64,000 bases of DNA from Lachnospiraceae bacterium (lineage in GTDB: Bacteria; Bacillota; Clostridia; Lachnospirales; Lachnospiraceae), in contig JAKVNF010000002.1 in assembly GCA_022483465.1 (NCBI GenBank), positions 1-64,000 on the forward strand. The letters are read 5' to 3'. A program made the translations under genes and the position numbers. The notes below the pieces were generated by a model. That model did not search any database. It worked only from the letters and a program-made list of their open reading frames with translations, and was not told where the DNA came from. Below are positions 1 to 64,000 of this stretch, piece by piece (position 1 is the stretch's first letter; each line of letters begins with the position of its first letter).

Positions 1-56
1 ATGCCTGAACTTCCAATAATCTTCTCACTCGAATCCAGTGAGAGTCAAATAGCGAG

Positions 57-96
57 AGCCGCAAAACGTTGAAAAATAACGGTTTGCGGCTTTTTC
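57..96 (+). terminator. Hairpin with T-run, intrinsic terminator
   Basis: The arms at 57-70 and 78-91 pair at 13 of 14 positions and are followed by five T residues. It sits about 80 bases upstream of the IS1634-type transposase, so it probably shields the element from incoming transcription or forms part of its left end. Its loop region shares the word AAAACGTTG with the hairpin at the right end of the same element (2140-2180). Confidence 0.6.
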
Positions 97-175
97 TATG
101 CTTGCTTTTAGGACGAAAAAGTGAGACAATACGAGTGAGAAAGTATAACTCGTATTTCGGAAGGGAGGACGATTC

Positions 176-1888
176 ATGTATCTCACGACGCCGGTGGGCA
201 TTCCGGACGTTAAGGGCATTACGTATCTTTCTAAAAACGGGACTGAGTACGTTCGATACGCCGAGGAACGAAAATACGATAAAGACAAAAAGTATACACT
301 GTCGAAGCACAAGATTATCGGAAAACGGGTAAAGGATCAGTTGGACAAGATGTACCCCAACGAGAACTTCATGATCTATTTCCCGGATCTGGCATATCCG
401 CCGGAAGAGGTGGATCCGACGAGGTCGGTAACAATCAACTTTGGGGCGTTTCTGATCATCCAGAAGGTGATGGAAAAACTCAAAATGAAGAAAAAACTGC
501 TCCAGCATTTCGAAGCAAAAGATGCCGGAAAGATCATGGATCTGATGGCATACTCCATCGTCACAGAGGATAACAAGGCACTGTATTATCCCATCTACAC
601 ATTCAACCATCCGCTGTTTACGGACAGCATGCATCGGTACAGTGATTCGTCGATTTCGAATCTGCTCGGTTCCATCACGGATGAACAGATCCAGGGATTC
701 TTAAATGACTGGAATGCAGACAGAGATCACAATCAGAAGGTGAATATATCCTATGATTCGACGAACAAGCACTGTCAGTCCGGAGATATCGAAACGGCGG
801 AACCGGGGCATTCCAAGGATGGCGTAAAAGGAAAGATCTTCAATTATGCGATTGGATACGATCTGGATAACAGGATGCCATTGTTCTATGAATGGTATCC
901 CGGCAGTATACCGGATGTTTCTCAGCTTGCGTACATCGTTGGTAAGGCAAAAGGCTATGGGTATAGCAAAGCGACGTTCATCATAGATCGGGGATATTTC
1001 TCAGAAGACAATCTGCGGTATCTGGATAAAAACGGTTTGAGCTTCATAATCATGTGCAAGGGTCAAAAGGATCTGATCAGCAAAATGATTCTGGAGCACC
1101 GCGGGCTGTTTGAAGAAAAGCGGGATTGCAAGATCAACAACAGTGGAGTCTATGGCATGACGGAAAAGGCTGATCTTGCGGACCGTGAGAGGTATTTCCA
1201 TCTGTATCACTCCACGTTCAAGGAGCACGTAGAGCGCAAGACTCTGGAGGACAAAATTTCCGAAATCGGGGAAAAGCTGAAAAAGCTCACAGGAAAGAAA
1301 GTGACGATTCCGAAGGATTATGAGAATTACTTCGACATCATAATGGATCCAAAAGACCCGGAGGTCTTTGTGACTGCAGTGGAGAAAACAGATGTCATTG
1401 AAGCAGAGCTGAAAACGTGTGGATACTTCGCAATCATCACGTCAGAGGAAATGGATGCAGTGACTGCTTACAGGATTTACAAAAGCCGTGATGCATCGGA
1501 AAAACTCTTTGGAAGTGACAAGAGCTTTCTTGGGGATGCGACGATACGGGTGGCATCGACAGGATCCGCATCATCCAAGATTTTTATTGAATTCCTCGCA
1601 CTGACGGTCCGCAGTGAAATCTACAGTCTTCTGAAAGACCAAAAGGATAAGAATGGGGATGACCCGAATTTCATGACAGTGCCTGGTGCGCTTGCCGAGC
1701 TGGAAATGATTCAGATGACGAAACTCACAGATGGCCGATATCACATGGATTACGCAGTTACGAAAAATCAGAAAATGATCCTTTCCGCGTTTGGCATGAA
1801 TAGCGGAACTGTGAAGCGGGAAGCAGAGAAGCTTGCCGATCAGTTTGAGAAATACGATCAGACCGCTGCAGAGAGCAGTGAGGAATAG
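176..1888 (+). CDS. IS1634-family (IS4-like) DDE transposase
   Basis: A 570-residue protein that would cut and join IS ends through an RNase H-fold DDE domain. The first catalytic aspartate is in YDSTN near residue 197; a second aspartate follows in the IIDRGYF motif near residue 270. A KF/IEFLAL-type segment near residue 460 is the usual place for the last acidic residue in this family. The length matches full IS1634-type transposases and there is no internal stop. The ATG at 176 has a GGGAGG site just upstream. A small gene follows after 17 bases, so the two are probably co-transcribed. The family call rests on motif pattern and overall similarity, not on a database search. Confidence 0.85.
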   Translation: MYLTTPVGIPDVKGITYLSKNGTEYVRYAEERKYDKDKKYTLSKHKIIGKRVKDQLDKMYPNENFMIYFPDLAYPPEEVDPTRSVTINFGAFLIIQKVMEKLKMKKKLLQHFEAKDAGKIMDLMAYSIVTEDNKALYYPIYTFNHPLFTDSMHRYSDSSISNLLGSITDEQIQGFLNDWNADRDHNQKVNISYDSTNKHCQSGDIETAEPGHSKDGVKGKIFNYAIGYDLDNRMPLFYEWYPGSIPDVSQLAYIVGKAKGYGYSKATFIIDRGYFSEDNLRYLDKNGLSFIIMCKGQKDLISKMILEHRGLFEEKRDCKINNSGVYGMTEKADLADRERYFHLYHSTFKEHVERKTLEDKISEIGEKLKKLTGKKVTIPKDYENYFDIIMDPKDPEVFVTAVEKTDVIEAELKTCGYFAIITSEEMDAVTAYRIYKSRDASEKLFGSDKSFLGDATIRVASTGSASSKIFIEFLALTVRSEIYSLLKDQKDKNGDDPNFMTVPGALAELEMIQMTKLTDGRYHMDYAVTKNQKMILSAFGMNSGTVKREAEKLADQFEKYDQTAAESSEE

Positions 1889-1905
1889 AAGAGGAGGTTT
1901 ACGCA

Positions 1906-2118
1906 ATGGAAGAACAGAGTTCATTTGCCCAGATCGATGAAGCAATCAGAAAGCAGCAAGACGCGGTTGATAAAGTAAAGGCGAAATACGATGATGAGCA
2001 GAAAAGGCTGAAGGAGCTCCAGAGGAAGAAAGAGCAGAAAGCACTGAAAGCGATCTCCACGGCGATGAAGAAAAGTACGAAAACTTACGAAGAGGTCCTT
2101 GCATTCATCCAGGGTTGA
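1906..2118 (+). CDS. Short coiled-coil protein linked to the IS1634-type transposase
   Basis: A 70-residue highly charged protein that is almost wholly predicted coiled coil (heptad-like K/E/L spacing at residues 9-50), with an amphipathic tail ending TYEEVLAFIQG. An AGGAGG site precedes the ATG. It lies 17 bases after the transposase stop and inside the element, before the right-end hairpin. It resembles the DUF4315-like small helical proteins found in clostridial mobile elements. It may help the transposase assemble or regulate it, but that is inference. Confidence 0.65.
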   Translation: MEEQSSFAQIDEAIRKQQDAVDKVKAKYDDEQKRLKELQRKKEQKALKAISTAMKKSTKTYEEVLAFIQG

Positions 2119-2139
2119 AGCTCCAAAAATGAAAAAGTA

Positions 2140-2182
2140 CGGCCCAGAGGCAAAACGTTGGAATTGCCTCTGGGCCGCTTTG
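2140..2182 (+). terminator. 14-bp perfect inverted repeat at IS right end
   Basis: The arms at 2140-2153 and 2164-2177 are perfect complements, GC-rich on the outside, followed by CTTTGT. It follows the last IS gene by 20 bases. It can act as a terminator and may also be part of the IS terminal structure. Confidence 0.6.
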
Positions 2183-2183
2183 T

Positions 2184-2560
2184 AAAGTCATCACCCCGCT
2201 GGAAGTTAAGGTAATGATGGGTCGGAGCAGAAGTTCCCGTTTCTCGCAACGGGGACAACGGCATACCGCTATAAGCAGGTTTTCCATCAGGATCTGATGA
2301 TCCTTCTCAATAAGATGGAAAACAGCGAGGACGATCAGACCGATATGACAGTCGGTGATAAGCTCGCTTTCATCATGAACGCGCAGGCAGAGAAGAAAGA
2401 TATGAATCGTCTGAACGTGGATGCCTTCCTTACGTGGGCGGATCAGTTCGATGGGGCAGAACTTTTCCTGCATATGCAGGAGTTCGTTACCCTCTATCTT
2501 GGATCTCGGAGGACTACTTCAAAGCCAAAAAAAGAAGCCGCCCAACTGAAAGGGAAGTAA
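2184..2560 (+). pseudogene. Phage tail assembly chaperone (gpG-like), truncated and frameshifted
   Basis: This is the first member of a gpG/gpGT tail chaperone pair that coats the tape measure protein before tail assembly. Coding similarity begins at 2184 with KVITPLEVKV, then one base is missing after 2213; restoring it gives NDGSEQKFPFLATGTTAY, then the helical part including VFHQDLMILLNKMEN. The start codon is lost at the IS boundary. An in-frame ATG at 2297 could still give an 87-residue product, but it lacks the N-terminal third. Position, size and the overlapping downstream frame support the call; the name rests on synteny before the tape measure. Confidence 0.65.
2527..2533 (+). promoter_or_regulatory. 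-1 programmed frameshift site (A AAA AAA) of the tail chaperone
   Basis: In the gpG frame the codons read CCA AAA AAA GAA, so the heptamer fits X XXY YYZ exactly. A one-base backward slip moves ribosomes into the open frame that ends at 2727. The site is 27 bases before the gpG stop, as is usual for tail chaperone pairs. Confidence 0.65.
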
Positions 2561-2727
2561 ACACGGCTGTGTTTATGCTGCGTGCCAAGCAGCTGGGCTT
2601 TTCCTTAGAGGAACTCGACAGTGTGGAGGAAGGACTCGTGATGGATATGATCATCGAATCCGGGAATGACCTCTGTGATGACGAGTACCGGCAGGTCGCA
2701 ACGCAGCAGGATTTTGACGTATTTTAG
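2534..2727 (+). CDS. gpT-like extension of the tail chaperone, reached by -1 frameshift
   Basis: After a slip at 2527-2533 the reading continues RSRPTEREVNTAVFML and runs 64 codons to the TAG at 2725-2727. It has no credible start or Shine-Dalgarno site of its own: the frame extends upstream only as an overlap with gpG. The acidic, helical extension (EELDSVEEGLVMDM) is typical of the T domain that binds the tape measure protein. Because the upstream gpG frame is damaged, a native gpGT fusion is unlikely to be made now. Confidence 0.6.
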
Positions 2728-2730
2728 TGC

Positions 2731-2758
2731 TTGATATTTTGCCAGTCTCCGCTATAAT
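2731..2758 (+). promoter_or_regulatory. Sigma-A promoter of the toxin-antitoxin cassette
   Basis: TTGATA (2731-2736) and TATAAT (2753-2758) are separated by 16 bases, close to the consensus vegetative promoter. It lies just after the tail chaperone stop and 44 bases before the antitoxin start, giving the cassette its own transcription inside the prophage. Confidence 0.7.
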
Positions 2759-2759
2759 A

Positions 2760-2781
2760 AAAGTAGGAAATACCCTACTTT
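2760..2781 (+). promoter_or_regulatory. Palindromic operator, probable antitoxin autoregulation site
   Basis: The arms AAAGTAGG (2760-2767) and CCTACTTT (2774-2781) are perfect inverted repeats with a 6-base spacer. They lie one base past the -10 box, where a bound AbrB-type antitoxin would block transcription. Confidence 0.55.
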
Positions 2782-2801
2782 CATGGAAGGAGGCAGACAA
2801 T

Positions 2802-3080
2802 ATGGAAGCAACGTTAGATAAGAACACTTTTACGGATGACGCTAAGGTGATGTCGAAAGGGCAGGTGACGATACCCAAAGATGTCAGAGAGGTCCTTGGC
2901 GTTGGTAACGGAGACCGTGTGACATTTGTGGTTGATCACGGAAAGGTCACTGTTGTGAACTCAGCTGTTTTTGCAATGAAATACTTGCAGGATCAGCTAA
3001 AAGGTGAGGCTGAAAGGCTGGGGCTTGAATCAGAGCAGGATGTTAACGATCTGATGAAATCTATCAGAGATGAGGACTGA
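2802..3080 (+). CDS. AbrB/MazE-type (SpoVT-AbrB fold) antitoxin
   Basis: A 92-residue protein with the swapped-hairpin DNA-binding core MSKGQVTIPKDVREVLGVG at about residues 14-32, followed by a helical C-terminus that would neutralise the toxin. The ATG at 2802 is chosen because AAGGAGG lies 8-9 bases upstream and because upstream in-frame codons fall inside the promoter and operator. The toxin gene starts 2 bases after the stop, so the two are translationally coupled. It should bind the palindrome at 2760-2781 and repress its own operon. Family call is strong; partner specificity is inferred from adjacency. Confidence 0.85.
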   Translation: MEATLDKNTFTDDAKVMSKGQVTIPKDVREVLGVGNGDRVTFVVDHGKVTVVNSAVFAMKYLQDQLKGEAERLGLESEQDVNDLMKSIRDED

Positions 3081-3082
3081 GA

Positions 3083-3481
3083 ATGAAGGTATTTATTGAC
3101 AGCAACGTCCTGTTCTCAGCCGCGCTTTTTCCCGGAAGCGCACCTGCAAGAGCTCTTTACAAAGCAGTAACAGAACCCAATGATGCGATTGTGTGCGAGA
3201 TTAATATTGATGAGCTGAAGAAAGTATTTAAGAGGAAAATGCCGGAGAAGATATCCGTGCTAAATACATTCCTATCTATGCTTATGACATCCGTCACAAT
3301 CGTAAAGGTTCCAGAATTAGAAATAGCAGACGAGCAGAGAATCCGGGATGAAAAGGACCGTCCAATCTTCAGGGCGGCAGTTGCATCAGGCGCAGATGTG
3401 ATCCTGACTGGAGATAAAGACTTTCTTGAGTCGGGAATTACAGATCCCAGAATTGTTTCCCCGGGAGATTTTCTGAAATGA
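3083..3481 (+). CDS. PIN-domain toxin (VapC-like ribonuclease)
   Basis: A 132-residue PIN nuclease. It has the family's spaced acidic residues: D6 in FIDSNVL, E42/E43-type acid in INIDEL, D93 in DEKDRPIF, and D111 and D114 in LTGDKDFL. Such toxins cleave RNA with Mg2+. It is coupled to the AbrB-like antitoxin and followed by a terminator, so the pair forms a self-contained cassette between the tail chaperone and tape measure genes. The combination is the 'putative toxin component, PIN family' type rather than the classical VapB/VapC pair. No damage is seen. Confidence 0.85.
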   Translation: MKVFIDSNVLFSAALFPGSAPARALYKAVTEPNDAIVCEINIDELKKVFKRKMPEKISVLNTFLSMLMTSVTIVKVPELEIADEQRIRDEKDRPIFRAAVASGADVILTGDKDFLESGITDPRIVSPGDFLK

Positions 3482-3499
3482 AGCAAATAAATTGTGTGG

Positions 3500-3530
3500 A
3501 GCATCGGTGAAGAGCCGGTGCTTTCTTTTT
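3500..3530 (+). terminator. Intrinsic terminator after the toxin gene
   Basis: Arms 3500-3507 and 3515-3522 pair over 8 bases (one G-U) and are followed by TTCTTTTT. It closes the toxin-antitoxin transcript before the tape measure gene. Confidence 0.7.
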
Positions 3531-3552
3531 GCCATGAAGGGAGGAGCAGGCT

Positions 3553-6520
3553 ATGGCAGATCGCATTAAAGGAAGGCGTTAGTTAAGAAACGGGTTGATA
3601 AGCGATCGCCTAGCATGAGACCACTAATCCCTCACTTTGAGCTCGAGCTGGGTACACTTCTATCCGTGCTGTGTTGCATCATGTAACAAAGTATCACCTA
3701 GATTGCCTAAAAGCATACACCTACTTGCCGAGCATGTGACTATAAATAACAAGATAGGCATTATGCAGAGAAGAAAAGAGCTCCAAATGGGGATTCTATA
3801 TCTTCATCAGACATTATCGCGTCGAGAGTTCACCATGGAGGTTGTGGTATGGAACCCATCAACCCGGTTCTTTACTAACGCCTAAAGGAATCACAATCGA
3901 GCTGGATGGCGATACGACCAAGCTCTCCAATGCCCTGAAGGGCGTGAACAAAGAGATCCGGGACACCCAGAGTAATCTCAAGGATGTCAACAAGCTCCTG
4001 AAGATGGATCCCGGCAACGCGGATCTTCTGGCACAGAAGCAGAAGTATCTTACTGACGCTATCGACGCAACCAAGAAGAAGCTCGCCGAGGAGAAGGAAG
4101 CCCTCGCACAGCTCAAAGCCGGTCCTCAGACCGAGGAGACGCAGAAACAGCAGGAAGCCTTGACCCGGGAGATCGAGGCGACAAAGCAGTCCCTCGAAGG
4201 ACTGGAAGACGAGTATAAGAAGTTCGGCTCCGTTGCCAGCCAGCAGCTTCAGGTTGCCGGTGACAAGATGAAAGAAGTCGGCGGCAAGATCAGTGATGTC
4301 GGCGAAGGACTCACGAAAGGCATCACGGTTCCTGTCGCGGCTGTCGGCGCTGCTTCCGTTGCCGCGTGGAAGGAAGTCGATGAGGCGCTCGATACCGTCA
4401 CCGAGAAGACCGGTGCTTCCGGAGCTGCACTGGAAGATATGCAGAACCGGGCGAAGTCCATCGCAGAGACAATCCCTACTGACTTCCAGACGGCAGGCGA
4501 TGCCATCGGCGAAGTGAATACGAGATTCGGTCTTACCGGGGATGCCCTTGAGGACCTTTCCACGAAGTTTGTGGAGTTTGCGAATCTTAACAGCACCGAT
4601 GTCAGCACCTCGGTTGATAACGTATCTTCCGTCCTCAATGCCTTCGGCCAGTCGTCGGATGATGCCGGGAACCTCCTCGATGCCTTAAATCAGGTCGGGC
4701 AGGCAACCGGTGTGTCGATGGATACCCTCTCGCAGGACCTTGCCAAGAATGCTGGACAGTTTCAGGCGATGGGACTGTCTGCAGAGCAGGCGGCAGGCTT
4801 CATGGGTGCGGTGGAGATGTCCGGTCTTGATACCTCGACGATGCTGACCGGCCTTACCAAGGCGCAGAAGGTTGCCACGAAGAATGGACAGTCCCTCAGT
4901 GACGCCTTGAAGGACTTCTCCAAAACGATGAGCAGCAATGCCACGGACACGGAAAAGCTGCAGGCAGCCTATGACCTGTTCGGCTCCCGTGCTGGTGGTG
5001 CCATCTACAACGCGGTCCAGAGTGGCAAGCTGTCCCTTGCTGACCTCTCTACCACGCTCGGGGATTACGCCGGGTCGGTAGAGAACACCTTCAATGAGAC
5101 GCTGGACCCACTCGATCAGATGACGGTTGTGATGAACAACCTGAAGGATCTCGGAGCGGAGATTGTCGATGCGGCAGCTCCGATGATTACCGAGGCCATG
5201 ACGCAGATCAAGGATGTCGTGACCGCACTCAAGGACGCATGGGATGGACTGTCTCCCGGTATGCAGGAGGCGATCGTGAAGGCAGCTCTCATCGCAGCAG
5301 CTGTCGGACCGGTTGTTGTGGGTGTCGGCAAGGTTGTCACGGCGGTAGGTTCCGTCACAGGTGTCGTCGGAAAACTGGTCGGTTTCCTCTCTGGCACTGT
5401 GATTCCTGCGATTGGGGCCGTGTCTGTTCCGATCCTTCCGATCATCGGGATCATCGCGGCGGTGGTAGCTGCCGTGGTTGCGGTCATCGAGATCGTGAAG
5501 CACTGGGGAGAAATCTCTGAGTGGTTCGGTGACGTCTGGGAAACCGTGTGCTCCGGAGTACAGTCCATCGGTGAAGGGCTCGGTAGCTTCTTCACCGGGC
5601 TCTGGGACGGTATCCAGTCCACCACGGAGACTGTCTGGAACGGCATAAGCAGCTTCTTCACCGGACTGTGGGGTGGAATCAGCACTACGGCAACGACGGT
5701 CTTTACCGGAATCTCCGATTTCCTTGGCAATACGTGGTCGACCATCAGCTCTGCTGCCTCGACGGCATGGAGCGGGATCACCACGATACTCTCAGGTGCA
5801 TGGAATGGGATCAAGACGACAGCCGGTACTGCTTTTGATGCCGTAAAGACCACCATCAGTACTGCATGGGATACGGTAAAGACCAACACCGGCACGGCAT
5901 GGGACGCCATTCAGTCCTCTGTGGATGAACACGGAGGCGGGATCAAAGGTGTGATCGGTACAGCGGTCGATGCCTACAAATCGATCTGGGAGGCAGGATT
6001 CTCGAAGATCAATGAGCTGACGGGCGGGAAGCTCGGCGATGCCCTCTCTTCCGCACAGGGAAAGCTCGATGCCATCAAAGGAGCATTCTCCTCCATGATC
6101 GAGAACGCCAAGAGCATCGTGAGTGGTGGTCTGGACAAGATCAAAGGATTCTTTTCCGGGTGCCATCTGGAGCTTCCGAAGATCAAGCTGCCGCATTTCT
6201 CCATCAGCGGAAAGCTCTCTGTAGATCCTCCTTCGGTTCCGCACCTGTCTGTGGACTGGTACAAGAAGGCTATGGATGATGCCTATATCCTGAACAGCCC
6301 GACGATCTTCGGCGCTGCAGGCGGCAGGCTTCTTGGCGGCGGGGAAGCAGGATCGGAAGCTGTGGTCGGCACCGATAAACTTGCTGAGATCGTGCAGGGA
6401 GCACTGGCTGGTGCAGGCGGCGGAGACATCATTATCCCGGTCTACATTGGACAGGAGAGGATTGACGAGATCGTCGTCCGGGCAACCCAGCGGAGCAATT
6501 ACCGGTCAGGAGGGCGATGA
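3553..6520 (+). pseudogene. Phage tail tape measure protein, 5' end split by a MITE
   Basis: The native gene starts at ATG 3553 (GGGAGGAG site upstream) and reads M-A-D-R-I-K-G before the MITE brings a stop. Removing the MITE and one target copy restores GGA ATC ACA and one continuous 883-codon frame. The protein has an N-terminal coiled coil (about residues 20-130), a tape measure core with repeated Gly/Ala-rich helices (about 150-440), a hydrophobic membrane segment (about 490-550), then W-x-x-I-x-x repeats (TTVWNGISSFFTGLW) near 560-680. It sets tail length and helps DNA entry. A TTG at 3842 inside the MITE could restart translation in frame, but spacing to GGAGG is poor, so the gene is probably silent or weakly made. 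Confidence 0.85.
3575..3882 (+). repeat. MITE copy 1 (308 bp, IS1595-type ends)
   Basis: A 308-bp element with about 25-bp imperfect terminal inverted repeats (left GGCGTTAGTTAAGAAAC, right ends ...TTTACTAACGCC). The 8-bp duplication TAAAGGAA flanks it exactly (3567-3574 and 3883-3890). It has no transposase. Three further copies lie at 18791, 50512 and 63180. It interrupts codon 8 of the tape measure gene. It differs from copies 2 and 4 at a handful of bases. An 82-codon frame starting TTG 3637 runs out of its right end in every copy, but nothing shows that it is translated. Confidence 0.95.
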
Positions 6521-6888
6521 TGCTTAGTGAATATCCAATCTACTTTGATGACACCAAACTCTTCACACCGGAAAGCTGGGAAGAGAGCTATGCCGTCGTC
6601 GAGAGTACCAACCAGACAGAAGCAGGAACGGATCAGGTCATTGTCACCAGGTATGACAAGCTGTCCGTTTCTGCTTCTTTTCAGTGTTCAAGTAGATGGG
6701 CGGCGACCTTTGCTGCGTTCCGGGACAAGGATAGCATTGCGGTGAAGCTGTACGACCTGAAGACACAGGATTATAAGACACGCACGATGCGGATACGGAA
6801 CTTCAAAACTGCCCCGGAGAAGAACTCGGAAAAGACGAAGGGAACGAATGGGCTCTACACGGTGAGCTTTGACCTTGAGGAATTCTAA
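6520..6888 (+). CDS. Phage tail component downstream of the tape measure (distal tail-like)
   Basis: A 122-residue protein. The second of two adjacent ATG codons (6520) is chosen because AGGAGGG lies at a proper distance; it overlaps the tape measure stop by one base. It is a small beta-rich protein with no membrane segment or catalytic motif (for example YAVVESTNQTEAGTD and RIRNFKTAPEK). Its place between the tape measure and the baseplate hub suggests a distal tail or tail-tip adaptor. I recognise it only as a common prophage protein, so the role is inferred from synteny. Confidence 0.65.
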   Translation: MLSEYPIYFDDTKLFTPESWEESYAVVESTNQTEAGTDQVIVTRYDKLSVSASFQCSSRWAATFAAFRDKDSIAVKLYDLKTQDYKTRTMRIRNFKTAPEKNSEKTKGTNGLYTVSFDLEEF

Positions 6889-6903
6889 GGAGGGAGGCGC
6901 TTC

Positions 6904-8964
6904 ATGTACGCAGTAAGTGAACAATACAAGGCTGCCATGAAGCAGCCGGTCCAGAGATTCCGGATGACGGGAACGATTGGTGACCATCCTTTTACAGATG
7001 ATAACATCCTTGCCGGGTCCTTCTCCATCACCAATCAGTGCACGGGAAATGATGAGATCACGATCGGACAGGTCTATGTCGGAGAACTGGATGTAACGTT
7101 CATGAACATACCGATCAGCCGATATGGGTGGAAGGGGCTGGAAATCAGGCCTGTCTTCGGAATGAAGATTGCGGATGGAACCTATGAAGATGTTCCTCTG
7201 GGTGTCTTTACGGTAGAAACGGCAGAGTGGACAGCCAGCGGTGCCGTCATCAAGGCCTATGACCATATGGCGCTCCTTGACAAGAACTGCAACAAGGTCA
7301 TCACGGAGGTTACCCCATATCAGTGTGCGCAGGCGATTGCAGAAGCGACCGGTGTGAACTTTGCAAATACAGAAAAGGAATTCGAGTCTTTTGCCAATGG
7401 AACTACGATGATTTCTGAGACCACGACGAATGATGTCGAGACATGGCGGGATCTGGTCTCGTGGCTTGCACAGACCATCGGCTGCTTTGCAACAGCCGAC
7501 AGGGAAGGAAACATTGTATTCCGGTCCTTTAACCAGACCGTTGTCGATACGATTGACGATGCGCACCGGTTCACGGGAGGCTCCTTCTCGGATTATGTCA
7601 CTCGCTATACCGGGCTTTCTGTGGTCAACATGGAGGACAGCACAACCTCCTATTATGCCGAAGACGAGGATGACGGCCTCACGATGAATCTCGGGAGCAA
7701 TCCCTTCCTCCAGTACGGTGTGGCTGCGACGAAGGAAGAAATGGCAAAGGCTATTCTGACTGCGATACAGCAGATCCGATATGTTCCATTCACGTGCCGT
7801 GCAATTGGAAATCCTGCCTATGACCTTGGAGATGTGCTGGTCTTTCAGAACGGTCTTGCGGATGGTGATGCGCTCTACTGTATTACAAAGTTCACGTTCA
7901 AGTACAACCAGTACTTTGAAATGGTGGGGGTCGGGAAGGATCCGTCCCTTGCCAGCGCCCGGAGCAAGACGGACAAGAATCTCGTAGGGCTCGCCTCCAA
8001 TACCGATGAGAACCAGCTGGTCCATTACCGGTTCACAAATACGCAGGTGGTGGAAGTCGGGGATGGAAAGCGGGTACCGGTGGCCTCGATCCGGTTTGCA
8101 ACGGCGACGAAGGCATCTGAAGTATCCCTCTGGGCAGAACTCCTGCTCGACACCAAACTCAGCACAACTCATGCTATCGGCAGCACGACATTGAAGGATG
8201 TGACGATTGCGGATTACAGCGCTCCGACACCTGCGGAACTGCAGAGTGAAATCAAAGAACTGCAGACCGGAGTCAGCGCCCTTGATGAACGGATGACCAG
8301 CGCAGAGACGGAACTTGCCTCACCGAGCAGGATGACCGTCACGGTATCCTATACCCTTGCCGGGGACGAGATCGATTACCACCCGGTGGAGACCTACGAC
8401 GTCTCCGGGAAGCATATCCTTTCGCTTCATTACTACATAGGCGATGTGAAAGCAAATACGGTGTATCTCTTCGTGATCTTCCTCACTGCGGCGGGTGGGG
8501 CTCTCTATCTGGACACCAACTGCATCAACGCGGTGATCGAGGGCATGGGCCTTGCTGGGACAGGCAAGTGGGACGGCACGATTAATGCGGAAGAGGAATT
8601 CATCGGATTCTCGATGGGCTCCGTCATCGGGCAGCTTACGGATGAGGCAAAGACTGCACTGCTTACTCCTGTTCCGACGGGTGCAAGCGACGCGATCTCC
8701 TTTGATATGGCTTCCGTTCTTGGCAGCTTTACCGACAGCACAAACATCGGCATTGTGGTTCGGTATTTCATCCTTTCCGATACGGAAGGAAAGCCTGATT
8801 ATAGCAGCACCTACATCACCACGAATTCGGATGATGCCTTTGCCCTTCAGACGCAGTTCAACGTAGAGAGTAACCCGGGAACCGTGGATACGGGACAGCT
8901 GGATGTCCTCGAAATCTACAGTGCCTATCCGGAGATCGAGACACTGGAGGAGGTGAGCCTGTGA
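6904..8964 (+). CDS. Phage tail/baseplate hub-like protein
   Basis: A 686-residue protein with a strong GGAGGGAGG site before ATG 6904. Residues 1-340 resemble the baseplate hub/tail-associated proteins of clostridial siphophages (DUF5048-like): beta-rich blocks such as GSFSITNQCTGNDEI and VFTVETAEWTASG, then a helix-rich part. A short coiled coil (ELQSEIKELQTGVSALDERM, about 440-460) leads to a C-terminal beta domain with no recognised family. It probably forms the tail tip and carries the fibres. Stop overlaps the next start by 4 bases, showing translational coupling. Family name is tentative. Confidence 0.65.
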   Translation: MYAVSEQYKAAMKQPVQRFRMTGTIGDHPFTDDNILAGSFSITNQCTGNDEITIGQVYVGELDVTFMNIPISRYGWKGLEIRPVFGMKIADGTYEDVPLGVFTVETAEWTASGAVIKAYDHMALLDKNCNKVITEVTPYQCAQAIAEATGVNFANTEKEFESFANGTTMISETTTNDVETWRDLVSWLAQTIGCFATADREGNIVFRSFNQTVVDTIDDAHRFTGGSFSDYVTRYTGLSVVNMEDSTTSYYAEDEDDGLTMNLGSNPFLQYGVAATKEEMAKAILTAIQQIRYVPFTCRAIGNPAYDLGDVLVFQNGLADGDALYCITKFTFKYNQYFEMVGVGKDPSLASARSKTDKNLVGLASNTDENQLVHYRFTNTQVVEVGDGKRVPVASIRFATATKASEVSLWAELLLDTKLSTTHAIGSTTLKDVTIADYSAPTPAELQSEIKELQTGVSALDERMTSAETELASPSRMTVTVSYTLAGDEIDYHPVETYDVSGKHILSLHYYIGDVKANTVYLFVIFLTAAGGALYLDTNCINAVIEGMGLAGTGKWDGTINAEEEFIGFSMGSVIGQLTDEAKTALLTPVPTGASDAISFDMASVLGSFTDSTNIGIVVRYFILSDTEGKPDYSSTYITTNSDDAFALQTQFNVESNPGTVDTGQLDVLEIYSAYPEIETLEEVSL

Positions 8965-9938
8965 GCATTCAAAGAGAAGACAACATCATGCGGATCACCT
9001 TTGAAGACGATACGTGGAAACAAGGTGAAGAGGAAATCCTGTCGGTGGCGGACGGTACCACGCCGTTCTATTCGGCAGAGACATGGCAGGTTGCCGGAGT
9101 GAATACGCTCCGCAGCGGCCAGATCACGGATAACGGGACCAGTGAGACATCCCTTACGGTTACGCTCGCGGAGGCGGGGAGTCTCGCCTTCAGCTACATC
9201 GTTTCCAGTGAGCAGAACTATGACTGGCTCCATGTGCTCGTGGATGGGACGGAGGTGCTGAAGAAGTCCGGAACCGGCACCAGCACCTTTACGGAATTCA
9301 CCTACGATCTTGCTGCAGGCGTGCATACGATCGTGCTCCGCTACACCAAGGACGGTTCTCAGAGCAGGGGAAATGATGCCTGCGCGATCGGGTATCTCCT
9401 GTTCATGGGTGTAGAGCCGCCCTATGCAAAAAAATACCTGCTGACGGATTTCAACGGAAAGATCTACAGGCTCGTAAATGGCGTGGTGACGGAAATTACA
9501 GACGCTGTCGCGGCAAATCTTGGCGAAGCCTCGTTCTTTCAGGAAAAAGGCTTTGATACCCTGCCGACTTCCGAACAGATCACGAGCCTTACGAAACCAA
9601 TCATCTACCGCTGGTCGGATGGAAATCCGAAAGCCATGAAAGCGGCGGTGAAGGCCGTGCCGAAGAAGCAGACGATTCACTGTATCGCAGATCTTAGCCA
9701 CGAGACCATCCACGGCATTACACAGATGACTGCCGTTTACACAGGGACGGTAACCGTATCGTACAGTTTTGATGGAACCACCTATACGGATGCGGTTGAT
9801 ATGGCCACATTTCTTGCAACGGACTATGCCTCGATCTATTCCGGCGCACAGGCGAATAAGAAGATCTGGTTTCAGTTCATGATCGAAGGAGCTGCCTCCT
9901 CCCTCACGAACTTTGTCATCACCTATAAGAACGATTGA
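8961..9938 (+). CDS. Phage baseplate/tail-fibre protein with jelly-roll-like N-terminus
   Basis: A 325-residue protein starting at GTG 8961, which overlaps the previous stop and follows GGAGGAGG. Residues 1-145 form a beta-sandwich pattern (AGSLAFSYIVSSEQNYDW, DGTEVLKKSGTGTSTFTEF) like carbohydrate-binding jelly rolls; the rest (FNGKIYRLVNGVVTEI) is like phage receptor-binding or fibre proteins. There are no catalytic motifs. It probably contacts the cell surface. Confidence 0.55.
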   Translation: MSIQREDNIMRITFEDDTWKQGEEEILSVADGTTPFYSAETWQVAGVNTLRSGQITDNGTSETSLTVTLAEAGSLAFSYIVSSEQNYDWLHVLVDGTEVLKKSGTGTSTFTEFTYDLAAGVHTIVLRYTKDGSQSRGNDACAIGYLLFMGVEPPYAKKYLLTDFNGKIYRLVNGVVTEITDAVAANLGEASFFQEKGFDTLPTSEQITSLTKPIIYRWSDGNPKAMKAAVKAVPKKQTIHCIADLSHETIHGITQMTAVYTGTVTVSYSFDGTTYTDAVDMATFLATDYASIYSGAQANKKIWFQFMIEGAASSLTNFVITYKND

Positions 9939-9949
9939 GGAGGAGAAAA

Positions 9950-11257
9950 ATGCTGAAAGGACATCTGCAGATTGATCTGCACAATGAAATCACAGGAGAG
10001 AACAAGCGGATCGAGCAGGATAACATGGTTACGAATGCACTGGGTGATTTGCTAGGCCTTGCCGCAAACGTTGGTGGGAAAGGATACGATCACTTTGATG
10101 ATTTACTGCCCGCCGCCACATATGCATTGGGAGGATTGTTCCTGTTCGACGGAACCCTTACGGAAGATGCGAATAACGTTCATTTTCCGATGAACGTCCA
10201 TCTAACAGGCCATGCCGGTCAGAACACAAATACGGCTTCAAAGCTTGGTGGATCGATTAATAAAGCGGAGTCAGGACGAACAGACACAGGCTATGTGAAT
10301 GTCTGGGATTTCTCCACATCACAGGCAAATGGTACGATCGCCTCCCTTGCGCTGACGCACCGAAGAGGTGGTGAAAGTCCGTTTACAGGGGCACAGTACG
10401 ATGAAGGCAATCTTAGCTGTGATCGCTCTTATTGCCCACTTACTTTTGATGAGAGTACAGGTACGCTGTATTTGTATCGCGATGGCAAGATCTACAAGAA
10501 AACATTTTTTACTAATATCGTCAAGGCATATACACCTTATCTTGGAGAAGAAACGCAGGTCTTTGACTTTGCCTTTAAAGATCCTGAAAACTACTATTAC
10601 TGGGCAGTCGCGGATGGTTATGACGGATACCTGTATGCTGTTTATGTTCCCAATGTCACCAAGCAGGGGACGGTCAGCATTCGAATCAGGAAGTTCAAGA
10701 TCTCTGATTTCTCTTTTCAGGAAGAAGCGGAGCAGATTATTGCCATACCAAATGTAACGGCAAAGTCTACCGGTGGCACAGATTACTATGAAGAGCTGAA
10801 TGCAGTGGTATCCGACGGATACCTGTATTTCATCAGTTATGATGAGCATACGCTATATAAAGTAAACCTGTCGAATACTGTTGACGTGAAGGAGATAAAT
10901 TTCGGTGGTATCCGTTGCAGGAAGATCTATCCAATACGTGGCGGTGGTGTCTTCGCAACATTTGAGTGGACGGGAACCACTTCTTCCGGATCTACGACAA
11001 CCTATGGGAGTCCTGGCATTGTTTATTCTGATGGCAAGTATCGATTGAATGAAGAATCGACCAGTAGTATCGGGTATCCATCATACTACATTACGCATGA
11101 AACAGAGAAGCTGCAGCGATTTAGGATGTCGAATCAAAGTCTGTGTTATTCTTTCGCTTGCAACTATCTGGGAACCATCTGCAACCTGAGTTCTCCGATC
11201 GTGAAGACCAGCGCTCAGTCCATGAAGGTTACATACACGCTAACGGATGCGGTCTGA
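9950..11257 (+). CDS. Phage tail-fibre/receptor-binding-like protein
   Basis: A 435-residue protein. ATG 9950 is chosen for the GAGGAGGAG site 5-8 bases upstream. The N-terminus (MLKGHLQIDLHNEITGENKR) is a short conserved phage head domain; the body is beta-rich with repeated D/G/Y strands (DGYLYAVYVPN, DGYLYFISYDEHTLYKVN) like a propeller or fibre shaft. GC content falls in 10.4-11.2 kb compared with neighbours, consistent with host-range gene exchange. Function is inferred from place in the tail operon. Confidence 0.55.
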   Translation: MLKGHLQIDLHNEITGENKRIEQDNMVTNALGDLLGLAANVGGKGYDHFDDLLPAATYALGGLFLFDGTLTEDANNVHFPMNVHLTGHAGQNTNTASKLGGSINKAESGRTDTGYVNVWDFSTSQANGTIASLALTHRRGGESPFTGAQYDEGNLSCDRSYCPLTFDESTGTLYLYRDGKIYKKTFFTNIVKAYTPYLGEETQVFDFAFKDPENYYYWAVADGYDGYLYAVYVPNVTKQGTVSIRIRKFKISDFSFQEEAEQIIAIPNVTAKSTGGTDYYEELNAVVSDGYLYFISYDEHTLYKVNLSNTVDVKEINFGGIRCRKIYPIRGGGVFATFEWTGTTSSGSTTTYGSPGIVYSDGKYRLNEESTSSIGYPSYYITHETEKLQRFRMSNQSLCYSFACNYLGTICNLSSPIVKTSAQSMKVTYTLTDAV

Positions 11258-11271
11258 GGGAGGTGATACCG

Positions 11272-11595
11272 TTGATAGACTTTATCCTGAAATACTGGAT
11301 TCAGGAGCTGTTTGCTCTGATCATCGCCATCATCACATGGTTGTGGCGAGCGCTGCTCCGGCGAAAACAGGAGAACGACGAAATCAAAGAAGGAATGATG
11401 GCACTGCTGCACGACCGGATTTATCAGGCCTGCAGCTTTTTTATTGCCCGGGGTTATTGCACGCCGGAAGACCGGAGCAATCTCGAGTACCTGTATAAGC
11501 CATACAAGGCGCTCGGCGGTAATGGGACTGGAGAATCCCTGTACAGGAAGTGTCTGGAACTACCACTCACGGTAGAAGAGAAGGAGGTGAAGTGA
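11272..11595 (+). CDS. Small membrane-anchored phage protein of the lysis module
   Basis: A 107-residue protein starting at TTG 11272, supported by GGGAGGTG 8 bases upstream; no ATG fits. Residues 5-25 (FILKYWIQELFALIIAII) form one membrane helix, followed by a basic stretch (RALLRRKQ) and a soluble helical domain. It ends just before the holin gene. It resembles the small anchored proteins often found next to holins in clostridial prophages. Exact function is unknown. Confidence 0.6.
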   Translation: MIDFILKYWIQELFALIIAIITWLWRALLRRKQENDEIKEGMMALLHDRIYQACSFFIARGYCTPEDRSNLEYLYKPYKALGGNGTGESLYRKCLELPLTVEEKEVK

Positions 11596-11597
11596 AC

Positions 11598-11867
11598 ATG
11601 GACTTTGGAATCGCAAGTGTGGCTGCAATCACGGTGATTGCATATCTGGTCGGTATCGGCTGCAAGGCAGCAGGCTCCGTTAAGGATGAGCTGATCCCGG
11701 TGATTTGTGGATGCGTCGGTGCTGTGCTCGGTGTAGCCGGTCTGTATCTGATGCCGGACTTCCCGGCAAAGGATGTCATCAACGCGCTGGCAGTTGGCAT
11801 CGTATCCGGGCTTGCAGCAACTGGCGTGAACCAGATCTACAAGCAGATGTCGAAGAATGATCAGTGA
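11598..11867 (+). CDS. Phage holin, A118 Hol118-like
   Basis: An 89-residue protein with hydrophobic helices at about residues 5-24 and 37-55, a short loop with PDFPAKDVINALAVG, and the C-terminal signature SGLAATGVNQIYKQ typical of phage A118-type holins. It would form membrane lesions that release or activate the endolysin. ATG 11598 lies 2 bases after the preceding stop, and GGAGGTGAAG precedes it. The endolysin follows after a hairpin. Confidence 0.85.
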   Translation: MDFGIASVAAITVIAYLVGIGCKAAGSVKDELIPVICGCVGAVLGVAGLYLMPDFPAKDVINALAVGIVSGLAATGVNQIYKQMSKNDQ

Positions 11868-11920
11868 GAGGAGGTGATCCTCATATCCCGGCGGTCCCTT
11901 CCGTGAATGGGACAACTCTG

Positions 11921-11954
11921 GCTCTTCGGGCATCACAACCCGGAGGGCTTTTCT
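11921..11954 (+). terminator. Hairpin with TTTTCTT between holin and endolysin
   Basis: Arms 11921-11930 and 11939-11948 pair over 10 bases with two G-U pairs, followed by TTTTCTT. It may attenuate transcription into the endolysin gene. Confidence 0.5.
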
Positions 11955-11979
11955 TGTTGTGATGAAGGAGGAGAAGATC

Positions 11980-12936
11980 ATGAGTGAATACAGAGGAATT
12001 GATGTAAGCCGCTGGCAGGGACAGATCGACTGGGCAAGGGTGAAGGCAGCAGGTATCCAGTTTGCCATCATCAAGGCAGGCGGCTCGGACGATGGTTTCT
12101 ATACAGATCCCAGATGGGAAGAGAACTACAGAAATGCCAAGGCGAACGGCATCGCGGTTGGTGCGTATTATTTCGTGGGTCCGGCCTGCACGTCTGCGGA
12201 AGCGGGGAAGGCTGATGCACAGCGTTTCCTGAATCAGCTGAAGAACAAGCAGTTCGAGTACCCGGTGTTTATCGATGTCGAGGCTACGCCTGCATCCGCA
12301 AAGGCTGGTGCTACAGAAGCGACGATTGCTTTCTGCAGAGCGCTGGAAGCCGCTGGATACTTTGCAGGTATCTACAGTTCCACCTATTCCGGATTCCGTG
12401 ACCGGCTGGATGATTCGAAGCTCACTCCATTCATGCATTGGGTAGCACAGTATGCTTCGAGATGTACCTATGGCGGGGCATACGGAATCTGGCAGTACTC
12501 GTCTTCCGGGAGAGTGGACGGAATTGCCGGAAATGTGGATATGGATATCGCCTATCAGGACTATCCGGCCATTATCAAGAATGGTGGATTCAACGGATAC
12601 ACCAAGCAGGGCAGTGCGCAGGAGGCCACTCCGGTTCAACCGCGTAAGTCGGTGGATGAACTGGCGCGGGAGGTACTGGCCGGGAAGTGGGGCAATGGTG
12701 ATGATCGGAAGAACCGCATCACGACTGCTGGCTATGACTACGCAGCCGTGCAGGCAAAGGTGAACGAGCTGCTCGGAGCGTCAGCGGCGACCTACTACAC
12801 GGTACGAAGCGGAGATACGCTGTCTGCCATCGCCCGGAAGTATGGCACGTCCGTGGCGGCAATCCAGAAGCTGAATTCAGCCCTGATCAGAAATGTGAAT
12901 CAGATCCAGGTGGGATGGAAGATCAGAGTGAAGTAA
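11980..12936 (+). CDS. Endolysin: GH25 lysozyme + Cpl-7 repeat + LysM
   Basis: A 318-residue muramidase. Residues 1-200 are a GH25 domain (GIDVSRWQG at the start, then FIDVEATPAS with the catalytic acid pair, and the Y-G-I-W-Q-Y strand). Residues about 221-265 are a Cpl-7 repeat (ELAREVLAGKWGNGDDR), and about 270-318 a LysM (YYTVRSGDTLSAIARKYG), both binding peptidoglycan. ATG 11980 is chosen over 11959 because AAGGAGG is 8 bases upstream. There is no signal peptide, so export relies on the holin. A terminator follows. It appears intact. Confidence 0.92.
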   Translation: MSEYRGIDVSRWQGQIDWARVKAAGIQFAIIKAGGSDDGFYTDPRWEENYRNAKANGIAVGAYYFVGPACTSAEAGKADAQRFLNQLKNKQFEYPVFIDVEATPASAKAGATEATIAFCRALEAAGYFAGIYSSTYSGFRDRLDDSKLTPFMHWVAQYASRCTYGGAYGIWQYSSSGRVDGIAGNVDMDIAYQDYPAIIKNGGFNGYTKQGSAQEATPVQPRKSVDELAREVLAGKWGNGDDRKNRITTAGYDYAAVQAKVNELLGASAATYYTVRSGDTLSAIARKYGTSVAAIQKLNSALIRNVNQIQVGWKIRVK

Positions 12937-12940
12937 GAAA

Positions 12941-12990
12941 TACGGCCAGTGGGTAACTCTTGTGAGCTGCCTGCTGGCCGTTATTTTATT
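12941..12990 (+). terminator. Intrinsic terminator after the endolysin
   Basis: ACGGCCAG (12942-12949) pairs with CTGGCCGT (12974-12981), extended imperfectly inward, and is followed by TATTTTATTT. It ends the late lysis transcript. Confidence 0.7.
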
Positions 12991-13034
12991 TCGATAAGCT
13001 GGAAGTTGTATCACGGTTCTTCCCGTTCTGCCAT

Positions 13035-13541
13035 CTATCGAAGATCCAACACCATCAAATCAAAGTCATAGTATTTATCACCGATTTTGAAATATGCTGG
13101 ATAACTTCCAGTCTTTTTGAAGCCATATTTTTGATACAAATGTATCGCAGAAGCATTGTCACTTCTGACGTCAAGATAAATCAGTTCAATTCCGTTTTCT
13201 CTGGCATACATGACCAGTGTCTCCAGCAAACGGCCCCCTATTCCCTGATTCCAGTATGCTTTCCGCACCGAAAGACCGAGCTCCGCCAGATGACTCATTC
13301 TACGTGACATTCCGGAAAGGCTCCCGTTTCCGATCATACTTTTCCCATCAAATGCGCCAATCGAAACAGAATGCGAATCCTGGTGAACGGACTGAAGATA
13401 CTCCCTTTCCGATTCAATCGTAATCGACAGTCCTTCTTCTCTAAACGTCAGATTGTCCGATTCAGCACCAATCTGATGCATGTAGGCTAATGCCTGTTCT
13501 GCATCCGCCGCCAGATTTTCTCGTATGATAATTTCCGACAT
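13035..13541 (-). CDS. GNAT-family N-acetyltransferase
   Basis: A 168-residue GCN5-type acetyltransferase transferring acetyl from acetyl-CoA to an amine. The acetyl-CoA loop is VRKAYWNQGIGGRLLETL (about residues 92-109), the variant Q-x-x-G-x-G/A motif, followed by the conserved strand IELIYLDVRSDNASAIHLYQ and GFKKTG. It is a cargo gene between the lysis and recombination modules, on the opposite strand to the phage genes and lower in GC, suggesting separate acquisition. Substrate is unknown; RimI-like or small-molecule acetylation are both possible. Confidence 0.85.
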   Translation of the reverse strand: MSEIIIRENLAADAEQALAYMHQIGAESDNLTFREEGLSITIESEREYLQSVHQDSHSVSIGAFDGKSMIGNGSLSGMSRRMSHLAELGLSVRKAYWNQGIGGRLLETLVMYARENGIELIYLDVRSDNASAIHLYQKYGFKKTGSYPAYFKIGDKYYDFDLMVLDLR

Positions 13542-13680
13542 GTAGATTTCTCTATCCTTTCAATTCAATAACTTCTGATTTGAATTTCTGATTTAACCTT
13601 ACACGTCTAACTTCAATCGTTCAATCACTTTCTGCCGCCGTTTCGGCAGCAATTTTTCTCATTCCATTTCCGATTTCCTT

Positions 13681-13970
13681 CTGAAAGTTCCGTTTATATG
13701 TGACGGGATGAAAAAATCCCTCGGGCCATTTCCGATTTGCCCTCGAATGGTCCGCATACATATGCGAGGAAGAAATTCTCATGGACCGTTCAAAATCGCG
13801 TGTGAATGGTCCGCATATACCTGCAGGAAAATTTCACGTCCCGTCACAAAAACGCCCGGGAAGTGTCCGCTGATAGGTGAAAGCAAAGATTCCTTTGCTC
13901 AACCTTGCGGGAACTGTCCTGTGAGTAGTGAAGGGATTTCTATATCGACAACCTCAGCGCAAAAGGAGAA
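13681..13970 (+). repeat. Five degenerate ~50-63 bp tandem units with stem-loops
   Basis: The gap 13542-13975 holds no gene. From 13681 there are five recognisable units starting near 13681, 13744, 13803, 13859 and 13909, each opening with a version of GAATGGTCCGCATA (TGAAAGTTCCGTTTATA, GGAAGTGTCCGCTGATA, GGAACTGTCCTGTGAGTA) and followed by a purine-rich tract ending ATTYC or a short hairpin (GGGATGAAAAAATCCC in unit 1, AGCAAAG...CTTTGCT in unit 4). They lead straight into the gene at 13976. They could be protein-binding repeats or a folded leader. Confidence 0.55.
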
Positions 13971-13975
13971 CAACC

Positions 13976-14428
13976 ATGACGGAAGAAGAAATGCAGCAGG
14001 CAATCCTGCTGAGACAGAACGGGATGAGCAATCGGAAGATCGCGGAGTACACGGGTCTTCCTTACGAGAAGATCCGGTATCAGTGCAAGAAGCAGGGATA
14101 CGACAAAGCACCCGTAGACGAGAGCCTGCTCATCAAAATCCAGAGCCGGAAAGCCTGCGCCTACTGCGGAAAGCCCATCATGCAGAACGACTCGCCGGGA
14201 CGGAAGAAACGGTTCTGCTCGGATGAGTGCCGCAGAGCGTATTGGCACCTGCATCGCGCCGAGGAGAAACAGAGACCTAAGGCGATCTATACCAAGGTGT
14301 GTGCGTATTGCGGTAAAACCTTCGAGGTTTACGGCGATAAAGACCGGAAATATTGTTCGCGCGCTCATTATCTGGAGGCGCATTCCGGCCACCTATATAT
14401 TAGGAAGAACGCCAAAGAAATAACTTGA
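13976..14428 (+). CDS. Prophage HTH / double zinc-ribbon protein, copy 1
   Basis: A 150-residue protein with AAGGAG before ATG 13976. Residues 3-42 are a sigma-region-4/resolvase-like helix-turn-helix (MQQAILLRQNGMSNRKIAEY). Two cysteine clusters follow: CAYCG with FCSDEC (about 59-88) and CAYCG with KYCSRAHY (about 110-133), MYM/FCS-like zinc knuckles. It would bind DNA. A paralogue lies immediately downstream, and serine recombinases follow, so it may control recombination or bind att-region repeats such as those just upstream. Such proteins are often labelled sigma-70 subunits in clostridial prophages; I would not accept that role without data. Confidence 0.7.
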   Translation: MTEEEMQQAILLRQNGMSNRKIAEYTGLPYEKIRYQCKKQGYDKAPVDESLLIKIQSRKACAYCGKPIMQNDSPGRKKRFCSDECRRAYWHLHRAEEKQRPKAIYTKVCAYCGKTFEVYGDKDRKYCSRAHYLEAHSGHLYIRKNAKEIT

Positions 14429-14483
14429 TACTATCGCATACAAGAGTGATGTATGGACTACCGAAAAAAGGAGGTGCGGTCAG

Positions 14484-14933
14484 ATGCAAATAAAGGATGA
14501 AGCCTTACAGCAGGCAATTTTGCTGAGAACAAATGGAATGAGTTACCGGAAGATTGCGGAATACACCCGCCTTCCCTACGAGAAAATCCGGTATCAGTGC
14601 AGAAATCTCGATTGCGATAAGACTCCGGTGGATGAGGAAATGCCATCAAAGATTCAGAACCGTGAGGTCTGTGCCTACTGCGGAAGGCCCATCACAGAAA
14701 ATGAGCACAGCAGGGGAAGAAAGAAGCGGTTCTGCTGTGAGGAGTGCCGGAGAAAATACTGGAAGATTCACCGGGATGAGCAGAAACAGAAGCCGACAGC
14801 GATCTACACAAAGGTTTGTCCGTATTGTGGAAAAACCTTCGAGGTCTACGGAAATAAGCATCGGAAATACTGCTGCCATGAGCATTATGTCGCGGATTAC
14901 TTCGGAGACGGCAAGCACAGCAGGGTTTCCTGA
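14484..14933 (+). CDS. Prophage HTH / double zinc-ribbon protein, copy 2
   Basis: A 149-residue paralogue of the gene at 13976, alike along its whole length: HTH (LRTNGMSYRKIAEYTRLPYE), then CAYCG...FCCEEC and CPYCG...KYCCHEHY zinc sites. GGAGGTG precedes its ATG. The tandem pair arose by duplication and has diverged, so the two may form a heterodimer or have distinct DNA targets. It is 17 bases from the next gene and probably in one operon with the recombinases. Confidence 0.7.
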   Translation: MQIKDEALQQAILLRTNGMSYRKIAEYTRLPYEKIRYQCRNLDCDKTPVDEEMPSKIQNREVCAYCGRPITENEHSRGRKKRFCCEECRRKYWKIHRDEQKQKPTAIYTKVCPYCGKTFEVYGNKHRKYCCHEHYVADYFGDGKHSRVS

Positions 14934-14949
14934 AAGAAGGGAGAAAAGC

Positions 14950-15762
14950 ATGGAGATCAAAACGATCATTGAGGACCGGGCAGCCATTGTACGGTTCCTT
15001 GAAAATGAAACAGGCGAGAAGATGGATTATGCGGGAGCACCGACATTTAACTATCGGATCGGCCCATACACGGTACTTCGAAACGGCAACATCCGCGTGA
15101 GTGATGAGACAGCAGATCCAGCGCTCCTTCAGAAGTTGATTGAGGCCGGATACGCCGTGGACGAGGCAAAGCGCTCTGCCATCGAGGCGGAGCTTTCAGA
15201 TCGCGTTACCACCCGGGTAAACCTCATCAACATGCTTGCTTCGAAGGGAGAGTTGATCAATAAGGCCATCGACCAGCCGAATGCCTTTTACATTTCCAAG
15301 GCCTTGGTCAAAAGACTGAAAAATGCCTGTCCTACAGAGCTGGTGGACTTCAACGAAACACTTGTCCGGTCAGGAGGCACAAGAGCTACCAGAGGGATCG
15401 AGTTCCTTTCAGATAGGGTGCTGTTCACAGGATTCCCGGAAGGAAGACCGGAGGCAGAGTTTGCCGCCTTTCAGGATCTGGCGAACGGGATGGTCGAATC
15501 CTGCGAGACTGCTGCGTGGGTGAAGGCAGATCCGGTGCAGGCGGTCAATGAACGGTACACGTTCCGGGGTTGGATGAACAGCATCGGCATGGGCGGTAAC
15601 GAGCATAGAGAGACTCGACGCATTCTGATGCAGCATCTGGATGGAAACGCGGCTTTTCGAACAGAAGCGCAGCAGGAAAAAGCGCGGAATCAGCGCCGGA
15701 AAATGAAGGGGGCAGAACAGCATGAGCATACAGCAGAACCGGACTTCATCGTCCTCGGGTAA
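14950..15762 (+). CDS. Conserved prophage protein of unknown function next to serine recombinases
   Basis: A 270-residue soluble protein without membrane segments. The first 70 residues (MEIKTIIEDRAAIVRFLENE, then NYRIGPYTVLRNGNIRV) and a helical central part (VNLINMLASKGELINKAIDQP) are typical of a family common in clostridial prophages and integrative elements, sometimes loosely called 'virulence-related'. The C-terminus is very basic (QEKARNQRRKMKGAEQ). It overlaps the next recombinase start by 41 bases. I see no catalytic motif and do not assign a function; a role supporting recombination is only suggested by position. Confidence 0.6.
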   Translation: MEIKTIIEDRAAIVRFLENETGEKMDYAGAPTFNYRIGPYTVLRNGNIRVSDETADPALLQKLIEAGYAVDEAKRSAIEAELSDRVTTRVNLINMLASKGELINKAIDQPNAFYISKALVKRLKNACPTELVDFNETLVRSGGTRATRGIEFLSDRVLFTGFPEGRPEAEFAAFQDLANGMVESCETAAWVKADPVQAVNERYTFRGWMNSIGMGGNEHRETRRILMQHLDGNAAFRTEAQQEKARNQRRKMKGAEQHEHTAEPDFIVLG

Positions 15763-17245
15763 CGTGATCCTGATTCCACACATAGAAAGATCACGGGATC
15801 GGCGGATCCGGGCAGCGGTCTACTGCCGGGTATCCAGCAAGCACGAGGATCAGGAATATTCACTGGAAAACCAGATCAGACACTATCGGGAGACGGTCGG
15901 AGAGGATCCTCGGTATGAGCTTGTCGAGATTTACTACGACTTTGGCATCTCGGGATTCAAGGAAGCAAGACCTGGATTCCAGCGGATGCTAGAGGAATCG
16001 AAAGAAGGAAAGTTCGAGCTGGTCATCACAAAGTCCATCACCCGTTTTGCCCGGAACACCGGCACGGTGCTCGATGCAACCAGACTTCTCCGGAGCCGGG
16101 GCATCGGTGTGTACTTCGAACTGCAGCAGATCAATACGCTCGGAGAAGGTGGGGAGCTGCTCATGACGCTGTTCGCTGCCTTCGGGCAGGCAGAGAGTGA
16201 AGCCAATCGTCTCGATTCCAAAATGACGATCAAGAGAAAGACTGAACGGCAGGAACCGATCCAGCAGATCCAGCGGGTGTTCGGATACACAAAGAATGCA
16301 GACGGGGAGATCGTTCCGGATGAGAATGCAGACCGCGTGCTGGAAATCTTTGAGATGGCAGCTGATGGATTCACGGTCGGTCAGATCACCAACTACCTGA
16401 ACGGCGAGGGTGTCAAAACGCAGACCGGGGCAAAGTTCTATCGGACCACAGTGACGAGGATTCTGAAGAATGAGGAATACAAAGGGGACTTTGTTCAGTT
16501 CAAACACTACGTCGATGAGCACCGGAAGCTCCGGAAGAATTGTGGCGAGGTATCGATGCTCTATTACGCAGAAAACCATGTGCCGATCGTGACGAATGAG
16601 CTCTGGGAGAAAGCGCAGAGGGCACTCGGTGTCAGGCAGAAATCGAAACCGGAACCGGAGGAGAAGGCACCTCTTGATGCATTTCCTTATAAAGATCAGC
16701 TTTACTGCGCGAAGTGCGGCCACAGGCTGATGCGTTCCTACACCGGAGGGAAGAACCGCTGGATATGCTCTGGAAAAGAGAAGTTCACCGGTTCCTTCTG
16801 CTCCGGTGTTTCTATCCCCGATGAGGTGGTAAGAAGCTGGGGAGCATTCAGCGAGGATCGGTACATCACCGAAACCACCGACCGGGGCAGGGTGACCGGT
16901 TTCACCTATGAGGACAGCATCAGCTGGCACAGAAATCACACAGAGAAACGGCATAGCCATAATGCCCCGGTGCTGTCTGAAGAGAACTACCCATACAAGG
17001 ACCGGATTTTCTGCAAATACTGTGGTGGGAAGCTGCGGCGCATCATTGCCAACAATGGGAGCGTGAAATGGATCTGCAACAACAGCAGCCGGTACGGTAA
17101 GGCGATCTGCAAGGGAGTCCGGGTGCCAGATGAGATGCTGCAATCCCTGCGTGATTATCCCTGCATTGTCTACATTGGAAAGGAGATCATCGATGGCAAA
17201 GAATGTTACGGTTATTCCCGCAAGCCCGATCAGAAAGTCGGCTGA
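15722..17245 (+). CDS. Large serine recombinase 1
   Basis: A 507-residue serine recombinase/integrase. Residues about 30-165 are the resolvase catalytic domain with nucleophile S38 (YCRVSSKHEDQ) and the conserved arginines in TKSITRFARNT. Then come the recombinase domain (VFGYTKNADGEI...EEYKGDF) and two zinc ribbons: YCAKCGHRLM...WICSGK and FCKYCGGKL...WICNNSS. It makes staggered two-base cuts at att sites and, with a partner, integrates or excises the prophage. Having two zinc ribbons rather than one is unusual. It overlaps the preceding and the following genes. Confidence 0.9.
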   Translation: MSIQQNRTSSSSGNVILIPHIERSRDRRIRAAVYCRVSSKHEDQEYSLENQIRHYRETVGEDPRYELVEIYYDFGISGFKEARPGFQRMLEESKEGKFELVITKSITRFARNTGTVLDATRLLRSRGIGVYFELQQINTLGEGGELLMTLFAAFGQAESEANRLDSKMTIKRKTERQEPIQQIQRVFGYTKNADGEIVPDENADRVLEIFEMAADGFTVGQITNYLNGEGVKTQTGAKFYRTTVTRILKNEEYKGDFVQFKHYVDEHRKLRKNCGEVSMLYYAENHVPIVTNELWEKAQRALGVRQKSKPEPEEKAPLDAFPYKDQLYCAKCGHRLMRSYTGGKNRWICSGKEKFTGSFCSGVSIPDEVVRSWGAFSEDRYITETTDRGRVTGFTYEDSISWHRNHTEKRHSHNAPVLSEENYPYKDRIFCKYCGGKLRRIIANNGSVKWICNNSSRYGKAICKGVRVPDEMLQSLRDYPCIVYIGKEIIDGKECYGYSRKPDQKVG

Positions 17246-18572
17246 GGGAGTCAAGAAAAAGATTCGGGTAGCAGCCTACTGCCGAGTCTCGACGGAGCAG
17301 GAGGAACAGATCGGTTCCTTCGAAAATCAGGTCAATTATTACACAGAACTCATCAACAACAATCCCGACTGGGTGATGGCAGGAATCTTCTCCGATGAGG
17401 GAATTTCTGGCACCGGAACAAAGAAGAGAGCAGGCTTTCAGAAAATGATGCGGGCATGCCGCGAGGGAAAGGTCGATCGCGTGATTACGAAATCAATTTC
17501 CCGATTCGCACGTAACACCGCTGACTGCCTGCACTACTCCCGGGAGCTCAAGGACCTCGGTATTCCGATCTACTTCCAGAAGGAGAACATCGATACGATG
17601 GCGGCATCCGGAGAGCTCCTATTCACGATTCTCTCCTCCCTTGCGCAGGAGGAGAGCCGGAACATCTCGGAGAACACAACGTGGGGCATCCGATCAAAAT
17701 TCAAAAGAGGCCAGCCGATGATCAACACCGAGCGCTTCATGGGATACGATAAGGACGAGAACGGCAACCTTGTCATCAACCCGGAGCAGGGCGAGGTAGT
17801 GAAGCGTATCTACCGGGATTTTCTTGAGGGCTGGTCGCTCGAAGGCATCGCGCAGCAACTGAAAGCAGAGCAGGTACCGGGCGTCACCGGAAAGGCCAGA
17901 TGGAACGCGAAAACAATTCAGCGCATGTTGCAGAACGAGAAGTACAAGGGAGATCTTCTCATGCAGAAGACATACACGGTCGATTTCCTGACGAAGAAGA
18001 TGGTCGAGAATAAAGGCGAGAAAGACCAGTACTATGTGCAGGGAGACCATGAGGCACTGGTCACTCCGGAAGTCTGGGAAGCAACACAATATGAGCTGAA
18101 ACGCAGAGAGGGCTTCATGGAGAGTCATGGGATCTGCAAGATCATCAGTCAGGCGGGGAGCGGTTTCTCCGGGAGGGTCTATTGTGGACTTTGTGGCAGC
18201 AGCTATCATCGCCTCAATCCCAATGGGAACACTCCATATTGGAAGTGCCTGAATGCGGAGAAGGCTCAGGGAAAGATCTGTACGAATGGGAATGTGAAGG
18301 AGAAAGAACTGCGCAGAGCTTTCACGATCGCATGGAACAGCATCGTGGAGAATCGTGAGTCCTTCATGGACCACTGGAAGACCATGCAGAAATCGGAAAA
18401 TGCACTGGAGAGAATCCGGGGGAAACAGATGATTGAACTCACCGCCGAGGGTAGATTGGAATTTGAGATTCCGGAACTCACCCGGATGGTGCTTGAGGAA
18501 GTGCGGGTCCATAACTCTACCACCTTCACCATCACCTTCCTCGACGGTACAGTGAAGAACGTAAAGCTATGA
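17193..18572 (+). CDS. Large serine recombinase 2
   Basis: A 459-residue serine recombinase. Catalytic S33 lies in AAYCRVSTEQEEQ; TKSISRFARNTADCL carries the conserved arginines. The recombinase domain (FMGYDKDENGNLVINP...NEKYKGDLLMQKTYT) and one zinc ribbon (YCGLCGSSYHR...WKCLNAEKAQGKIC) follow, then a C-terminal coil. ATG 17193 follows AAGGAG, and it overlaps recombinase 1 by 53 bases, so the pair is co-translated. Paired recombinases in clostridial elements may act together, one supplying integration and the other excision; which does which is not visible. Confidence 0.9.
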   Translation: MAKNVTVIPASPIRKSAEGVKKKIRVAAYCRVSTEQEEQIGSFENQVNYYTELINNNPDWVMAGIFSDEGISGTGTKKRAGFQKMMRACREGKVDRVITKSISRFARNTADCLHYSRELKDLGIPIYFQKENIDTMAASGELLFTILSSLAQEESRNISENTTWGIRSKFKRGQPMINTERFMGYDKDENGNLVINPEQGEVVKRIYRDFLEGWSLEGIAQQLKAEQVPGVTGKARWNAKTIQRMLQNEKYKGDLLMQKTYTVDFLTKKMVENKGEKDQYYVQGDHEALVTPEVWEATQYELKRREGFMESHGICKIISQAGSGFSGRVYCGLCGSSYHRLNPNGNTPYWKCLNAEKAQGKICTNGNVKEKELRRAFTIAWNSIVENRESFMDHWKTMQKSENALERIRGKQMIELTAEGRLEFEIPELTRMVLEEVRVHNSTTFTITFLDGTVKNVKL

Positions 18573-18584
18573 GAGAGCATGCGG

Positions 18585-18615
18585 AGGCTTTGCCGTTGAT
18601 GGCAGGGCCTTTTTT
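18585..18615 (+). terminator. Intrinsic terminator after recombinase 2
   Basis: Arms 18585-18594 and 18601-18610 pair over 10 bases with G-U pairs, loop GTTGAT, then a T-run. It closes the recombination operon. Confidence 0.7.
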
Positions 18616-18635
18616 GAGTATGGGGAAACATATCA

Positions 18636-18788
18636 ATTATGCCCGGTCGCAAAACACCATAAGAACGAAAGAATATTATGCCTGCTACAGAATGCCATGA
18701 GGACGGAAGTAGATTATGCCCGCTTGCAGAAGGATTTGTGAACTAAGGAAATTCTGCCCAGCCACAGAAGTACAATATATAGTATATA
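18636..18788 (+). repeat. Four direct repeats of 38-39 bp at the prophage right end
   Basis: Units start at 18636, 18675, 18713 and 18751, spaced 39, 38 and 38 bases. Each begins ATTATGCC (ATTCTGCC in the last) followed by C/T-G-C/T-x-x-CAGAA and a GGACGGAAG-like purine block. There are no spacers, so this is not CRISPR. They fill the gap between the recombinase terminator and the MITE. They may be recombinase or accessory-protein binding sites at the right attachment end. Confidence 0.65.
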
Positions 18789-18790
18789 AA

Positions 18791-19098
18791 GGCGTTAGTT
18801 AAGAAACGGGTTGATAAGCGATCGCCTAGCATGAGACCACTAATCCCTCACTTTGAGCTCGAGCTGGGTACACTCCTATCCGTGCTGTGTTGCATCATGT
18901 AACAAAGCATCACCTAGATTGCCTAAAAGCATACACCCACTTGCCGAGCATGTGACTATAAATAACAAGATAGGCATTATGCAGAGAAGAAAAGAGCTCC
19001 AAATGGGGATTCTATATCTTCATCAGACATTATCGCGTCGAGAGTTCACCATGGAGGTTGTGGTATGGAACCCGTCAACCCGGTTCTTTACTAACGCC
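18791..19098 (+). repeat. MITE copy 2 (308 bp)
   Basis: Same 308-bp element as copy 1, with exact 8-bp duplication TATATAAA at 18783-18790 and 19099-19106. By eye its sequence is identical to copy 4. It lies between the 38-bp repeat array and the start of the GLUG adhesin coding sequence. Confidence 0.95.
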
Positions 19099-19125
19099 TA
19101 TATAAATAAGGAAAGACATCAATAT

Positions 19126-22100
19126 TTGGTAGTAGCTATTCGGCGGGCATTCTGGCGGCATTTGGCTTTGTTGCAGTGGTGCAGGCCCACCGAAATCTCC
19201 GCCTGCGGGAGATGGACGATACCGCAAGGGAGATCTTTGTGGCCGCCCAGAACCATCTGACCGCTGCAAAGGCTTCAGGCAAATGGTCTGTGCTCTACGA
19301 CAGCAACAAGGACACGACGGATGCGGCCAGTGTACTGGGGAATGTCATGACGGAGCAGCCCTCCGATTATCCCAGCACAGATACCTTCGACGCGGCCTCT
19401 CACGACTACCGGGTGGTCGAGTTTGACCAGTCCACCGATGATCCGCAGCTGCTTGACATCCTGCTCCCCTCCGGCTCGGTGGATGCCTCCCTCCTTCCGG
19501 GGGACGCAGCGACGGGGCCAAAGATCCGCATCGAGTACGATGCCAAGTCGGCCTCCATCTATGCCGTCTGGTACACAGACGGGAAGACCGGCCTCTTTTC
19601 CTCGGTGTCTTCTGGAACGACGATTCCGTCGGAGACCATTGCAAACGGAAGACCGACGAATTCCGACGGCACAGTGACGGATACCGACGATGCCAGAAAG
19701 ACCCGGCGGGACAGCGATCCCACGGTGGGATATTATGGGGGAGCCGCTGCCATCGAGCCGGAGAATGAGGGAGACAGCGCGTCGCAGCAGACGCTGACCG
19801 GCATCACGGCGGCGGTTTCGAGCCGAACCACCTCAGATGACCGCCTCTTTGTAAAGGTCAGCGGTATCAAAGCGGATACCAACGGCAATAGGCCCACGGT
19901 CCAGATCCAGATCAAGGGCGTGACCAGCGGCGTCTCTGCCTCGCTGATTGAGCTCGACACCGACAAGACCCACTATACGGGCAGCCTGGATCAGGACGGC
20001 TACTATGAAAATCAAAACACGGCATCGGATCCCGATGCCTATGCTCTGTACCTCGACGAGGACGGGAATTACTACTGCCTTCTCGACTCCGTCTCCGACG
20101 GGGAACGTGGACACTTTGCCTCCCGCTTCCCGGGGCTGATCCCTGGGGAGGATCTGGACATCACCGTGACGGCCACCCTCGGCAGCGCGCAAAAGAGCAT
20201 CCGCCTGCACTGCAACAGCCTCTTCGCGTCCGTCGAAAACAAGGATGGGAACAACTACAGCGTCCAGATCGAGACGCCGCGGCACCTGCAGAACCTCTCC
20301 TGTGATGTCTCGAAACTCTCCACCGATCCCACGGGGAAAGGAGAGGAAGTGGATGTGGTATCGGCAAGTCTTGGCAACGACCTGGACTGGACCGACTACT
20401 ACCGCAGCGGCTCGGACACGTATGGCTGGAAGACGATCAATGTTCTGCAACCGGATTCCGGCTCGGTATCGATTGCCGCCACAGGCTGCTTTTACAGCAT
20501 CAATAACCCCACACTCCTCTCCTTTGACGGAAATGGATACCGCCTTCAAAACTTTGTCCTGACCGGGGATGCCAATCACCCGGTAGGCCTGTTCGGGAGT
20601 ATCTCGGGACGGGAGAGCACCTTCTCGGTTGCCAACCTGACCCTGTCCTCCTGCTCGACCGACAATGACACGGCATCCGCCGACGCCAGCGCAAGATCGC
20701 TCCTGGTCGGCGCTTTTGCCGCGGGCAAAAATAACAGCGGTCTTTCCCTCTCGAACATCACCCTGAACTTCTCCGGAGATGTCAGCGTTGCCTCCTCCTC
20801 CAAAAAGCAGGCGGCAGGTCTTCTGGTCGGCTCCTTCGACGGGAAGAAGGAAACGGCACCGCTTCGCATGCAGCAGATCCGCATCACCGGATCCGGCAAT
20901 GCGTCCCTCTCCGGGGAGAATACGGGACTTCTTGCGGGGACCGTCCAGAATGCAAACGGCACGGTGACGCTCTCGAACATCACGGCATCGCTTGGGAGTC
21001 TCTCCCTGCAGGCGAAAGACGCCGCAGGTGGCCTGGTGGGCTCTCTGGAGGGGACCAGTGCGCTCTCGGCAAGCAGCATTGCGCTCACCCTTACGGGCAG
21101 CACGGCGGCTGATATGGATGGCGCTTCGGCAGCAGGAGGGCTTTTCGGCAGCGCCGCCTGCGCTTCGGCGGATCTGGAGAATCTTTCGCTCTCCTTCTCC
21201 TCCGGAACTGCAGACATTGCCTCCTCTGGCGGGGCAGCCGGCGGCATGGTGGGAATCCTCACAGCAGAGTCGAATGCGGCGCTGTCCCAGCTGACCCTCT
21301 CCGGAGCCTCGGAAGAGGTCACCGGGAAGACAGCGGCCGGCGGTCTTGCGGGCGACCTGGAGGCGGGAGGAGGCCTCACCGCGGATACCCTGGGCGCGTC
21401 CATCACCAATGGAAGTCTAGTCGTGCAGGCAGAGGCAGCAGGCGGCCTTGCCGGACGTCTCTTGGATACCGGGGATGCCTCTGAGGCGATGACGCTTTCC
21501 AACTGCAGCGCAGCGAGTGCAAACACAGAAGACCTGGTGCGCGGCACCCGGGTGGCCGGCGGTCTTGTCGGAGAGATCTCGCTGTCCAATGACCGTCTGA
21601 CCCTGGAGAACAGTCATGCCTCCCTCTATGTCCACACGACGGGGGAGAGCGGGGACAACCCTTCTGCCGGCGGTCTTCTCGGCGCACTCACCGGCACCTC
21701 TTCGTCGGCTCTCATCCGCTACTGCTACAGCGGCGGCAGAACGGCGAACGGCTCCTATGTGGCTGTCACCGGCGACACGGATCAGGGCCGCTACAACGTA
21801 CAGGGCGACAGCACGGCTGTTGTCCCCGGAGGTTTCTTGGGATACCTGGGGCAGGGGATCAGCGCTGCCCTTTCCACCTGCTACACCACCTCCTCTGTCT
21901 ACGGGGCAGGCACGTTGGCGGGGAGCTTTGTGGGAAGCTTGCAGGGTACGCTCACCATTTCCAACAGCTATTCCACGGGTCTTGTGATGACGAAGGAACC
22001 TGGCAGTTCCACCATTGGCTTTGTGGGCTCGGGAACCGCCACGGTCCCTGCGGACGGGAAGGCAAACGCCATTCTCGCCGGGGTGTCCGGCGAGGATCAG

Positions 22101-25100
22101 AGCGGGAACGCTGCGGCAAATCAGTACCTGTCGGGTGCCGGTGTGGCCTCCCTGGTCTACACCGGTGCAGCTCCCTTTGACCAGGCAGCTGCCACCGACA
22201 CGGGAAACGCCTCTCCGGTGGATCTTTCCCTTCAGAGTGTAAACGCAAGCTATCCCTATGAGACGATCGCAGAGCTTGCCGGCAGCGGCGCAGAGGGCGT
22301 CTCATCCTCGATGAAAAGACATGTCGGCGACTGGCCCACCGGGAGCCAGGCAGGTACCAGCGTGACTGCGGTGAATGGAAACAAGCTGACGATCCATTTG
22401 GCCCTTCCCGTCGGCACAGAGTATTTCACGATGGCCGTGGAGGGGCTGGCAGACGTCTCTCTGGAGCAGAGAATCTACTATGCCCCCTTCCATGTGGAGG
22501 CGTCCTCTGACGACACCTACAAGATCACCTGGGAAGACTTTTTCCGTTCCCAGTGGCTGTCTGACTTTACGGTTCATGGCTTCCAGAACAGCAGCAATAT
22601 TACCACCTGCCAGATCGCCCATGCAGAGAGCGCAGCCGACTATCAGGCGGCAGCGGGACAGGAACTGCAGGCGGGCCAGTACGCCCTCGCGATTGACCTG
22701 GACGATCTCTCCCAGAGCGAGCAGTACGAGGCGGGACCTTTTGCCGCGCTGTTCTCAGGAATGAATCTCTATCCCGGCGAGGACATCTGCGTCCGGGTGA
22801 AGACGGGCGTGGAGAAATTTGCAACGATCGGTTTTGACACCAGTGCCGAGGCAACGGTGAACAGCATCTATGCGGATGGATCCAACTGGACAGCTGCTGC
22901 AAAGAGCGCGACCGGATCGGATGGAAGTTCCATGACGGTTGCCGCACACACGGCCCTTGTCGCCAATGCAAGACACCTGCTGAATCTCAGCACCGATATG
23001 AATCTCGCCGGGAAGACTGACGCGGCGATCTCCTATACGGCGGCGGAGCAGACGGCAGATATCGTCTGGACAAGTTCCGATCAGAGCACGTTCAGCTATG
23101 TCTCCGACATCACGGCGCGAAACAGCAGCAACGGCACCTATCAAAAAGCCTATGGGATCGAAACCTACTGGTACAACGGAAGCCACCGAATCGCCAAAAA
23201 CGGGACCTTCTACCCGATTGTCAACAGCAGCCTTGCAAGTTATGACGGAAATGGGCATGTGATCTCCGGGATCGTGATCAACGGGGATGACTTCGGAAAT
23301 GGTGCGGACACCTCCACGTTGGGCGGAGATGGTGCGGGCAACGCCGGCCTCTTCAAGACGGTGGCAGACGGCTTTGCCCTGACGGATCTCACTGTGCAGG
23401 ACATCACGGCAACGACCCCCAGCTCCTTCATTGCCACGGCAGGAATTCTGGTCTCCGGAACCAATGTCACCTTTACCAACGTCACGCTGAAGGGAGATGT
23501 GACGATTGCGTCTCAGAGTGCGGGCTCTTGCGGAAGTGTCCCTGCGAGCGGACTCATCGGCACAGCCTCCGGCAGCGTCCAATTGGAAAACTGCCGGGTG
23601 GAGTCAGACGCCCTGGAGATCCTGGGCGGCACCAGCGGCGGCCTGGTGGGAAGCATGACCGGTGGAAGCCTCAGCATCGATTCCTGCCTGGTGCTCGGGA
23701 CGAAGCTGAATGCGCAGAGCGCTGCCGTGATTGCAAATGGCAGCAGCAGTGATCAGGCAGGTGGAGGCCTGATTGGAAGCGCCTTTGTCACAAGCCTTGC
23801 GATCAACAACAGCGCCGCCTCGGTGCAGGTCCAGGCTCTCGGGACGACCGGTGTCAGTGCAGGTGGTCTATCTGGTCGGCTTGTGATCTCCGGCGCGGGC
23901 ACGATTTCCAACTCCTACAGCGCAGGCAGAACGCAGAGCGGCGCCTACAACAGCAGCATCCCGGGCGTACAGGGAACGGTCACCAGCTATGCCAATACCG
24001 GTTACGGGCTCGGGGGCCTCATCGGCTATGTCAGCGGCAAACTGACGATCTCGGACAGCTTTTCCACTGCCTCTGTTCTCGCGGCGGCGGGCAGCAGCGG
24101 ATATGTGGACGCTGAGGGCGGCCTGATCGGTCACGCCGAGGGCAGTGTGCGTCTTGGCCGCTGCTACAGCACCGGGCGGGTGTCCCACACGGGGATTGCG
24201 GCATCCGGTGTCACATCCGGCGCATTTTTGGGCAGCGGCGCGGTCACGGCAGAAGACTGCGCATACCTGGATGGCATCAATGCGGCCTCGATGCAGGCGG
24301 CTTCCACCGGAGCCATTGCAGGTGTTTCGGCTGCAGATTCCTCGAATTCCCTGATTGCGGCGGGGACGGACACGACAACGGCCAATACCCATCCCTATGA
24401 CAGCACGCTCACCGATTACCCGTACTGGAACAAGACCACGGTCAAAAAGAGCACCGACGCCAACGAGACCGGGATCTCCTTCTATGGGGATTGGCCGGTC
24501 CCGGCAACGCCTGCGCACGCAGGTCTTCTCTACTATGAGAACGTAAATGGGACGAATGCCGACACATCCTATTACAACGGATATGTGAAGGCCGTGAACC
24601 GCACCGGGAGCTACCAGGCAGTGACGCAGGGAAGTATGGCTACTGCAGCGAACACCACCCTGCGCAGTGCCGGCTACCGGCTTGCCGTGGAGAGCAGCGC
24701 AGATACGGCAGACCTGTATCTCGGACTTGGTTCCGTGGCCTCCGGCAGAAGCAGCGATATCACACCGGTTGCCCTCCAGAACCTGACCTCCTCCGGAACC
24801 ATCACAGCGAACGGGGTTACCTATAACCTGTATGAGGTGGGCCTTGACACCTTCTCCGGTGCGGACGCCTCCCTCTACAGCGCCTCAAATATGGGTGCGG
24901 ATCTGGTCCTTCTGCAGAAGGATGCAGATTCCGGCGACTATGAGGAGACCGCCTCCTTCGGCTACGTGCCCTTCTTTGCGGACACGGTGACCGTGCCGGA
25001 CGGCTCCAATGGAAGCCTTCCCGCCACGACCGCCAAGACGTTTACCGACGCCAGCGGTGCGGTAAGTACTTCCTATGGCTATATCATTCGAAGCGCCGGA

Positions 25101-27386
25101 CAGCTGACCGATCTTGCCGGGGAAGCCGCCGGACAGCAGTACCTGATGGACTCCACCGGAAAGAATATCGTGATCGAGCAGCGGCTCGACATCACCTTCT
25201 CCGGGAGCGAGAAAACCCCTGTCATCACCACCCTGGGAAGCAACAGCTCGGGGAGCAGTGTGACCCTTCGCAGTGCGGTCCGGGGAAGCAATTCCGGCGA
25301 GCACTACGTGATCACAGGTCTTACCAACACCCTGGTGACCACGATTACACAGGCGGGTACGATACAGGACATTCGGATTGAGAGCTCAGATATTGCGGAG
25401 AATGGACTTGCTGAAACAAACAACGGCACCATCACGGGCTGCATCCTGCAGAACGATGCGGTCTCAGGAAACGGCCTTGTGGGGACAAGTACCGGTACCA
25501 TACAGGGATCCCGAATCCAGAACAGCACGGTCTTATCCGGCGCAGGCTTTGCAGGAACGATTGCAGGCGGGTCTGTCACGGGGTGTGATGTGATCAATAC
25601 CCTGGTGAGCGGTTCCGGCTTTGCCCAGACCATCTCCGCCGGCACGGTCTCAGACTGCCAGATCTACGGCGATGCCAGCCTGTACAGCAGCTACACGAAG
25701 GCCTTCTCGGCATCGCAGCTCCGGTATACGCCCTATGGCGGGAGTACGACGGGCAGTGCTTATGCACTGGTCCGCATCGGATCCACCGCGGCGAGCCCGG
25801 ATCTGACCAATGCCTCCGACAACGTGGCCGGCTTTGCCGCAGAGGTACAGGGGTACCAAACGGCGATCCAAAACTGCTCTGTCACAGGAGAGGTTTACGG
25901 AAAGCCGAATGCCGCGGGCTTTGTGCTCACCGCATCAAACGGCGCAGGCATCCGCAATAGCTATGCCAACACGATTGTCAGCGCATACCGCAAAACAAGT
26001 ACGGACACCACGGTGGCCTCTGGCTTTGCGGGAAGCGTTGCAAGTGGGGCTTCCATCAGCTACTGCCATGCCCTGGGCGTGCTCTCCAGCACAAACGGCA
26101 GGGCTGCCGGATTTGCAGGATCCCTGGTTGGCTGGACACCGATCTCAAACAGTTACACCGCGGTCTGGCAGGCCCAGGTCGACCGTACAGCAGACTATTC
26201 GCTCTTTGCGGGCAGCCAGAGCTATGCAAGCAGCGGCAACTATGCAATGGGCACGCTGTTTGTGAACGGCCTGCAGAACAGCCAGACCGATGCCGGCAGC
26301 GGCGTCACGCTGACAGACCGGAGCGGTCTTGCCGACGTGAAGAACCGTCTTGGCGGACAGGTGTCGGACAATTGCACATTCAAGTACGGGACATACAACA
26401 CAGATGCCTCCGATACGACCTATCCCTTTGGCATCGCGTCGGGGATGAGCGCCTACGGCGACTGGCCGCCGGCCTCTGCATCCAGAGAGACCGTGCAGGT
26501 CACCCAGAGCCATGACAGCGTTGCAAAGTACGGTCTCTATGAGACCGAAGGGGAAACGACGTCTACGGGCGGTCCCTTTGCCATCGAGGCGGTTGTGTAC
26601 CGCTATGGTTCCAGTTACAGGTATGAGTACTACCTGACGCGAAACGGCCAGCGGATCTGCTCCTTTCACAACATCACACGGTCTGACAACTCCCGCAACA
26701 TGGTGGTGAACAACAACCTCGCCAGTGACGTTTTCAGTACCACCTGGACCAGTGACGTGCGCTACGTTTCCATCGAGGACTACCTGAATACCACGTCCGC
26801 GATGACGGGCAACTCGAAGAACGTCTATGAGCTCCACTACACGAGGGGGCAGAGTGCGAATGATCTTGACAGCATCGCGGGCTCGGATACCACCTGTATC
26901 ATCACGATGCGTGATGGCACGGTATACGTGACCAACACGGTGCAGCAGATCAGGGTCGGTCAGACTTCCGTATCCTGGAACTATACCGATGGTTATACAA
27001 GAAGATCGGTGTCGGCTGCGGCGGGCATCACCTTAAAGCGCTACAGCGTGGAGGTCGCAGACGGTACAAATGAGGATGGAACCACCGGTGTTCAGGCAAC
27101 CCTCCGGTTTGTGGACACCGAGTCGGCAGAAGATCTGCAGAACCTTTCCATCCGCTACGATTGGTATGAGCTCAATTCCAACGGAACCCTGAGCTCCACT
27201 CCCGTGCAGTCCACAATCGGAACTGCGGCCTCAGGGGACTTCCTTCCCTTTACGAGCATGACCGAGGGGACGGAGTACGTCTGCATCGCAACCAACATCA
27301 CGAACATGACGCAGAATGCCAACAAATACCAGAACAGCTGGTACGCAGAGAGCAAGAGCTTTGCCAAAGTCACTGCCTCTTACTGA
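19126..27386 (+). pseudogene. Giant pilin-like GLUG-repeat surface protein, 5' end missing
   Basis: From 19176 a single frame of 2736 codons runs to 27386. Just upstream the pilin helix is still readable: LVVAI in one frame (19126-19140), then after a missing base GILAAFGFVAVVQ and EMDDTAREIFVAAQNHL, a typical prepilin N-terminal helix and neck. The start codon and the leader before it are gone. The body is Ser/Thr/Gly-rich with GLUG motifs (GGLVGSLEG, GGLAGRLLD, GGLLGALTG, GGLIGYVSG) at about residues 610-900 and 1480-1660, and similar shorter repeats later. Two large homologous blocks start at about 370 and 1260 (ARHLLNLSTD-like openings). No LPXTG or C-terminal membrane segment. It would have been a pilus-borne adhesin; now probably not exported. 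Confidence 0.75.
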
Positions 27387-27604
27387 CCGGCGTCACATGA
27401 TCCATTCGAAGCTGACGCCGTGTTAGATATTGGAAAACCGCATTTCGATTCAGCAATCAACGTCTCACCTGTGGTAAGATGAACGCTGCCGGAACTCACC
27501 GTTTCCATCATTCCAGGAGAGGTTTTTCCGGCATCATCGCCACTGTGTGAGACTTTTTTGGTCCCCGGATCAGATGGGCAATACTTGCAAAGGAGCAAGG
27601 AACA
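27387..27604 (+). other. Intergenic with imperfect hairpin
   Basis: GGCGTCA (27393 on) and TGACGCC (27413 on) flank the end of the adhesin gene as a stem-loop without a clear T-run, a possible weak terminator. The rest has no further structure I can name before the Shine-Dalgarno AAGGAGCAAGG of the next gene. Confidence 0.35.
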
Positions 27605-28828
27605 ATGCCAGTCAAGCAAACCTCTGCCGCAGATAAGGCGGTTCAAAGGAGCATCCACATCCTGTTGTTGACCATTCTGCTCTTTGCTGTCGCTCTGGTG
27701 CTGGTTGCGATTCTGTTCGGCAAGACGAGGACTTCTCTGAGCTACGAGATTCAGGATCAGGATCTGAGCACGGAGGTGATCCGAACAGACGGCAGCACCG
27801 AGTTCTTCAGCAATGGGGATTTTCCAGGACTTGAAAAGGGCGATCGGATGATTCTGAACATCTCGCCCCTGGGAGAGCGCGGCACGGTGGAAGACGCGAC
27901 ACTGGCCTTCTCCCTGTATCACTGCCGGGTGCAGATCTATGTGGGTGATGGTCTGACCTACACCCAGACCGAGCCCCCGCTGGCCGAGCAGATCGGCCAC
28001 CGCTACTACATGGTTCCCCTGCCGAAGGGGTATGAGAACAAGACCATCCGGATCGAGGCGGTGGACGAGGAGAACGAGAAGGTCAGCGCACCCGATTTCA
28101 TCCGGGTCGTGCCCGGCACGTCTGCCATCGCCACCTTCACCGATGGCAGGACCCCGACCGTCTTCCTGATGTCGACGGGGCTCACCTTTTCCCTCTTCAT
28201 CTCCCTGCTTTCCGGGGTCCGCTGGGCAACAGAGCTTGCCGAGCGAGGAAAGAGCGGGCGGCGGAACAAGTGCAGCCCCAAAAAGGAAGAGGGAAAACAG
28301 GGATACGGCCTGTTTTTCATGGCTCTTCTCACCAACTCCATCATTCTCTGGTATTCTGGATATGCGGGCATTCTGACGCCCTTCGTCGCCAACAACACCG
28401 TCCTTGCCAACATTGAATACTGTGCCCTGTTCTTCATTCCGATCCCGCTCACCGGGTTCATGGAGGGAGAGGCAGCAAACCGGCGCCAGAAGATCGGCTG
28501 CCGGGTGCTCTTTGTGCTGTACCTGGCATTTTTCATCGCGGCCACCTGCTTCAACTTCCTGGTGCCGGACATCAACTACGTGAACTTTGTCAGCGTGCTG
28601 CGCCTGGTGCTTTTGTTTACCGTGGTCATGTTTGCCCTGTTCCTCGCAGGACAGGTTCGGAACGAGAACACCGTGGAGATCCGCTTTGCCATGCACGGAT
28701 ATCTCGTTGCGGCGGTGCTGGCAGCGGCAGATATGGTCCGATTTGAGCTTTCCTCCCAGATCGGATACAAGTATCATTTTCTGCGCTGCCCCCTGATGCC
28801 CGCAACCATCCTGGTCCTGTCCGTGACA
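27605..28828 (+). pseudogene. 7TM sensor half of a diguanylate cyclase, split by mobile elements
   Basis: These 408 codons encode an N-terminal membrane helix (HILLLTILLFAVALVLVAIL), an extracellular beta-rich region (about 45-180), then six or seven hydrophobic helices (from TVFLMSTGLTFSLFISLL to the end), the 7TMR-DISM layout. The frame ends at a TAA made by the inserted element. The missing GGDEF half resumes at 38543, where codons ATC CTG TTC TAC continue the last helix; joined, the protein is about 590 residues. In its intact form it would sense an extracellular signal and make cyclic di-GMP. As it stands it has no catalytic domain. Confidence 0.8.
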
Positions 28829-28834
28829 TAAAAT

Positions 28835-28882
28835 GCGGGCGGCGGGTTCAAGCCCCGGGGCTTGCCCCGGTAAGCCGCCCGC
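28835..28882 (+). other. Left-end hairpin of the TnpB-like element
   Basis: GCGGGCGGC (28835-28843) and GCCGCCCGC (28874-28882) are perfect complements enclosing an inner palindrome AAGCCCCGGGGCTT. It probably serves as the left recognition structure for the single-strand transposase. Confidence 0.6.
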
Positions 28883-28903
28883 AAAATGAAGAAATTTTGA
28901 AAA

Positions 28904-30107
28904 GGCGTTAGTAAAGAAACGGGTTGATAAGTAACGATCCCAAAAGTTTTTCCGGATTTGTGCATTTGAATGTACAACGTCCTTTTAGGACTTGACCTAT
29001 AATAGTCGTGTCAGGAGGACACGACTATGGGTAACATCGAATGCATACTGGCTGCAGTAAACAACCTCTCCGATTCGGATCTTAAGATTCTCGTTAACAA
29101 GATCATGGACCGTCTGAACCATGAGAAGGCGTTTGCTTCTTCGGTGAAGATCGTTCCCCGGATGGAATGTCCGGTCTGCCATACCAGTTCACATGTTGTT
29201 AGGAACGGTCACAAGCATGGCAAGCAGGCATTTCTGTGCCGGGCATGCGAAAAGTCATTTGTTACAACAAGTAACACACTTCTGTCTGGCTCACATTGCA
29301 GCAGTGATATCTGGAAGGCCGTCCTTGCTGACTCGCTTATGGGCGTATCCCTTGATGACACAAGAGATGGACTTGATCTTCAGCATATCCGGATCAGCCA
29401 TACCAGTCTCTTCTTCATGAGACATAAGATCATGCTGGCGCTTGAGGATCTTCAGGAGATCAGTCCTGCAATGGTCGAGGAAGTTGTCGAGGCTGATGAA
29501 ACCTATGTACCAGAATCGGAGAAAGGGACAAAATTCGGGCCCGACGCCAGGAGAAAGCCCCGTAAGCGCGGCACTCCGGCATCCAAGCGAGGCCTTTCTG
29601 ACGAGCAGATCTGCATCTGCACTGCAGTTCAGCGCAAAAGCGGCGATCCGGTTGTAAAGTCAGAGAACGGTGCAAGACCTTCCACAGAGGATGTCGTCGA
29701 CATCTACACAGGTCATGTTAAGAAGGGGGACCCTCTTCCTTACGGACGGAATTGAACGTATATCCGAAGCTGGGCAAGGTACTGGGACTCAGCGTTATGA
29801 ATGTGAAGAAGGAGACAGGCAGCTTCTTCAACCTGAACACGGTTAACAATTGCACAGCTTCATCAAGAACCGCTACTACGACTACCGCGGTGTGGCAACC
29901 AAGTACCTGAACCGCTACAACATGGTATTCCGTGCAGCATACCGGATGAGGATGTCGGTGGATGAACTTGCAGAGAAGCTCTTCCTGGTGCGTGATCCGA
30001 AGAGAGTGCATCACTATGATGATGTCAAGGAACTGAATTTGCTTGCTGTATAATTATGTTCCTACAAATTTTTACATTGCTTATCAACCCGGATCTTTAC
30101 TAACGCC
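28904..30107 (+). mobile_element. IS1595-family insertion sequence (about 1.2 kb)
   Basis: The terminal inverted repeats are about 30 bp: both ends start GGCGTTAGTAAAGA followed by two variable bases and CGGGTTGATAAG. An 8-bp duplication, TTTTGAAA (one base of ambiguity with TTTGAAAA), flanks it. It sits in the 5' non-coding part of the TnpB-like element. Its ends are nearly the same as those of the four 308-bp MITEs, so this family supplied the enzyme that moved them. Its own transposase is frameshifted. Confidence 0.85.
29027..30053 (+). pseudogene. IS1595-family transposase, multiple frameshifts
   Basis: The first 240 codons are intact: a zinc ribbon (CPVCHTSS...FLCRACEKSF, about residues 46-75), and the start of the ISXO2-like DDE domain with the first aspartate in EVVEADETYV. 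An extra G in the run near 29730 derails the frame before the expected TLFLTDG motif. Further single-base shifts near 29770 and 29850 are needed to reach VLGLSVMNVKKETGSFFNLN and then LHSFIKNRYYDYRGVATKYLN, the conserved C-terminus, which ends at 30053. The remaining product should be inactive unless the sequence has errors here. Confidence 0.8.
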
Positions 30108-30196
30108 TTTTGAAAAAGTGTTCTTAACTTCAAAATAATCCGACATATTTGTAATGCAACAAGCAAGACTGCTCCTTTCTATCAGGAGGACGGCAT

Positions 30197-30559
30197 ATGG
30201 GATTCAAGCGTTTCAGACCGGAAAATGAGAATCGTACTGCTTATCGGCTTTTATGCCCTCGCCATGTTATCGCATTGGAGGCAGACATAGATGAAGACAA
30301 CAAACGGCATACTTTCTCCAAAAACGATACCCTGCGCATAGCTGATAATGAAGCGATAGCCATCATGCACAAACGGATTGATCAGCTCAAGCGTACACGG
30401 AAATATCGTGCTCTTCAGAAAGACTACCTATGGAAGAAGCAGCATCTTGCCAAGCTGGATCCCGAATCCGATGCGTATCGGCAGCTGGATGAGGCTAGAA
30501 AGCATACTGCCAATCAGATGGCCGCAATGCAGCATCAATTTCTGATCTCAAAATCTGAG
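30197..30559 (+). pseudogene. TnpB-like nuclease, N-terminal part (split by IS110)
   Basis: These 121 codons start at ATG 30197 after TCAGGAGGAC and give a basic, helical N-terminal segment (RIADNEAIAIMHKRIDQLKR, YRALQKDYLWKKQHLAKLD). At GAG 30557-30559 the IS110 element begins. Skipping from 30559 to 36915 continues without a frame change (LISKSE then VHKLMQEAAKG), giving a 576-residue protein. The helical region would contact the guide RNA and target DNA in TnpB proteins. The local frame runs past the junction to a stop in the IS110 end. Confidence 0.7.
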
Positions 30560-30675
30560 CTTCCTGTAATCTTCAAAGTAGATCGGGTTTGACATAAAAA
30601 GATACCTCACGGTACATTGATACTACTTATCAACCCGGGCGGTTATAAGAATCTAATGTACAAGAGGTATCTACC

Positions 30676-31153
30676 ATGAATCGTAACGCACACACATCAA
30701 AAAAGCAAACATCTAAGACTGCAGCAAGCGAAGGAAGACGCGGAAAGGAAGAGCAAGCGGAATTCATCAAGAAATGCGAAGAGATCGTCAAGGGACTACA
30801 GGCACACTCCTGGAAAGATCTTGAAGTCGGACATAAATTCAGGCATAACGAGAAGCTCGATCTGATCACAGCAGGTTCATTGATCGTCGGCTGCGATATC
30901 GGGAGCGTTAAACACTTTATCCGTGCTATTGATGCTCAGGGTAGAGCTCTCACAAACAAGCCATTTCCCTTCGAAAACGACGAGGAAGGCTTTAAGGCTG
31001 CCCATGACTGGATGGTCAAAGTCGCGGCGCAGAACGATAAGACGCAGATTGTTCTGGCGCTGGAACCTACAGGCCATTACTGGTTTTGCTTTGCTGCCTG
31101 GTGCACTTCGCATGGCATAACCGTCGTACAGGTCAACCCTTATGCGGTAAAAG
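30676..31153 (+). pseudogene. IS110-family DEDD transposase, N-terminal part
   Basis: 159 codons with a basic N-terminus, then the RuvC-like DEDD domain: VGCDIGSVKHF (D) and LALEPTGHYW (E), ending VVQVNPYAVK. IS66 inserted at GGTAAAAG. The other part resumes after 35347 in the same frame (A-T-K-E-I-Q-D-N-S-Q-L-K), giving 487 residues. In intact form it would cut and exchange strands at a site chosen by its bridge RNA. Confidence 0.85.
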
Positions 31154-31194
31154 GTAAGCATAACAACCAGCGTACGCTGACAAAACCTGCATGA

Positions 31195-31593
31195 GGCGTT
31201 ACCATTAAGGGGGGGAGGGTTCCAGTTGTAACCGCAAATACTTCAGAGATTCGCGGTTGACAGCGGAGGTGAATCTCTTTGCAGGTGTATTGCCTTCGGC
31301 CGACGCATCCCCTGGGAATGAACTGCGCAGGTTCGGATCTGGCCTGCAGGTACGCCGGTTGTGATGGGCGTCTCCGTGTACCTGGATAGGTTGGGCATCC
31401 GGGTCCCAGTCTCCTGTCACCCTGAAGCGATGGATCCAGACACAAGAAAGTCCGGCATGGCGATTCCCCGGGTGGGAACAATACCATGCCGGACGTTCAA
31501 TTCTGCAGTTTCACTTATGCAACTGCAAGTGGCCGATGCCTGCCTGTTCGGCAGACGTCGGCTACTCGGGTTATTCTGTTTGTCAGGAGGTTA
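31195..31593 (-). other. Gene-free end of IS66 with a long hairpin
   Basis: No credible gene is seen here. An 11-bp perfect stem (31450-31460 with 31484-31494) with an inner paired segment lies near the middle, and AACCGC...GCGGTT at about 31230-31258 forms a weaker stem. On the minus strand it follows tnpC, so it may end that transcript; its length is unusual for IS66. Confidence 0.45.
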
Positions 31594-33825
31594 TCATGCT
31601 GCCGGGTATGGGCCGACCACCTTTCCATCTCGCATCCACCGGCCATTTACCAGGATGGGTTCTGTCTCAGATTGAAAACTGATACCTTTCCCGGCCTGTG
31701 TGGCTTCTCGCTGCTTCGCTTCGTATGCCCTGTATTCTTCGGACCAGCACATCATCTTTGGAAGATATTCATCTGGGTTGTCTCCCCGCCTCTGATGCTT
31801 GGGTATCTCGATGAGGAGATACCGGAAGTAGTACTCCGGATCGGCATCATTCAATTCCGCTGTTGTTGCGATGGAGTTCGCAATCATGCGGTCGGTGGCA
31901 CCTTCATCTGAATAAGAAAAGAGACTGCTGTTTCTTTGCAAAGCAATCCTACGGATGTTTCTTTCACAGTAAGTGTTGTCCGCAGGTACGTTAGAATCGT
32001 AGAGGAAGCTGTCGATGTGACCGCCTTTCTTGCAGTCCTCAAAGTAGTTCATCGCCCTGCGCATCGTCGCGGTCATCGTTACTCGTTTTGATTGATCAGA
32101 GGAAGTACCATGCAGCGAGGCCTGATAGGCCTCCTCATACTCACAGATGTACTGCCAGGCCAGATCCAGGTGCGGCTTTACGTTTTTGATTCTTCCGGCA
32201 ACCCGCTCCTCTCCGGACAGGCGCTTGAGCTTCGTATCCTCGCTCTCGGCAAGGCTGATCTCGCGCAGGATTTTCCATTCCCAGGTCTGTGCCAGCTGTT
32301 TTCTGCCTTCCTCCGTTTTCATGAGGTCTTTTGAGGCCATCTTTACAATAAACCAGGCAAGAAAGAACGGCCTTCTCAGATGCGCAAGGCAGAATGAGAC
32401 TACGATCTTTCCTTCAGACTTGCGCTCCAGTTCCGGATATGCAGCATACTTGTCGTTCTTGCATACGACAGATGCATTTCCTGTCACTGCCGTAGGATCG
32501 GGCTCCGTTTCCTGTTCCAGCGGAGTTGTCTGGCCTGCGGTATCCGAACGATCCGCGTCATTATCCGGAAGAAAGTCTGCAAACAGACCATCCAGAAATG
32601 ACTCAGCCCTGGAGGGATTGAAGAAATATGCAGCAGCCTTGGGACCTTCCCGCAGCTCACTTGTAATCAGCAGCCAGATATAGGACTTTTCTCCCGGCTT
32701 CTCAGCATCATAGATGGATCTCCAGGTGGTTTCATCCATCTGAATGTACTTGCCCGCTATGATGAAGCTGACGAGATAATCGAAGACGGGAAGCAGATAT
32801 CTTGCGGCACAGGTATTGCACCAGTAAACCGTTTTCTGCGTTTTCATGGGATAGCCCATGTGACAGATCAGAGCAGCGATGCGTTTGTACGGGATGCTCA
32901 TACTGGTCAGCATGTAGTACATGAAGGCGACGATCTCCGGGGTTGCCCGGGATCCCGGCATGATATATCCCTCGCTGTAGGGCCGGTATAGCGTACGATT
33001 CACCTCATGACTGTCAGGATCGGATTTTTCTTCGTTGCTGACATCCTCTGAGTATGCGATGATTGGTTTCATGATCGTCAGCACGACGACATGAGCCTCC
33101 TCTATACTGAGTTTTTCTCTTGCTTCGAATCCCAGCTTAGATAAAGACTTTGCTTTTTCGATCATTTCCGGAGTCAGATCATCCACATCATAGCTGATTC
33201 TGTGCGGGAGATTCTGCGTATCACGCTCCCAGATGCCTGGCTTGCGCTTCTGTTTTTCCTTTGATTCATCGGGTATCGGTTTTCTCGGGGGACGGCTGCT
33301 CCGTCTGGGTTTCCTGTCTTTTTCGCCAGCTCCGCCTTTCCCGGACGGATTCTCATCCTGAGTTTTTCCGTCACTGTCTTTCCCATTTTCGTCTGCATTG
33401 GCTGGCTCTGCAGGTTCTTCTGTCCCTGTCGTGTCTTTGGCCTGCTCTCCATCAGCGTCAGACTCTTCGGTGAGCGGATCTGTCTCCACATCCTCGCTGC
33501 CGCCTTGTGGAATCCCGGTTTCGAGTTCTTTCCCAGAGAGCTGCTCGTCCTTTTCCCCAAAGGCTCTCCTACGTCCGAGTTTGTTGTTCTCGTCCTTATT
33601 CTGCTCCTTCTGTTTGAGTTCCTCATTTTCCTTTTGCAGCGCTTTATAATCTTCAGCTGCTTTTTCAGCTGCCTTTATCAGCGCTGCAATGCGGTTCGTC
33701 TTGACGATGTCATCCACGATAACCTCACTAAAGATGTTCGAGATGTCGCTCGGACTGAAAGCGCCACACTGGTACAGGAGGTTGTACTTATGAAGTCTCT
33801 GGACAGGGATCTCGGTTTCCATCAC
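31594..33825 (-). CDS. IS66-family transposase TnpC
   Basis: A 743-residue DDE transposase. Residues 1-75 hold a leucine-rich coil; about 80-190 is a long acidic and basic low-complexity linker (QGGSEDVETDPLTEESDADG) that explains the extra length over usual 500-residue members. The catalytic core has IQMDETTWRS (D), VVCKNDKYAAYPE (D) and DNTYCERNIRR (E), with the Zn-like CNTC just before. A C-terminal IS66 tail follows. Its start overlaps the stop of the coiled-coil gene by 4 bases (ATGA). No frameshift. Confidence 0.9.
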   Translation of the reverse strand: MMETEIPVQRLHKYNLLYQCGAFSPSDISNIFSEVIVDDIVKTNRIAALIKAAEKAAEDYKALQKENEELKQKEQNKDENNKLGRRRAFGEKDEQLSGKELETGIPQGGSEDVETDPLTEESDADGEQAKDTTGTEEPAEPANADENGKDSDGKTQDENPSGKGGAGEKDRKPRRSSRPPRKPIPDESKEKQKRKPGIWERDTQNLPHRISYDVDDLTPEMIEKAKSLSKLGFEAREKLSIEEAHVVVLTIMKPIIAYSEDVSNEEKSDPDSHEVNRTLYRPYSEGYIMPGSRATPEIVAFMYYMLTSMSIPYKRIAALICHMGYPMKTQKTVYWCNTCAARYLLPVFDYLVSFIIAGKYIQMDETTWRSIYDAEKPGEKSYIWLLITSELREGPKAAAYFFNPSRAESFLDGLFADFLPDNDADRSDTAGQTTPLEQETEPDPTAVTGNASVVCKNDKYAAYPELERKSEGKIVVSFCLAHLRRPFFLAWFIVKMASKDLMKTEEGRKQLAQTWEWKILREISLAESEDTKLKRLSGEERVAGRIKNVKPHLDLAWQYICEYEEAYQASLHGTSSDQSKRVTMTATMRRAMNYFEDCKKGGHIDSFLYDSNVPADNTYCERNIRRIALQRNSSLFSYSDEGATDRMIANSIATTAELNDADPEYYFRYLLIEIPKHQRRGDNPDEYLPKMMCWSEEYRAYEAKQREATQAGKGISFQSETEPILVNGRWMRDGKVVGPYPAA

Positions 33826-34199
33826 CGGGCCTCTTTGTCTACGGAAGCAAGGCTTGCGCTGGCCTTCTGAACGGCATCCTGATAGGCGCGGAGAGCCTTC
33901 CTCAGCTGTGTATTCTCATTCCGCAGAGATGCATTTGCCTCCTCCAGCTCTGTTATTCTGGAAATCAAAGTTTTCGTCGAACCTTCAGCCCGAACAGAGT
34001 TTGCCTGCTCTGCTGGTGCGTCGGAGGCCGATGCCTGCTTTCGAACGTACTTCCTGGTGGGCACAACCTCCCCTGTAACGGGATCAAGCTTCCCGATCAG
34101 CTTCCGGTCTGTCTTGTGCTGTTTAGCCTCCTTGTCCCAATAGCTGTGTGAAGAATAAACGTATACCGTATCCCCCTGTCTCAGATGAATGGTACCCAT
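33822..34199 (-). CDS. IS66-associated coiled-coil accessory protein
   Basis: A 125-residue protein. Residues 1-50 (VYVYSSHSYWDKEAKQHKTD, then RKLIGKLDPVTGE) match the N-terminal beta segment often found at the start of IS1634-type transposases; residues 80-125 are a coiled coil (RITELEEANASLRNENTQLR). It is coupled to tnpC by overlap. It is not one of the standard three IS66 proteins, so this element has a variant gene set. Its role is unknown; a DNA-binding or assembly helper is plausible. Confidence 0.65.
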   Translation of the reverse strand: MGTIHLRQGDTVYVYSSHSYWDKEAKQHKTDRKLIGKLDPVTGEVVPTRKYVRKQASASDAPAEQANSVRAEGSTKTLISRITELEEANASLRNENTQLRKALRAYQDAVQKASASLASVDKEAR

Positions 34200-34344
34200 G
34201 TCAGACCTCCTGAGAGCTGCTTATCAGTTCTCAGGAGTATAGTAACATATCTATACCCTCTTGTCAACCGAAAATAAGGGTATAGATATCTGAATATTTA
34301 TACTCCCCACTGAAGTAGCCTGAAAGTTCAAAAACCGCGTGTTT

Positions 34345-34734
34345 TCAGGATCTCTGGGATTCTGCGGCCACCTGATCAGGCATGTCGATGTGCGGGTATA
34401 CTTCGCGGATGGTACCGTCAAGTGCGATTCCGCTCATGAGCTGACGGTACTGCTCCGGAGAAAGAGATCTGGCTTCGTCCGCATTCCTGGGATACTGGAA
34501 TGAGTTTCCCGGCGCAAGGCGAAGCGTATAGAGCACAGTGCCGATTCCCTCGAAGCAGATCCCCTTGATCGTTCTGGCAGATCTGCCACGAAAAAGATAG
34601 AGAACTCCACGGTCCGTTGGATCCAGGTGATAGTTCAGCATGACATAAGCGGAGAGTCCATCAACGCCGCGGCGCATATCCACCCTCTTCGTGCAGAGAA
34701 TGATCTTCCTGAAGCCGATGCCGTCAACAAACAT
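34345..34734 (-). CDS. IS66 TnpB (Orf2) accessory protein
   Basis: A 129-residue protein of the IS66 Orf2 family, with the typical CTKRVDMRRGVDGLSAYV near residue 13 and the GVLYLFRGRSARTIKGI core near 45. It is required with TnpA and TnpC for transposition of IS66 elements. ATG 34734 begins MFVDGIGF and overlaps tnpA by 11 bases. The C-terminus carries an added 40-residue tail. Confidence 0.85.
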   Translation of the reverse strand: MFVDGIGFRKIILCTKRVDMRRGVDGLSAYVMLNYHLDPTDRGVLYLFRGRSARTIKGICFEGIGTVLYTLRLAPGNSFQYPRNADEARSLSPEQYRQLMSGIALDGTIREVYPHIDMPDQVAAESQRS

Positions 34735-35242
34735 GAAAAGCCTCCTTAAGCATGGAGAGGGTCTCGCGCCGGACAGAAGAGTAGAGATAGAGCCGACAGG
34801 ACCGTGTCTCCAGGATAACTTCCGGAGACACGGCAGGCCCTCCCGGCCTGCCTGGAACAGATCCGGCATTTCCTTCTTCCGGTGTACCGGTGATCCGCGG
34901 AAGATCAGAGTGGTTCGACCGGCTGCGGGAACCCGAGTCATCAGCAGTACCCGGTTCCGAGCCTATTGTATTGACATCAGGGCGTACATGTCCGTTTACG
35001 ATATCGGTGATGTCTACGAAGTTCTCTGTCTCTGGCACTGAAACAGAGGATGCCTTCCTGTTACTGGCGTCCGTCTCCCTGATCACGTTTTTCCAGTAGT
35101 AGAAGAGCGAGACGTTGATCTCATGCTCCCTGCACCATTGTGCAATCGACATCAGCTTCGTTTCTCTGTTCTCGTACGCATTGATGATCGGCCTCCAATA
35201 GCGAAGCTTCTCCTCACGAACCATCTGCTGTCTCTTGTCCAT
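34724..35242 (-). CDS. IS66 TnpA (Orf1) accessory protein
   Basis: A 172-residue protein with an N-terminal helix-turn-helix (KLMSIAQWCREHEINVSLFYYWKN, split here around residues 29-52) and a variable linker, ending with the IS66 Orf1 strand SCRLYLYSSVRRETL. ATG 35242 (MDKRQQMV) is chosen for the GAGGAGG 8 bases upstream. It is the first gene of the IS66 operon and overlaps tnpB. Confidence 0.8.
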   Translation of the reverse strand: MDKRQQMVREEKLRYWRPIINAYENRETKLMSIAQWCREHEINVSLFYYWKNVIRETDASNRKASSVSVPETENFVDITDIVNGHVRPDVNTIGSEPGTADDSGSRSRSNHSDLPRITGTPEEGNAGSVPGRPGGPAVSPEVILETRSCRLYLYSSVRRETLSMLKEAFHVC

Positions 35243-35347
35243 AAAAAAGCCTCCTCTGTAGAACACAGCTAGTAGTTTCCTAGCCTCATTCTACAGAAGA
35301 GGTTGATCCGGGTCATGGTACGTCCGTTGTTACGCTTACGGTAAAAG

Positions 35348-36333
35348 CGACGAAGGAGATCCAGGACAACAGCCAGCTCAAGAGCGACCGCAAAGACCCC
35401 GGAGTAATCGCGGAGCTGGCCAAAAATGGCAATTATTCGATACCGTACATCGCTGAAGGCACCTATGCTTCACTCCGTGAGCTGGAGCTTTTCCGTGAAC
35501 GTGTCTCGGAGGATAGGATCCGCGACATTAACAGGCTCTGCCAGGAAATGGACAAATACTTCCCGGAATACAGGCGCATCTACAAAGAAGTTGATAAAAC
35601 GTTCAGCCTAGTAGTCCTGGCAAAAGCCCCTCTGCCCGAAGACATAGTCAGAATCGGAGAAGACGGGGTCAGAGCTCTCTGGCATAGCGAGAAGCTGCGT
35701 GGTGGTGGATACAGTAAGGCTGCAGAGCTCCTTCAGAAGGCCAAACATAGCGTTGGCCTGAGGGAAGGGCAGGCTCAGGCCAGGATGTCCATCCAGTACC
35801 TTGCAGGATCAATCCGGGATAAAGACGCACGCATTGATGAAATCGATGCCGAGATCACGAAGCTGGCAAAATCAATCCAATACGTTGAAAAGCTCACGGC
35901 AATTCCTGGACTTGGAGAGCGTATTATTTCCGGAATCCTGTCTGAGATCGGTGATCTAATCCGCTTTGACAGTGTGAAAGAGATCCAGAAGTATAGCGGC
36001 CTGGGACTGGTCTCTGAAAGCTCCGGTAAGCACAATGGTGAGACACATATCAGCCATAGAGGGCGCAAGCGGCTCAGATATTGGCTGTACATGGGTGCCA
36101 GGAGCGTAGTGGTACATTCCAGTGAGTTTGCCAAGCTGCATACGTACTACACAACCAGAGAGGAGAATCCGCTCAAGAAGATGCAATCGTTGATGGCAAT
36201 TGCGTGCAAACTCCTGAGAGTCATATACGTGATTCTAACGAAGGGGGTGGACTATGATCCACAAAAGCTGCTAGGGGACATCGTGAGACCCGAGAACGCG
36301 AAAAACAAGACGAAAGGAGCCGCTGTAGCGTGA
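35348..36333 (+). pseudogene. IS110-family transposase, C-terminal part
   Basis: Continuation of the gene at 30676. It has the long coil (LELFRERVSEDRIRDINRLC), the helix-hairpin-helix TAIPGLGERIISGILSEIGD and the C-terminal transposase-20 domain with YSGLGLVSESSGKHNGE and the catalytic serine region, then HRGRKRLRYWLYMGA. An internal ATG at 35548 keeps this region open, but without the DEDD half it is inactive. Confidence 0.85.
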
Positions 36334-36914
36334 ACATATCAGTATATAGCGGAACAGATCGAATGAGAGAGTATAGGGCTGATCCGCTGTAAAGGCTGTG
36401 CAGTACAAACATGGTTCCAGTACCCTGCCAGATCCCGGATGAGGATCTGAGACCTGGCAGGGCTCTGGAACCGACAGAGTTCTAAACCAGTAGGGGAAGA
36501 CAGGCGGCAGTATTGCGCCAGCTGATCAAACAGCTCTGTTGTCCGATCCGAACCGGTCTGGTAGCAGTATCAAACAAATAAGAGCTGTAGCCGGCAGGAA
36601 GTTTTTACCATGGGGCATAGACCCCGCATCTGAGCTTTGCCGGCACCCGGTGTATGACAGGTGGGACGAAGGAAGTTGTGGACGTCAGAGTATCTCACTG
36701 ATGATCCCTATAGACACGGGAGGTTCACCTCATAGATCATTCAGGGTATAAGAAGGCCTTTATAAAAGTAAAGGTGTTTTATTTCCTGTACGAACTTTTG
36801 GACAGAATGCTCCAATCCTTCTTTGGAATACACCCTTTGGCTCTTATTCGTTCAGTACCGTGAGGTTGAAAAACCTTGATTTAATAGGGAAAAATCCCTT
36901 GACACAATAGGGAG
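36334..36914 (+). ncRNA. Candidate IS110/IS1111 bridge RNA region
   Basis: A 581-bp gene-free segment between the transposase stop and the element end. It has a strong stem-loop at 36413-36472 (GGTTCCAG and CCCTGCCAG arms facing CTGGCAGGG and CTGGAACC) with an inner GATC...GATC stem, and further paired segments to about 36750. The IS1111 subgroup encodes its bridge RNA on this side. Exact RNA ends and the target- and donor-binding loops cannot be fixed by eye. Confidence 0.5.
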
Positions 36915-38282
36915 GTTCATAAATTAATGCAGGAAGCGGCAAAAGGCCACAAGATTCCTTCTGTTCTTGCTGCTACCAGTGCGGATAATATCTGGCAGGG
37001 CATTCAAAAAGTCCTGTACTCCAATGGGAAGAATATCCACTGCCACAAGCGCGGCGATCTGCCTGTAATGCGGGCGAAAGAAATCAATCGCATTATCGTT
37101 CTCAAAGTCGATAAGGAAACAGAGCGTCTTGTGGTTCATATAGATGGACTTGACCCGATGCCATTGCTGGTTCCGAAAGATGATCAATATCTGATCGACG
37201 AATACAACGCACTGCTGGATTATATGGAACACCCAGAGGTGGAAGATACGGCAGTACGCACATACAGCGAAACCAACAATGTGGTGCCAGTATTCCGCCC
37301 CTGCTATTGCTCTATTCGGTGCAAGAAAATCCGTGGGAAGCTCCGCTGTTTTGTGCTGATCACCATTGCCGCTCCCCCTATGCCAAAGAAGGATAAGTAT
37401 GGCAGACCGAGAGTCGCCCGTGGAAACGGACGGGTTGGCTGCGATATTGGAACGCAGTCAGCAGCTGTTGTGTCTCAAAACTCTGTAGAACTCTTCAATC
37501 TGGGAGAACGCAATCAGGGTGCATATCAGAAAAACGATAAGCGGAAAAAGTTCCTGCTGCGTAAGATGGATGCCAGCCGCAGAGCTATGAATCCGGAACG
37601 GTTCAACAAAGACGGTACTTATAAGAACGGCACACATGGCAAGTGGAAAGTGTCGAAATCCAATCGCAAGAGGCTGTATAAATATCGGGAACTCTGCAGA
37701 AAGGAAGCCGCAACCAGACTGTATGCCAACCAGGAAGCTGCCAATCATCTGCTTTCGCTAGGCAATGTCCTGATCACGGAGCCTTCGAATACAGCGGCAT
37801 TAGCACGCAAGTCGAAGAAAAAGGCACAGCGATCTGACAAAGCATCGCAGATCCCGCAAAAAGACGGAACAACGAAAACGGTCCACAAGTTCAAGAAAAA
37901 GAAACGGTTTGGTGCCTCCGTATTAAGACGAAGTCCTGCTGGTTTTCAGGCAGAGCTTCGTAAGAAATTTGGGCCCGGCTACCATGAAGTACCACGTATG
38001 ACTTACCGAGCGAGTCAGTACGATTTTATGCTTGACGCATACATCAAAAAGAAGCTCGACGAACGATGGCATTCTCTTCCGGATGGACGGCAAGTCCAGC
38101 GGGACATTATGTCAGCTTTCCTGTTATCGTGTGCAGACGACGAATTCCAATCCATTGACCGAAACCGGTGTCTGCAAGCATTTGATCACTTTTGGCAGAT
38201 GCACCAGCAATGTATCAACACCATCATCCAGAATCACTTAACGATTTGTAATTCCGGCATTAAGTTGGATAAAGCAGTGTAA
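36915..38282 (+). pseudogene. TnpB-like RNA-guided nuclease, C-terminal part with RuvC motifs
   Basis: 455 codons that complete the protein begun at 30197. RuvC-I: VGCDIGTQSAAVV (D about 297 of the joined protein); RuvC-II: VLITEPSNTAALARK (E about 409); RuvC-III: QVQRDIMSAFLLS (D about 517). Between II and III there is a basic region (KKKKRFGASVLRRSP, YRASQYDF) but no CxxC pairs, so the usual TnpB zinc finger is missing. Such proteins cut DNA guided by an RNA from the element's right end. An internal ATG at 36927 could give a 451-residue product lacking the N-terminal domain. Confidence 0.7.
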
Positions 38283-38542
38283 TCTTTCTGTTTTTACCAT
38301 AGCAGGGCGTTTGACTTAGCGCCCGGTTCTTGAAACAGAGGACGAATTGAACCCAGTAAAGTACCGTCAGCTCTGAGCTGACCGGTCAGAGGTTTAGATG
38401 GCTGGCTCCGGAGTAAATACCTGTCCCAAAGCGGCTTGTCTGTGAGTACGACACGAAATACCTCCGTGTGGAAGACCAACATCTTCCCCAACCAGAATCC
38501 CTCGCGTGCGAACCCCCGTGGCTCGCCACGGGGTAAGTCAGG
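38283..38542 (+). ncRNA. Candidate omega RNA (reRNA) scaffold at the TnpB element right end
   Basis: 260 bases with no gene but many short stems: GGGCG...CGCCC near 38305, GGTTC...GAACC, GTCAGCT...AGCTGAC near 38368, GGAAGA...TCTTCC near 38470, and the terminal hairpin 38514-38533. It abuts the element end, so the guide would be the flanking sequence beginning ATCCTGTTCTAC. This is the standard omega RNA arrangement. Confidence 0.55.
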
Positions 38543-39091
38543 ATCCTGTTCTACTACGGCATGCAGTACTCCCGGGAGTCCTTTGAGCGGATCGAGCGGG
38601 AGAGCTTCAAGCGCCTTGCCTTCACAGACCAGCTGACTGGCGCCCCGAACCGCAGCGCCTGCAGCCGGATGTTTCAGTCGATGCGCGACGAGAAGATCAC
38701 GGATTACTGCCTCGTCTTTACCGACGTAAACTTTTTGAAGCACACCAACGACACCTACGGACACGAGCAGGGCGATGCCCTGATCCGGAGCGCGGCAGAG
38801 GCCCTGGGAAAGCACTTTTGCGGCAAGGACTTCTATGGCAGATGGGGCGGAGATGAGTTTATCGCCGTCCACTTCGGCACCCTGGAGGAGACGAATGCGT
38901 GCCTTGTCAGGGTGGAAGAGGAGACGAAGCGCAAAAATGAGGCCCGGGATTACCCGTTTTCGATCTCCCTGTCCTTCGGCGTTGCAGTCAGCACGGGAGA
39001 GCATCCCCTGACCCCGGAGGAGGCAACGCTTGCCGCGGACCGGGTCATGTACGAGAATAAGAAGCAGGCCCATGCCGATCGGAGGAACTGA
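38543..39091 (+). pseudogene. GGDEF half of the split diguanylate cyclase
   Basis: 183 codons continuing the 7TM protein from 28828. They begin with the end of a helix (ILFYYGMQYSRESFERIERE), a signalling coil and a full GGDEF domain: LAFTDQLTGAPNR, then FTDVNFLKHTNDTYGHEQGD and the active-site loop YGRWGGDEFIAV. The inhibitory RxxD site is not evident. In joined form the enzyme would make cyclic di-GMP from two GTP. An internal ATG at 38561 could give a soluble GGDEF fragment, but no good ribosome site is seen. Confidence 0.85.
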
Positions 39092-39140
39092 AAAAGAGAG
39101 AAAACGCTTTCTTTCGCCAAAGAGGAGAGGACATTCGGAT

Positions 39141-41126
39141 ATGTTCAACTCGTTTTACCCCGCGGGGAGATACAATCTCAACTTTGATGTCTGCGCGATG
39201 TTTCTGGCGGGCATTCTCTTTATCTTTTACATCACCCGTCCCCGGGTGTTCCAGGAGAAGCGGACGCGGTGCTTTTTACTTCTCCTGTTCGTCCTGTTTG
39301 TCTCCTCACTGTGCGAGTTCTGCGCTTCGGTCATGTTTAACAGCGGGAGCTACAGCGGCTCTTCTGCGCTGGACGCGGTGCTGACCATCTCCCACACCGC
39401 GCAGGTGCTCCTTCCCTATCTATTGGCGGTCTACCTCCTGGAGGTCCTTGGCTTTTCCCGCCGCATCACAAGGAGAAGGGTTTTGCTCCTCGCCCTGCCG
39501 GAACTTTTCCTTCTGGTCCAGATCATGGCGACCGAGGTCCAGAGCGCGGCGCGAGGCGCAGAGCCCCACGTGACCCAGACCGGGGTGATCCTCTGCATCA
39601 TCTTCTTCAGCGCCGTCATCTGGTTCTACATCGGGATCTGCCTCGTGGTCCTCGTCCGCTCCCGCAGGGCGCTCCTTCGCAGGGAGTACATCTCCATCCT
39701 CATCGTTCTCGTCGCCTTCTGGTGCGCCATGGTGCCGCAGCTGTTTGACCCCTATCTGAAGGCAACCGAATTCCTTGTCTCCCTGTGCATGCTGGGCATC
39801 TTCATCACCCTGGAGAATGACGCCGATCTCTACGACGGCGCCACGGGCCTTCGCACCCGGACTGCCATCTGGCGGGAGTCCCAGGAGATCTTCGACCAGG
39901 AGATCTCCTCGTTTGTGGTCAGCATCAAGCTGGGCAACACGGGCTACCTGTCCATGATGCTGGGCATCCCGGCGATGAAGGAGCTGGACCGGGAGGTGGG
40001 GATCTTCCTGCAGCAGTACGCGGACGATGCGGTGCATGTCTACCGCCTCTCCGACCAGTCCTACGCCATGGTGCTCTTCCAGGGCGACCGGGACCGGGCC
40101 AAAAAGATCGCGGAGGAGATCCTGTCCCGCTTCCAGGCCCAGTGGTGCCTGTTCGGCACCAACGTCCTGGTGCCCGCCCAGGTCTGGATCAGCCGCATCC
40201 CGGATCAGATCCCGGATGAGAAGCACCTGAACGTCTTTCTGGACACCCGGTATGACCCGGCGGTCCCCGCCAATGCCCTGCACCAGTTCGACATGTTGAA
40301 GAGCGAGGCGCGCCGCTCCGAGGTGGAGCTTGCCCTGCAGCGGGCCCTGGATGCGGGAACCCTGACGGTGTACTACCAGCCGATCTACGATACGAAAGAG
40401 GGGAGAATCCACTCCTGCGAGGCGCTCCTTCGCATGCACGACGAGAAGCTCGGCAATGTCTCCCCGGAGGAGTTCATCAAGGTGGCCGAGCAGACGGGCC
40501 TCATTGCCAAGATCGGGGAGTCGGTCTTCGAGAAGGTCTGCGCCTTTCTCGAGAGAGAGCACCCGGAGCAGTACGGCCTCGACTTCGTGGAGGTGAACCT
40601 CTCCACGATCCAGTGCATGGATCCCACCCTGCCGATGCGCTTTCAGCGGATCATGCAGTCCCACGGGGTGAAACCGCAGCAGATCAACCTGGAAATCACC
40701 GAGTCCGCGGTGATCCACGACGAGAAGACCATGCAGGCGCTCCTCTCCACCCTCCAGAAGATCGGCTTTTCCTTTGCCCTGGACGACTTCGGGACCGGAA
40801 ACGCCAACTACACCTATGTGATGAAGTACCCCTTCCGCCTGATCAAGATCGACAAGAGCTTTCTGTGGGGCGCCGAAAAGGACGATGCGGCCCGGGCAAT
40901 CCTCGAGAACATGCTGGAGCTGGTCAGGGGCCTTGGCCGGGAGGCGGTGGTCGAGGGCGTCGAGACGAAGACGCAGCGGGATATGCTGTGCCGGGAACAG
41001 GTCCGCTACCTGCAGGGCTATTACTATTCAAAGCCCATCCCCGAGCCGGATTTCCTGAACTATGTCAAAAACTTTAGCCAGCGCGGCAGTTCGCAGGAGA
41101 CGGATGGCAGTTCCCGGGAATCCTGA
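39141..41126 (+). CDS. Membrane EAL-domain cyclic di-GMP phosphodiesterase with degenerate GGDEF
   Basis: A 661-residue protein. Residues 1-230 have about seven membrane helices (NLNFDVCAMFLAGILFIFYI onward). About 235-395 is a GGDEF-like domain without the GGDEF motif, so not a cyclase. About 400-640 is an EAL domain with SCEALLRMHD, VEVNLSTIQ, INLEITES, LDDFGTGNANY and VVEGVET, all residues needed for phosphodiesterase activity. ATG 39141 follows AGAGGAGAGG. It is the next gene after the broken cyclase, so the two would have formed an opposing make/break pair; now only the degrading partner is intact. Confidence 0.88.
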   Translation: MFNSFYPAGRYNLNFDVCAMFLAGILFIFYITRPRVFQEKRTRCFLLLLFVLFVSSLCEFCASVMFNSGSYSGSSALDAVLTISHTAQVLLPYLLAVYLLEVLGFSRRITRRRVLLLALPELFLLVQIMATEVQSAARGAEPHVTQTGVILCIIFFSAVIWFYIGICLVVLVRSRRALLRREYISILIVLVAFWCAMVPQLFDPYLKATEFLVSLCMLGIFITLENDADLYDGATGLRTRTAIWRESQEIFDQEISSFVVSIKLGNTGYLSMMLGIPAMKELDREVGIFLQQYADDAVHVYRLSDQSYAMVLFQGDRDRAKKIAEEILSRFQAQWCLFGTNVLVPAQVWISRIPDQIPDEKHLNVFLDTRYDPAVPANALHQFDMLKSEARRSEVELALQRALDAGTLTVYYQPIYDTKEGRIHSCEALLRMHDEKLGNVSPEEFIKVAEQTGLIAKIGESVFEKVCAFLEREHPEQYGLDFVEVNLSTIQCMDPTLPMRFQRIMQSHGVKPQQINLEITESAVIHDEKTMQALLSTLQKIGFSFALDDFGTGNANYTYVMKYPFRLIKIDKSFLWGAEKDDAARAILENMLELVRGLGREAVVEGVETKTQRDMLCREQVRYLQGYYYSKPIPEPDFLNYVKNFSQRGSSQETDGSSRES

Positions 41127-41184
41127 AGGAAAACCTCTTTGGCGGATCTGCGCGCGGAAAGATCGGAAAGGAAGGCAGATATCG

Positions 41185-42057
41185 ATGAGAGAGAATGCAA
41201 TGCACAGACAAAAAAAGATTTGGAAGGTGACGGCTGCGGTGCTTTCCGTGGCAGTGATCCTTGCGGCCGGCATCCCGGCGCAGGCAGCATCTTCTGACAC
41301 GGCGGCCTATACTGATGCGGTGAACCGTGCCATCATCCAGAGCACCACCTATGACATGATCAGTTTCGAGGAGCTTCTCGACATGAGCCTCTCCGGAAAG
41401 CACTTTGTGGGGCGCGGTCAGGACAAGGCCGCGCGTGAGGACACCTTTGCGTATGATGCCGACGGCAATTTGACCGAGCTCCATCACCCCTATTCGGTTG
41501 CGGACATCAGCTATGACGAAAACGGCATTCCGGATTTGTACAACATCCGGTTCAGCAAGCTCAGTTCCGCGGGAATGCCAGAGATCAACAGCTTTGAGGA
41601 CACACCGGAGCCGTTTCCCTACGCCCTGCAGTACGATGCCTCCGGCAGGCTGATCGCCGGAATCTGTAAGAGCGATGACAGCGCTGGCTCCTGTATGGTG
41701 AACCAGTACCAGGTGGAGTATGACGATCTTGGCAGGATCACGGCGGTGTACTGCAATCTGGAGGATGGCACCTATCAGGATGTAACCACGTATACATACA
41801 ACAGCAAAAATCAGGTGGCACAGACCAACACCCTCTCCTCCGGCAAGCTGAAATGGACGATCCTCTACCGGTACAACCGATACGGAGAACCGCTCAAAGA
41901 GACCGGAACCGGATTCACCTACGACGTGGATGGCAATCTGGATGGTTCCGGCACATTTGCGATCGTGTATTCGTTTTCGCAGGACGGCGCGCTCAAGAAA
42001 GAGACCCGTCAGGACGGTGATGCCGACAGCTTTGTGGCGGCGTACTACCGGTACTGA
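41185..42057 (+). CDS. Secreted YD/RHS-like repeat protein
   Basis: A 290-residue protein with a signal peptide (KKIWKVTAAVLSVAVILAAGIPAQAASS, split by the signal-peptidase site after AQA near residue 35). The mature part holds YD-type repeats: FAYDADGNLTELH, YDENGIPDLYN, YDASGRLIAG, YDDLGRITAVY, YDVDGNLDG. These repeats form beta shells that bind ligands. ATG 41185 is chosen because the signal peptide starts there. It lies downstream of the EAL gene, possibly co-transcribed, and ends before a strong terminator. Function unknown. Confidence 0.75.
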   Translation: MRENAMHRQKKIWKVTAAVLSVAVILAAGIPAQAASSDTAAYTDAVNRAIIQSTTYDMISFEELLDMSLSGKHFVGRGQDKAAREDTFAYDADGNLTELHHPYSVADISYDENGIPDLYNIRFSKLSSAGMPEINSFEDTPEPFPYALQYDASGRLIAGICKSDDSAGSCMVNQYQVEYDDLGRITAVYCNLEDGTYQDVTTYTYNSKNQVAQTNTLSSGKLKWTILYRYNRYGEPLKETGTGFTYDVDGNLDGSGTFAIVYSFSQDGALKKETRQDGDADSFVAAYYRY

Positions 42058-42080
42058 TAGAAACCCGAAAAGCACGTTGA

Positions 42081-42118
42081 AAAAGCCGTTTGGCATCACA
42101 TGATGCCAGACGGCTTTT
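42081..42118. terminator. Strong bidirectional terminator
   Basis: AAAAGCCGT, two mismatched bases, GGCATCA pair with TGATGCC, two bases, ACGGCTTTT. The A-run and T-run serve transcription from both sides, ending the secreted protein gene and the convergent XRE-HD gene. Confidence 0.85.
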
Positions 42119-42172
42119 GCCTTCTTCTGAATCATTTTTGGAAAATCCACGGCACGGGAGAGCAGATTGTGC

Positions 42173-43006
42173 TCAGCCGCCAATCAGCATCGCCTTGATG
42201 GACTCGATAAGGCTCAGGATCTGATACTTGATCACGAATACCGCGTCGTTGTACTCGAGGTACTCGTTTTTGATGTGCTCCAGGAGCGGATAGACGTACT
42301 GCTCGGTCTCCCGGATGTACTCGATGAGCTTTTCCCGGGAGAAGCACTGGGCCATGGTGGAGACGTTATTGCACCGGTCCAGGGCCTTGACGATGGAGGC
42401 GCAGGGATCGGTCATGATCCCGTCATAGTACTCCTTGGTGGGCTGCCCCTCGTGCTTGGTCAGAAGTGCCACCGAGTGGCGGATGTTCTCCGGGAAGGGG
42501 AGATCGTTCGGGGCGATTCCGCAGTCCTCGCACACGTCGTGGAGCATCGCGGTGGCGAGCACCTGGTCATCCCGGATTCCCAGGGCGTGGGCGTGACAGG
42601 CCATCATCAGGGGATGGACGATGTAGGGGACGGCAGGGGAGTTGTTGTCGAACTTGCTGGGCTTTCGGTTTTCCCCCTGGTGCATGTCCCTGGCGTAGGC
42701 GAGGGCCTTGTAGGCATTGGGCAGGTTTTCCGCCTGGGCGAGAGTCCGCATCCTGGTGTACATGTGGATGTCGGAGAACATCTGATCCCGGGTGGTCCAG
42801 TCCGGTGCCTCTTTGGTGGTGATGAACTCGGTGATCGGCTGCTGCAGGGCATCGGCGAGGCGGACCAGGGACTGCCGGTCGGGGCGCTCCGCGCCGCTCT
42901 CCCAGGCCCGTTCCGTCTCCACTGTGACAAATACCTCTTCGGCAAGTCCCTCCTGTGTCATCCCCAGCTCCCTCCGCCTTGTACTGATCCTGACTCCCAG
43001 CTCCAT
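42173..43006 (-). CDS. XRE-type HTH fused to an HD (RelA/SpoT hydrolase-like) domain
   Basis: A 277-residue protein. Residues 1-65 are a Cro/XRE helix-turn-helix (LGVRISTRRRELGMTQEGLA, VFVTVETERAWESG). Residues about 95-260 are an HD phosphohydrolase with YARDMHQGENRKPS, PYIVHPLMMACHA (H), LATAMLHDVCEDCG (HD) and a later D in VKALDRCNNVST, a pattern like the (p)ppGpp-hydrolase domain of SpoT and small alarmone hydrolases. ATG 43006 has GGAGGG 8 bases upstream. The fusion suggests a regulator sensing or removing a nucleotide signal. It could instead bind without hydrolysis. Confidence 0.75.
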   Translation of the reverse strand: MELGVRISTRRRELGMTQEGLAEEVFVTVETERAWESGAERPDRQSLVRLADALQQPITEFITTKEAPDWTTRDQMFSDIHMYTRMRTLAQAENLPNAYKALAYARDMHQGENRKPSKFDNNSPAVPYIVHPLMMACHAHALGIRDDQVLATAMLHDVCEDCGIAPNDLPFPENIRHSVALLTKHEGQPTKEYYDGIMTDPCASIVKALDRCNNVSTMAQCFSREKLIEYIRETEQYVYPLLEHIKNEYLEYNDAVFVIKYQILSLIESIKAMLIGG

Positions 43007-43237
43007 CACGTCTGCCCTCCGTGCAGGTTTTCCATTGTCTTCCCCCTGTTGCCAATATACCACGGCCGGCCGAAAAAGAGTATCCCGGCTTGCCCGGAGA
43101 AGCCAGGTACTGCCTGGCTTCTGATCGGAAACTGTATGAACAATCTATGAACGCCCTGTCCGGAATTGTTCAAAAGCGTGTCACAGCCCTGCAACATTCT
43201 TTCGGTATCCTGAGAAGTATCAGAAAGAGGGTGCAGC

Positions 43238-44494
43238 ATGAGTCGGCTGGTGATCACAAAGAGCACAGAACGGACCATCCGGGAAGGCAGGGAGAGAAAT
43301 CTCCCCGCCCTGGGGTCCCTTGCGCTCGCGGCCTTGCTGGCCCTGTCCCTGACCCTGGGCGTTCTCCTTCCCACCACCGATGTGCCGGATCAGACAAGCG
43401 ACACCGGCAAGTACACCCAGACCCATGCAGTGGAGCAGTACGCCGCCATCAACCTCGGCATCCGCATGACCTACTTTGATGGCAACGCGGTGCCGATGGA
43501 CGGCTATTCCGAGGAGGCGGACTTCTGCATTCCGGGCCTTGCCGCGTCGGAGCACATGATCCCCCAGGGGATCGCCCTCTGGGAGGAGGAAAATCTCCTT
43601 CTGATCTCCGCCTACGACATCCACCACGAGGACGCCAGTGTCCTCTACCTGCTGGATGCCACCACCGGAGAGCTGACTGCCACCCTGTCCCTGGCGGATC
43701 CCGAGGGCAAGCCCTTTCGGGGCCATGTGGGCGGGATTGCCGTCTCCGAAAACAACCTGTACTTAACAAGCGGTGCGGGCCGCATCGGGTACCTGCCGCT
43801 TCCGGAGATTCTGGAGGCAAAGGCCTCCTTCCCCGGGGATGCCTGGCCGGAAGGGTCTGAGGCCGTGGTGCAGATCCAGGGGGAGAAGGACCTCTCCGAT
43901 TACCTTGGCGGTGCCGCCACCGCCTATGTCTCGGTGCGGGACGGGATGCTCATGACCGGGAACTTCTACCACAAGAGCTCCGCCTTTGATACCCCCGCCG
44001 ATCCGGATTCCGGGACAAAGTCCCTGCTCCTTGGCTATGCGCTCTCCGGCAGGGAGAGCAAGACGGAGTGGGAGAGCGTCCTCTTAGCAGCGGCCCCCGC
44101 CATTGCCGTCGCCTTCCCGAAGGACGTCGACCGCATCCAGGACAGCGTCATCGCCGGGGATCGGATCTACGTCAGCTCCTCCTACGGAAGGACGAAGGAG
44201 AGCACCTTCCTTGCGGGGACCCTCAAGGAGACAGATCCCATCGGGGCAAAGTATGCAGGCACCCGCTGCTACACGGTGGAGAAGGACTCCGAGATGCGGC
44301 TCTCTGCCATGCCGATGCTCGAGGGCTTTTGCCTGCGGCAGGTAAAAGATGATGCCGGGAACGAGAGCACGGAGGCGCTCCTCATCACCGAGTCCGGCAG
44401 CGCCCACTACCAGAAGGCGGACGAGAAGAACCGCGTCAACGCAAGTCCCACGGACACCGTGTGGCGCCTGCCCCTGGAGACGGCCTTCTCCTGA
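43238..44494 (+). CDS. Membrane-anchored extracellular protein, probable beta-propeller
   Basis: A 418-residue protein with one N-terminal membrane helix (LGSLALAALLALSLTLGVLL, about residues 26-45). The outside part has repeated strand patterns (GIALWEEENLLLISAYD, VLYLLDATTGELTATLSL, GGIAVSENNLYLTSG, SVIAGDRIYVSSSYG) like NHL/SMP-type propellers. No catalytic residues are evident. A terminator follows. I do not recognise a named family; surface sensing or binding is possible. Confidence 0.65.
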   Translation: MSRLVITKSTERTIREGRERNLPALGSLALAALLALSLTLGVLLPTTDVPDQTSDTGKYTQTHAVEQYAAINLGIRMTYFDGNAVPMDGYSEEADFCIPGLAASEHMIPQGIALWEEENLLLISAYDIHHEDASVLYLLDATTGELTATLSLADPEGKPFRGHVGGIAVSENNLYLTSGAGRIGYLPLPEILEAKASFPGDAWPEGSEAVVQIQGEKDLSDYLGGAATAYVSVRDGMLMTGNFYHKSSAFDTPADPDSGTKSLLLGYALSGRESKTEWESVLLAAAPAIAVAFPKDVDRIQDSVIAGDRIYVSSSYGRTKESTFLAGTLKETDPIGAKYAGTRCYTVEKDSEMRLSAMPMLEGFCLRQVKDDAGNESTEALLITESGSAHYQKADEKNRVNASPTDTVWRLPLETAFS

Positions 44495-44525
44495 GACAGA
44501 GGAGATACCAAAGACATGAAGATTT

Positions 44526-44560
44526 GAGAGGGAGCTGCCGGCTGGCAGCTCCCTCTCTTG
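44526..44560 (+). terminator. Intrinsic terminator, 14-bp perfect stem
   Basis: GAGAGGGAGCTGCC (44526-44539) pairs with GGCAGCTCCCTCTC (44544-44557) across a 4-base loop. It lies 31 bases after the propeller-like gene. There is only a short T-tract. Confidence 0.75.
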
Positions 44561-44676
44561 GTGTCCTGCAAAGCGTCTTTGCCGGAATTTTGCTTTTCTT
44601 GGGGACGGCGGTGTATTACGATACCCTTTGGCGGGGTCGGCAGGTCCGATCCCGGGTGTGAGATGAGGAGGAGAGC

Positions 44677-45291
44677 ATGCAGGCAAGAGGGGCAGGAGAG
44701 CAGATCGAGGGAAGGCGGCCGGACCGGCGGGTGGTGCGCACCAAGACGGCCATCCGGGAGGCGCTGAAGACCCTCCTGTCCAGAAAGAAGATGGACGAGA
44801 TCACGGTGACCGAGCTTGCCGAGTCCGCCGGGGTCAACCGAAAGACCTTCTACAACTACTACAGCGGGGTCTATGCGGTGATGGACGAGATCGAGGACGA
44901 GATCGCAGGGAACCTGCGCAAGGCCTTTGAGAACGTGAACTTCCAGACCCTGATCCGGGATCCGGATGAGGCCTTTCACCGGCTGGACGTCTGGATCATG
45001 AGCGACGAGAAGTTCTACGAGAAGGTCATGACCCTGGAGAGCCAGTACAGCCTGCGGCAGAAGATCCTGAACACCTTGAAGGACACCATGTGGAAGGCCC
45101 TCTCCCCCCACTTTCGGAGCGACCAGCAGCTGGCCCTGGAGGTCGCCATCGAGTACGGCATCTCCGGGATTTTGGAAGTGTACCGCAAGTGGTTTCTCAC
45201 CGGGAAGAAGACGGACCTTGCCACGATTACCGACTACATCAGCATGGTGACCTTAAACGGGATCCTGGGCCTTGCGAAGGAGTACAGATGA
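44677..45291 (+). CDS. TetR/AcrR-family transcriptional regulator
   Basis: A 204-residue protein with an N-terminal TetR HTH (TKTAIREALKTLLSRKKMDE then ITVTELAESAGVNRKTFYNYY, about residues 22-65) and an all-helical ligand domain with the C-terminal TetR_C-like ITDYISMVTLNGILG. GAGGAGGA precedes the ATG. It overlaps or directly precedes the next gene, so it may regulate the small operon of 45327 and 45837. Ligand unknown. Confidence 0.85.
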   Translation: MQARGAGEQIEGRRPDRRVVRTKTAIREALKTLLSRKKMDEITVTELAESAGVNRKTFYNYYSGVYAVMDEIEDEIAGNLRKAFENVNFQTLIRDPDEAFHRLDVWIMSDEKFYEKVMTLESQYSLRQKILNTLKDTMWKALSPHFRSDQQLALEVAIEYGISGILEVYRKWFLTGKKTDLATITDYISMVTLNGILGLAKEYR

Positions 45292-45326
45292 GAGAAGATA
45301 CCGAGAATTCAAAGAAGGAGGGCGGA

Positions 45327-45818
45327 ATGGAACAGGCTGCGCCTCAAAACCCCTACCGGGCGGTCTACGAGGGGTATTTCATCAAGCGCCTGCGGCGGGC
45401 GGATCTGGCCGCCCTGGAGGACCTATTTGAGGATGGGAACGAAGCTCTGTTCCTACTTTTAGAAGCAAAAGTTGTGGTCGGGATCTTCGACTGCCGGGGC
45501 CGCGCCTGTAAGCTCAGCCTCTACGACCCTGCTTCTCCCCTTGCCGCGGTGGGGGCGATCCTGGAGGATGGGAAGTTTGGCTTTTGTGTGCGGGAGGTGT
45601 ACAAAAATGAGGAGCCCACAGACCTCCGCTTCGGGGAGGTGCTGCGCTTTGTCTGTGAGCGGAATCTCTTCCAGAGCGGGCGGGGAGGGAACCTTCCCTC
45701 GGATGAGGAGGCCTTTTCGACGGATGCGGCGGCGCGCGCCCGGGCGATCCGGGGGCTCACCGCGATCATTGCGACCCACGACTTTGTGGAGCGGGTGGGC
45801 ACCCACTACGAGGACTGA
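45327..45818 (+). CDS. Hypothetical protein (163 residues) downstream of TetR
   Basis: ATG 45327 is chosen for AAGGAGGG; an alternative ATG at 45288 overlaps the TetR stop. The protein has no signal peptide or membrane segment. Its middle (KVVVGIFDCRGRACKLSLYD) looks like a beta sheet and its end (ARAIRGLTAIIATHDFVERV) a helix. It is 18 bases before the HD hydrolase gene, so probably in the same operon. I do not recognise the family. Confidence 0.6.
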   Translation: MEQAAPQNPYRAVYEGYFIKRLRRADLAALEDLFEDGNEALFLLLEAKVVVGIFDCRGRACKLSLYDPASPLAAVGAILEDGKFGFCVREVYKNEEPTDLRFGEVLRFVCERNLFQSGRGGNLPSDEEAFSTDAAARARAIRGLTAIIATHDFVERVGTHYED

Positions 45819-45836
45819 CGAAGAAGGACGAATACG

Positions 45837-46487
45837 ATGGACGAGAATACGAAAATGACAAAGGAACCTGAGGATCCGGAGCGGCTTGCAAGGCAGCTCC
45901 GCTTTATTCTGGAGGTGGACAAGGAGAAGAACATCCTGCGGCAGACCCACCTTTCCGGCCACGGAAGGCGGGAGGACGACGCGGAGCACGCCTGGCACAT
46001 GGCCCTCATGTGCTGGCTCCTCAGGGAGTACGCCAACGGCCCGATCGACACGGGAAAGGCCATGCTGATGTGCCTCGTTCACGACCTCGTGGAGATCGAC
46101 GCGGGGGACACCTACGCCTACGATGAGGAGGGGAAAAAGACCCAGCATACGAGAGAGGAGAAGGCGGCGGACCGGATCTTCGGCCTTCTTCCCAAGGACC
46201 AGGCGGATGCCCTCCGGGGCCTCTTTGAGGAGTTTGAGCGGGATGACACGATGGAGGCCCACTTTGCCCACGCGATGGATAACTTCCAGCCCCTTCTTCT
46301 CAACAACGCCAACGGCGGCGCCGACTGGAAGGCCCACGGGGTGACAAGGGACCAGGTGAACGGTCGCCAGTACAAGACCGAGGCGGGGTCGGAAGTCCTC
46401 TTTGCCAAGACAAAGGAGATCCTGGATGCCAACGAGGCGGCCGGGTGCTTTCGGAAGGAGAGCAAAGAGGACGAAAAGAGGCCGTAA
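45837..46487 (+). CDS. HD-domain phosphohydrolase (YfbR/HD_3-like)
   Basis: A 216-residue protein. The metal-binding HD residues are EDDAEHAWHMALM (H), LMCLVHDLVEIDAGD (HD) and HAMDNFQPLLLN (D), the pattern of YfbR-type 5'-nucleotidases and related HD_3 hydrolases. It would dephosphorylate a nucleotide or similar small molecule with a divalent metal. It is followed, after 112 bases, by mtnA and deoD, suggesting nucleotide salvage, but substrate is not settled by sequence. Confidence 0.8.
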   Translation: MDENTKMTKEPEDPERLARQLRFILEVDKEKNILRQTHLSGHGRREDDAEHAWHMALMCWLLREYANGPIDTGKAMLMCLVHDLVEIDAGDTYAYDEEGKKTQHTREEKAADRIFGLLPKDQADALRGLFEEFERDDTMEAHFAHAMDNFQPLLLNNANGGADWKAHGVTRDQVNGRQYKTEAGSEVLFAKTKEILDANEAAGCFRKESKEDEKRP

Positions 46488-46599
46488 ACAGGGGATCCGA
46501 AACTGTCCGTTTCCTTTCGCCCGGCCATGGGCTAAAATACGGACGGAGGCGGTCACGGATCGTGCCCGCGCCCAATCTTGAGAAAGCAGAGGAAGGAAA

Positions 46600-47667
46600 A
46601 TGGAACAACAAAAACGCGCACGCCTCGATGTGGTGAAGCTCTCCCCGGACGAGAAGGCCGTCATCATCCTGGACCAGACAAGGCTCCCGAACCACGAGGA
46701 GTACATCACCATTCAGGACGAGAAGCGGGCCTGGGATGCGATCAAGCGCCTGGAGATCCGCGGCGCCCCCGCCATCGGGGTCTTTGCGGGATATGCGATG
46801 TATGTCCTCTCCCAGCAGTACCAGAACCTGCCCTATGAGGCGTTCCAGAAGGAGTTCACAAGACAGGCGGACTACCTGAATTCGTCAAGACCCACCGCGG
46901 TCAACCTCTCCTGGGCATTGAAGCGCCAGGTGGGCGTCGTAAACGCAAACGCCGGAAAGAGCGCAGCTGAGATTGTCGCCCTGGTGGGGGAAGAGGCAAA
47001 GAAGATCGATGCCGAGAACCTGGAGATGTCCCGGAAGATCGGCGAGTACGGCGTCACCCTGGTGAAGGACGGCGACGGGATTCTCACCCACTGCAACGCG
47101 GGGTATCTCGCCTGCCTTGGCTACGGAACCGCCACCGCGCCCATCTACTACGGGCAGGAGCAGGGCATGACCTTCCACGTCTACAGCGATGAGACAAGGC
47201 CTCTCCTGCAGGGCGCACGGTTGACCTCCTACGAGCTGCAGAAGTCCGGCGTCGATGTCACCATGATCTGCGACAACATGGCCTCCCTGGTCATGAAGCA
47301 GGGGAAGATCAACGCGGTGTTCGTCGGGTGCGACCGGGTCGCCGCAAACGGCGACTTTGCCAACAAGATCGGCACCTCCGGGGTGGCGATCCTGGCAAAG
47401 CACTACGGGATCCCCTTCTACACCTTAGGACCCTCCTCGACCATCGACTTTGATACGAAGACCGGGGATGACATCCACATCGAGCTGCGGGATCCGGATG
47501 AGATCCGCTCCATGTGGTACAAGGAGCCCATGGCCCTTCCCGAGGTCAAGACCTTCAACCCCTCCTTCGATGTGACCGACCACAGCCTGGTCACCGGCAT
47601 TGTCACGGAGCGGGGCATCGTGTACCCGCCCTTCGAGGAGAACTTACGCAAGCTGTTCAACCGCTGA
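46600..47667 (+). CDS. mtnA: S-methyl-5-thioribose-1-phosphate isomerase
   Basis: A 355-residue aldose-ketose isomerase of the eIF2B-like family, turning 5-methylthioribose 1-phosphate (or 5-deoxyribose 1-phosphate) into the 1-phosphate ketose. The substrate-binding RGAPAIG motif is at about residue 54, the catalytic cysteine in THCNAGYLAC (about 165) and the catalytic aspartate in VGCDRVAANGD (about 245). Full length. It is 29 bases ahead of deoD, whose phosphorylase would supply the sugar 1-phosphate. No mtnK, mtnB or aldolase genes are in the window. Confidence 0.92.
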   Translation: MEQQKRARLDVVKLSPDEKAVIILDQTRLPNHEEYITIQDEKRAWDAIKRLEIRGAPAIGVFAGYAMYVLSQQYQNLPYEAFQKEFTRQADYLNSSRPTAVNLSWALKRQVGVVNANAGKSAAEIVALVGEEAKKIDAENLEMSRKIGEYGVTLVKDGDGILTHCNAGYLACLGYGTATAPIYYGQEQGMTFHVYSDETRPLLQGARLTSYELQKSGVDVTMICDNMASLVMKQGKINAVFVGCDRVAANGDFANKIGTSGVAILAKHYGIPFYTLGPSSTIDFDTKTGDDIHIELRDPDEIRSMWYKEPMALPEVKTFNPSFDVTDHSLVTGIVTERGIVYPPFEENLRKLFNR

Positions 47668-47696
47668 GCACACACAAGAAAAGGAGACGATTGATT

Positions 47697-48425
47697 ATGG
47701 AACCGAAAGAGAGCATTTCCGCCAGCATTGTGGCAAAGGACAAGATCGCAAAGGTGATGCTGATGCCGGGCGATCCGCTTCGGGCAAAGGCCGTAGCAGA
47801 CAACTACCTGGAGAATGTCGTCTGCTTCAACGACACCAGAAACATGCTGGGCTTTACCGGAACCTACAAGGGGAAGGAGATCTCGGTCATGGGTCACGGC
47901 ATGGGCATCCCCTCCATCGGCATCTACACCCATGAGCTGTTCACCCAGTTCGGCGTGGACGCCATCATCCGCATCGGCTCCGCCGGCGGCCTGGACATGG
48001 ATGTGGACGCCAAGGACGTGGTCATCGCCGAGGCGGCCTCGACCAACTCCAACTACGGCAACGCCTACGGCGTGCCGGGACAGCTGGCTGCCTGCGCTGA
48101 CTTCGACATGCTCGAGGAGGCCGTGAAGAACGCACGGGCGCAAGGGTGCAAGTTCAAGGTCGGCAAGGTCTACAGCTCCGACTTCTTCTATTATCCGCAG
48201 CCGGGGCTCAACGAGAGACTCCGGGATCTGGGACACCTGTGCGTCGAGATGGAGACCGCGGGACTGTACTGGGAGGCCTGCGCCAACAGAAAGCGCGCCC
48301 TCTCCATCCTGTCCATCTCCGACCACCTGTTCAAGCCGGTTGCCCTCTCCGCCGAGGAGCGGCAGAACGGCTTCACCGACATGATGGAGATCGCACTGAA
48401 CACCGCTGCAAAGTTCGCGGAATAA
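47697..48425 (+). CDS. deoD: Purine nucleoside phosphorylase, DeoD type
   Basis: A 242-residue hexameric-type phosphorylase. Phosphate binding: MPGDPLRAK and the arginine in IIRIGSAGGL; nucleoside binding: CVEMETAGLYWEA; catalytic aspartate in SILSISDHLF. It splits purine (deoxy)nucleosides into base and (deoxy)ribose 1-phosphate. ATG 47697 follows AAAAGGAG. Coupling to mtnA suggests it may process 5'-deoxyadenosine or methylthioadenosine here. A terminator follows at 48458. Confidence 0.92.
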   Translation: MEPKESISASIVAKDKIAKVMLMPGDPLRAKAVADNYLENVVCFNDTRNMLGFTGTYKGKEISVMGHGMGIPSIGIYTHELFTQFGVDAIIRIGSAGGLDMDVDAKDVVIAEAASTNSNYGNAYGVPGQLAACADFDMLEEAVKNARAQGCKFKVGKVYSSDFFYYPQPGLNERLRDLGHLCVEMETAGLYWEACANRKRALSILSISDHLFKPVALSAEERQNGFTDMMEIALNTAAKFAE

Positions 48426-48457
48426 GATTGATATCGCAACAGCAGAGACTGCCGAAG

Positions 48458-48487
48458 CAGGGACGGACACACCGCCCCTGTTTTTTT
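48458..48487 (+). terminator. Intrinsic terminator after deoD
   Basis: CAGGGACGG pairs with CCGCCCCTG (8 of 9) and is followed by seven T residues. Confidence 0.85.
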
Positions 48488-48582
48488 GAACCAAATCGCG
48501 CGAGCGCGATGCTCCATCAAAGTTATCCCTAAAGCTCACAGCTTTCTCTGTTGGGGATACCATGACAAACTTCAGCATAGAC

Positions 48583-48621
48583 AAAAGAGGAAGAAATGAT
48601 CTTGTCATCTCTTCCTCTTTT
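48583..48621. terminator. Strong bidirectional hairpin
   Basis: AAAAGAGGAAGAAATGA pairs at 16 of 17 positions with the segment 48605-48621, ending in TTTT. It isolates the IS91-like genes from deoD. The remaining 48622-48798 shows nothing else I can name. Confidence 0.75.
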
Positions 48622-48798
48622 CTGTATTCTACAAAAAAAATAACCCACAGATGACCTTGATTGGCGTCGAGCGTTCATCCATGGGGCTCTCATAAGCAAG
48701 GTGAGTTTATCAAGTCCCTTGCAAATCTGCAAGCCCCATCTTTGTCGGCCGGCCAATCATGAGTTTCATCCCCATACCATCATTGCCGGAACGATTTC

Positions 48799-49719
48799 AT
48801 GAGATACCTTGATTCCCCGAAATTCAAAACCGAACTGTCCAGGCTGGAAGTATTTCTGTCCCTGATCGACTACCGCGAGTCTACCATTCAGGGCTATCTG
48901 CAGACCGTCTTCGAGTGCTGTGAATGGCTTGAGAGAACCTATCATGTTTCCCTCGATGATGCTGATCTTGAACAGCTTCAGAGTTTTCTCGTTTATCTCC
49001 ATAAGCCCATAAGCAAAGGCGGGAGAGAGCTCAAGCCCAGATCTGTCAACGTCTACAACGTCAGCATCCGGCGTTATCGTGCTTCCGTTGCGCATGCTCC
49101 CATCCCTCTGGAAAACCTTCCGCTGATGAAGGTGGATCATACCCTCCCGAAGGTACCGACGCGTCAGGAAGTGCAGAAGCTGATTATGGGGACGAAAGAT
49201 CCGAGAAACCGCCTGATTCTCGCCCTCGGCTTTGGCTGTGCGCTCCGTCTGAATGAAGTCCTGTCTCTGCGCTTCGGTGATATCTCCATCAAAAGAATGC
49301 AGATCACAATTCGTGCGGAAGTCAGCAAGAACCGAAATGAAGGGAAGGTCGAACTTCCAAAAGATCTCGCGCGGATGCTCTACTTCTGCTTCAAAAGATT
49401 CCGTCGGGATGCCGGAGAGGGGGACTACCTTTTTCCCGGCAGAGATGCCGCACATCATCTGTCTGACGGAGCAGTGCAGCGCTTCTTTCAGAAGCGCCTG
49501 AAAGAACTCGGATGGGAAAACCGCGGATATCATTTCCATTCCCTCCGACACGCCCATGCGCTTTTCTACTATCAGGGCGGCGCTGATCTCTTTCAGGTAC
49601 AGGTCAGACTTCGGCACCGCTCCATTGCTTCCACGATGATCTACGTACAGCTGGATGGTCAGCTTCAGGAGAGAAAAAACGTTGCAAACCCCTTCGACGG
49701 AAACGGCTTCGCGCTCTGA
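48799..49719 (+). CDS. Tyrosine recombinase/integrase of the IS91-like element
   Basis: A 306-residue phage-type integrase. The N-terminal SAM-like core-binding domain spans about 15-100; the catalytic domain has ALGFGCALRLNEVLSLRF (R), a K in the beta hairpin (EVSKNRNEGKVELPK), HFHSLRHAHALF (HxLRH), and the C-terminal RHRSIASTMIYVQLD with the nucleophilic tyrosine. It overlaps the HUH transposase region, as in clostridial IS91-type elements that pair the two enzymes. No damage seen. Confidence 0.85.
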   Translation: MRYLDSPKFKTELSRLEVFLSLIDYRESTIQGYLQTVFECCEWLERTYHVSLDDADLEQLQSFLVYLHKPISKGGRELKPRSVNVYNVSIRRYRASVAHAPIPLENLPLMKVDHTLPKVPTRQEVQKLIMGTKDPRNRLILALGFGCALRLNEVLSLRFGDISIKRMQITIRAEVSKNRNEGKVELPKDLARMLYFCFKRFRRDAGEGDYLFPGRDAAHHLSDGAVQRFFQKRLKELGWENRGYHFHSLRHAHALFYYQGGADLFQVQVRLRHRSIASTMIYVQLDGQLQERKNVANPFDGNGFAL

Positions 49720-49732
49720 AAAAACAAAAAAG

Positions 49733-51455
49733 ATGGTACCCTCGAGCCGGCCAGGCAGAACCTTCCGCCTTCCTGACAGTCAGACTGCGATCAGAGTCCG
49801 CAGATGCATTACCGGCTTCAGACAGGAAAAAGAGCCTTCAAGATATCGAATCCGCCAGATCTTCCGGAGATTTCTCCCAGACTATCTGGCAAAGCACGGA
49901 AAGGAAATGCCGCCCGAAAAGGTGAAGATTCTCCGTCTCATGGCACAATGCGGCACGGGAGATCTGGGTTATATTGTCTCCATCTGCCCTGACTGCGGAG
50001 AAATTTCGTTTACACCGAGATCCTGCGGCAACTCGAACTGCCCCTGCTGTGGCTTTTTTCGCCGTGAAAAGTGGATCGCTGAGCGCAGGTCCGAAGTCAT
50101 TCACGGGATGTCCTACCATCATCTTGTGTTCACGGTTCCCCACGATCTGAATGAGTTGATCTACAACAATCAGAAGGCTCTGCTGGATCTTCTGTTTCAT
50201 TCCGCGCAGGATGCCCTTCTGGAGCTCTGCCTTGAAAGGCACAACATTAAGCCCGGAATCATCATGGTGCTCCACACTTTTGGGAGCAGTATGACGCTCC
50301 ACTACCACCTGCACGTGCTGATCTCCGCAGGCGGACTGACACCGGATGACGCCTCCTTTAAGAAGATCAGGGGCTTCTTCCTCCCTGTCCAGAAGATATC
50401 CGGACGATACCGGAAGCACTTCATGAGAGGACTCAAGCGGCTCTACAGAAAGGGAAAACTATCCTTCAATGGCTCTGCCGCACCTTATGAGAGTGAGGAG
50501 TCATTCCAGAAGGCGTTAGTTAAGAAACGGGTTGATAAGCGATCGCCTAGCATGAGACCACTAATACCTCACTTTGAGCTCGAGCTGGGTACACTCCTAT
50601 CCGTGCTGTGTTGCATCATGTAACAAAGCATCACCTAGATTGCCTAAACACATACACTCACTTGCCGAGTATGTGACTATAAATAACAAGATAGGCATTA
50701 TGCGGAGAAGAAAAGAGCTCCAAATGGGGATTCTATATCTTCATCGGACATTATCGCGTCGAGAGTTCACCATGGAGGTTGTGGTATGGAACCCATCAAC
50801 CCGGTTCTTTACTAACGCCTTCCAGAATTTATGCGACGAGTGCTACAAGTGCCTTTGGAATGTCAACCTCAAGAGGTATGGCTCTTATTCTGAAGAAGAC
50901 AGAGAACGGGATCCGTCACTTCCGGATGTGGAGGATGTCATAGGTTATTTTGGGCGGTACGCCGACAGAACGGCAATCACATCCTCCCGGATCAGGGACG
51001 TCTCGGACAGCGGTATCACGTTTGAGTACAAGGACTATCATACCGATGGCTCGTATGACAAGAAGGACATGGTACTCACGCCGGAAGAATTCATCCGACG
51101 GTTTTCACTTCACATCCTTCCGAAGGGAGTACGCAAGATCCGGATGGCAGGGTATCTTGCCGGGAATGTCCGTAAAAAGAAGCTTGCAAGGATCCACGAA
51201 ATTCTGGGTGATGAATATGTACCGAGTCTGATTCGCGGAATGAAAAGCTGTGAGGTCATGAAGGCCCTTTTTGATAAGGATCCGGCCCGCTGCTCCAACT
51301 GTGGGGCACAGATGCATGCCTTTCTCTTCAGCATGGATAAGACAGCGATCTATCTCAGAGCAACGGGGAAGGTTGAAGGAAGCAGCTATATCGAAATACC
51401 CCGGTATTGCCGGGGACCGGATGGAATGTTGGATGTCTCCCATCCGCGCTTTTAA
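49733..51455 (+). pseudogene. IS91-family HUH transposase split by MITE copy 3
   Basis: The left part encodes the zinc-binding domain (CPDCGEISFTPRSCGNSNCP, about residues 85-105) and the HUH/Y core with FGSSMTLHYHLHVLISAG. At 50511 the MITE inserts after S-F-Q. Removing it and one TTCCAGAA copy rejoins EESFQNLCDECYKCLW and leads to RYADRTAITSSRIRD (with the catalytic tyrosine region YFGRYA) and a C-terminal zinc site (CSNCGAQ) ending at 51455. The intact protein would be rolling-circle type, nicking one strand. The start at ATG 49733 is tentative because no good ribosome site is seen. Confidence 0.85.
50512..50819 (+). repeat. MITE copy 3 (308 bp)
   Basis: Same element, flanked by exact TTCCAGAA (50504-50511 and 50820-50827). 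It is the most diverged of the four, with about ten differences by eye (for example TAATACCTC for TAATCCCTC, ACACATACACTCAC, ATGCGGAGAAG). It interrupts the IS91-type transposase gene. Confidence 0.95.
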
Positions 51456-51646
51456 TAAAGATTCTTTTCAGGTCATCTGCCCGGATGGCCTATTTCTCAT
51501 GTCACAACGTCTGTAAATCCCACCCGGTCAACGGTTCAGAAGAAGAAAGATGGGTTTCTGAGCCAGGGTATTCAAGCCAAGTCGGATGCTAAAAATTCCT
51601 AACTATTCCCATAGTCTACGCTGAGAGCGATTCGGTTCAAAACAAA

Positions 51647-51687
51647 GGATAGTTGCCGGCCCCCTACGGGAACCGGCAACTATCCTT
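51647..51687. terminator. 13-bp hairpin terminator
   Basis: GGATAGTTGCCGG (51647-51659) and CCGGCAACTATCC (51673-51685) are perfect complements followed by TT. It lies in the 334-bp gap between the HUH transposase and the DUF5722-type gene; the rest of the gap holds no other feature I can support. Confidence 0.7.
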
Positions 51688-51789
51688 CACAATTTGCACA
51701 CAAAATGCCTTCCGAAATGCCCATCCCTGCGGTATCATATCAGCTGGAAAACGCTCATATCAGCCATAAATTTGTGAGAGGAAGAGACG

Positions 51790-53439
51790 ATGAGAGAGGT
51801 TGTGAAAAGTAAAAGGTCCTGGCTTTTTGGCCTGCTGCCCGCCCTGGCGCTGTGTTGGCTCCTCTTTTGCCTTCCGGGGGGCGTTTTTGCGGCGGACCTT
51901 CCGGTCTCCATCACGGAGGCAAAGATCACCGGGAAGGATGCGGTCACGGTGACGGCCACGGCGCCCGCAGGCCTGTCAAGCGATGACGGCTGTGTCCACC
52001 TGCTCGCCCAAGACGTTGGTGAGACTAGAAGCCGGGGAACCGAGGTGGGGAAGGCTGCTGTGTCCGAGAACCTGACCTTCTCATTTCCCCTGCGGGCGGG
52101 GACCGCATCCTACCGCCTTTCGCAGAAGTTCACCGCCTGTGTGCTGCAGGGAGGCGCCCTGGTCCCGGTGTCGGATGCCCACTACATCACAAACCCCGAG
52201 GCCCTCGGAAAGACGACAGCCCGGATCGGAGACGGCGGCAAGAAGGGGTTTCTCCTCGACCCGCATCTTCTGAACGTCACCAACTACCTGACCGAGGCCG
52301 GCATCTCCCAGGTCACCTACAACCTCCCGATCGGGGACCTGTGCGATACGAGAGAGGGCGGCAAGATCCACTACACCTATGAGGGCACCGACTATGTCTT
52401 CAACGAGGACATCGTGGGGCAGTACGACCTGATTGTCCCCAAGATGAACGCGGTCGGCGTCTCGGTGACCCTGATCCTCTTAAACAACCTGGCCAATCCA
52501 AACGACCTGACCCTGATCCACCCGCTCTCCCGGGATACCACCGAGGCAAATTACTACGCGTTCAGCACGCAGGGCGCGGCAGCGGTCAAAAAGCTTGCCG
52601 CCATCGCCTCTTTTTTGGGATCCCGCTACAGAGGGGGCACCCACGGCACAGTCGACAACTGGATCGTGGGGAACGAGGCAAACGCCCTGGACTGGAACTA
52701 CATCAACACCGCGGGCAGCCTGGAGGCGGCAGCTTCGGAGTACGGGAAGGCCCTCCGCATCTTCTACGACGGGATCCGGTCCCACAACGCCTCGGCGCGG
52801 GTCTATGCCTGCGTGGACCACGAGTGGGCCCAGAGCGACTTTCCGGGCTTCCACTTTGCGGGAAAAGACTTCCTGACTGCCCTGGCGAGTGAGATCTTGG
52901 CCCAGGGGAACTTTGCCTACGGCGCTGCCGTCCATCCCTACAACGTGCCCCTCTACGCCTCCCAGACCTGGGCCATGCAAAACCTCGGCGTCTGTGACCA
53001 GACGCAGAACTCCCCCTACATCACGATGGCAAATATCGGCGTCTTCACCGACTTCTTCTGCCAGCCGGCAATGCTCCAGGAGGACGGCGAAGTCCGCTCG
53101 ATCCTCTGCTCCGAGGTGGGATACAGCTCCCTTCCCTATGACGGCTACCCCAACGACGAGAACCAGCAGGCGGCCGCCCTGGTTTTTGGGTACCTCCAGG
53201 CAAAGAACAATCAGTACATCGACGGCTACTTCAACCGGGAGGCGGATGCCGAGGAGGAGGTCGAGCAGGGCCTTGCCCTGGGGGTCCTCTCCTCGGAGGA
53301 CGGAAAGACCTACACAAGAAAGCTCTCCTACGACTACTACAAGAACATCGACAACCTGGCGGTGGCAGATGACATCCTCGCCGCCTGCGGCGCCTACATG
53401 GGCGGCATCCCGGTCTCGTCCCTCCTGACGCCCAGGTAG
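51790..53439 (+). CDS. Secreted DUF5722-type glycoside-hydrolase-like protein
   Basis: A 549-residue protein with a signal peptide (LLPALALCWLLFCLPGGVFA then ADLPV; cleavage near residue 35). Residues 36-130 are a beta domain; 150-530 resemble a clan-A TIM barrel: an asparagine-glutamate pair in DNWIVGNEANALDW and a later glutamate in ILCSEVGYSSLPYDG are placed like acid/base and nucleophile. This fits the DUF5722 family, thought to act on polysaccharides. GAGAGGAAGAGA precedes the ATG. A strong terminator follows. Substrate unknown. Confidence 0.75.
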   Translation: MREVVKSKRSWLFGLLPALALCWLLFCLPGGVFAADLPVSITEAKITGKDAVTVTATAPAGLSSDDGCVHLLAQDVGETRSRGTEVGKAAVSENLTFSFPLRAGTASYRLSQKFTACVLQGGALVPVSDAHYITNPEALGKTTARIGDGGKKGFLLDPHLLNVTNYLTEAGISQVTYNLPIGDLCDTREGGKIHYTYEGTDYVFNEDIVGQYDLIVPKMNAVGVSVTLILLNNLANPNDLTLIHPLSRDTTEANYYAFSTQGAAAVKKLAAIASFLGSRYRGGTHGTVDNWIVGNEANALDWNYINTAGSLEAAASEYGKALRIFYDGIRSHNASARVYACVDHEWAQSDFPGFHFAGKDFLTALASEILAQGNFAYGAAVHPYNVPLYASQTWAMQNLGVCDQTQNSPYITMANIGVFTDFFCQPAMLQEDGEVRSILCSEVGYSSLPYDGYPNDENQQAAALVFGYLQAKNNQYIDGYFNREADAEEEVEQGLALGVLSSEDGKTYTRKLSYDYYKNIDNLAVADDILAACGAYMGGIPVSSLLTPR

Positions 53440-53495
53440 GAGAATACGGGAAGAAGTGACAAGACCCCATCCACAGAAAGACGAAGACAGAAACA

Positions 53496-53550
53496 ATCGA
53501 GCCTTCTCTCATTCCGGCAATGCCAGATGAGAGAAGGCCCGATTTTTTTT
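53496..53550 (+). terminator. Intrinsic terminator after the DUF5722-type gene
   Basis: GCCTTCTCTCAT (53501-53512) pairs with ATGAGAGAAGGC (53527-53538), followed by CCGA and eight T residues. Confidence 0.85.
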
Positions 53551-53599
53551 CACAACCGTTGTACTTCAATCAGTCATCAGAATGATGGCCAGGCTGTCC

Positions 53600-55018
53600 T
53601 CAGTCGAGCTTGTGCTTGCCGGCGGCAAAGAAGTCGTGGGTCTCTTTGGCAACGACGCCGTTGAGCGCAAAGAGGGCGATCATGTTCGGAATCGCCATGA
53701 GGCCGTTGCAGATGTCGGCGATGGTCCAGACGGCGGAGACCGTCATGTAGGGCCCAAGGAAGACTGCCAGAATGTAGAACCAGCGGAAGATCTTCACCGC
53801 CTTGCTGCTTCCGTGGGAGAGGTAGGCCAGGCACCGCTCCGAGTAGTAGTCCCAGCCGAGAATCGTCGTGAAGGCAAAGAAGATCAGGCAGAGCATCAGG
53901 ACGAAGGCGGAGAGGCGCTCCGGGAACGGCAGGCCCTGCTGGAAGGCGTAGGTGGTGACCGCAACGCCCTCGAGGCCGTCCACCTTCCAGGCGCCGGTGA
54001 TCACGATGGAGAGACCGGTCAGGTTGCAGATGATGATGGTGTCGAGGAAGGTTCCCGTCATGGACACAAGGCCCTGCCGGACAGGCTCCTTGGTCTTAGC
54101 TGCCGCGGCGGCGATCGGCGCAGAGCCAAGGCCCGCCTCGTTGGAGAAGATGCCTCTTGCGATACCCTTCTGCATGGCGACCAGCATGCTGCCCGCGATG
54201 CCGCCGGCAATCGCCCGCGGCTCAAAGGCGCTGATGACGATCTGCGCGAAGGCGGCGGGGATTTCCGTGATGTGCAGGAGGATGAGGAGCATCGCAAAGA
54301 CAAAGTACAGGATGCTCATGAAGGGGACGATGACGGAGGCCACCTTGGAGATCCGCTGGAGGCCCCCGATGACGACGAGCGCCACCACGATGGCAAGAAC
54401 GAGAGAGGAGAGGATCGTGATCCCGCTGTAGGAGCCGATCCCGGGGATCGCGATGGGGGTCTTCCCCTCGGGGTTGAAGAAGTTGTTGACGGCGGAGACG
54501 ATGCCGTTTACCTGGGAGAAGGTGCCGATACCGAAGAGGCCCACGCAGCAGCCAAAGAACGCAAAGAGCCTGGCAAGAGGCGTCCACTTCTTCCCCATGC
54601 CCTTCTCGATGTAGTAGAAGGGTCCGCCCAGGGTCTTGCCGTTAGCGTCCACGTCCCGGTACTTGACCGCAAGGAGCGCTTCCGAGTACTTGGTAGCCAT
54701 CCCGAAGAAGGCGGCCACGATCATCCAGAACAGGGCACCGGGGCCTCCGGCGCAGACCGCGGTGGCGACACCGACGATGTTGCCGGTGCCGATCGTCGCG
54801 GACAGGGCGGTCATGAGCGCCGCAAAGCTTGAGACCTCGCCCTCCTGGCCCTTCTCGTTGTGGAAGACCCACTTGAAGGCCAGGGGGAGGTTTCTGACCT
54901 GCAGAAACCGCACCCGCACCGACAGGAGGATCCCGCCGGAGAGGATGAGCACCATCAGGGGCACACCCCAGACAAAGTTGTCAATGGAATTCAGGACAGC
55001 GTTGACAGATGACCACAT
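53600..55018 (-). CDS. AGCS-family sodium:amino-acid (alanine/glycine) symporter
   Basis: A 472-residue membrane protein with about 11 helices. AGCS signatures: FAALMTALSATIGTGNIVGV near residue 65, GGPGALFWMIVAAFFGMATK near 90, and GIFSNEAGLGSAPIAAAAAK near 290. It imports alanine or glycine with Na+. ATG 55018 follows GGAGGG. Its 5' leader carries a tandem glycine riboswitch and a terminator hairpin, so glycine is the likely substrate or at least the inducer. It is a single-gene unit. Confidence 0.92.
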   Translation of the reverse strand: MWSSVNAVLNSIDNFVWGVPLMVLILSGGILLSVRVRFLQVRNLPLAFKWVFHNEKGQEGEVSSFAALMTALSATIGTGNIVGVATAVCAGGPGALFWMIVAAFFGMATKYSEALLAVKYRDVDANGKTLGGPFYYIEKGMGKKWTPLARLFAFFGCCVGLFGIGTFSQVNGIVSAVNNFFNPEGKTPIAIPGIGSYSGITILSSLVLAIVVALVVIGGLQRISKVASVIVPFMSILYFVFAMLLILLHITEIPAAFAQIVISAFEPRAIAGGIAGSMLVAMQKGIARGIFSNEAGLGSAPIAAAAAKTKEPVRQGLVSMTGTFLDTIIICNLTGLSIVITGAWKVDGLEGVAVTTYAFQQGLPFPERLSAFVLMLCLIFFAFTTILGWDYYSERCLAYLSHGSSKAVKIFRWFYILAVFLGPYMTVSAVWTIADICNGLMAIPNMIALFALNGVVAKETHDFFAAGKHKLD

Positions 55019-55125
55019 CTTTCTTCCCTCCTCGTGGCAGACGCCGGAAGGAGGAGGGGAAAAGGGGAAAAAGAAAAGAGAAATAGTTCTTGTATGACAG
55101 GGAGGTGCCGCGGCGCGCTGTGGGC

Positions 55126-55158
55126 AGAAAAAGGGGAGCCGGCCTTGCCGACTCCCCG
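55126..55158 (-). terminator. Riboswitch expression-platform terminator
   Basis: On the minus strand GGGGAG...CTCCCC, with inner GGC/GCC pairing, is followed by TTTTTCT. It lies between the second glycine aptamer and the symporter start, so glycine binding likely prevents this hairpin and switches expression on. Confidence 0.7.
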
Positions 55159-55202
55159 AATCCCAACCAGTCAGAGCACCGCGCCTGCAGCAGCAAAGCG
55201 CG

Positions 55203-55425
55203 TCTTCTCCTCTGTCCTTTTGCCTGAGAGATTCGGCCCAGGAGTGCAGTCTGCATCCCCAAGGCGTTTGCCCCTTCGGCACCCGGCAAGGGAAGCTTCC
55301 TGCCCCGCCGCGGATTCTCCAGAGTCCCGATCCATCTGCGGTATCCATCCGGTTTCCCGGACACCTGAGAGTGTTACTCCTTCGGCCAGCGCCCTGCGCT
55401 GTTTTCCTGCAGATTTCTTCTCGAA
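55203..55425 (-). promoter_or_regulatory. Tandem glycine riboswitch
   Basis: Two aptamers are readable on the minus strand. The 5' one has GCCGAAGGAGTAAC followed by ACTCTCAGGTGTCCGG (plus 55355-55392). The 3' one has CTGGAGAATCC, GCCGAAGGGGCAAAC, then ATCTCTCAGGCAAAAGGACA (plus 55212-55325). These are the conserved cores of the Rfam-type glycine riboswitch. The two lie end to end with a short linker, the classic tandem form. A terminator hairpin follows before the AGCS gene. Confidence 0.9.
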
Positions 55426-55494
55426 CGTCTATATTCAAAAATCTTTACGTCACGCCAAAAACTGTAACGCAGGAGGGCTTCCCTGTCAATGCCC

Positions 55495-56487
55495 CTAGAT
55501 GGACCCGCGCAGGACTAGGTTGGTGGAGACCTCGATGTTCACCGCGTAGTAGTCCTTCTGCCCGATGTCCCGGATGAGGCGCTCTGCGGCGACAAGGCCT
55601 AAGTGGTACTTTGGCACGTGCACCGACGAGAGGGGAGGCTCTGTGTAGTTGCACATCTGGATGTCGTCAAAGCCGATGAGGGAGATCTGCCCGGGGATCC
55701 GATAGCCCTTCTCCCGGAAGGCCCGCATGGCCCCGATCGCGATCTGGTCGTTGTCCGCAAAGTAGCAGCGGGCGGGCGTCTCCCCCTGGTTTAGGATCTC
55801 TCGCATGTCCCCGCAGGCCCCGTCGATGGAGGGGGCGAGGTGGTGGATGAGGGCATTGGAGATCGACATCCCGTTGTGCCGAAGGGCCTTCTGAAAGCCC
55901 TCCATCCTTTCATCGAAGTTGGTGATGGGATAGGAGGAGTGGAGGTACCCCGGCACGGTCTTGAGCTTTCGAATCAGGTAGTTGATCGCCTGGTAGGCGC
56001 CGTCCACGTTGTTGATGCGCACCGAGTCGACCCGGGAGGAGAGGAAGTGGTTATCGAGTAAAAGGACCGGCACCTTGCAGAAGGGGAGCGGGGCAAAGTC
56101 CTCGTCGTGCATCTCGGTCCCAAGGACCAGAAAGCCCGCCGCCCCCTGGTTTGCCAGCTCCTCGAGCTGGCGGGAGAGGTCCTCCACCGTGTAGACGTTG
56201 AGGATGTTCACCCGGTACCCCTCCCTCGCGCACTCCTCCTCGACCCCCTCCGTCAGCTCGGAGAAGAAGGTGGAGTCGGTGAGGACTGCCCCGTGCTTTT
56301 TGTAGTAGATGAGGTAGATGGCGGCCCGCCCGGTGGCTGCCTTCCTGCTCACCTGGATCCCGTACTTCTCCGCCTCCTCCAGCACCCGGTTTCTCGTCTT
56401 TGTGGAGACCCCGGGCTTTCCGTTCAGGGCAAAGGAGACCGATGCCTCCGAGAGCCCGAGTATCTTTGCCAGTTCCTTTGCCGTCAT
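55495..56487 (-). CDS. LacI-family regulator, probable repressor of the apiose-type operon
   Basis: A 330-residue LacI/GalR protein. Residues 1-50 hold the HTH and hinge (MTAKELAKILGLSEASVSFA, NGKPGVSTKTRNRVLEEA); 60-330 the periplasmic-binding-like effector domain (RCYFADNDQIAIGAMRAFRE, ISLIGFDDIQMC). ATG 56487 follows GGGGAGG. It is divergent from the sugar operon at 56870 across 382 bases, so it should bind there and respond to a sugar of the pathway. Confidence 0.88.
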   Translation of the reverse strand: MTAKELAKILGLSEASVSFALNGKPGVSTKTRNRVLEEAEKYGIQVSRKAATGRAAIYLIYYKKHGAVLTDSTFFSELTEGVEEECAREGYRVNILNVYTVEDLSRQLEELANQGAAGFLVLGTEMHDEDFAPLPFCKVPVLLLDNHFLSSRVDSVRINNVDGAYQAINYLIRKLKTVPGYLHSSYPITNFDERMEGFQKALRHNGMSISNALIHHLAPSIDGACGDMREILNQGETPARCYFADNDQIAIGAMRAFREKGYRIPGQISLIGFDDIQMCNYTEPPLSSVHVPKYHLGLVAAERLIRDIGQKDYYAVNIEVSTNLVLRGSI

Positions 56488-56751
56488 GATGTCGCCTCCC
56501 CGGGGCCGCAGCCCCGTCCCAAGCAAAGAGATTAAGCGCACGGTTAAGATCCTGCGGTCCCAACGTCCTTTGCGGCGCGCCGCAGGCGCCGCTGTTTCAG
56601 ACCGCTTAAGTTTGGAAGAGGACCATGGAATCATCTGCAGGACCCCCTCGAAAACCCCGAGAAATCAAAGACTTTTCGAAATGCCCTCCCCGCTTTCGGA
56701 TCCACCCCAGTGTAGCAGACCGGCGGGGAGGGGGTAAAGAAATTTAGCAAA

Positions 56752-56790
56752 TTAAGTTAATAAATACTTAATACCATCTTTGAATTAAGT
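56752..56790. promoter_or_regulatory. TTAAGT half-site cluster between LacI gene and sugar operon
   Basis: TTAAGT (56752-56757), its inverse ACTTAA (56766-56771) and TTAAGT again (56785-56790) lie in an AT-rich stretch of an otherwise GC-rich intergenic region; one more TTAAGT lies near 56606. They may be operator half-sites. They lack the central CG usual in LacI operators, so the call is weak. Confidence 0.35.
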
Positions 56791-56869
56791 TCCTGGTGCC
56801 CTAAGATCAAACTGTCTGAAGAAGGAAGTCAGACGAAACACGGAACCCTTGGGCAAGGAGGACATTGCC

Positions 56870-58297
56870 ATGAAAAACAACATCAAGATCGGATTTGCAC
56901 CCACCAGGAGGGCGATCTTCAGTGCCCCCGCAGCGGTCCGCTATGCGGATCTGACAAGAAAGAAGATGACGGAGCTGGGCATCGACTTTGTCGACATCAC
57001 GGACGTCAATGAGGAGGGGCTTCTTTTTGACGATGCCGGGAGGGAGAAGATTGCGGCAAAGTTCAAGGCGGCCAAGATCGACGGCCTGTTCCTTGCCCAC
57101 GAGAACTTCGGCACCGAGTACCAGTGCGCAAGACTGGCCAAGGAGCTGAACGTCCCGGTCCTTCTCTGGGGACCCAGAGATGAGCGCCCCAACGAGCAGG
57201 GCGGAAGAGAGCGGGATTCCCAGTGCGGCCTCTTTGCGACAGGAAAGGTTCTCCGCCGCTTTGACGTCCCGTTCACCTATCTCACCAACTGCAGCCTGGA
57301 CGATCCGGAGTTTGCCCGCGGCATGTACGACTTTTTGCGGGTATGTTCCGTGGTGAAGGCCTTTCGCGGCCTTCGCATCCTGCAGATCGGACCTCGTCCC
57401 TTTGACTTTTGGAGCACCATGTGCAACGAGGGCGAGCTTCTCGAGAAGTTTAACATCCAGCTCTCCCCGGTGCCGCTTCCGGAGCTCTATCAGGAGATGC
57501 ACCGCCTGGAGGCAAAAGAGCCCGAGAAGGTGCAGGCGGTGGTCGACTACTGCCACGAAAACATGACCTGCAAGATCGAGGACAAGTATCTTGTCAAGGT
57601 CGCCTCTTTGAAATGCGCAATGCGGAACCTCGCCGACAAGTACGGCTGCCGCGCGGTGGCGATCCAATGCTGGAACGCCCTGCAGGATGAGATCGGCATC
57701 ATGCCCTGCGCGGCCAACTCCCTCCTCAATGAAGAGGGCCTGCCGGTCGTCTGCGAGACCGATATCCACGGCGCCATCACCCAGGTGATGGTGGAGGCCG
57801 CCGACCTCGGTGAGCACCGGGGCATGTTTGCGGACTGGACCGTGCGCCATCCCGACAACGACAACGGAGAGCTTTTGCAGCACTGCGGCCCCTGGCCGAT
57901 CTCCGTCGCGAAGGAAAAGCCCACGATCTGCGTGCCGGTTGCCTTCCCGCAGAACGGCGCCGTCTCCGCAGAGGCAAAGCACGGCAAGGTCTCGATCGTC
58001 CGGTTCGACGGCGATCACGGCCAGTACTCCCTGCTTCTTGGCCATGCCAAGGGCATTGACGGCCCCTACACCCGCGGCACCTACCTCTGGATTGAGGTGA
58101 ACGACTGGAAGCGGCTCGAGGCCAAAATCGTGGAGGGACCCTACATCCACCACTGCGTGGCGATCCACGCGGACGTGGTGCCGGTCCTGTACGAGGCCTG
58201 CAAGTATCTGGGCATCACACCGGATCTGTATGACCCGATTGAGGACAAGGTGAAGGCTTACCTCCACGGCGAGGACCTGGTCTTCGATGAGATCTGA
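56870..58297 (+). CDS. L-fucose isomerase-like sugar isomerase (candidate D-apiose isomerase)
   Basis: A 475-residue protein of the FucI/AraA-like fold. N-terminal and central domains include FAPTRRAIFSAPAAVRYADL, AHENFGTEYQCARLAKELNV and GPRDERPN; the metal-binding acids would be in AIQCWNALQDEIG and VCETDIHGAITQ, with a histidine in IHHCVAIHADVVP. It interconverts an aldose and ketose with a divalent metal. ATG 56870 follows AAGGAGG. It is the first gene of an operon with split transketolase, FGGY kinase and apiosidase-like hydrolase, so aldose D-apiose to D-apulose is the best guess. Other pentoses remain possible. Confidence 0.75.
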   Translation: MKNNIKIGFAPTRRAIFSAPAAVRYADLTRKKMTELGIDFVDITDVNEEGLLFDDAGREKIAAKFKAAKIDGLFLAHENFGTEYQCARLAKELNVPVLLWGPRDERPNEQGGRERDSQCGLFATGKVLRRFDVPFTYLTNCSLDDPEFARGMYDFLRVCSVVKAFRGLRILQIGPRPFDFWSTMCNEGELLEKFNIQLSPVPLPELYQEMHRLEAKEPEKVQAVVDYCHENMTCKIEDKYLVKVASLKCAMRNLADKYGCRAVAIQCWNALQDEIGIMPCAANSLLNEEGLPVVCETDIHGAITQVMVEAADLGEHRGMFADWTVRHPDNDNGELLQHCGPWPISVAKEKPTICVPVAFPQNGAVSAEAKHGKVSIVRFDGDHGQYSLLLGHAKGIDGPYTRGTYLWIEVNDWKRLEAKIVEGPYIHHCVAIHADVVPVLYEACKYLGITPDLYDPIEDKVKAYLHGEDLVFDEI

Positions 58298-58339
58298 AAA
58301 GCGCTGACTGTGGGAAGGACAGCACAAAGGAGGCTGTAA

Positions 58340-59170
58340 ATGGAAAATCTGAAGGCAAAGGCATACGCGCTCCGCGAGAACACGCTGGACATCATCATGG
58401 CGGGCGGCGGCGGTCACATCGGCGGCGACATGAGCGTCATGGAGACGCTGGTGGCACTCTACTACAAGGAGATGAACATCTCCCCCGAGAACCAGGACGA
58501 CCCGAACCGGGACTATTTCATCCTGAGCAAGGGCCACAGCGTCGAGGCCTACTACGCGGTCCTCTGCGACAGAGGGTTCCTCGATTATGAGGATGTGAAG
58601 AACCGCTTCTCCAAGTTCGGCTCCCCCTACATCGGGCACCCGAACAACAAGCTTCCCGGCATGGAGATGAACTCCGGCTCCCTGGGCCACGGGCTTCCCG
58701 TCGCCGTGGGCCTTGCCCTTGGAAACCGCATGTCCGGCCGCAATAACCGCACCTACGTGGTGATGGGCGATGGCGAGCTGGCAGAGGGTTCCGTCTGGGA
58801 GGGCTTTATGTCCGGCCACATGTACAAGCTGGACAATCTCTGCGCCATCATCGATAGGAACCACCTGCAGATCTCCGGCAACACCGAGGATGTGATGGCC
58901 CATGAGGTCCTGAGGGACCGCGTTGCCGCCTTCGGCTGGCACGTGATCTCCGTGAAGGACGGCAATGACCTGGACCAGATGATCGCCGCCTTCGAGGAGG
59001 CAAAGAGGGCGAAGGGACAGCCGACCTGCATCATCGCCGACACCGTCAAGGGCAAGGGCTCTCCTGTCATGGAGAACAAGGCCTCCTGGCACCATCACGT
59101 TCCGACACAGGAAGAGTATGAGCAGATCATGAAGGATCTGAAGGCAAGAGAGGAGGAGCTTTCCAAATGA
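58340..59170 (+). CDS. Transketolase, N-terminal (ThDP-binding) subunit
   Basis: A 276-residue half-transketolase that binds thiamine diphosphate: GGGGHIGGDMSVMETLVALYY, FILSKGHSVEAYYAVL, NSGSLGHGLPVAVGLALGNR, and the ThDP motif GDGELAEGSVWEGF ending with IIDRNHLQISG. AAAGGAGG precedes the ATG. It overlaps the C-terminal subunit by 4 bases, so the pair is made in equal amounts. In this operon it fits a ketose 4-phosphate transketolase (such as apulose 4-phosphate) rather than the housekeeping enzyme. Confidence 0.88.
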   Translation: MENLKAKAYALRENTLDIIMAGGGGHIGGDMSVMETLVALYYKEMNISPENQDDPNRDYFILSKGHSVEAYYAVLCDRGFLDYEDVKNRFSKFGSPYIGHPNNKLPGMEMNSGSLGHGLPVAVGLALGNRMSGRNNRTYVVMGDGELAEGSVWEGFMSGHMYKLDNLCAIIDRNHLQISGNTEDVMAHEVLRDRVAAFGWHVISVKDGNDLDQMIAAFEEAKRAKGQPTCIIADTVKGKGSPVMENKASWHHHVPTQEEYEQIMKDLKAREEELSK

Positions 59171-60102
59171 ATAAGATCGCAAACAGAAAGGTCATCTGTG
59201 ACGTTTTGATGGAGCACGCAAAGACCGACAAGGACATCGTCGTGCTCTGCAGCGATTCCCGGGGCTCTGCTTCTCTGACCCCGTTCTTCGACACCTACCC
59301 GGAGCAGTCCGTGGAGGTCGGCATCGCCGAGCAGGATCTCGTCGGCATCGCGGCGGGTCTTGCCAAGTCCGGCAAGAAGCCCTATGCGGCATCCCCCGCA
59401 AGCTTCCTGTCCACAAGATCCTATGAGCAGGCCAAGGTCGACTGCGCCTACTCCGATCAGAACGTGAAGCTGATCGGCATCTCCGGCGGCATCTCCTACG
59501 GGGCCCTCGGCATGAGCCACCACAGCGCCCAGGACATCGCGGCCATGTCCGCCATTCCGAACATGCGCGTGTATCTGCCCTCCGACCGCTTCCAGACAAG
59601 AAAGCTCTTTGAGGCGCTCCTTCAGGATGAGAAGTGCGCCTACATCCGCGTCGGCAGAAACCCGGTGGAGGATGTCTACACCGAGGAGAGCTGTCCCTTT
59701 GAGATGAACAAGGCAACCTTGGTCCGTGAGGGAAGTGATGTCACGATCGTTGCCTGCGGCGAGATGGTAAAGCCCGCAAAGGACGCTGCGGAACTCCTTG
59801 CCAAGGAGGGCATCTCCGCAGAGGTGCTCGACATGTACTGCGTGAAGCCCCTGGACAAGGAGGCCATCATCCGCTCCGCATCGAAGACGAAGGCGGTTGT
59901 CACTGCAGAGGAGCACGCCCCGTTTGGCGGCCTTGGCTCCATGGTGGCCCAGGTGGTGGCAGAGAACTGCCCCAAGAAGGTTCTGGAGGTCGCTCTGCCG
60001 GATGCCCCGGTCATCACAGGCACCAGCACAGAGGTGTTCAACTACTACGGCATGAATGCCGAAGGGATCGCCAAGAAGGCGAAGGAAGCCCTCGGCATCT
60101 GA
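59167..60102 (+). CDS. Transketolase, C-terminal subunit
   Basis: A 311-residue partner with the pyrimidine-binding domain (SVEVGIAEQDLVGIAAGLAK with the catalytic glutamate) and the C-terminal regulatory domain (GSDVTIVACGEMVKPAKDAA, VLDMYCVKPLDKEAI). It completes the active site with the upstream subunit. The start overlaps the previous stop (ATGA). Transfer of a two-carbon unit from a branched ketose phosphate to glyceraldehyde 3-phosphate is the inferred step. Confidence 0.88.
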   Translation: MNKIANRKVICDVLMEHAKTDKDIVVLCSDSRGSASLTPFFDTYPEQSVEVGIAEQDLVGIAAGLAKSGKKPYAASPASFLSTRSYEQAKVDCAYSDQNVKLIGISGGISYGALGMSHHSAQDIAAMSAIPNMRVYLPSDRFQTRKLFEALLQDEKCAYIRVGRNPVEDVYTEESCPFEMNKATLVREGSDVTIVACGEMVKPAKDAAELLAKEGISAEVLDMYCVKPLDKEAIIRSASKTKAVVTAEEHAPFGGLGSMVAQVVAENCPKKVLEVALPDAPVITGTSTEVFNYYGMNAEGIAKKAKEALGI

Positions 60103-60120
60103 ATAGGGGAGTTGCAGCAA

Positions 60121-61620
60121 ATGGAACACACGCAGTACATCCTCGGCATCGATCAGAGCACACAGGGGACCAAGGCACTGGTGCTGGATGAGACGGGAAA
60201 GATCCTCTCCCGGGCGGATGCCGCCCACCGGCAGATCATCAACGACAAGGGGTGGGTCGAGCACGACCCGGAGGAGATCTGGGAGAACACGAAAAAGGCG
60301 GCGGCCCTTGCCATCGAGAAGGCGGGGATCCCGAAGGAGGCGATTGCCGGCATCGGCATCAGCAACCAGCGGGAGACCTCGATCGCCTTCCGCAAGGATG
60401 GGACCCCGATTTACAACGCCATCGTCTGGCAGTGCGCCCGGGCAGCAAAGCTCTGCGAGGGAATTCGGAAGACCCATCCGGAGGCGGAGGCCCTCATCGA
60501 GCAGCGCACCGGGATCCGCCTCTCCCCCTACTTCCCGGCGGCCAAGATCGCCTGGATCCTCGAAAATGTGCCGGGGGCAAGGAAGCTCGCAGAGGAGGGG
60601 GAACTTCGCTACGGGACCATGGACACCTACCTCGTGTACCGCATGACGGGCGGAAAGGTCTACCGGACCGACCGCACGAATGCCTCGAGGACCCAGCTCT
60701 TTGACATCCGCAAGCTATCCTGGGACGCGGACCTGGGACGGATCTTTCAGGTCCCGATCTCGAACCTCCCGGAGGCGGTGGACAGCGACGGGGACTTCGG
60801 GTCCACCACGCTGGATGGAGTTCTGCCCCATCCAGTCCCGATCCGAGGCGTTCTGGGGGACTCCCATGCAGCGCTCTTCGGACAGGGGTGTCTTTCAAAG
60901 GGACAAGTCAAGGCAACCTACGGCACCGGCTCCTCGGTGATGATGAACATCGGCGAGACGCCGGTTGCCTCCCGCCACGGGGTGGTGACCAGCATTGCCT
61001 TTGCAAGAAGCGGGCAGGTCGCCTACTGCTTAGAGGGAAACATCAACTACACCGGCGCGGTGATCACCTGGCTCAAGGACGACCTGGGCCTTGTTCAAAG
61101 TGCCGGGGAGACCGAGGCACTGGCAAGGACCGCCAATCCCGCGGATCACACCTACCTGGTGCCCGCCTTCACGGGCCTTGGGGCGCCCTGGTGGAGTGAC
61201 AGCGCAAGGGGAATCCTGACCGGCCTCTCCCGCACCACGAAGCGGGCGGAGATCGTCCGGGCGGCCCTTGACTGCATCGCCTACCAGATCACCGACGTCT
61301 GCCGGGCGATGGAGGAGGATGCGGGGATGCCCATCCAGGAGCTTCGTGTGGACGGCGGTCCCACGAAGAACCGGTACCTGATGCAGTTCCAGAGCGACAT
61401 CGCAAAGCTCCCGGTGCTGGTGCCCCCGGCGGAGGAGCTCTCGGGGATGGGCGCCGCCTATATGGCGGGACTTGCCCTTGGCATCTGCCAGGAGGAGAAG
61501 CTCTTTGCCCCGGCGGGCACCACGAAGTACCTGCCGCAGATGGCAGAGGCAGAGAGAACCGAAAAACTTGCCGGCTGGCGGCAGGCCCTCTCCCAGGTGC
61601 TGGGAGAAGAAAGGAAATGA
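60121..61620 (+). CDS. FGGY-family carbohydrate kinase (candidate D-apulose kinase)
   Basis: A 499-residue kinase. The N-terminal phosphate loop is ILGIDQSTQGTKALVLDETG; then GWVEHDPEEIWENT; the hinge ATP-binding segment TYGTGSSVMMNIGE and the C-terminal FGGY-like LRVDGGPTKNRYLMQFQSDI and GMGAAYMAGLALG. It is closer to glycerol/erythritol kinases than to xylulokinase in motif, but the operon suggests a branched or short ketose. ATG 60121 is chosen because it follows GGGGAG at good spacing. It links isomerase and transketolase steps. Confidence 0.82.
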   Translation: MEHTQYILGIDQSTQGTKALVLDETGKILSRADAAHRQIINDKGWVEHDPEEIWENTKKAAALAIEKAGIPKEAIAGIGISNQRETSIAFRKDGTPIYNAIVWQCARAAKLCEGIRKTHPEAEALIEQRTGIRLSPYFPAAKIAWILENVPGARKLAEEGELRYGTMDTYLVYRMTGGKVYRTDRTNASRTQLFDIRKLSWDADLGRIFQVPISNLPEAVDSDGDFGSTTLDGVLPHPVPIRGVLGDSHAALFGQGCLSKGQVKATYGTGSSVMMNIGETPVASRHGVVTSIAFARSGQVAYCLEGNINYTGAVITWLKDDLGLVQSAGETEALARTANPADHTYLVPAFTGLGAPWWSDSARGILTGLSRTTKRAEIVRAALDCIAYQITDVCRAMEEDAGMPIQELRVDGGPTKNRYLMQFQSDIAKLPVLVPPAEELSGMGAAYMAGLALGICQEEKLFAPAGTTKYLPQMAEAERTEKLAGWRQALSQVLGEERK

Positions 61621-61624
61621 GAAG

Positions 61625-63172
61625 ATGAGACAGTATGAGATGGCAGAACTTTCCTTCCGGGGACCGGAGCCGGAAGGCAAGGCAACCGATGTAAAGCTCA
61701 CCGGTACCTTTACCTTAAGCGGAAAGACCATGACCGTGCCCGGCTTCTATGCCGGGAATGGCACCTATAAGGTCCGCTTTTATCCCACGGAAGCCGGCAT
61801 CTGCACCTACAAGGTGGAGGGCGCAGTCACCGGAGAGGGAACCGAGACAGTCGAGCCCGCCGCTTCCCACGGCATGGTGAAGGCGGTCGGCACCCACTTC
61901 GAGTACGAGGACGGCACGAGATTTGATCCCTTCGGGACCACGATCTACGCCCTGGTGCACCAGGAGAAGGCCCTCGTGGAGGAGACGCTGAAGACCCTCT
62001 CTACCGCCCCCTTCAACAAGGTTCGGATGTGCGTCTTCCCGAAGGACTACAGCTACAACAAAAACGAGCCCCCGTACTACCCCTTTGCCAAGAAGGCGGA
62101 CGGCAGCTGGGATGTGACAGCGCCGAATCCCGAATTCTTTGACAACCTGGAGGACAAGATCGTAAAGCTCGGGGACATGGGCATCGAGGTGGACCTCATC
62201 CTGTTCCACCCCTATGACCGCTGGGGCTTTGCCTCCATGCCCCAGAGGGACAATCTTGTCTATCTGGACTACCTGATGAAGCGCCTTGCGGCGTTCCCGA
62301 ACATCTGGTGGAGCCTCTCCAATGAGTATGACTTCACGCCGAAGAAGACGCAGAAAGATTGGGAGGAGATCGAGCAGGCGGTCCATGACCTGGATCCCTA
62401 TCACCATCTGGAGTCCTGCCACAACGGCTTCCACTACTGGGATGCCACACGTCCGAACATCACCCACAGCTCCCTCCAGGTCAAGAGCCTTGCGGTTGTC
62501 GCCCATGAGCGGGCACGCACCAAAAAGCCCGTCATGATCGATGAGTGCTGCTATGAGGGGAACCTAAACCAGTCCTGGGGCGCCATCTCCGGGGAGGAGA
62601 TGACAGCGCGCTTTTGGCAGGCGGTTGCCCAGGGCGGCTACTGCACCCACGGAGAGACCTTCCTCGACCCTGACACAAAGGACGAGGACAGTGCCGTCGT
62701 CTACTGGGCAAAGGGCGGAAAACTCATCGGCAAGAGCCCAGAGAGGATCGCATGGCTGCGGAACATCGTGGAGTCCCTTCCAGGGCCGATCGATCCGCAG
62801 ACCGGAAGGTTCGGAAACTTCTGCGACCTGACGGACAAGCAGCTTGATGCCTTCATCGATCAGGTGCCGGAGCAGCACAAGTTCTTCTTCGGCTCTATGA
62901 GGAGACTGACCGAGTACGAGAAGGGGATTCTCCGCGCCGGGGAGTACAACTATGCCGGCCAGGTCGGAGAGAAGGCATACTTCTGGTATCTGTACCGCCA
63001 GACCAGTGCCCGCTATGAGATCCTCCTCCCGGAGAACCACACGTACAAGGTTGAAGTGCTCGACACCTGGAAGATGACAAGAACCACCTTTGCAGAGCAT
63101 GCAAGCGGCAGCGTGCAGGTGCGCCTTCCCGGGAAGGAGTACATGGCAGTCTTGGCCACCATCGAGGAATAA
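61625..63172 (+). CDS. Cytoplasmic apiosidase-like hydrolase (DUF5060 + DUF4038 + DUF5605)
   Basis: A 515-residue protein without signal peptide. Residues 1-75 are a DUF5060-like beta sandwich (VPGFYAGNGTYKVRFYPTEA); 85-400 a TIM barrel of the DUF4038 (apiosidase/GH140-like) type with an acid/base pair NE in WWSLSNEYDF (about 238) and a second glutamate in KPVMIDECCYEG (about 306); 410-515 a DUF5605-like C-terminal beta domain. It would cut apiosyl or similar glycosides after import and feed the operon. Substrate is inferred from neighbours; related members act on other sugars. It starts 5 bases after the kinase stop. Confidence 0.78.
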   Translation: MRQYEMAELSFRGPEPEGKATDVKLTGTFTLSGKTMTVPGFYAGNGTYKVRFYPTEAGICTYKVEGAVTGEGTETVEPAASHGMVKAVGTHFEYEDGTRFDPFGTTIYALVHQEKALVEETLKTLSTAPFNKVRMCVFPKDYSYNKNEPPYYPFAKKADGSWDVTAPNPEFFDNLEDKIVKLGDMGIEVDLILFHPYDRWGFASMPQRDNLVYLDYLMKRLAAFPNIWWSLSNEYDFTPKKTQKDWEEIEQAVHDLDPYHHLESCHNGFHYWDATRPNITHSSLQVKSLAVVAHERARTKKPVMIDECCYEGNLNQSWGAISGEEMTARFWQAVAQGGYCTHGETFLDPDTKDEDSAVVYWAKGGKLIGKSPERIAWLRNIVESLPGPIDPQTGRFGNFCDLTDKQLDAFIDQVPEQHKFFFGSMRRLTEYEKGILRAGEYNYAGQVGEKAYFWYLYRQTSARYEILLPENHTYKVEVLDTWKMTRTTFAEHASGSVQVRLPGKEYMAVLATIEE

Positions 63173-63179
63173 TGCGAAA

Positions 63180-63487
63180 GGCGTTAGTTAAGAAACGGGT
63201 TGATAAGCGATCGCCTAGCATGAGACCACTAATCCCTCACTTTGAGCTCGAGCTGGGTACACTCCTATCCGTGCTGTGTTGCATCATGTAACAAAGCATC
63301 ACCTAGATTGCCTAAAAGCATACACCCACTTGCCGAGCATGTGACTATAAATAACAAGATAGGCATTATGCAGAGAAGAAAAGAGCTCCAAATGGGGATT
63401 CTATATCTTCATCAGACATTATCGCGTCGAGAGTTCACCATGGAGGTTGTGGTATGGAACCCGTCAACCCGGTTCTTTACTAACGCC
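63180..63487 (+). repeat. MITE copy 4 (308 bp)
   Basis: Flanked by exact ATGCGAAA (63172-63179 and 63488-63495). By eye identical to copy 2. It sits between the last operon gene and its terminator, so it does not break a gene but lengthens the transcript. Confidence 0.95.
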
Positions 63488-63507
63488 ATGCGAAATCAGC
63501 AGTACAG

Positions 63508-63546
63508 AATCCCCAGAGGTCTTGCGAAAGACCACTGGGGATTTTT
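63508..63546 (+). terminator. Terminator of the apiose-type operon
   Basis: AATCCCCAG with an inner GGTCTT...AAAGACC stem pairs with CTGGGGATT, followed by TTTT. Before the MITE arrived it lay about 20 bases after the operon. Confidence 0.8.
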
Positions 63547-63549
63547 CCA

Positions 63550-63823
63550 TGCGCCAAAGATGCCCACGTCCCGCGATGCAGCAGAGGATGAGTTTTGCCC
63601 CCGCCGCCCGGTACTGCTGCTGCAGGGTCTGGGACAGGGCCGCATCGGTGAAGATCCCGTCAAAGTCCGCAGCGCCTGCAAAGCGCAGGAAGGCAGTGCG
63701 GTTCATCTTTCCGGCATCGCAGAGGAGAAACCCGTGCACGGTGCGGGAGAGGACGGTGCGCTTTTCGGAGGCCTCCGCCTCGTGGGCGCAGGAAACGCCC
63801 ATGGTCGGCGAGCAGGACCCGGT
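63550..63823 (-). pseudogene. DeoR-type regulator, C-terminal fragment
   Basis: On the minus strand the frame gives GVSCAHEAEASEKRTVLSRT then HGFLLCDAGKMNRTAFLRFA and GIFTDAALSQTLQQQYRAAG ending AKLILC, the pattern of the C-terminal sugar-sensing domain of DeoR-family repressors. The N-terminal HTH half is absent: upstream the frame turns into the antisense of the HAD fragment. No clear stop is present; the frame runs on into the MITE. It is a remnant, not a working gene. Confidence 0.5.
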
Positions 63824-63990
63824 GCCGACAAAGCGGCCGGGATCCGAAAGATGGTCAGGATGCTCGGCGGGGATCTCCGGGATGTGGTGGTCTTTGGCGA
63901 TGGAAAAAAGACCTGTCCATGTTTTCCAAGGAGTGGACCTGTGTGGCCATGGAAAACTTGATGCCCGCCCTCAAGGAAAAGGCGGATTAA
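63824..63990 (+). pseudogene. HAD (Cof-type) phosphatase, C-terminal fragment with frameshift
   Basis: Plus-strand reading gives ADKAAGIRKMVRMLGGDLRD then VVVFGDGK, and after one missing base DLSMFSKEWTCVAMENLMPA ending ALKEKAD. This matches the GDGxND motif and tail of Cof-type HAD phosphatases. The N-terminal two thirds are missing and antisense DeoR-like sequence adjoins it, so two broken genes are fused tail to tail here. Confidence 0.45.
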
Positions 63991-64000
63991 TGCCGCGGAC

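What the first reader, a model, noticed from the sequence alone, without database searches (positions are those of the whole stretch)
27605..39091. Four-level nest of mobile elements inside a diguanylate cyclase gene
The 7TM part (27605-28828) and GGDEF part (38543-39091) of one gene are 9.7 kb apart. Between them is a TnpB-like element. Inside that are an IS1595 element (8-bp duplication TTTTGAAA) and an IS110 element, and inside the IS110 is an IS66 element (8-bp duplication GGTAAAAG). Removing each layer rejoins the gene beneath it in frame: K|A-T-K-E for IS110, S-K-S-E|V-H-K-L for TnpB, S-V-T|I-L-F-Y for the cyclase. This gives a clear relative time order and shows that cyclic di-GMP synthesis here was lost while the next-door EAL phosphodiesterase survived.
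Basis: seen in the sequence. Interest (0 to 1): 0.85.

Follow-up and report, generated by a model that had tools for sequence, protein, structure and literature searches.

The report
Four nested insertion sequences in cyclase
A bacterial signalling gene has been split by a mobile element that itself carries three other mobile elements; the nest is real, but comparison with sister copies in the same genome shows that one inner layer was already on board before the outer element landed.

Summary
The nest is real at the stated coordinates. A sensor-GGDEF cyclase gene is split by a tnpA-less IS200/IS605-type element with a TnpB-like gene (28828-38541), which holds an IS1595 (28904-30107) and an IS1111-like IS110 element (30560-36914); the IS110 holds an IS66 (31154-35339). 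Uninterrupted copies exist for the IS66 site, the IS110 site and the IS1595 site. No near-identical empty cyclase site was found, but the rejoined 590-aa frame aligns without a gap at the join to nine homologues. IS1595 thus entered first and rode into the cyclase. Divergence from the paralogues compared fits: IS1595 3.4-3.8%, TnpB 2.1%, IS110 1.0%, IS66 0%. c-di-GMP synthesis is not lost: 36 other GGDEF matches exceed the cut-off. Nested insertion sequences are known. Least ordinary is the outer TnpB clade, little seen by Pfam, with a covarying 3' RNA without Rfam match.

The parts
27605..28827 (+). 5' part of the interrupted cyclase gene (membrane sensor half); its frame is closed by a TAA at 28829-28831 supplied by the element
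   Evidence: ORF 27605-28831; joined with 38542-39091 it gives a 590-aa frame aligned to 9 uninterrupted homologues
28828..38541 (+). outer element: IS200/IS605-type element with a TnpB-like gene, no tnpA; left flank GTGAC, right end ...GTCAG
   Evidence: sister copies in the same genome; right end conserved in 67 of 75 sequences
28835..28882 (+). left-end hairpin of the outer element
   Evidence: sequence; shared by the C2:805 kb copy, L021 and L057
28895..28903 (+). left copy of the IS1595 target duplication TTTTGAAAA
28904..30107 (+). IS1595-family element, ends GGCGTTAG...CTAACGCC, transposase frameshifted (pieces 29027-29755 and 29850-30053)
   Evidence: NCBIfam NF033547 2.9e-16; ends and copies; frameshifts
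30108..30116 (+). right copy of the IS1595 target duplication
30197..30559 (+). tnpB-like gene, 5' part
   Evidence: uninterrupted in L016 and L017
30560..36914 (+). IS110-family element (2161 bp without IS66 and one duplication); transposase pieces 30676-31153 and 35348-36333; subterminal inverted repeats 30604-30615 and 36855-36866; long 3' non-coding region
   Evidence: PF01548 4.4e-14 and PF02371 2e-19; ends from three other copies; repeats
31146..31153 (+). left copy of the IS66 target duplication GGTAAAAG
31154..35339 (-). IS66-family element, 4186 bp: transposase 31594-33825, extra ORF 33822-34199, accessory TnpB 34345-34941, accessory TnpA 34724-35266
   Evidence: PF03050 9.5e-36; NF033517, NF033819, NF047593; 13 full copies in the genome, this one included
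35340..35347 (+). right copy of the IS66 target duplication
36915..38282 (+). tnpB-like gene, 3' part with the RuvC-like motifs
38283..38541 (+). putative guide-RNA (omega RNA / reRNA) scaffold ending in a hairpin and GTCAG; true 5' start not determined
   Evidence: covariation over 48 sequences; 3-4 differences to the scaffolds of three sister copies
38542..39091 (+). 3' part of the interrupted cyclase gene (GGDEF half); its first bases (about 16-20, recalled from known TnpBs) would be the guide of the omega RNA
   Evidence: PF00990 5.1e-27
39030..41126 (+). neighbouring membrane-EAL gene, uninterrupted (true start probably downstream of 39030)
   Evidence: PF00563 2.7e-66, profile positions 3-236 of 236

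Best explanation
A nest of four mobile elements in one cyclase gene, built in this order. (1) An IS1595 element inserted between the left end and the tnpB gene of a tnpA-less IS200/IS605-type element somewhere else. (2) Its transposase acquired a frameshift. (3) The IS1595-laden TnpB element spread to several sites, one being the cyclase gene at a GTGAC site, without duplicating the target; a Y1 transposase acting in trans is inferred, not shown. (4) An IS1111-like IS110 element inserted into tnpB at an AG core. (5) An IS66 element inserted into the IS110 transposase gene, duplicating GGTAAAAG. Steps 1, 4 and 5 are shown by uninterrupted sequences and step 3 by sister copies plus homologues of the cyclase; step 2 before step 3 is inferred from a shared frameshift. 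That step 4 followed step 3 is the simplest reading, not proven. The effect is loss of this one sensor-linked diguanylate cyclase, not of c-di-GMP synthesis.
For: IS66 in IS110: copy L180, 99.03% identical over 2161 columns, reads straight through the site. IS110 in tnpB: the C1, C2:805 kb and C4 copies are uninterrupted there; of the three other IS110 copies at 88-99% identity, three share its right end and two were shown to share its left end. IS1595 in the TnpB element: empty site in L057; right junction shared by the window, C1 and C4 copies, left junction by the C2:805 kb remnant, both by L021. A one-base insertion in the IS1595 transposase is shared by the window, the C4 copy, L021 and the truncated copy L024; it is absent in C1, L023, L027, L028 and the three 72% relatives whose alignment was printed. 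Cyclase: no gap at the join in an alignment to 9 of 9 uninterrupted homologues, ORFs of 587-623 aa. Divergence from the paralogues compared falls in the order of the proposed events.
Against: No near-identical empty cyclase site exists in the 62 genus genomes searched; the homologues are about 26-29% identical. In tnpB the C1 and C4 copies are closest to each other (98.5%), whereas the IS1595 frameshift groups window, C4 and L021; C1's IS1595 is 99.5% identical to the separate copy L023 and lacks the TnpB left end, so recombination or conversion has touched at least one copy. The inserted base is T in window, L021 and L024 but C in the C4 copy. No matching element ends were found at the 8 of 38 Y1 loci examined.
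Confidence: 0.92

Rival explanations
1. One reading: a clean TnpB element entered the cyclase, and IS1595 entered that copy afterwards.
For: The target duplication and the empty site show that IS1595 entered a TnpB element.
Against: The same insertion, at the same base, is in the C1, C4, C2:805 kb and L021 copies, with a frameshift shared by three of the four copies that cover it, window included. Independent insertion at one base in all of them, or conversion of all of them, would be needed.
Confidence: 0.05
2. The IS1595 unit and tnpB are one working element: a DDE transposase replaces the Y1 transposase as the mover of this tnpB lineage.
For: All five close in-genome copies (window, C1, C2:805 kb, C4:361 kb, L021) carry IS1595 or its remnant in the place where many relatives carry tnpA. 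The sixth, distant tnpB fragment at C4:582 kb was not examined for this.
Against: IS1595 has its own ends and target duplication inside the element; it also occurs alone with its own duplications; the element's right end is shared with relatives that carry Y1 tnpA; its transposase is frameshifted in three of the four copies that cover the spot, and all but 195 bases are deleted in the fifth; an IS1595-free left end exists.
Confidence: 0.03
3. The two cyclase halves are separate genes, or the region is an assembly join error.
For: No near-identical intact allele was found; five IS66 copies, this one included, differ by at most one base, a classical assembly trap.
Against: The homologues are single ORFs aligned across the join without a gap there; exact duplications flank IS66 and IS1595, which a wrong join would not be expected to give; the joins across IS66, IS110 and the outer element restore reading frames.
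Confidence: 0.03

Closest known systems
IS200/IS605-family elements with TnpB (ISDra2, ISFba1; the tnpA-less kind is called IS1341-type, recalled)
   Same: TnpB/Cas12f-like fold, Y1 tnpA beside the gene in 51 of 72 relatives with room upstream, subterminal hairpins, no target duplication at the cyclase join, fixed right end followed by free flank, conserved 3' RNA
   Different: this copy lacks tnpA and carries three other elements; its intact sister has no Cys zinc ribbon and matches no Pfam or NCBIfam model at the thresholds used; the region matches no Rfam model
IS1111-type members of the IS110 family
   Same: DEDD plus Transposase_20 domains, long non-coding region downstream of the gene, subterminal inverted repeats (definition from passages of PMC11187229)
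   Different: interrupted by IS66, so not functional as it stands
MGE-in-MGE insertions of Haloquadratum walsbyi (PMC3119063)
   Same: elements inserted in one another, IS605-type elements among the targets; 192 events tabulated (passage)
   Different: the passage seen deals largely with MITE-like elements; here three insertion sequences are stacked inside a fourth, and one passenger is older than the host insertion

Membership tests
TnpB (IS200/IS605 RNA-guided nuclease) | TnpB/Cas12f fold | tested here: met
   AlphaFold model of the intact C1 sister copy, pLDDT 89.7, pTM 0.68; Foldseek 8iaz ISFba1 TnpB 1.3e-10, 8hr5 Cas12f1 7.1e-11; TM-scores over the query only 0.44-0.46 for these two, rmsd 11-12 A
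TnpB (IS200/IS605 RNA-guided nuclease) | RuvC-like D, E, D residues | tested here: met
   D298, E410, D518 invariant in 37 sequences; their catalytic role is inferred from the alignment to 9j09 and 9jfs
TnpB (IS200/IS605 RNA-guided nuclease) | C-terminal Cys zinc ribbon (typical, not universal; recalled) | tested here: not met
   consensus RASQYDH...VQRD without Cys pairs; so filed as a TnpB-like variant
TnpB (IS200/IS605 RNA-guided nuclease) | match to curated family models | tested here: inconclusive
   intact copy: none in NCBIfam (E up to 0.01) and only an unrelated PcrB hit at 0.051 in Pfam; among the 37 members of A3, 16 match NF040570 guided_TnpB and 2 match PF01385
IS200/IS605 element | Y1 transposase partner | tested here: inconclusive
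   absent in the window copy; present upstream on the same strand in 51 of 72 relatives with at least 500 bases upstream, of 80 loci
IS200/IS605 element | fixed ends, no target duplication | tested here: met
   GTCAG right end in 67 of 75; left flank GTGAC in 3 and GTAAC in 1 of the 4 copies seen to keep the left end
IS200/IS605 element | RNA-guided cleavage by TnpB | not testable with these tools
   needs a bench assay
IS110 family, IS1111 type | DEDD transposase with Transposase_20, 3' non-coding region, subterminal inverted repeats | tested here: met
IS1595 family | IS1595 transposase, 8-bp duplication | tested here: met
   NF033547 2.9e-16, 60 bits against a cut-off of 75 for the broken first piece; 8 bp in 20 of 26 end pairs, 9 bp here
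IS66 family | tnpA, tnpB, DDE transposase, 8-bp duplication | tested here: met
   8-bp duplication in 4 of the 5 copies with exactly matching ends
Diguanylate cyclase | GGDEF domain linked to a sensor half | tested here: met
   PF00990 5.1e-27; linked only after joining the halves; enzymatic activity not tested

The most novel reading that the evidence does not exclude
Although its tnpB is dead, the copy in the cyclase still carries an omega RNA scaffold with only 3-4 changes and a guide that matches the cyclase directly beside the element's GTGAC site. Intact TnpB from the C1 and C2 copies could use it in trans to cut any intact cyclase allele. The broken cyclase allele would then be maintained, and could spread, as a TnpB-driven null allele, from a zinc-ribbon-less TnpB clade with its own omega RNA type.
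Probability: 0.2. Interest if true: 0.55.

Novelty: new member of a known kind. Interest (0 to 1): 0.36.

Why it matters
It is a clean worked example in which nesting order and time order differ: an inner element can be older than the insertion that holds it, and only sister copies reveal this. It also points to a widespread TnpB clade (236 candidate stretches confirmed) that Pfam hardly sees and whose 3' RNA found no Rfam match here, so such elements are easily missed in annotation.

Tried and rejected
Rfam scan of 28500-39200 at E up to 1: no match. First genome-contig scan with the sensor half: 33 pattern matches, no relative confirmed. Genus-wide search for a near-identical intact cyclase: 6 of 62 genomes match, own included, the others at 23-31% identity. 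PADLOC: no match for two TnpBs. Search for a Y1 transposase with matching ends: none at the 8 loci examined of 38. I first read L021 as an inverted IS1595; it is merely on the other strand. Paper searches for nested insertion sequences: searches gave mostly general hits, none; the one useful precedent is PMC3119063. I cannot say that this clade or its RNA is unpublished: searched only an open-access library and the hits were seen as listings.

Read depth: PMC3119063, PMC11187229, PMC9208149 and PMC4072520 as passages found by term (the PMC9208149 passage was only a reference-list entry on plants); PMC11870625 and PMC10278001 as search listing with start of abstract.

Rows left out: of the 11 non-own cyclase matches, nine loci went into (L009 is a second piece of the ORF in L008; L154 was not used). 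A1: the C2 sister copy was dropped. A3: 39 sequences were hand-picked (38 of the 80 loci plus the own C1 copy), three dropped for stop codons, L051 added. A2: 3 of the 4 own right ends and 45 of the 63 others; the C4 row is shifted by one base. One search counts 21 of the 33 pairs predicted; the 12 left out include two weaker helices. Capped first looks: 40 of 189 candidates scored, 40 of 48.
Full report
Observation. Pfam and NCBIfam name the IS110 (PF01548, PF02371), IS66 (PF03050, NF033517, with accessory genes NF033819 and NF047593) and IS1595 (NF033547) parts. The outer protein has no match in NCBIfam at E 0.01 and in Pfam only an unrelated hit at 0.051.

Layer 4, IS66. 31154-35339, ends GTAAGC...GCTTAC, duplication GGTAAAAG. 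The genome holds 13 full copies, this one included. Of the seven other copies compared, three are identical over 4186 bases and one differs by 1 base. Of the five copies with exactly matching ends, this one included, four have an 8-bp duplication. The IS110 copy at C2:546 kb (L180) reads GCGGTAAAAGCGACG straight through the site.

Layer 3, IS110. 30560-36914. Of three other copies at 88-99% identity, two were shown to share the left end and three the right end. Three sister tnpB genes are uninterrupted at this site. The long non-coding region lies downstream of the gene (116 bases before it, 581 after it, from the ORFs) and subterminal inverted repeats of 12 bp are present, the IS1111 pattern described in PMC11187229 (passages). 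Nearest copy: 21 differences in 2161.

Layer 2, IS1595. 28904-30107. The nucleotide search returned 95 matches, many of them short end fragments: a 94-97% identical group and a larger group at about 72%. 26 end pairs were found in the 30 fetched loci: duplication 8 bp in 20, 9 bp in 4 including this one and its sister L021, none in 2. The empty site is in L057, a truncated element in a congeneric genome.

The order. Sister TnpB copies at C1:637 kb and C4:361 kb carry IS1595 with the same right junction; the copy at C2:805 kb carries its left 195 bases with the same left junction and a deletion; L021 at C2:209 kb carries both junctions but no tnpB. A one-base insertion beside the codons for LTDG is shared by the window, the C4 copy, L021 and the truncated copy L024, and absent in C1, L023, L027, L028 and the three 72% relatives printed. 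So IS1595 entered, and most likely died, before this TnpB copy reached the cyclase. Against a simple tree: in tnpB the C1 and C4 copies are closest (98.5%), C1's IS1595 resembles the separate L023 (99.5%) and has lost the TnpB left end, and the inserted base is C in the C4 copy but T elsewhere. Conversion or recombination has thus occurred somewhere. Divergence agrees with the order: IS1595 3.4-3.8% from C1, L021 and L023 (5.2% from the C4 copy, whose replaced left end is counted in), TnpB 43 of 2073 from the C4 copy, IS110 21 of 2161, IS66 0 of 4186. Whether IS110 entered before or after the cyclase insertion is not shown.

Layer 1, the outer element. Intact sister genes give 590 open codons; from the first ATG of the C1 copy 576 residues were modelled. 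AlphaFold (pLDDT 89.7, pTM 0.68) and Foldseek place the protein with TnpB and Cas12f, at modest TM-scores (0.46 over the query for ISFba1 TnpB, 0.41 for ISDra2 TnpB 8h1j). A profile of 37 sequences reaches 9j09, named Cas12n, at 1.1e-6 and Cas12p at 0.0075. Of these 37, 16 match NCBIfam guided_TnpB and 2 match Pfam OrfB_IS605. Scanning the genome-contig collection (84,980 species) confirmed 236 stretches, 80 kept as loci. Of 72 of these with at least 500 bases upstream, 51 have a Y1 transposase gene there. GTCAG lies at the expected place in 67 of 75 right ends, 4 own and 63 of 71 others. The 3' RNA shows strong covariation in the 21 of 33 predicted pairs that were counted: 127 cells with both sides changed against a shuffled mean of 33.6; 96.9% paired against 84.1% shuffled and 24.7-42.5% when slid. 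The structure came from the same alignment, so the paired percentage is favoured, and related sequences can exceed shuffles without structure. A single-sequence fold of the window's RNA is unremarkable, z = -1.59. Rfam has no match in the region.

The cyclase. Joining CCGTGAC and GATCCTG gives 590 codons without a stop. The product aligns with 9 of 9 genus homologues tried, each one ORF of 587-623 aa, with no gap at the join. Searching 62 genus genomes found homologues in five besides the own genome, none close. The element's own TAA closes the sensor half. The GGDEF half keeps its motif. The genome holds 39 GGDEF matches, 37 over the cut-off with this one; how many are active cyclases was not examined, but global loss of synthesis does not follow.

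Mechanism and rivals. The best account is sequential transposition with an older passenger. That a Y1 transposase moved the outer element in trans is inferred: 38 Y1 matches exist, and the 8 fetched loci have no matching ends. The most novel reading is that the guide region, 3-4 changes from three sister copies, lets TnpB from other copies act on intact cyclase alleles. That TnpB favours element maintenance has been proposed in general (abstract starts of PMC10278001 and PMC11870625); nothing here shows it for this locus.

Known context. Elements within elements are documented; Haloquadratum walsbyi has 192 tabulated cases, with IS605-type elements among the targets (PMC3119063, passage). The finding is therefore a well-resolved member of a known kind. 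Two congeners match records titled uncultured Lachnospiraceae bacterium, isolates RUG057 and RUG227; that RUG means rumen is recalled.

Noticed in passing
L018 (G000:C4:358900-365500): The C4 sister copy of tnpB is split by a different insertion of about 1.5 kb flanked by a 4-base repeat TAAG, so this tnpB family has been hit at least twice in the genome.
   Followed up: partly
L169 (C1:1565231-1569416) and L165 (C4:605758-609943): Two IS66 copies differing from the window copy by 1 and 0 bases share the same right flank over the 12 bases seen, and one lacks a target duplication: a sign of a segmental duplication or of recombination between IS66 copies.
   Followed up: no
L016 / L022 (C1:634516-636929): Two IS1595 elements of different subgroups lie head to tail seven bases apart; the second has lost the TnpB left end and resembles the separate copy L023, as if by recombination between IS1595 copies.
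   Followed up: partly
G000:C1:1014615-1015906: IS1595 end sequences recur about every 316 bases, perhaps tandem miniature derivatives.
   Followed up: no
window 19176-27386: A 2736-aa ORF with many repeated glycine-rich motifs, next to the cyclase, has no Pfam match; it looks like a large surface protein.
   Followed up: no
window 15722-18572: Two overlapping ORFs for large serine recombinases (PF00239, PF07508) upstream of the large ORF: possibly the integration end of another mobile element.
   Followed up: no
whole genome G000: Heavy insertion-sequence load: 38 Y1 transposase matches, 13 full IS66 copies and dozens of IS1595 copies in a 4.3-Mb genome, where most congeners listed are 2-3 Mb.
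   Followed up: partly
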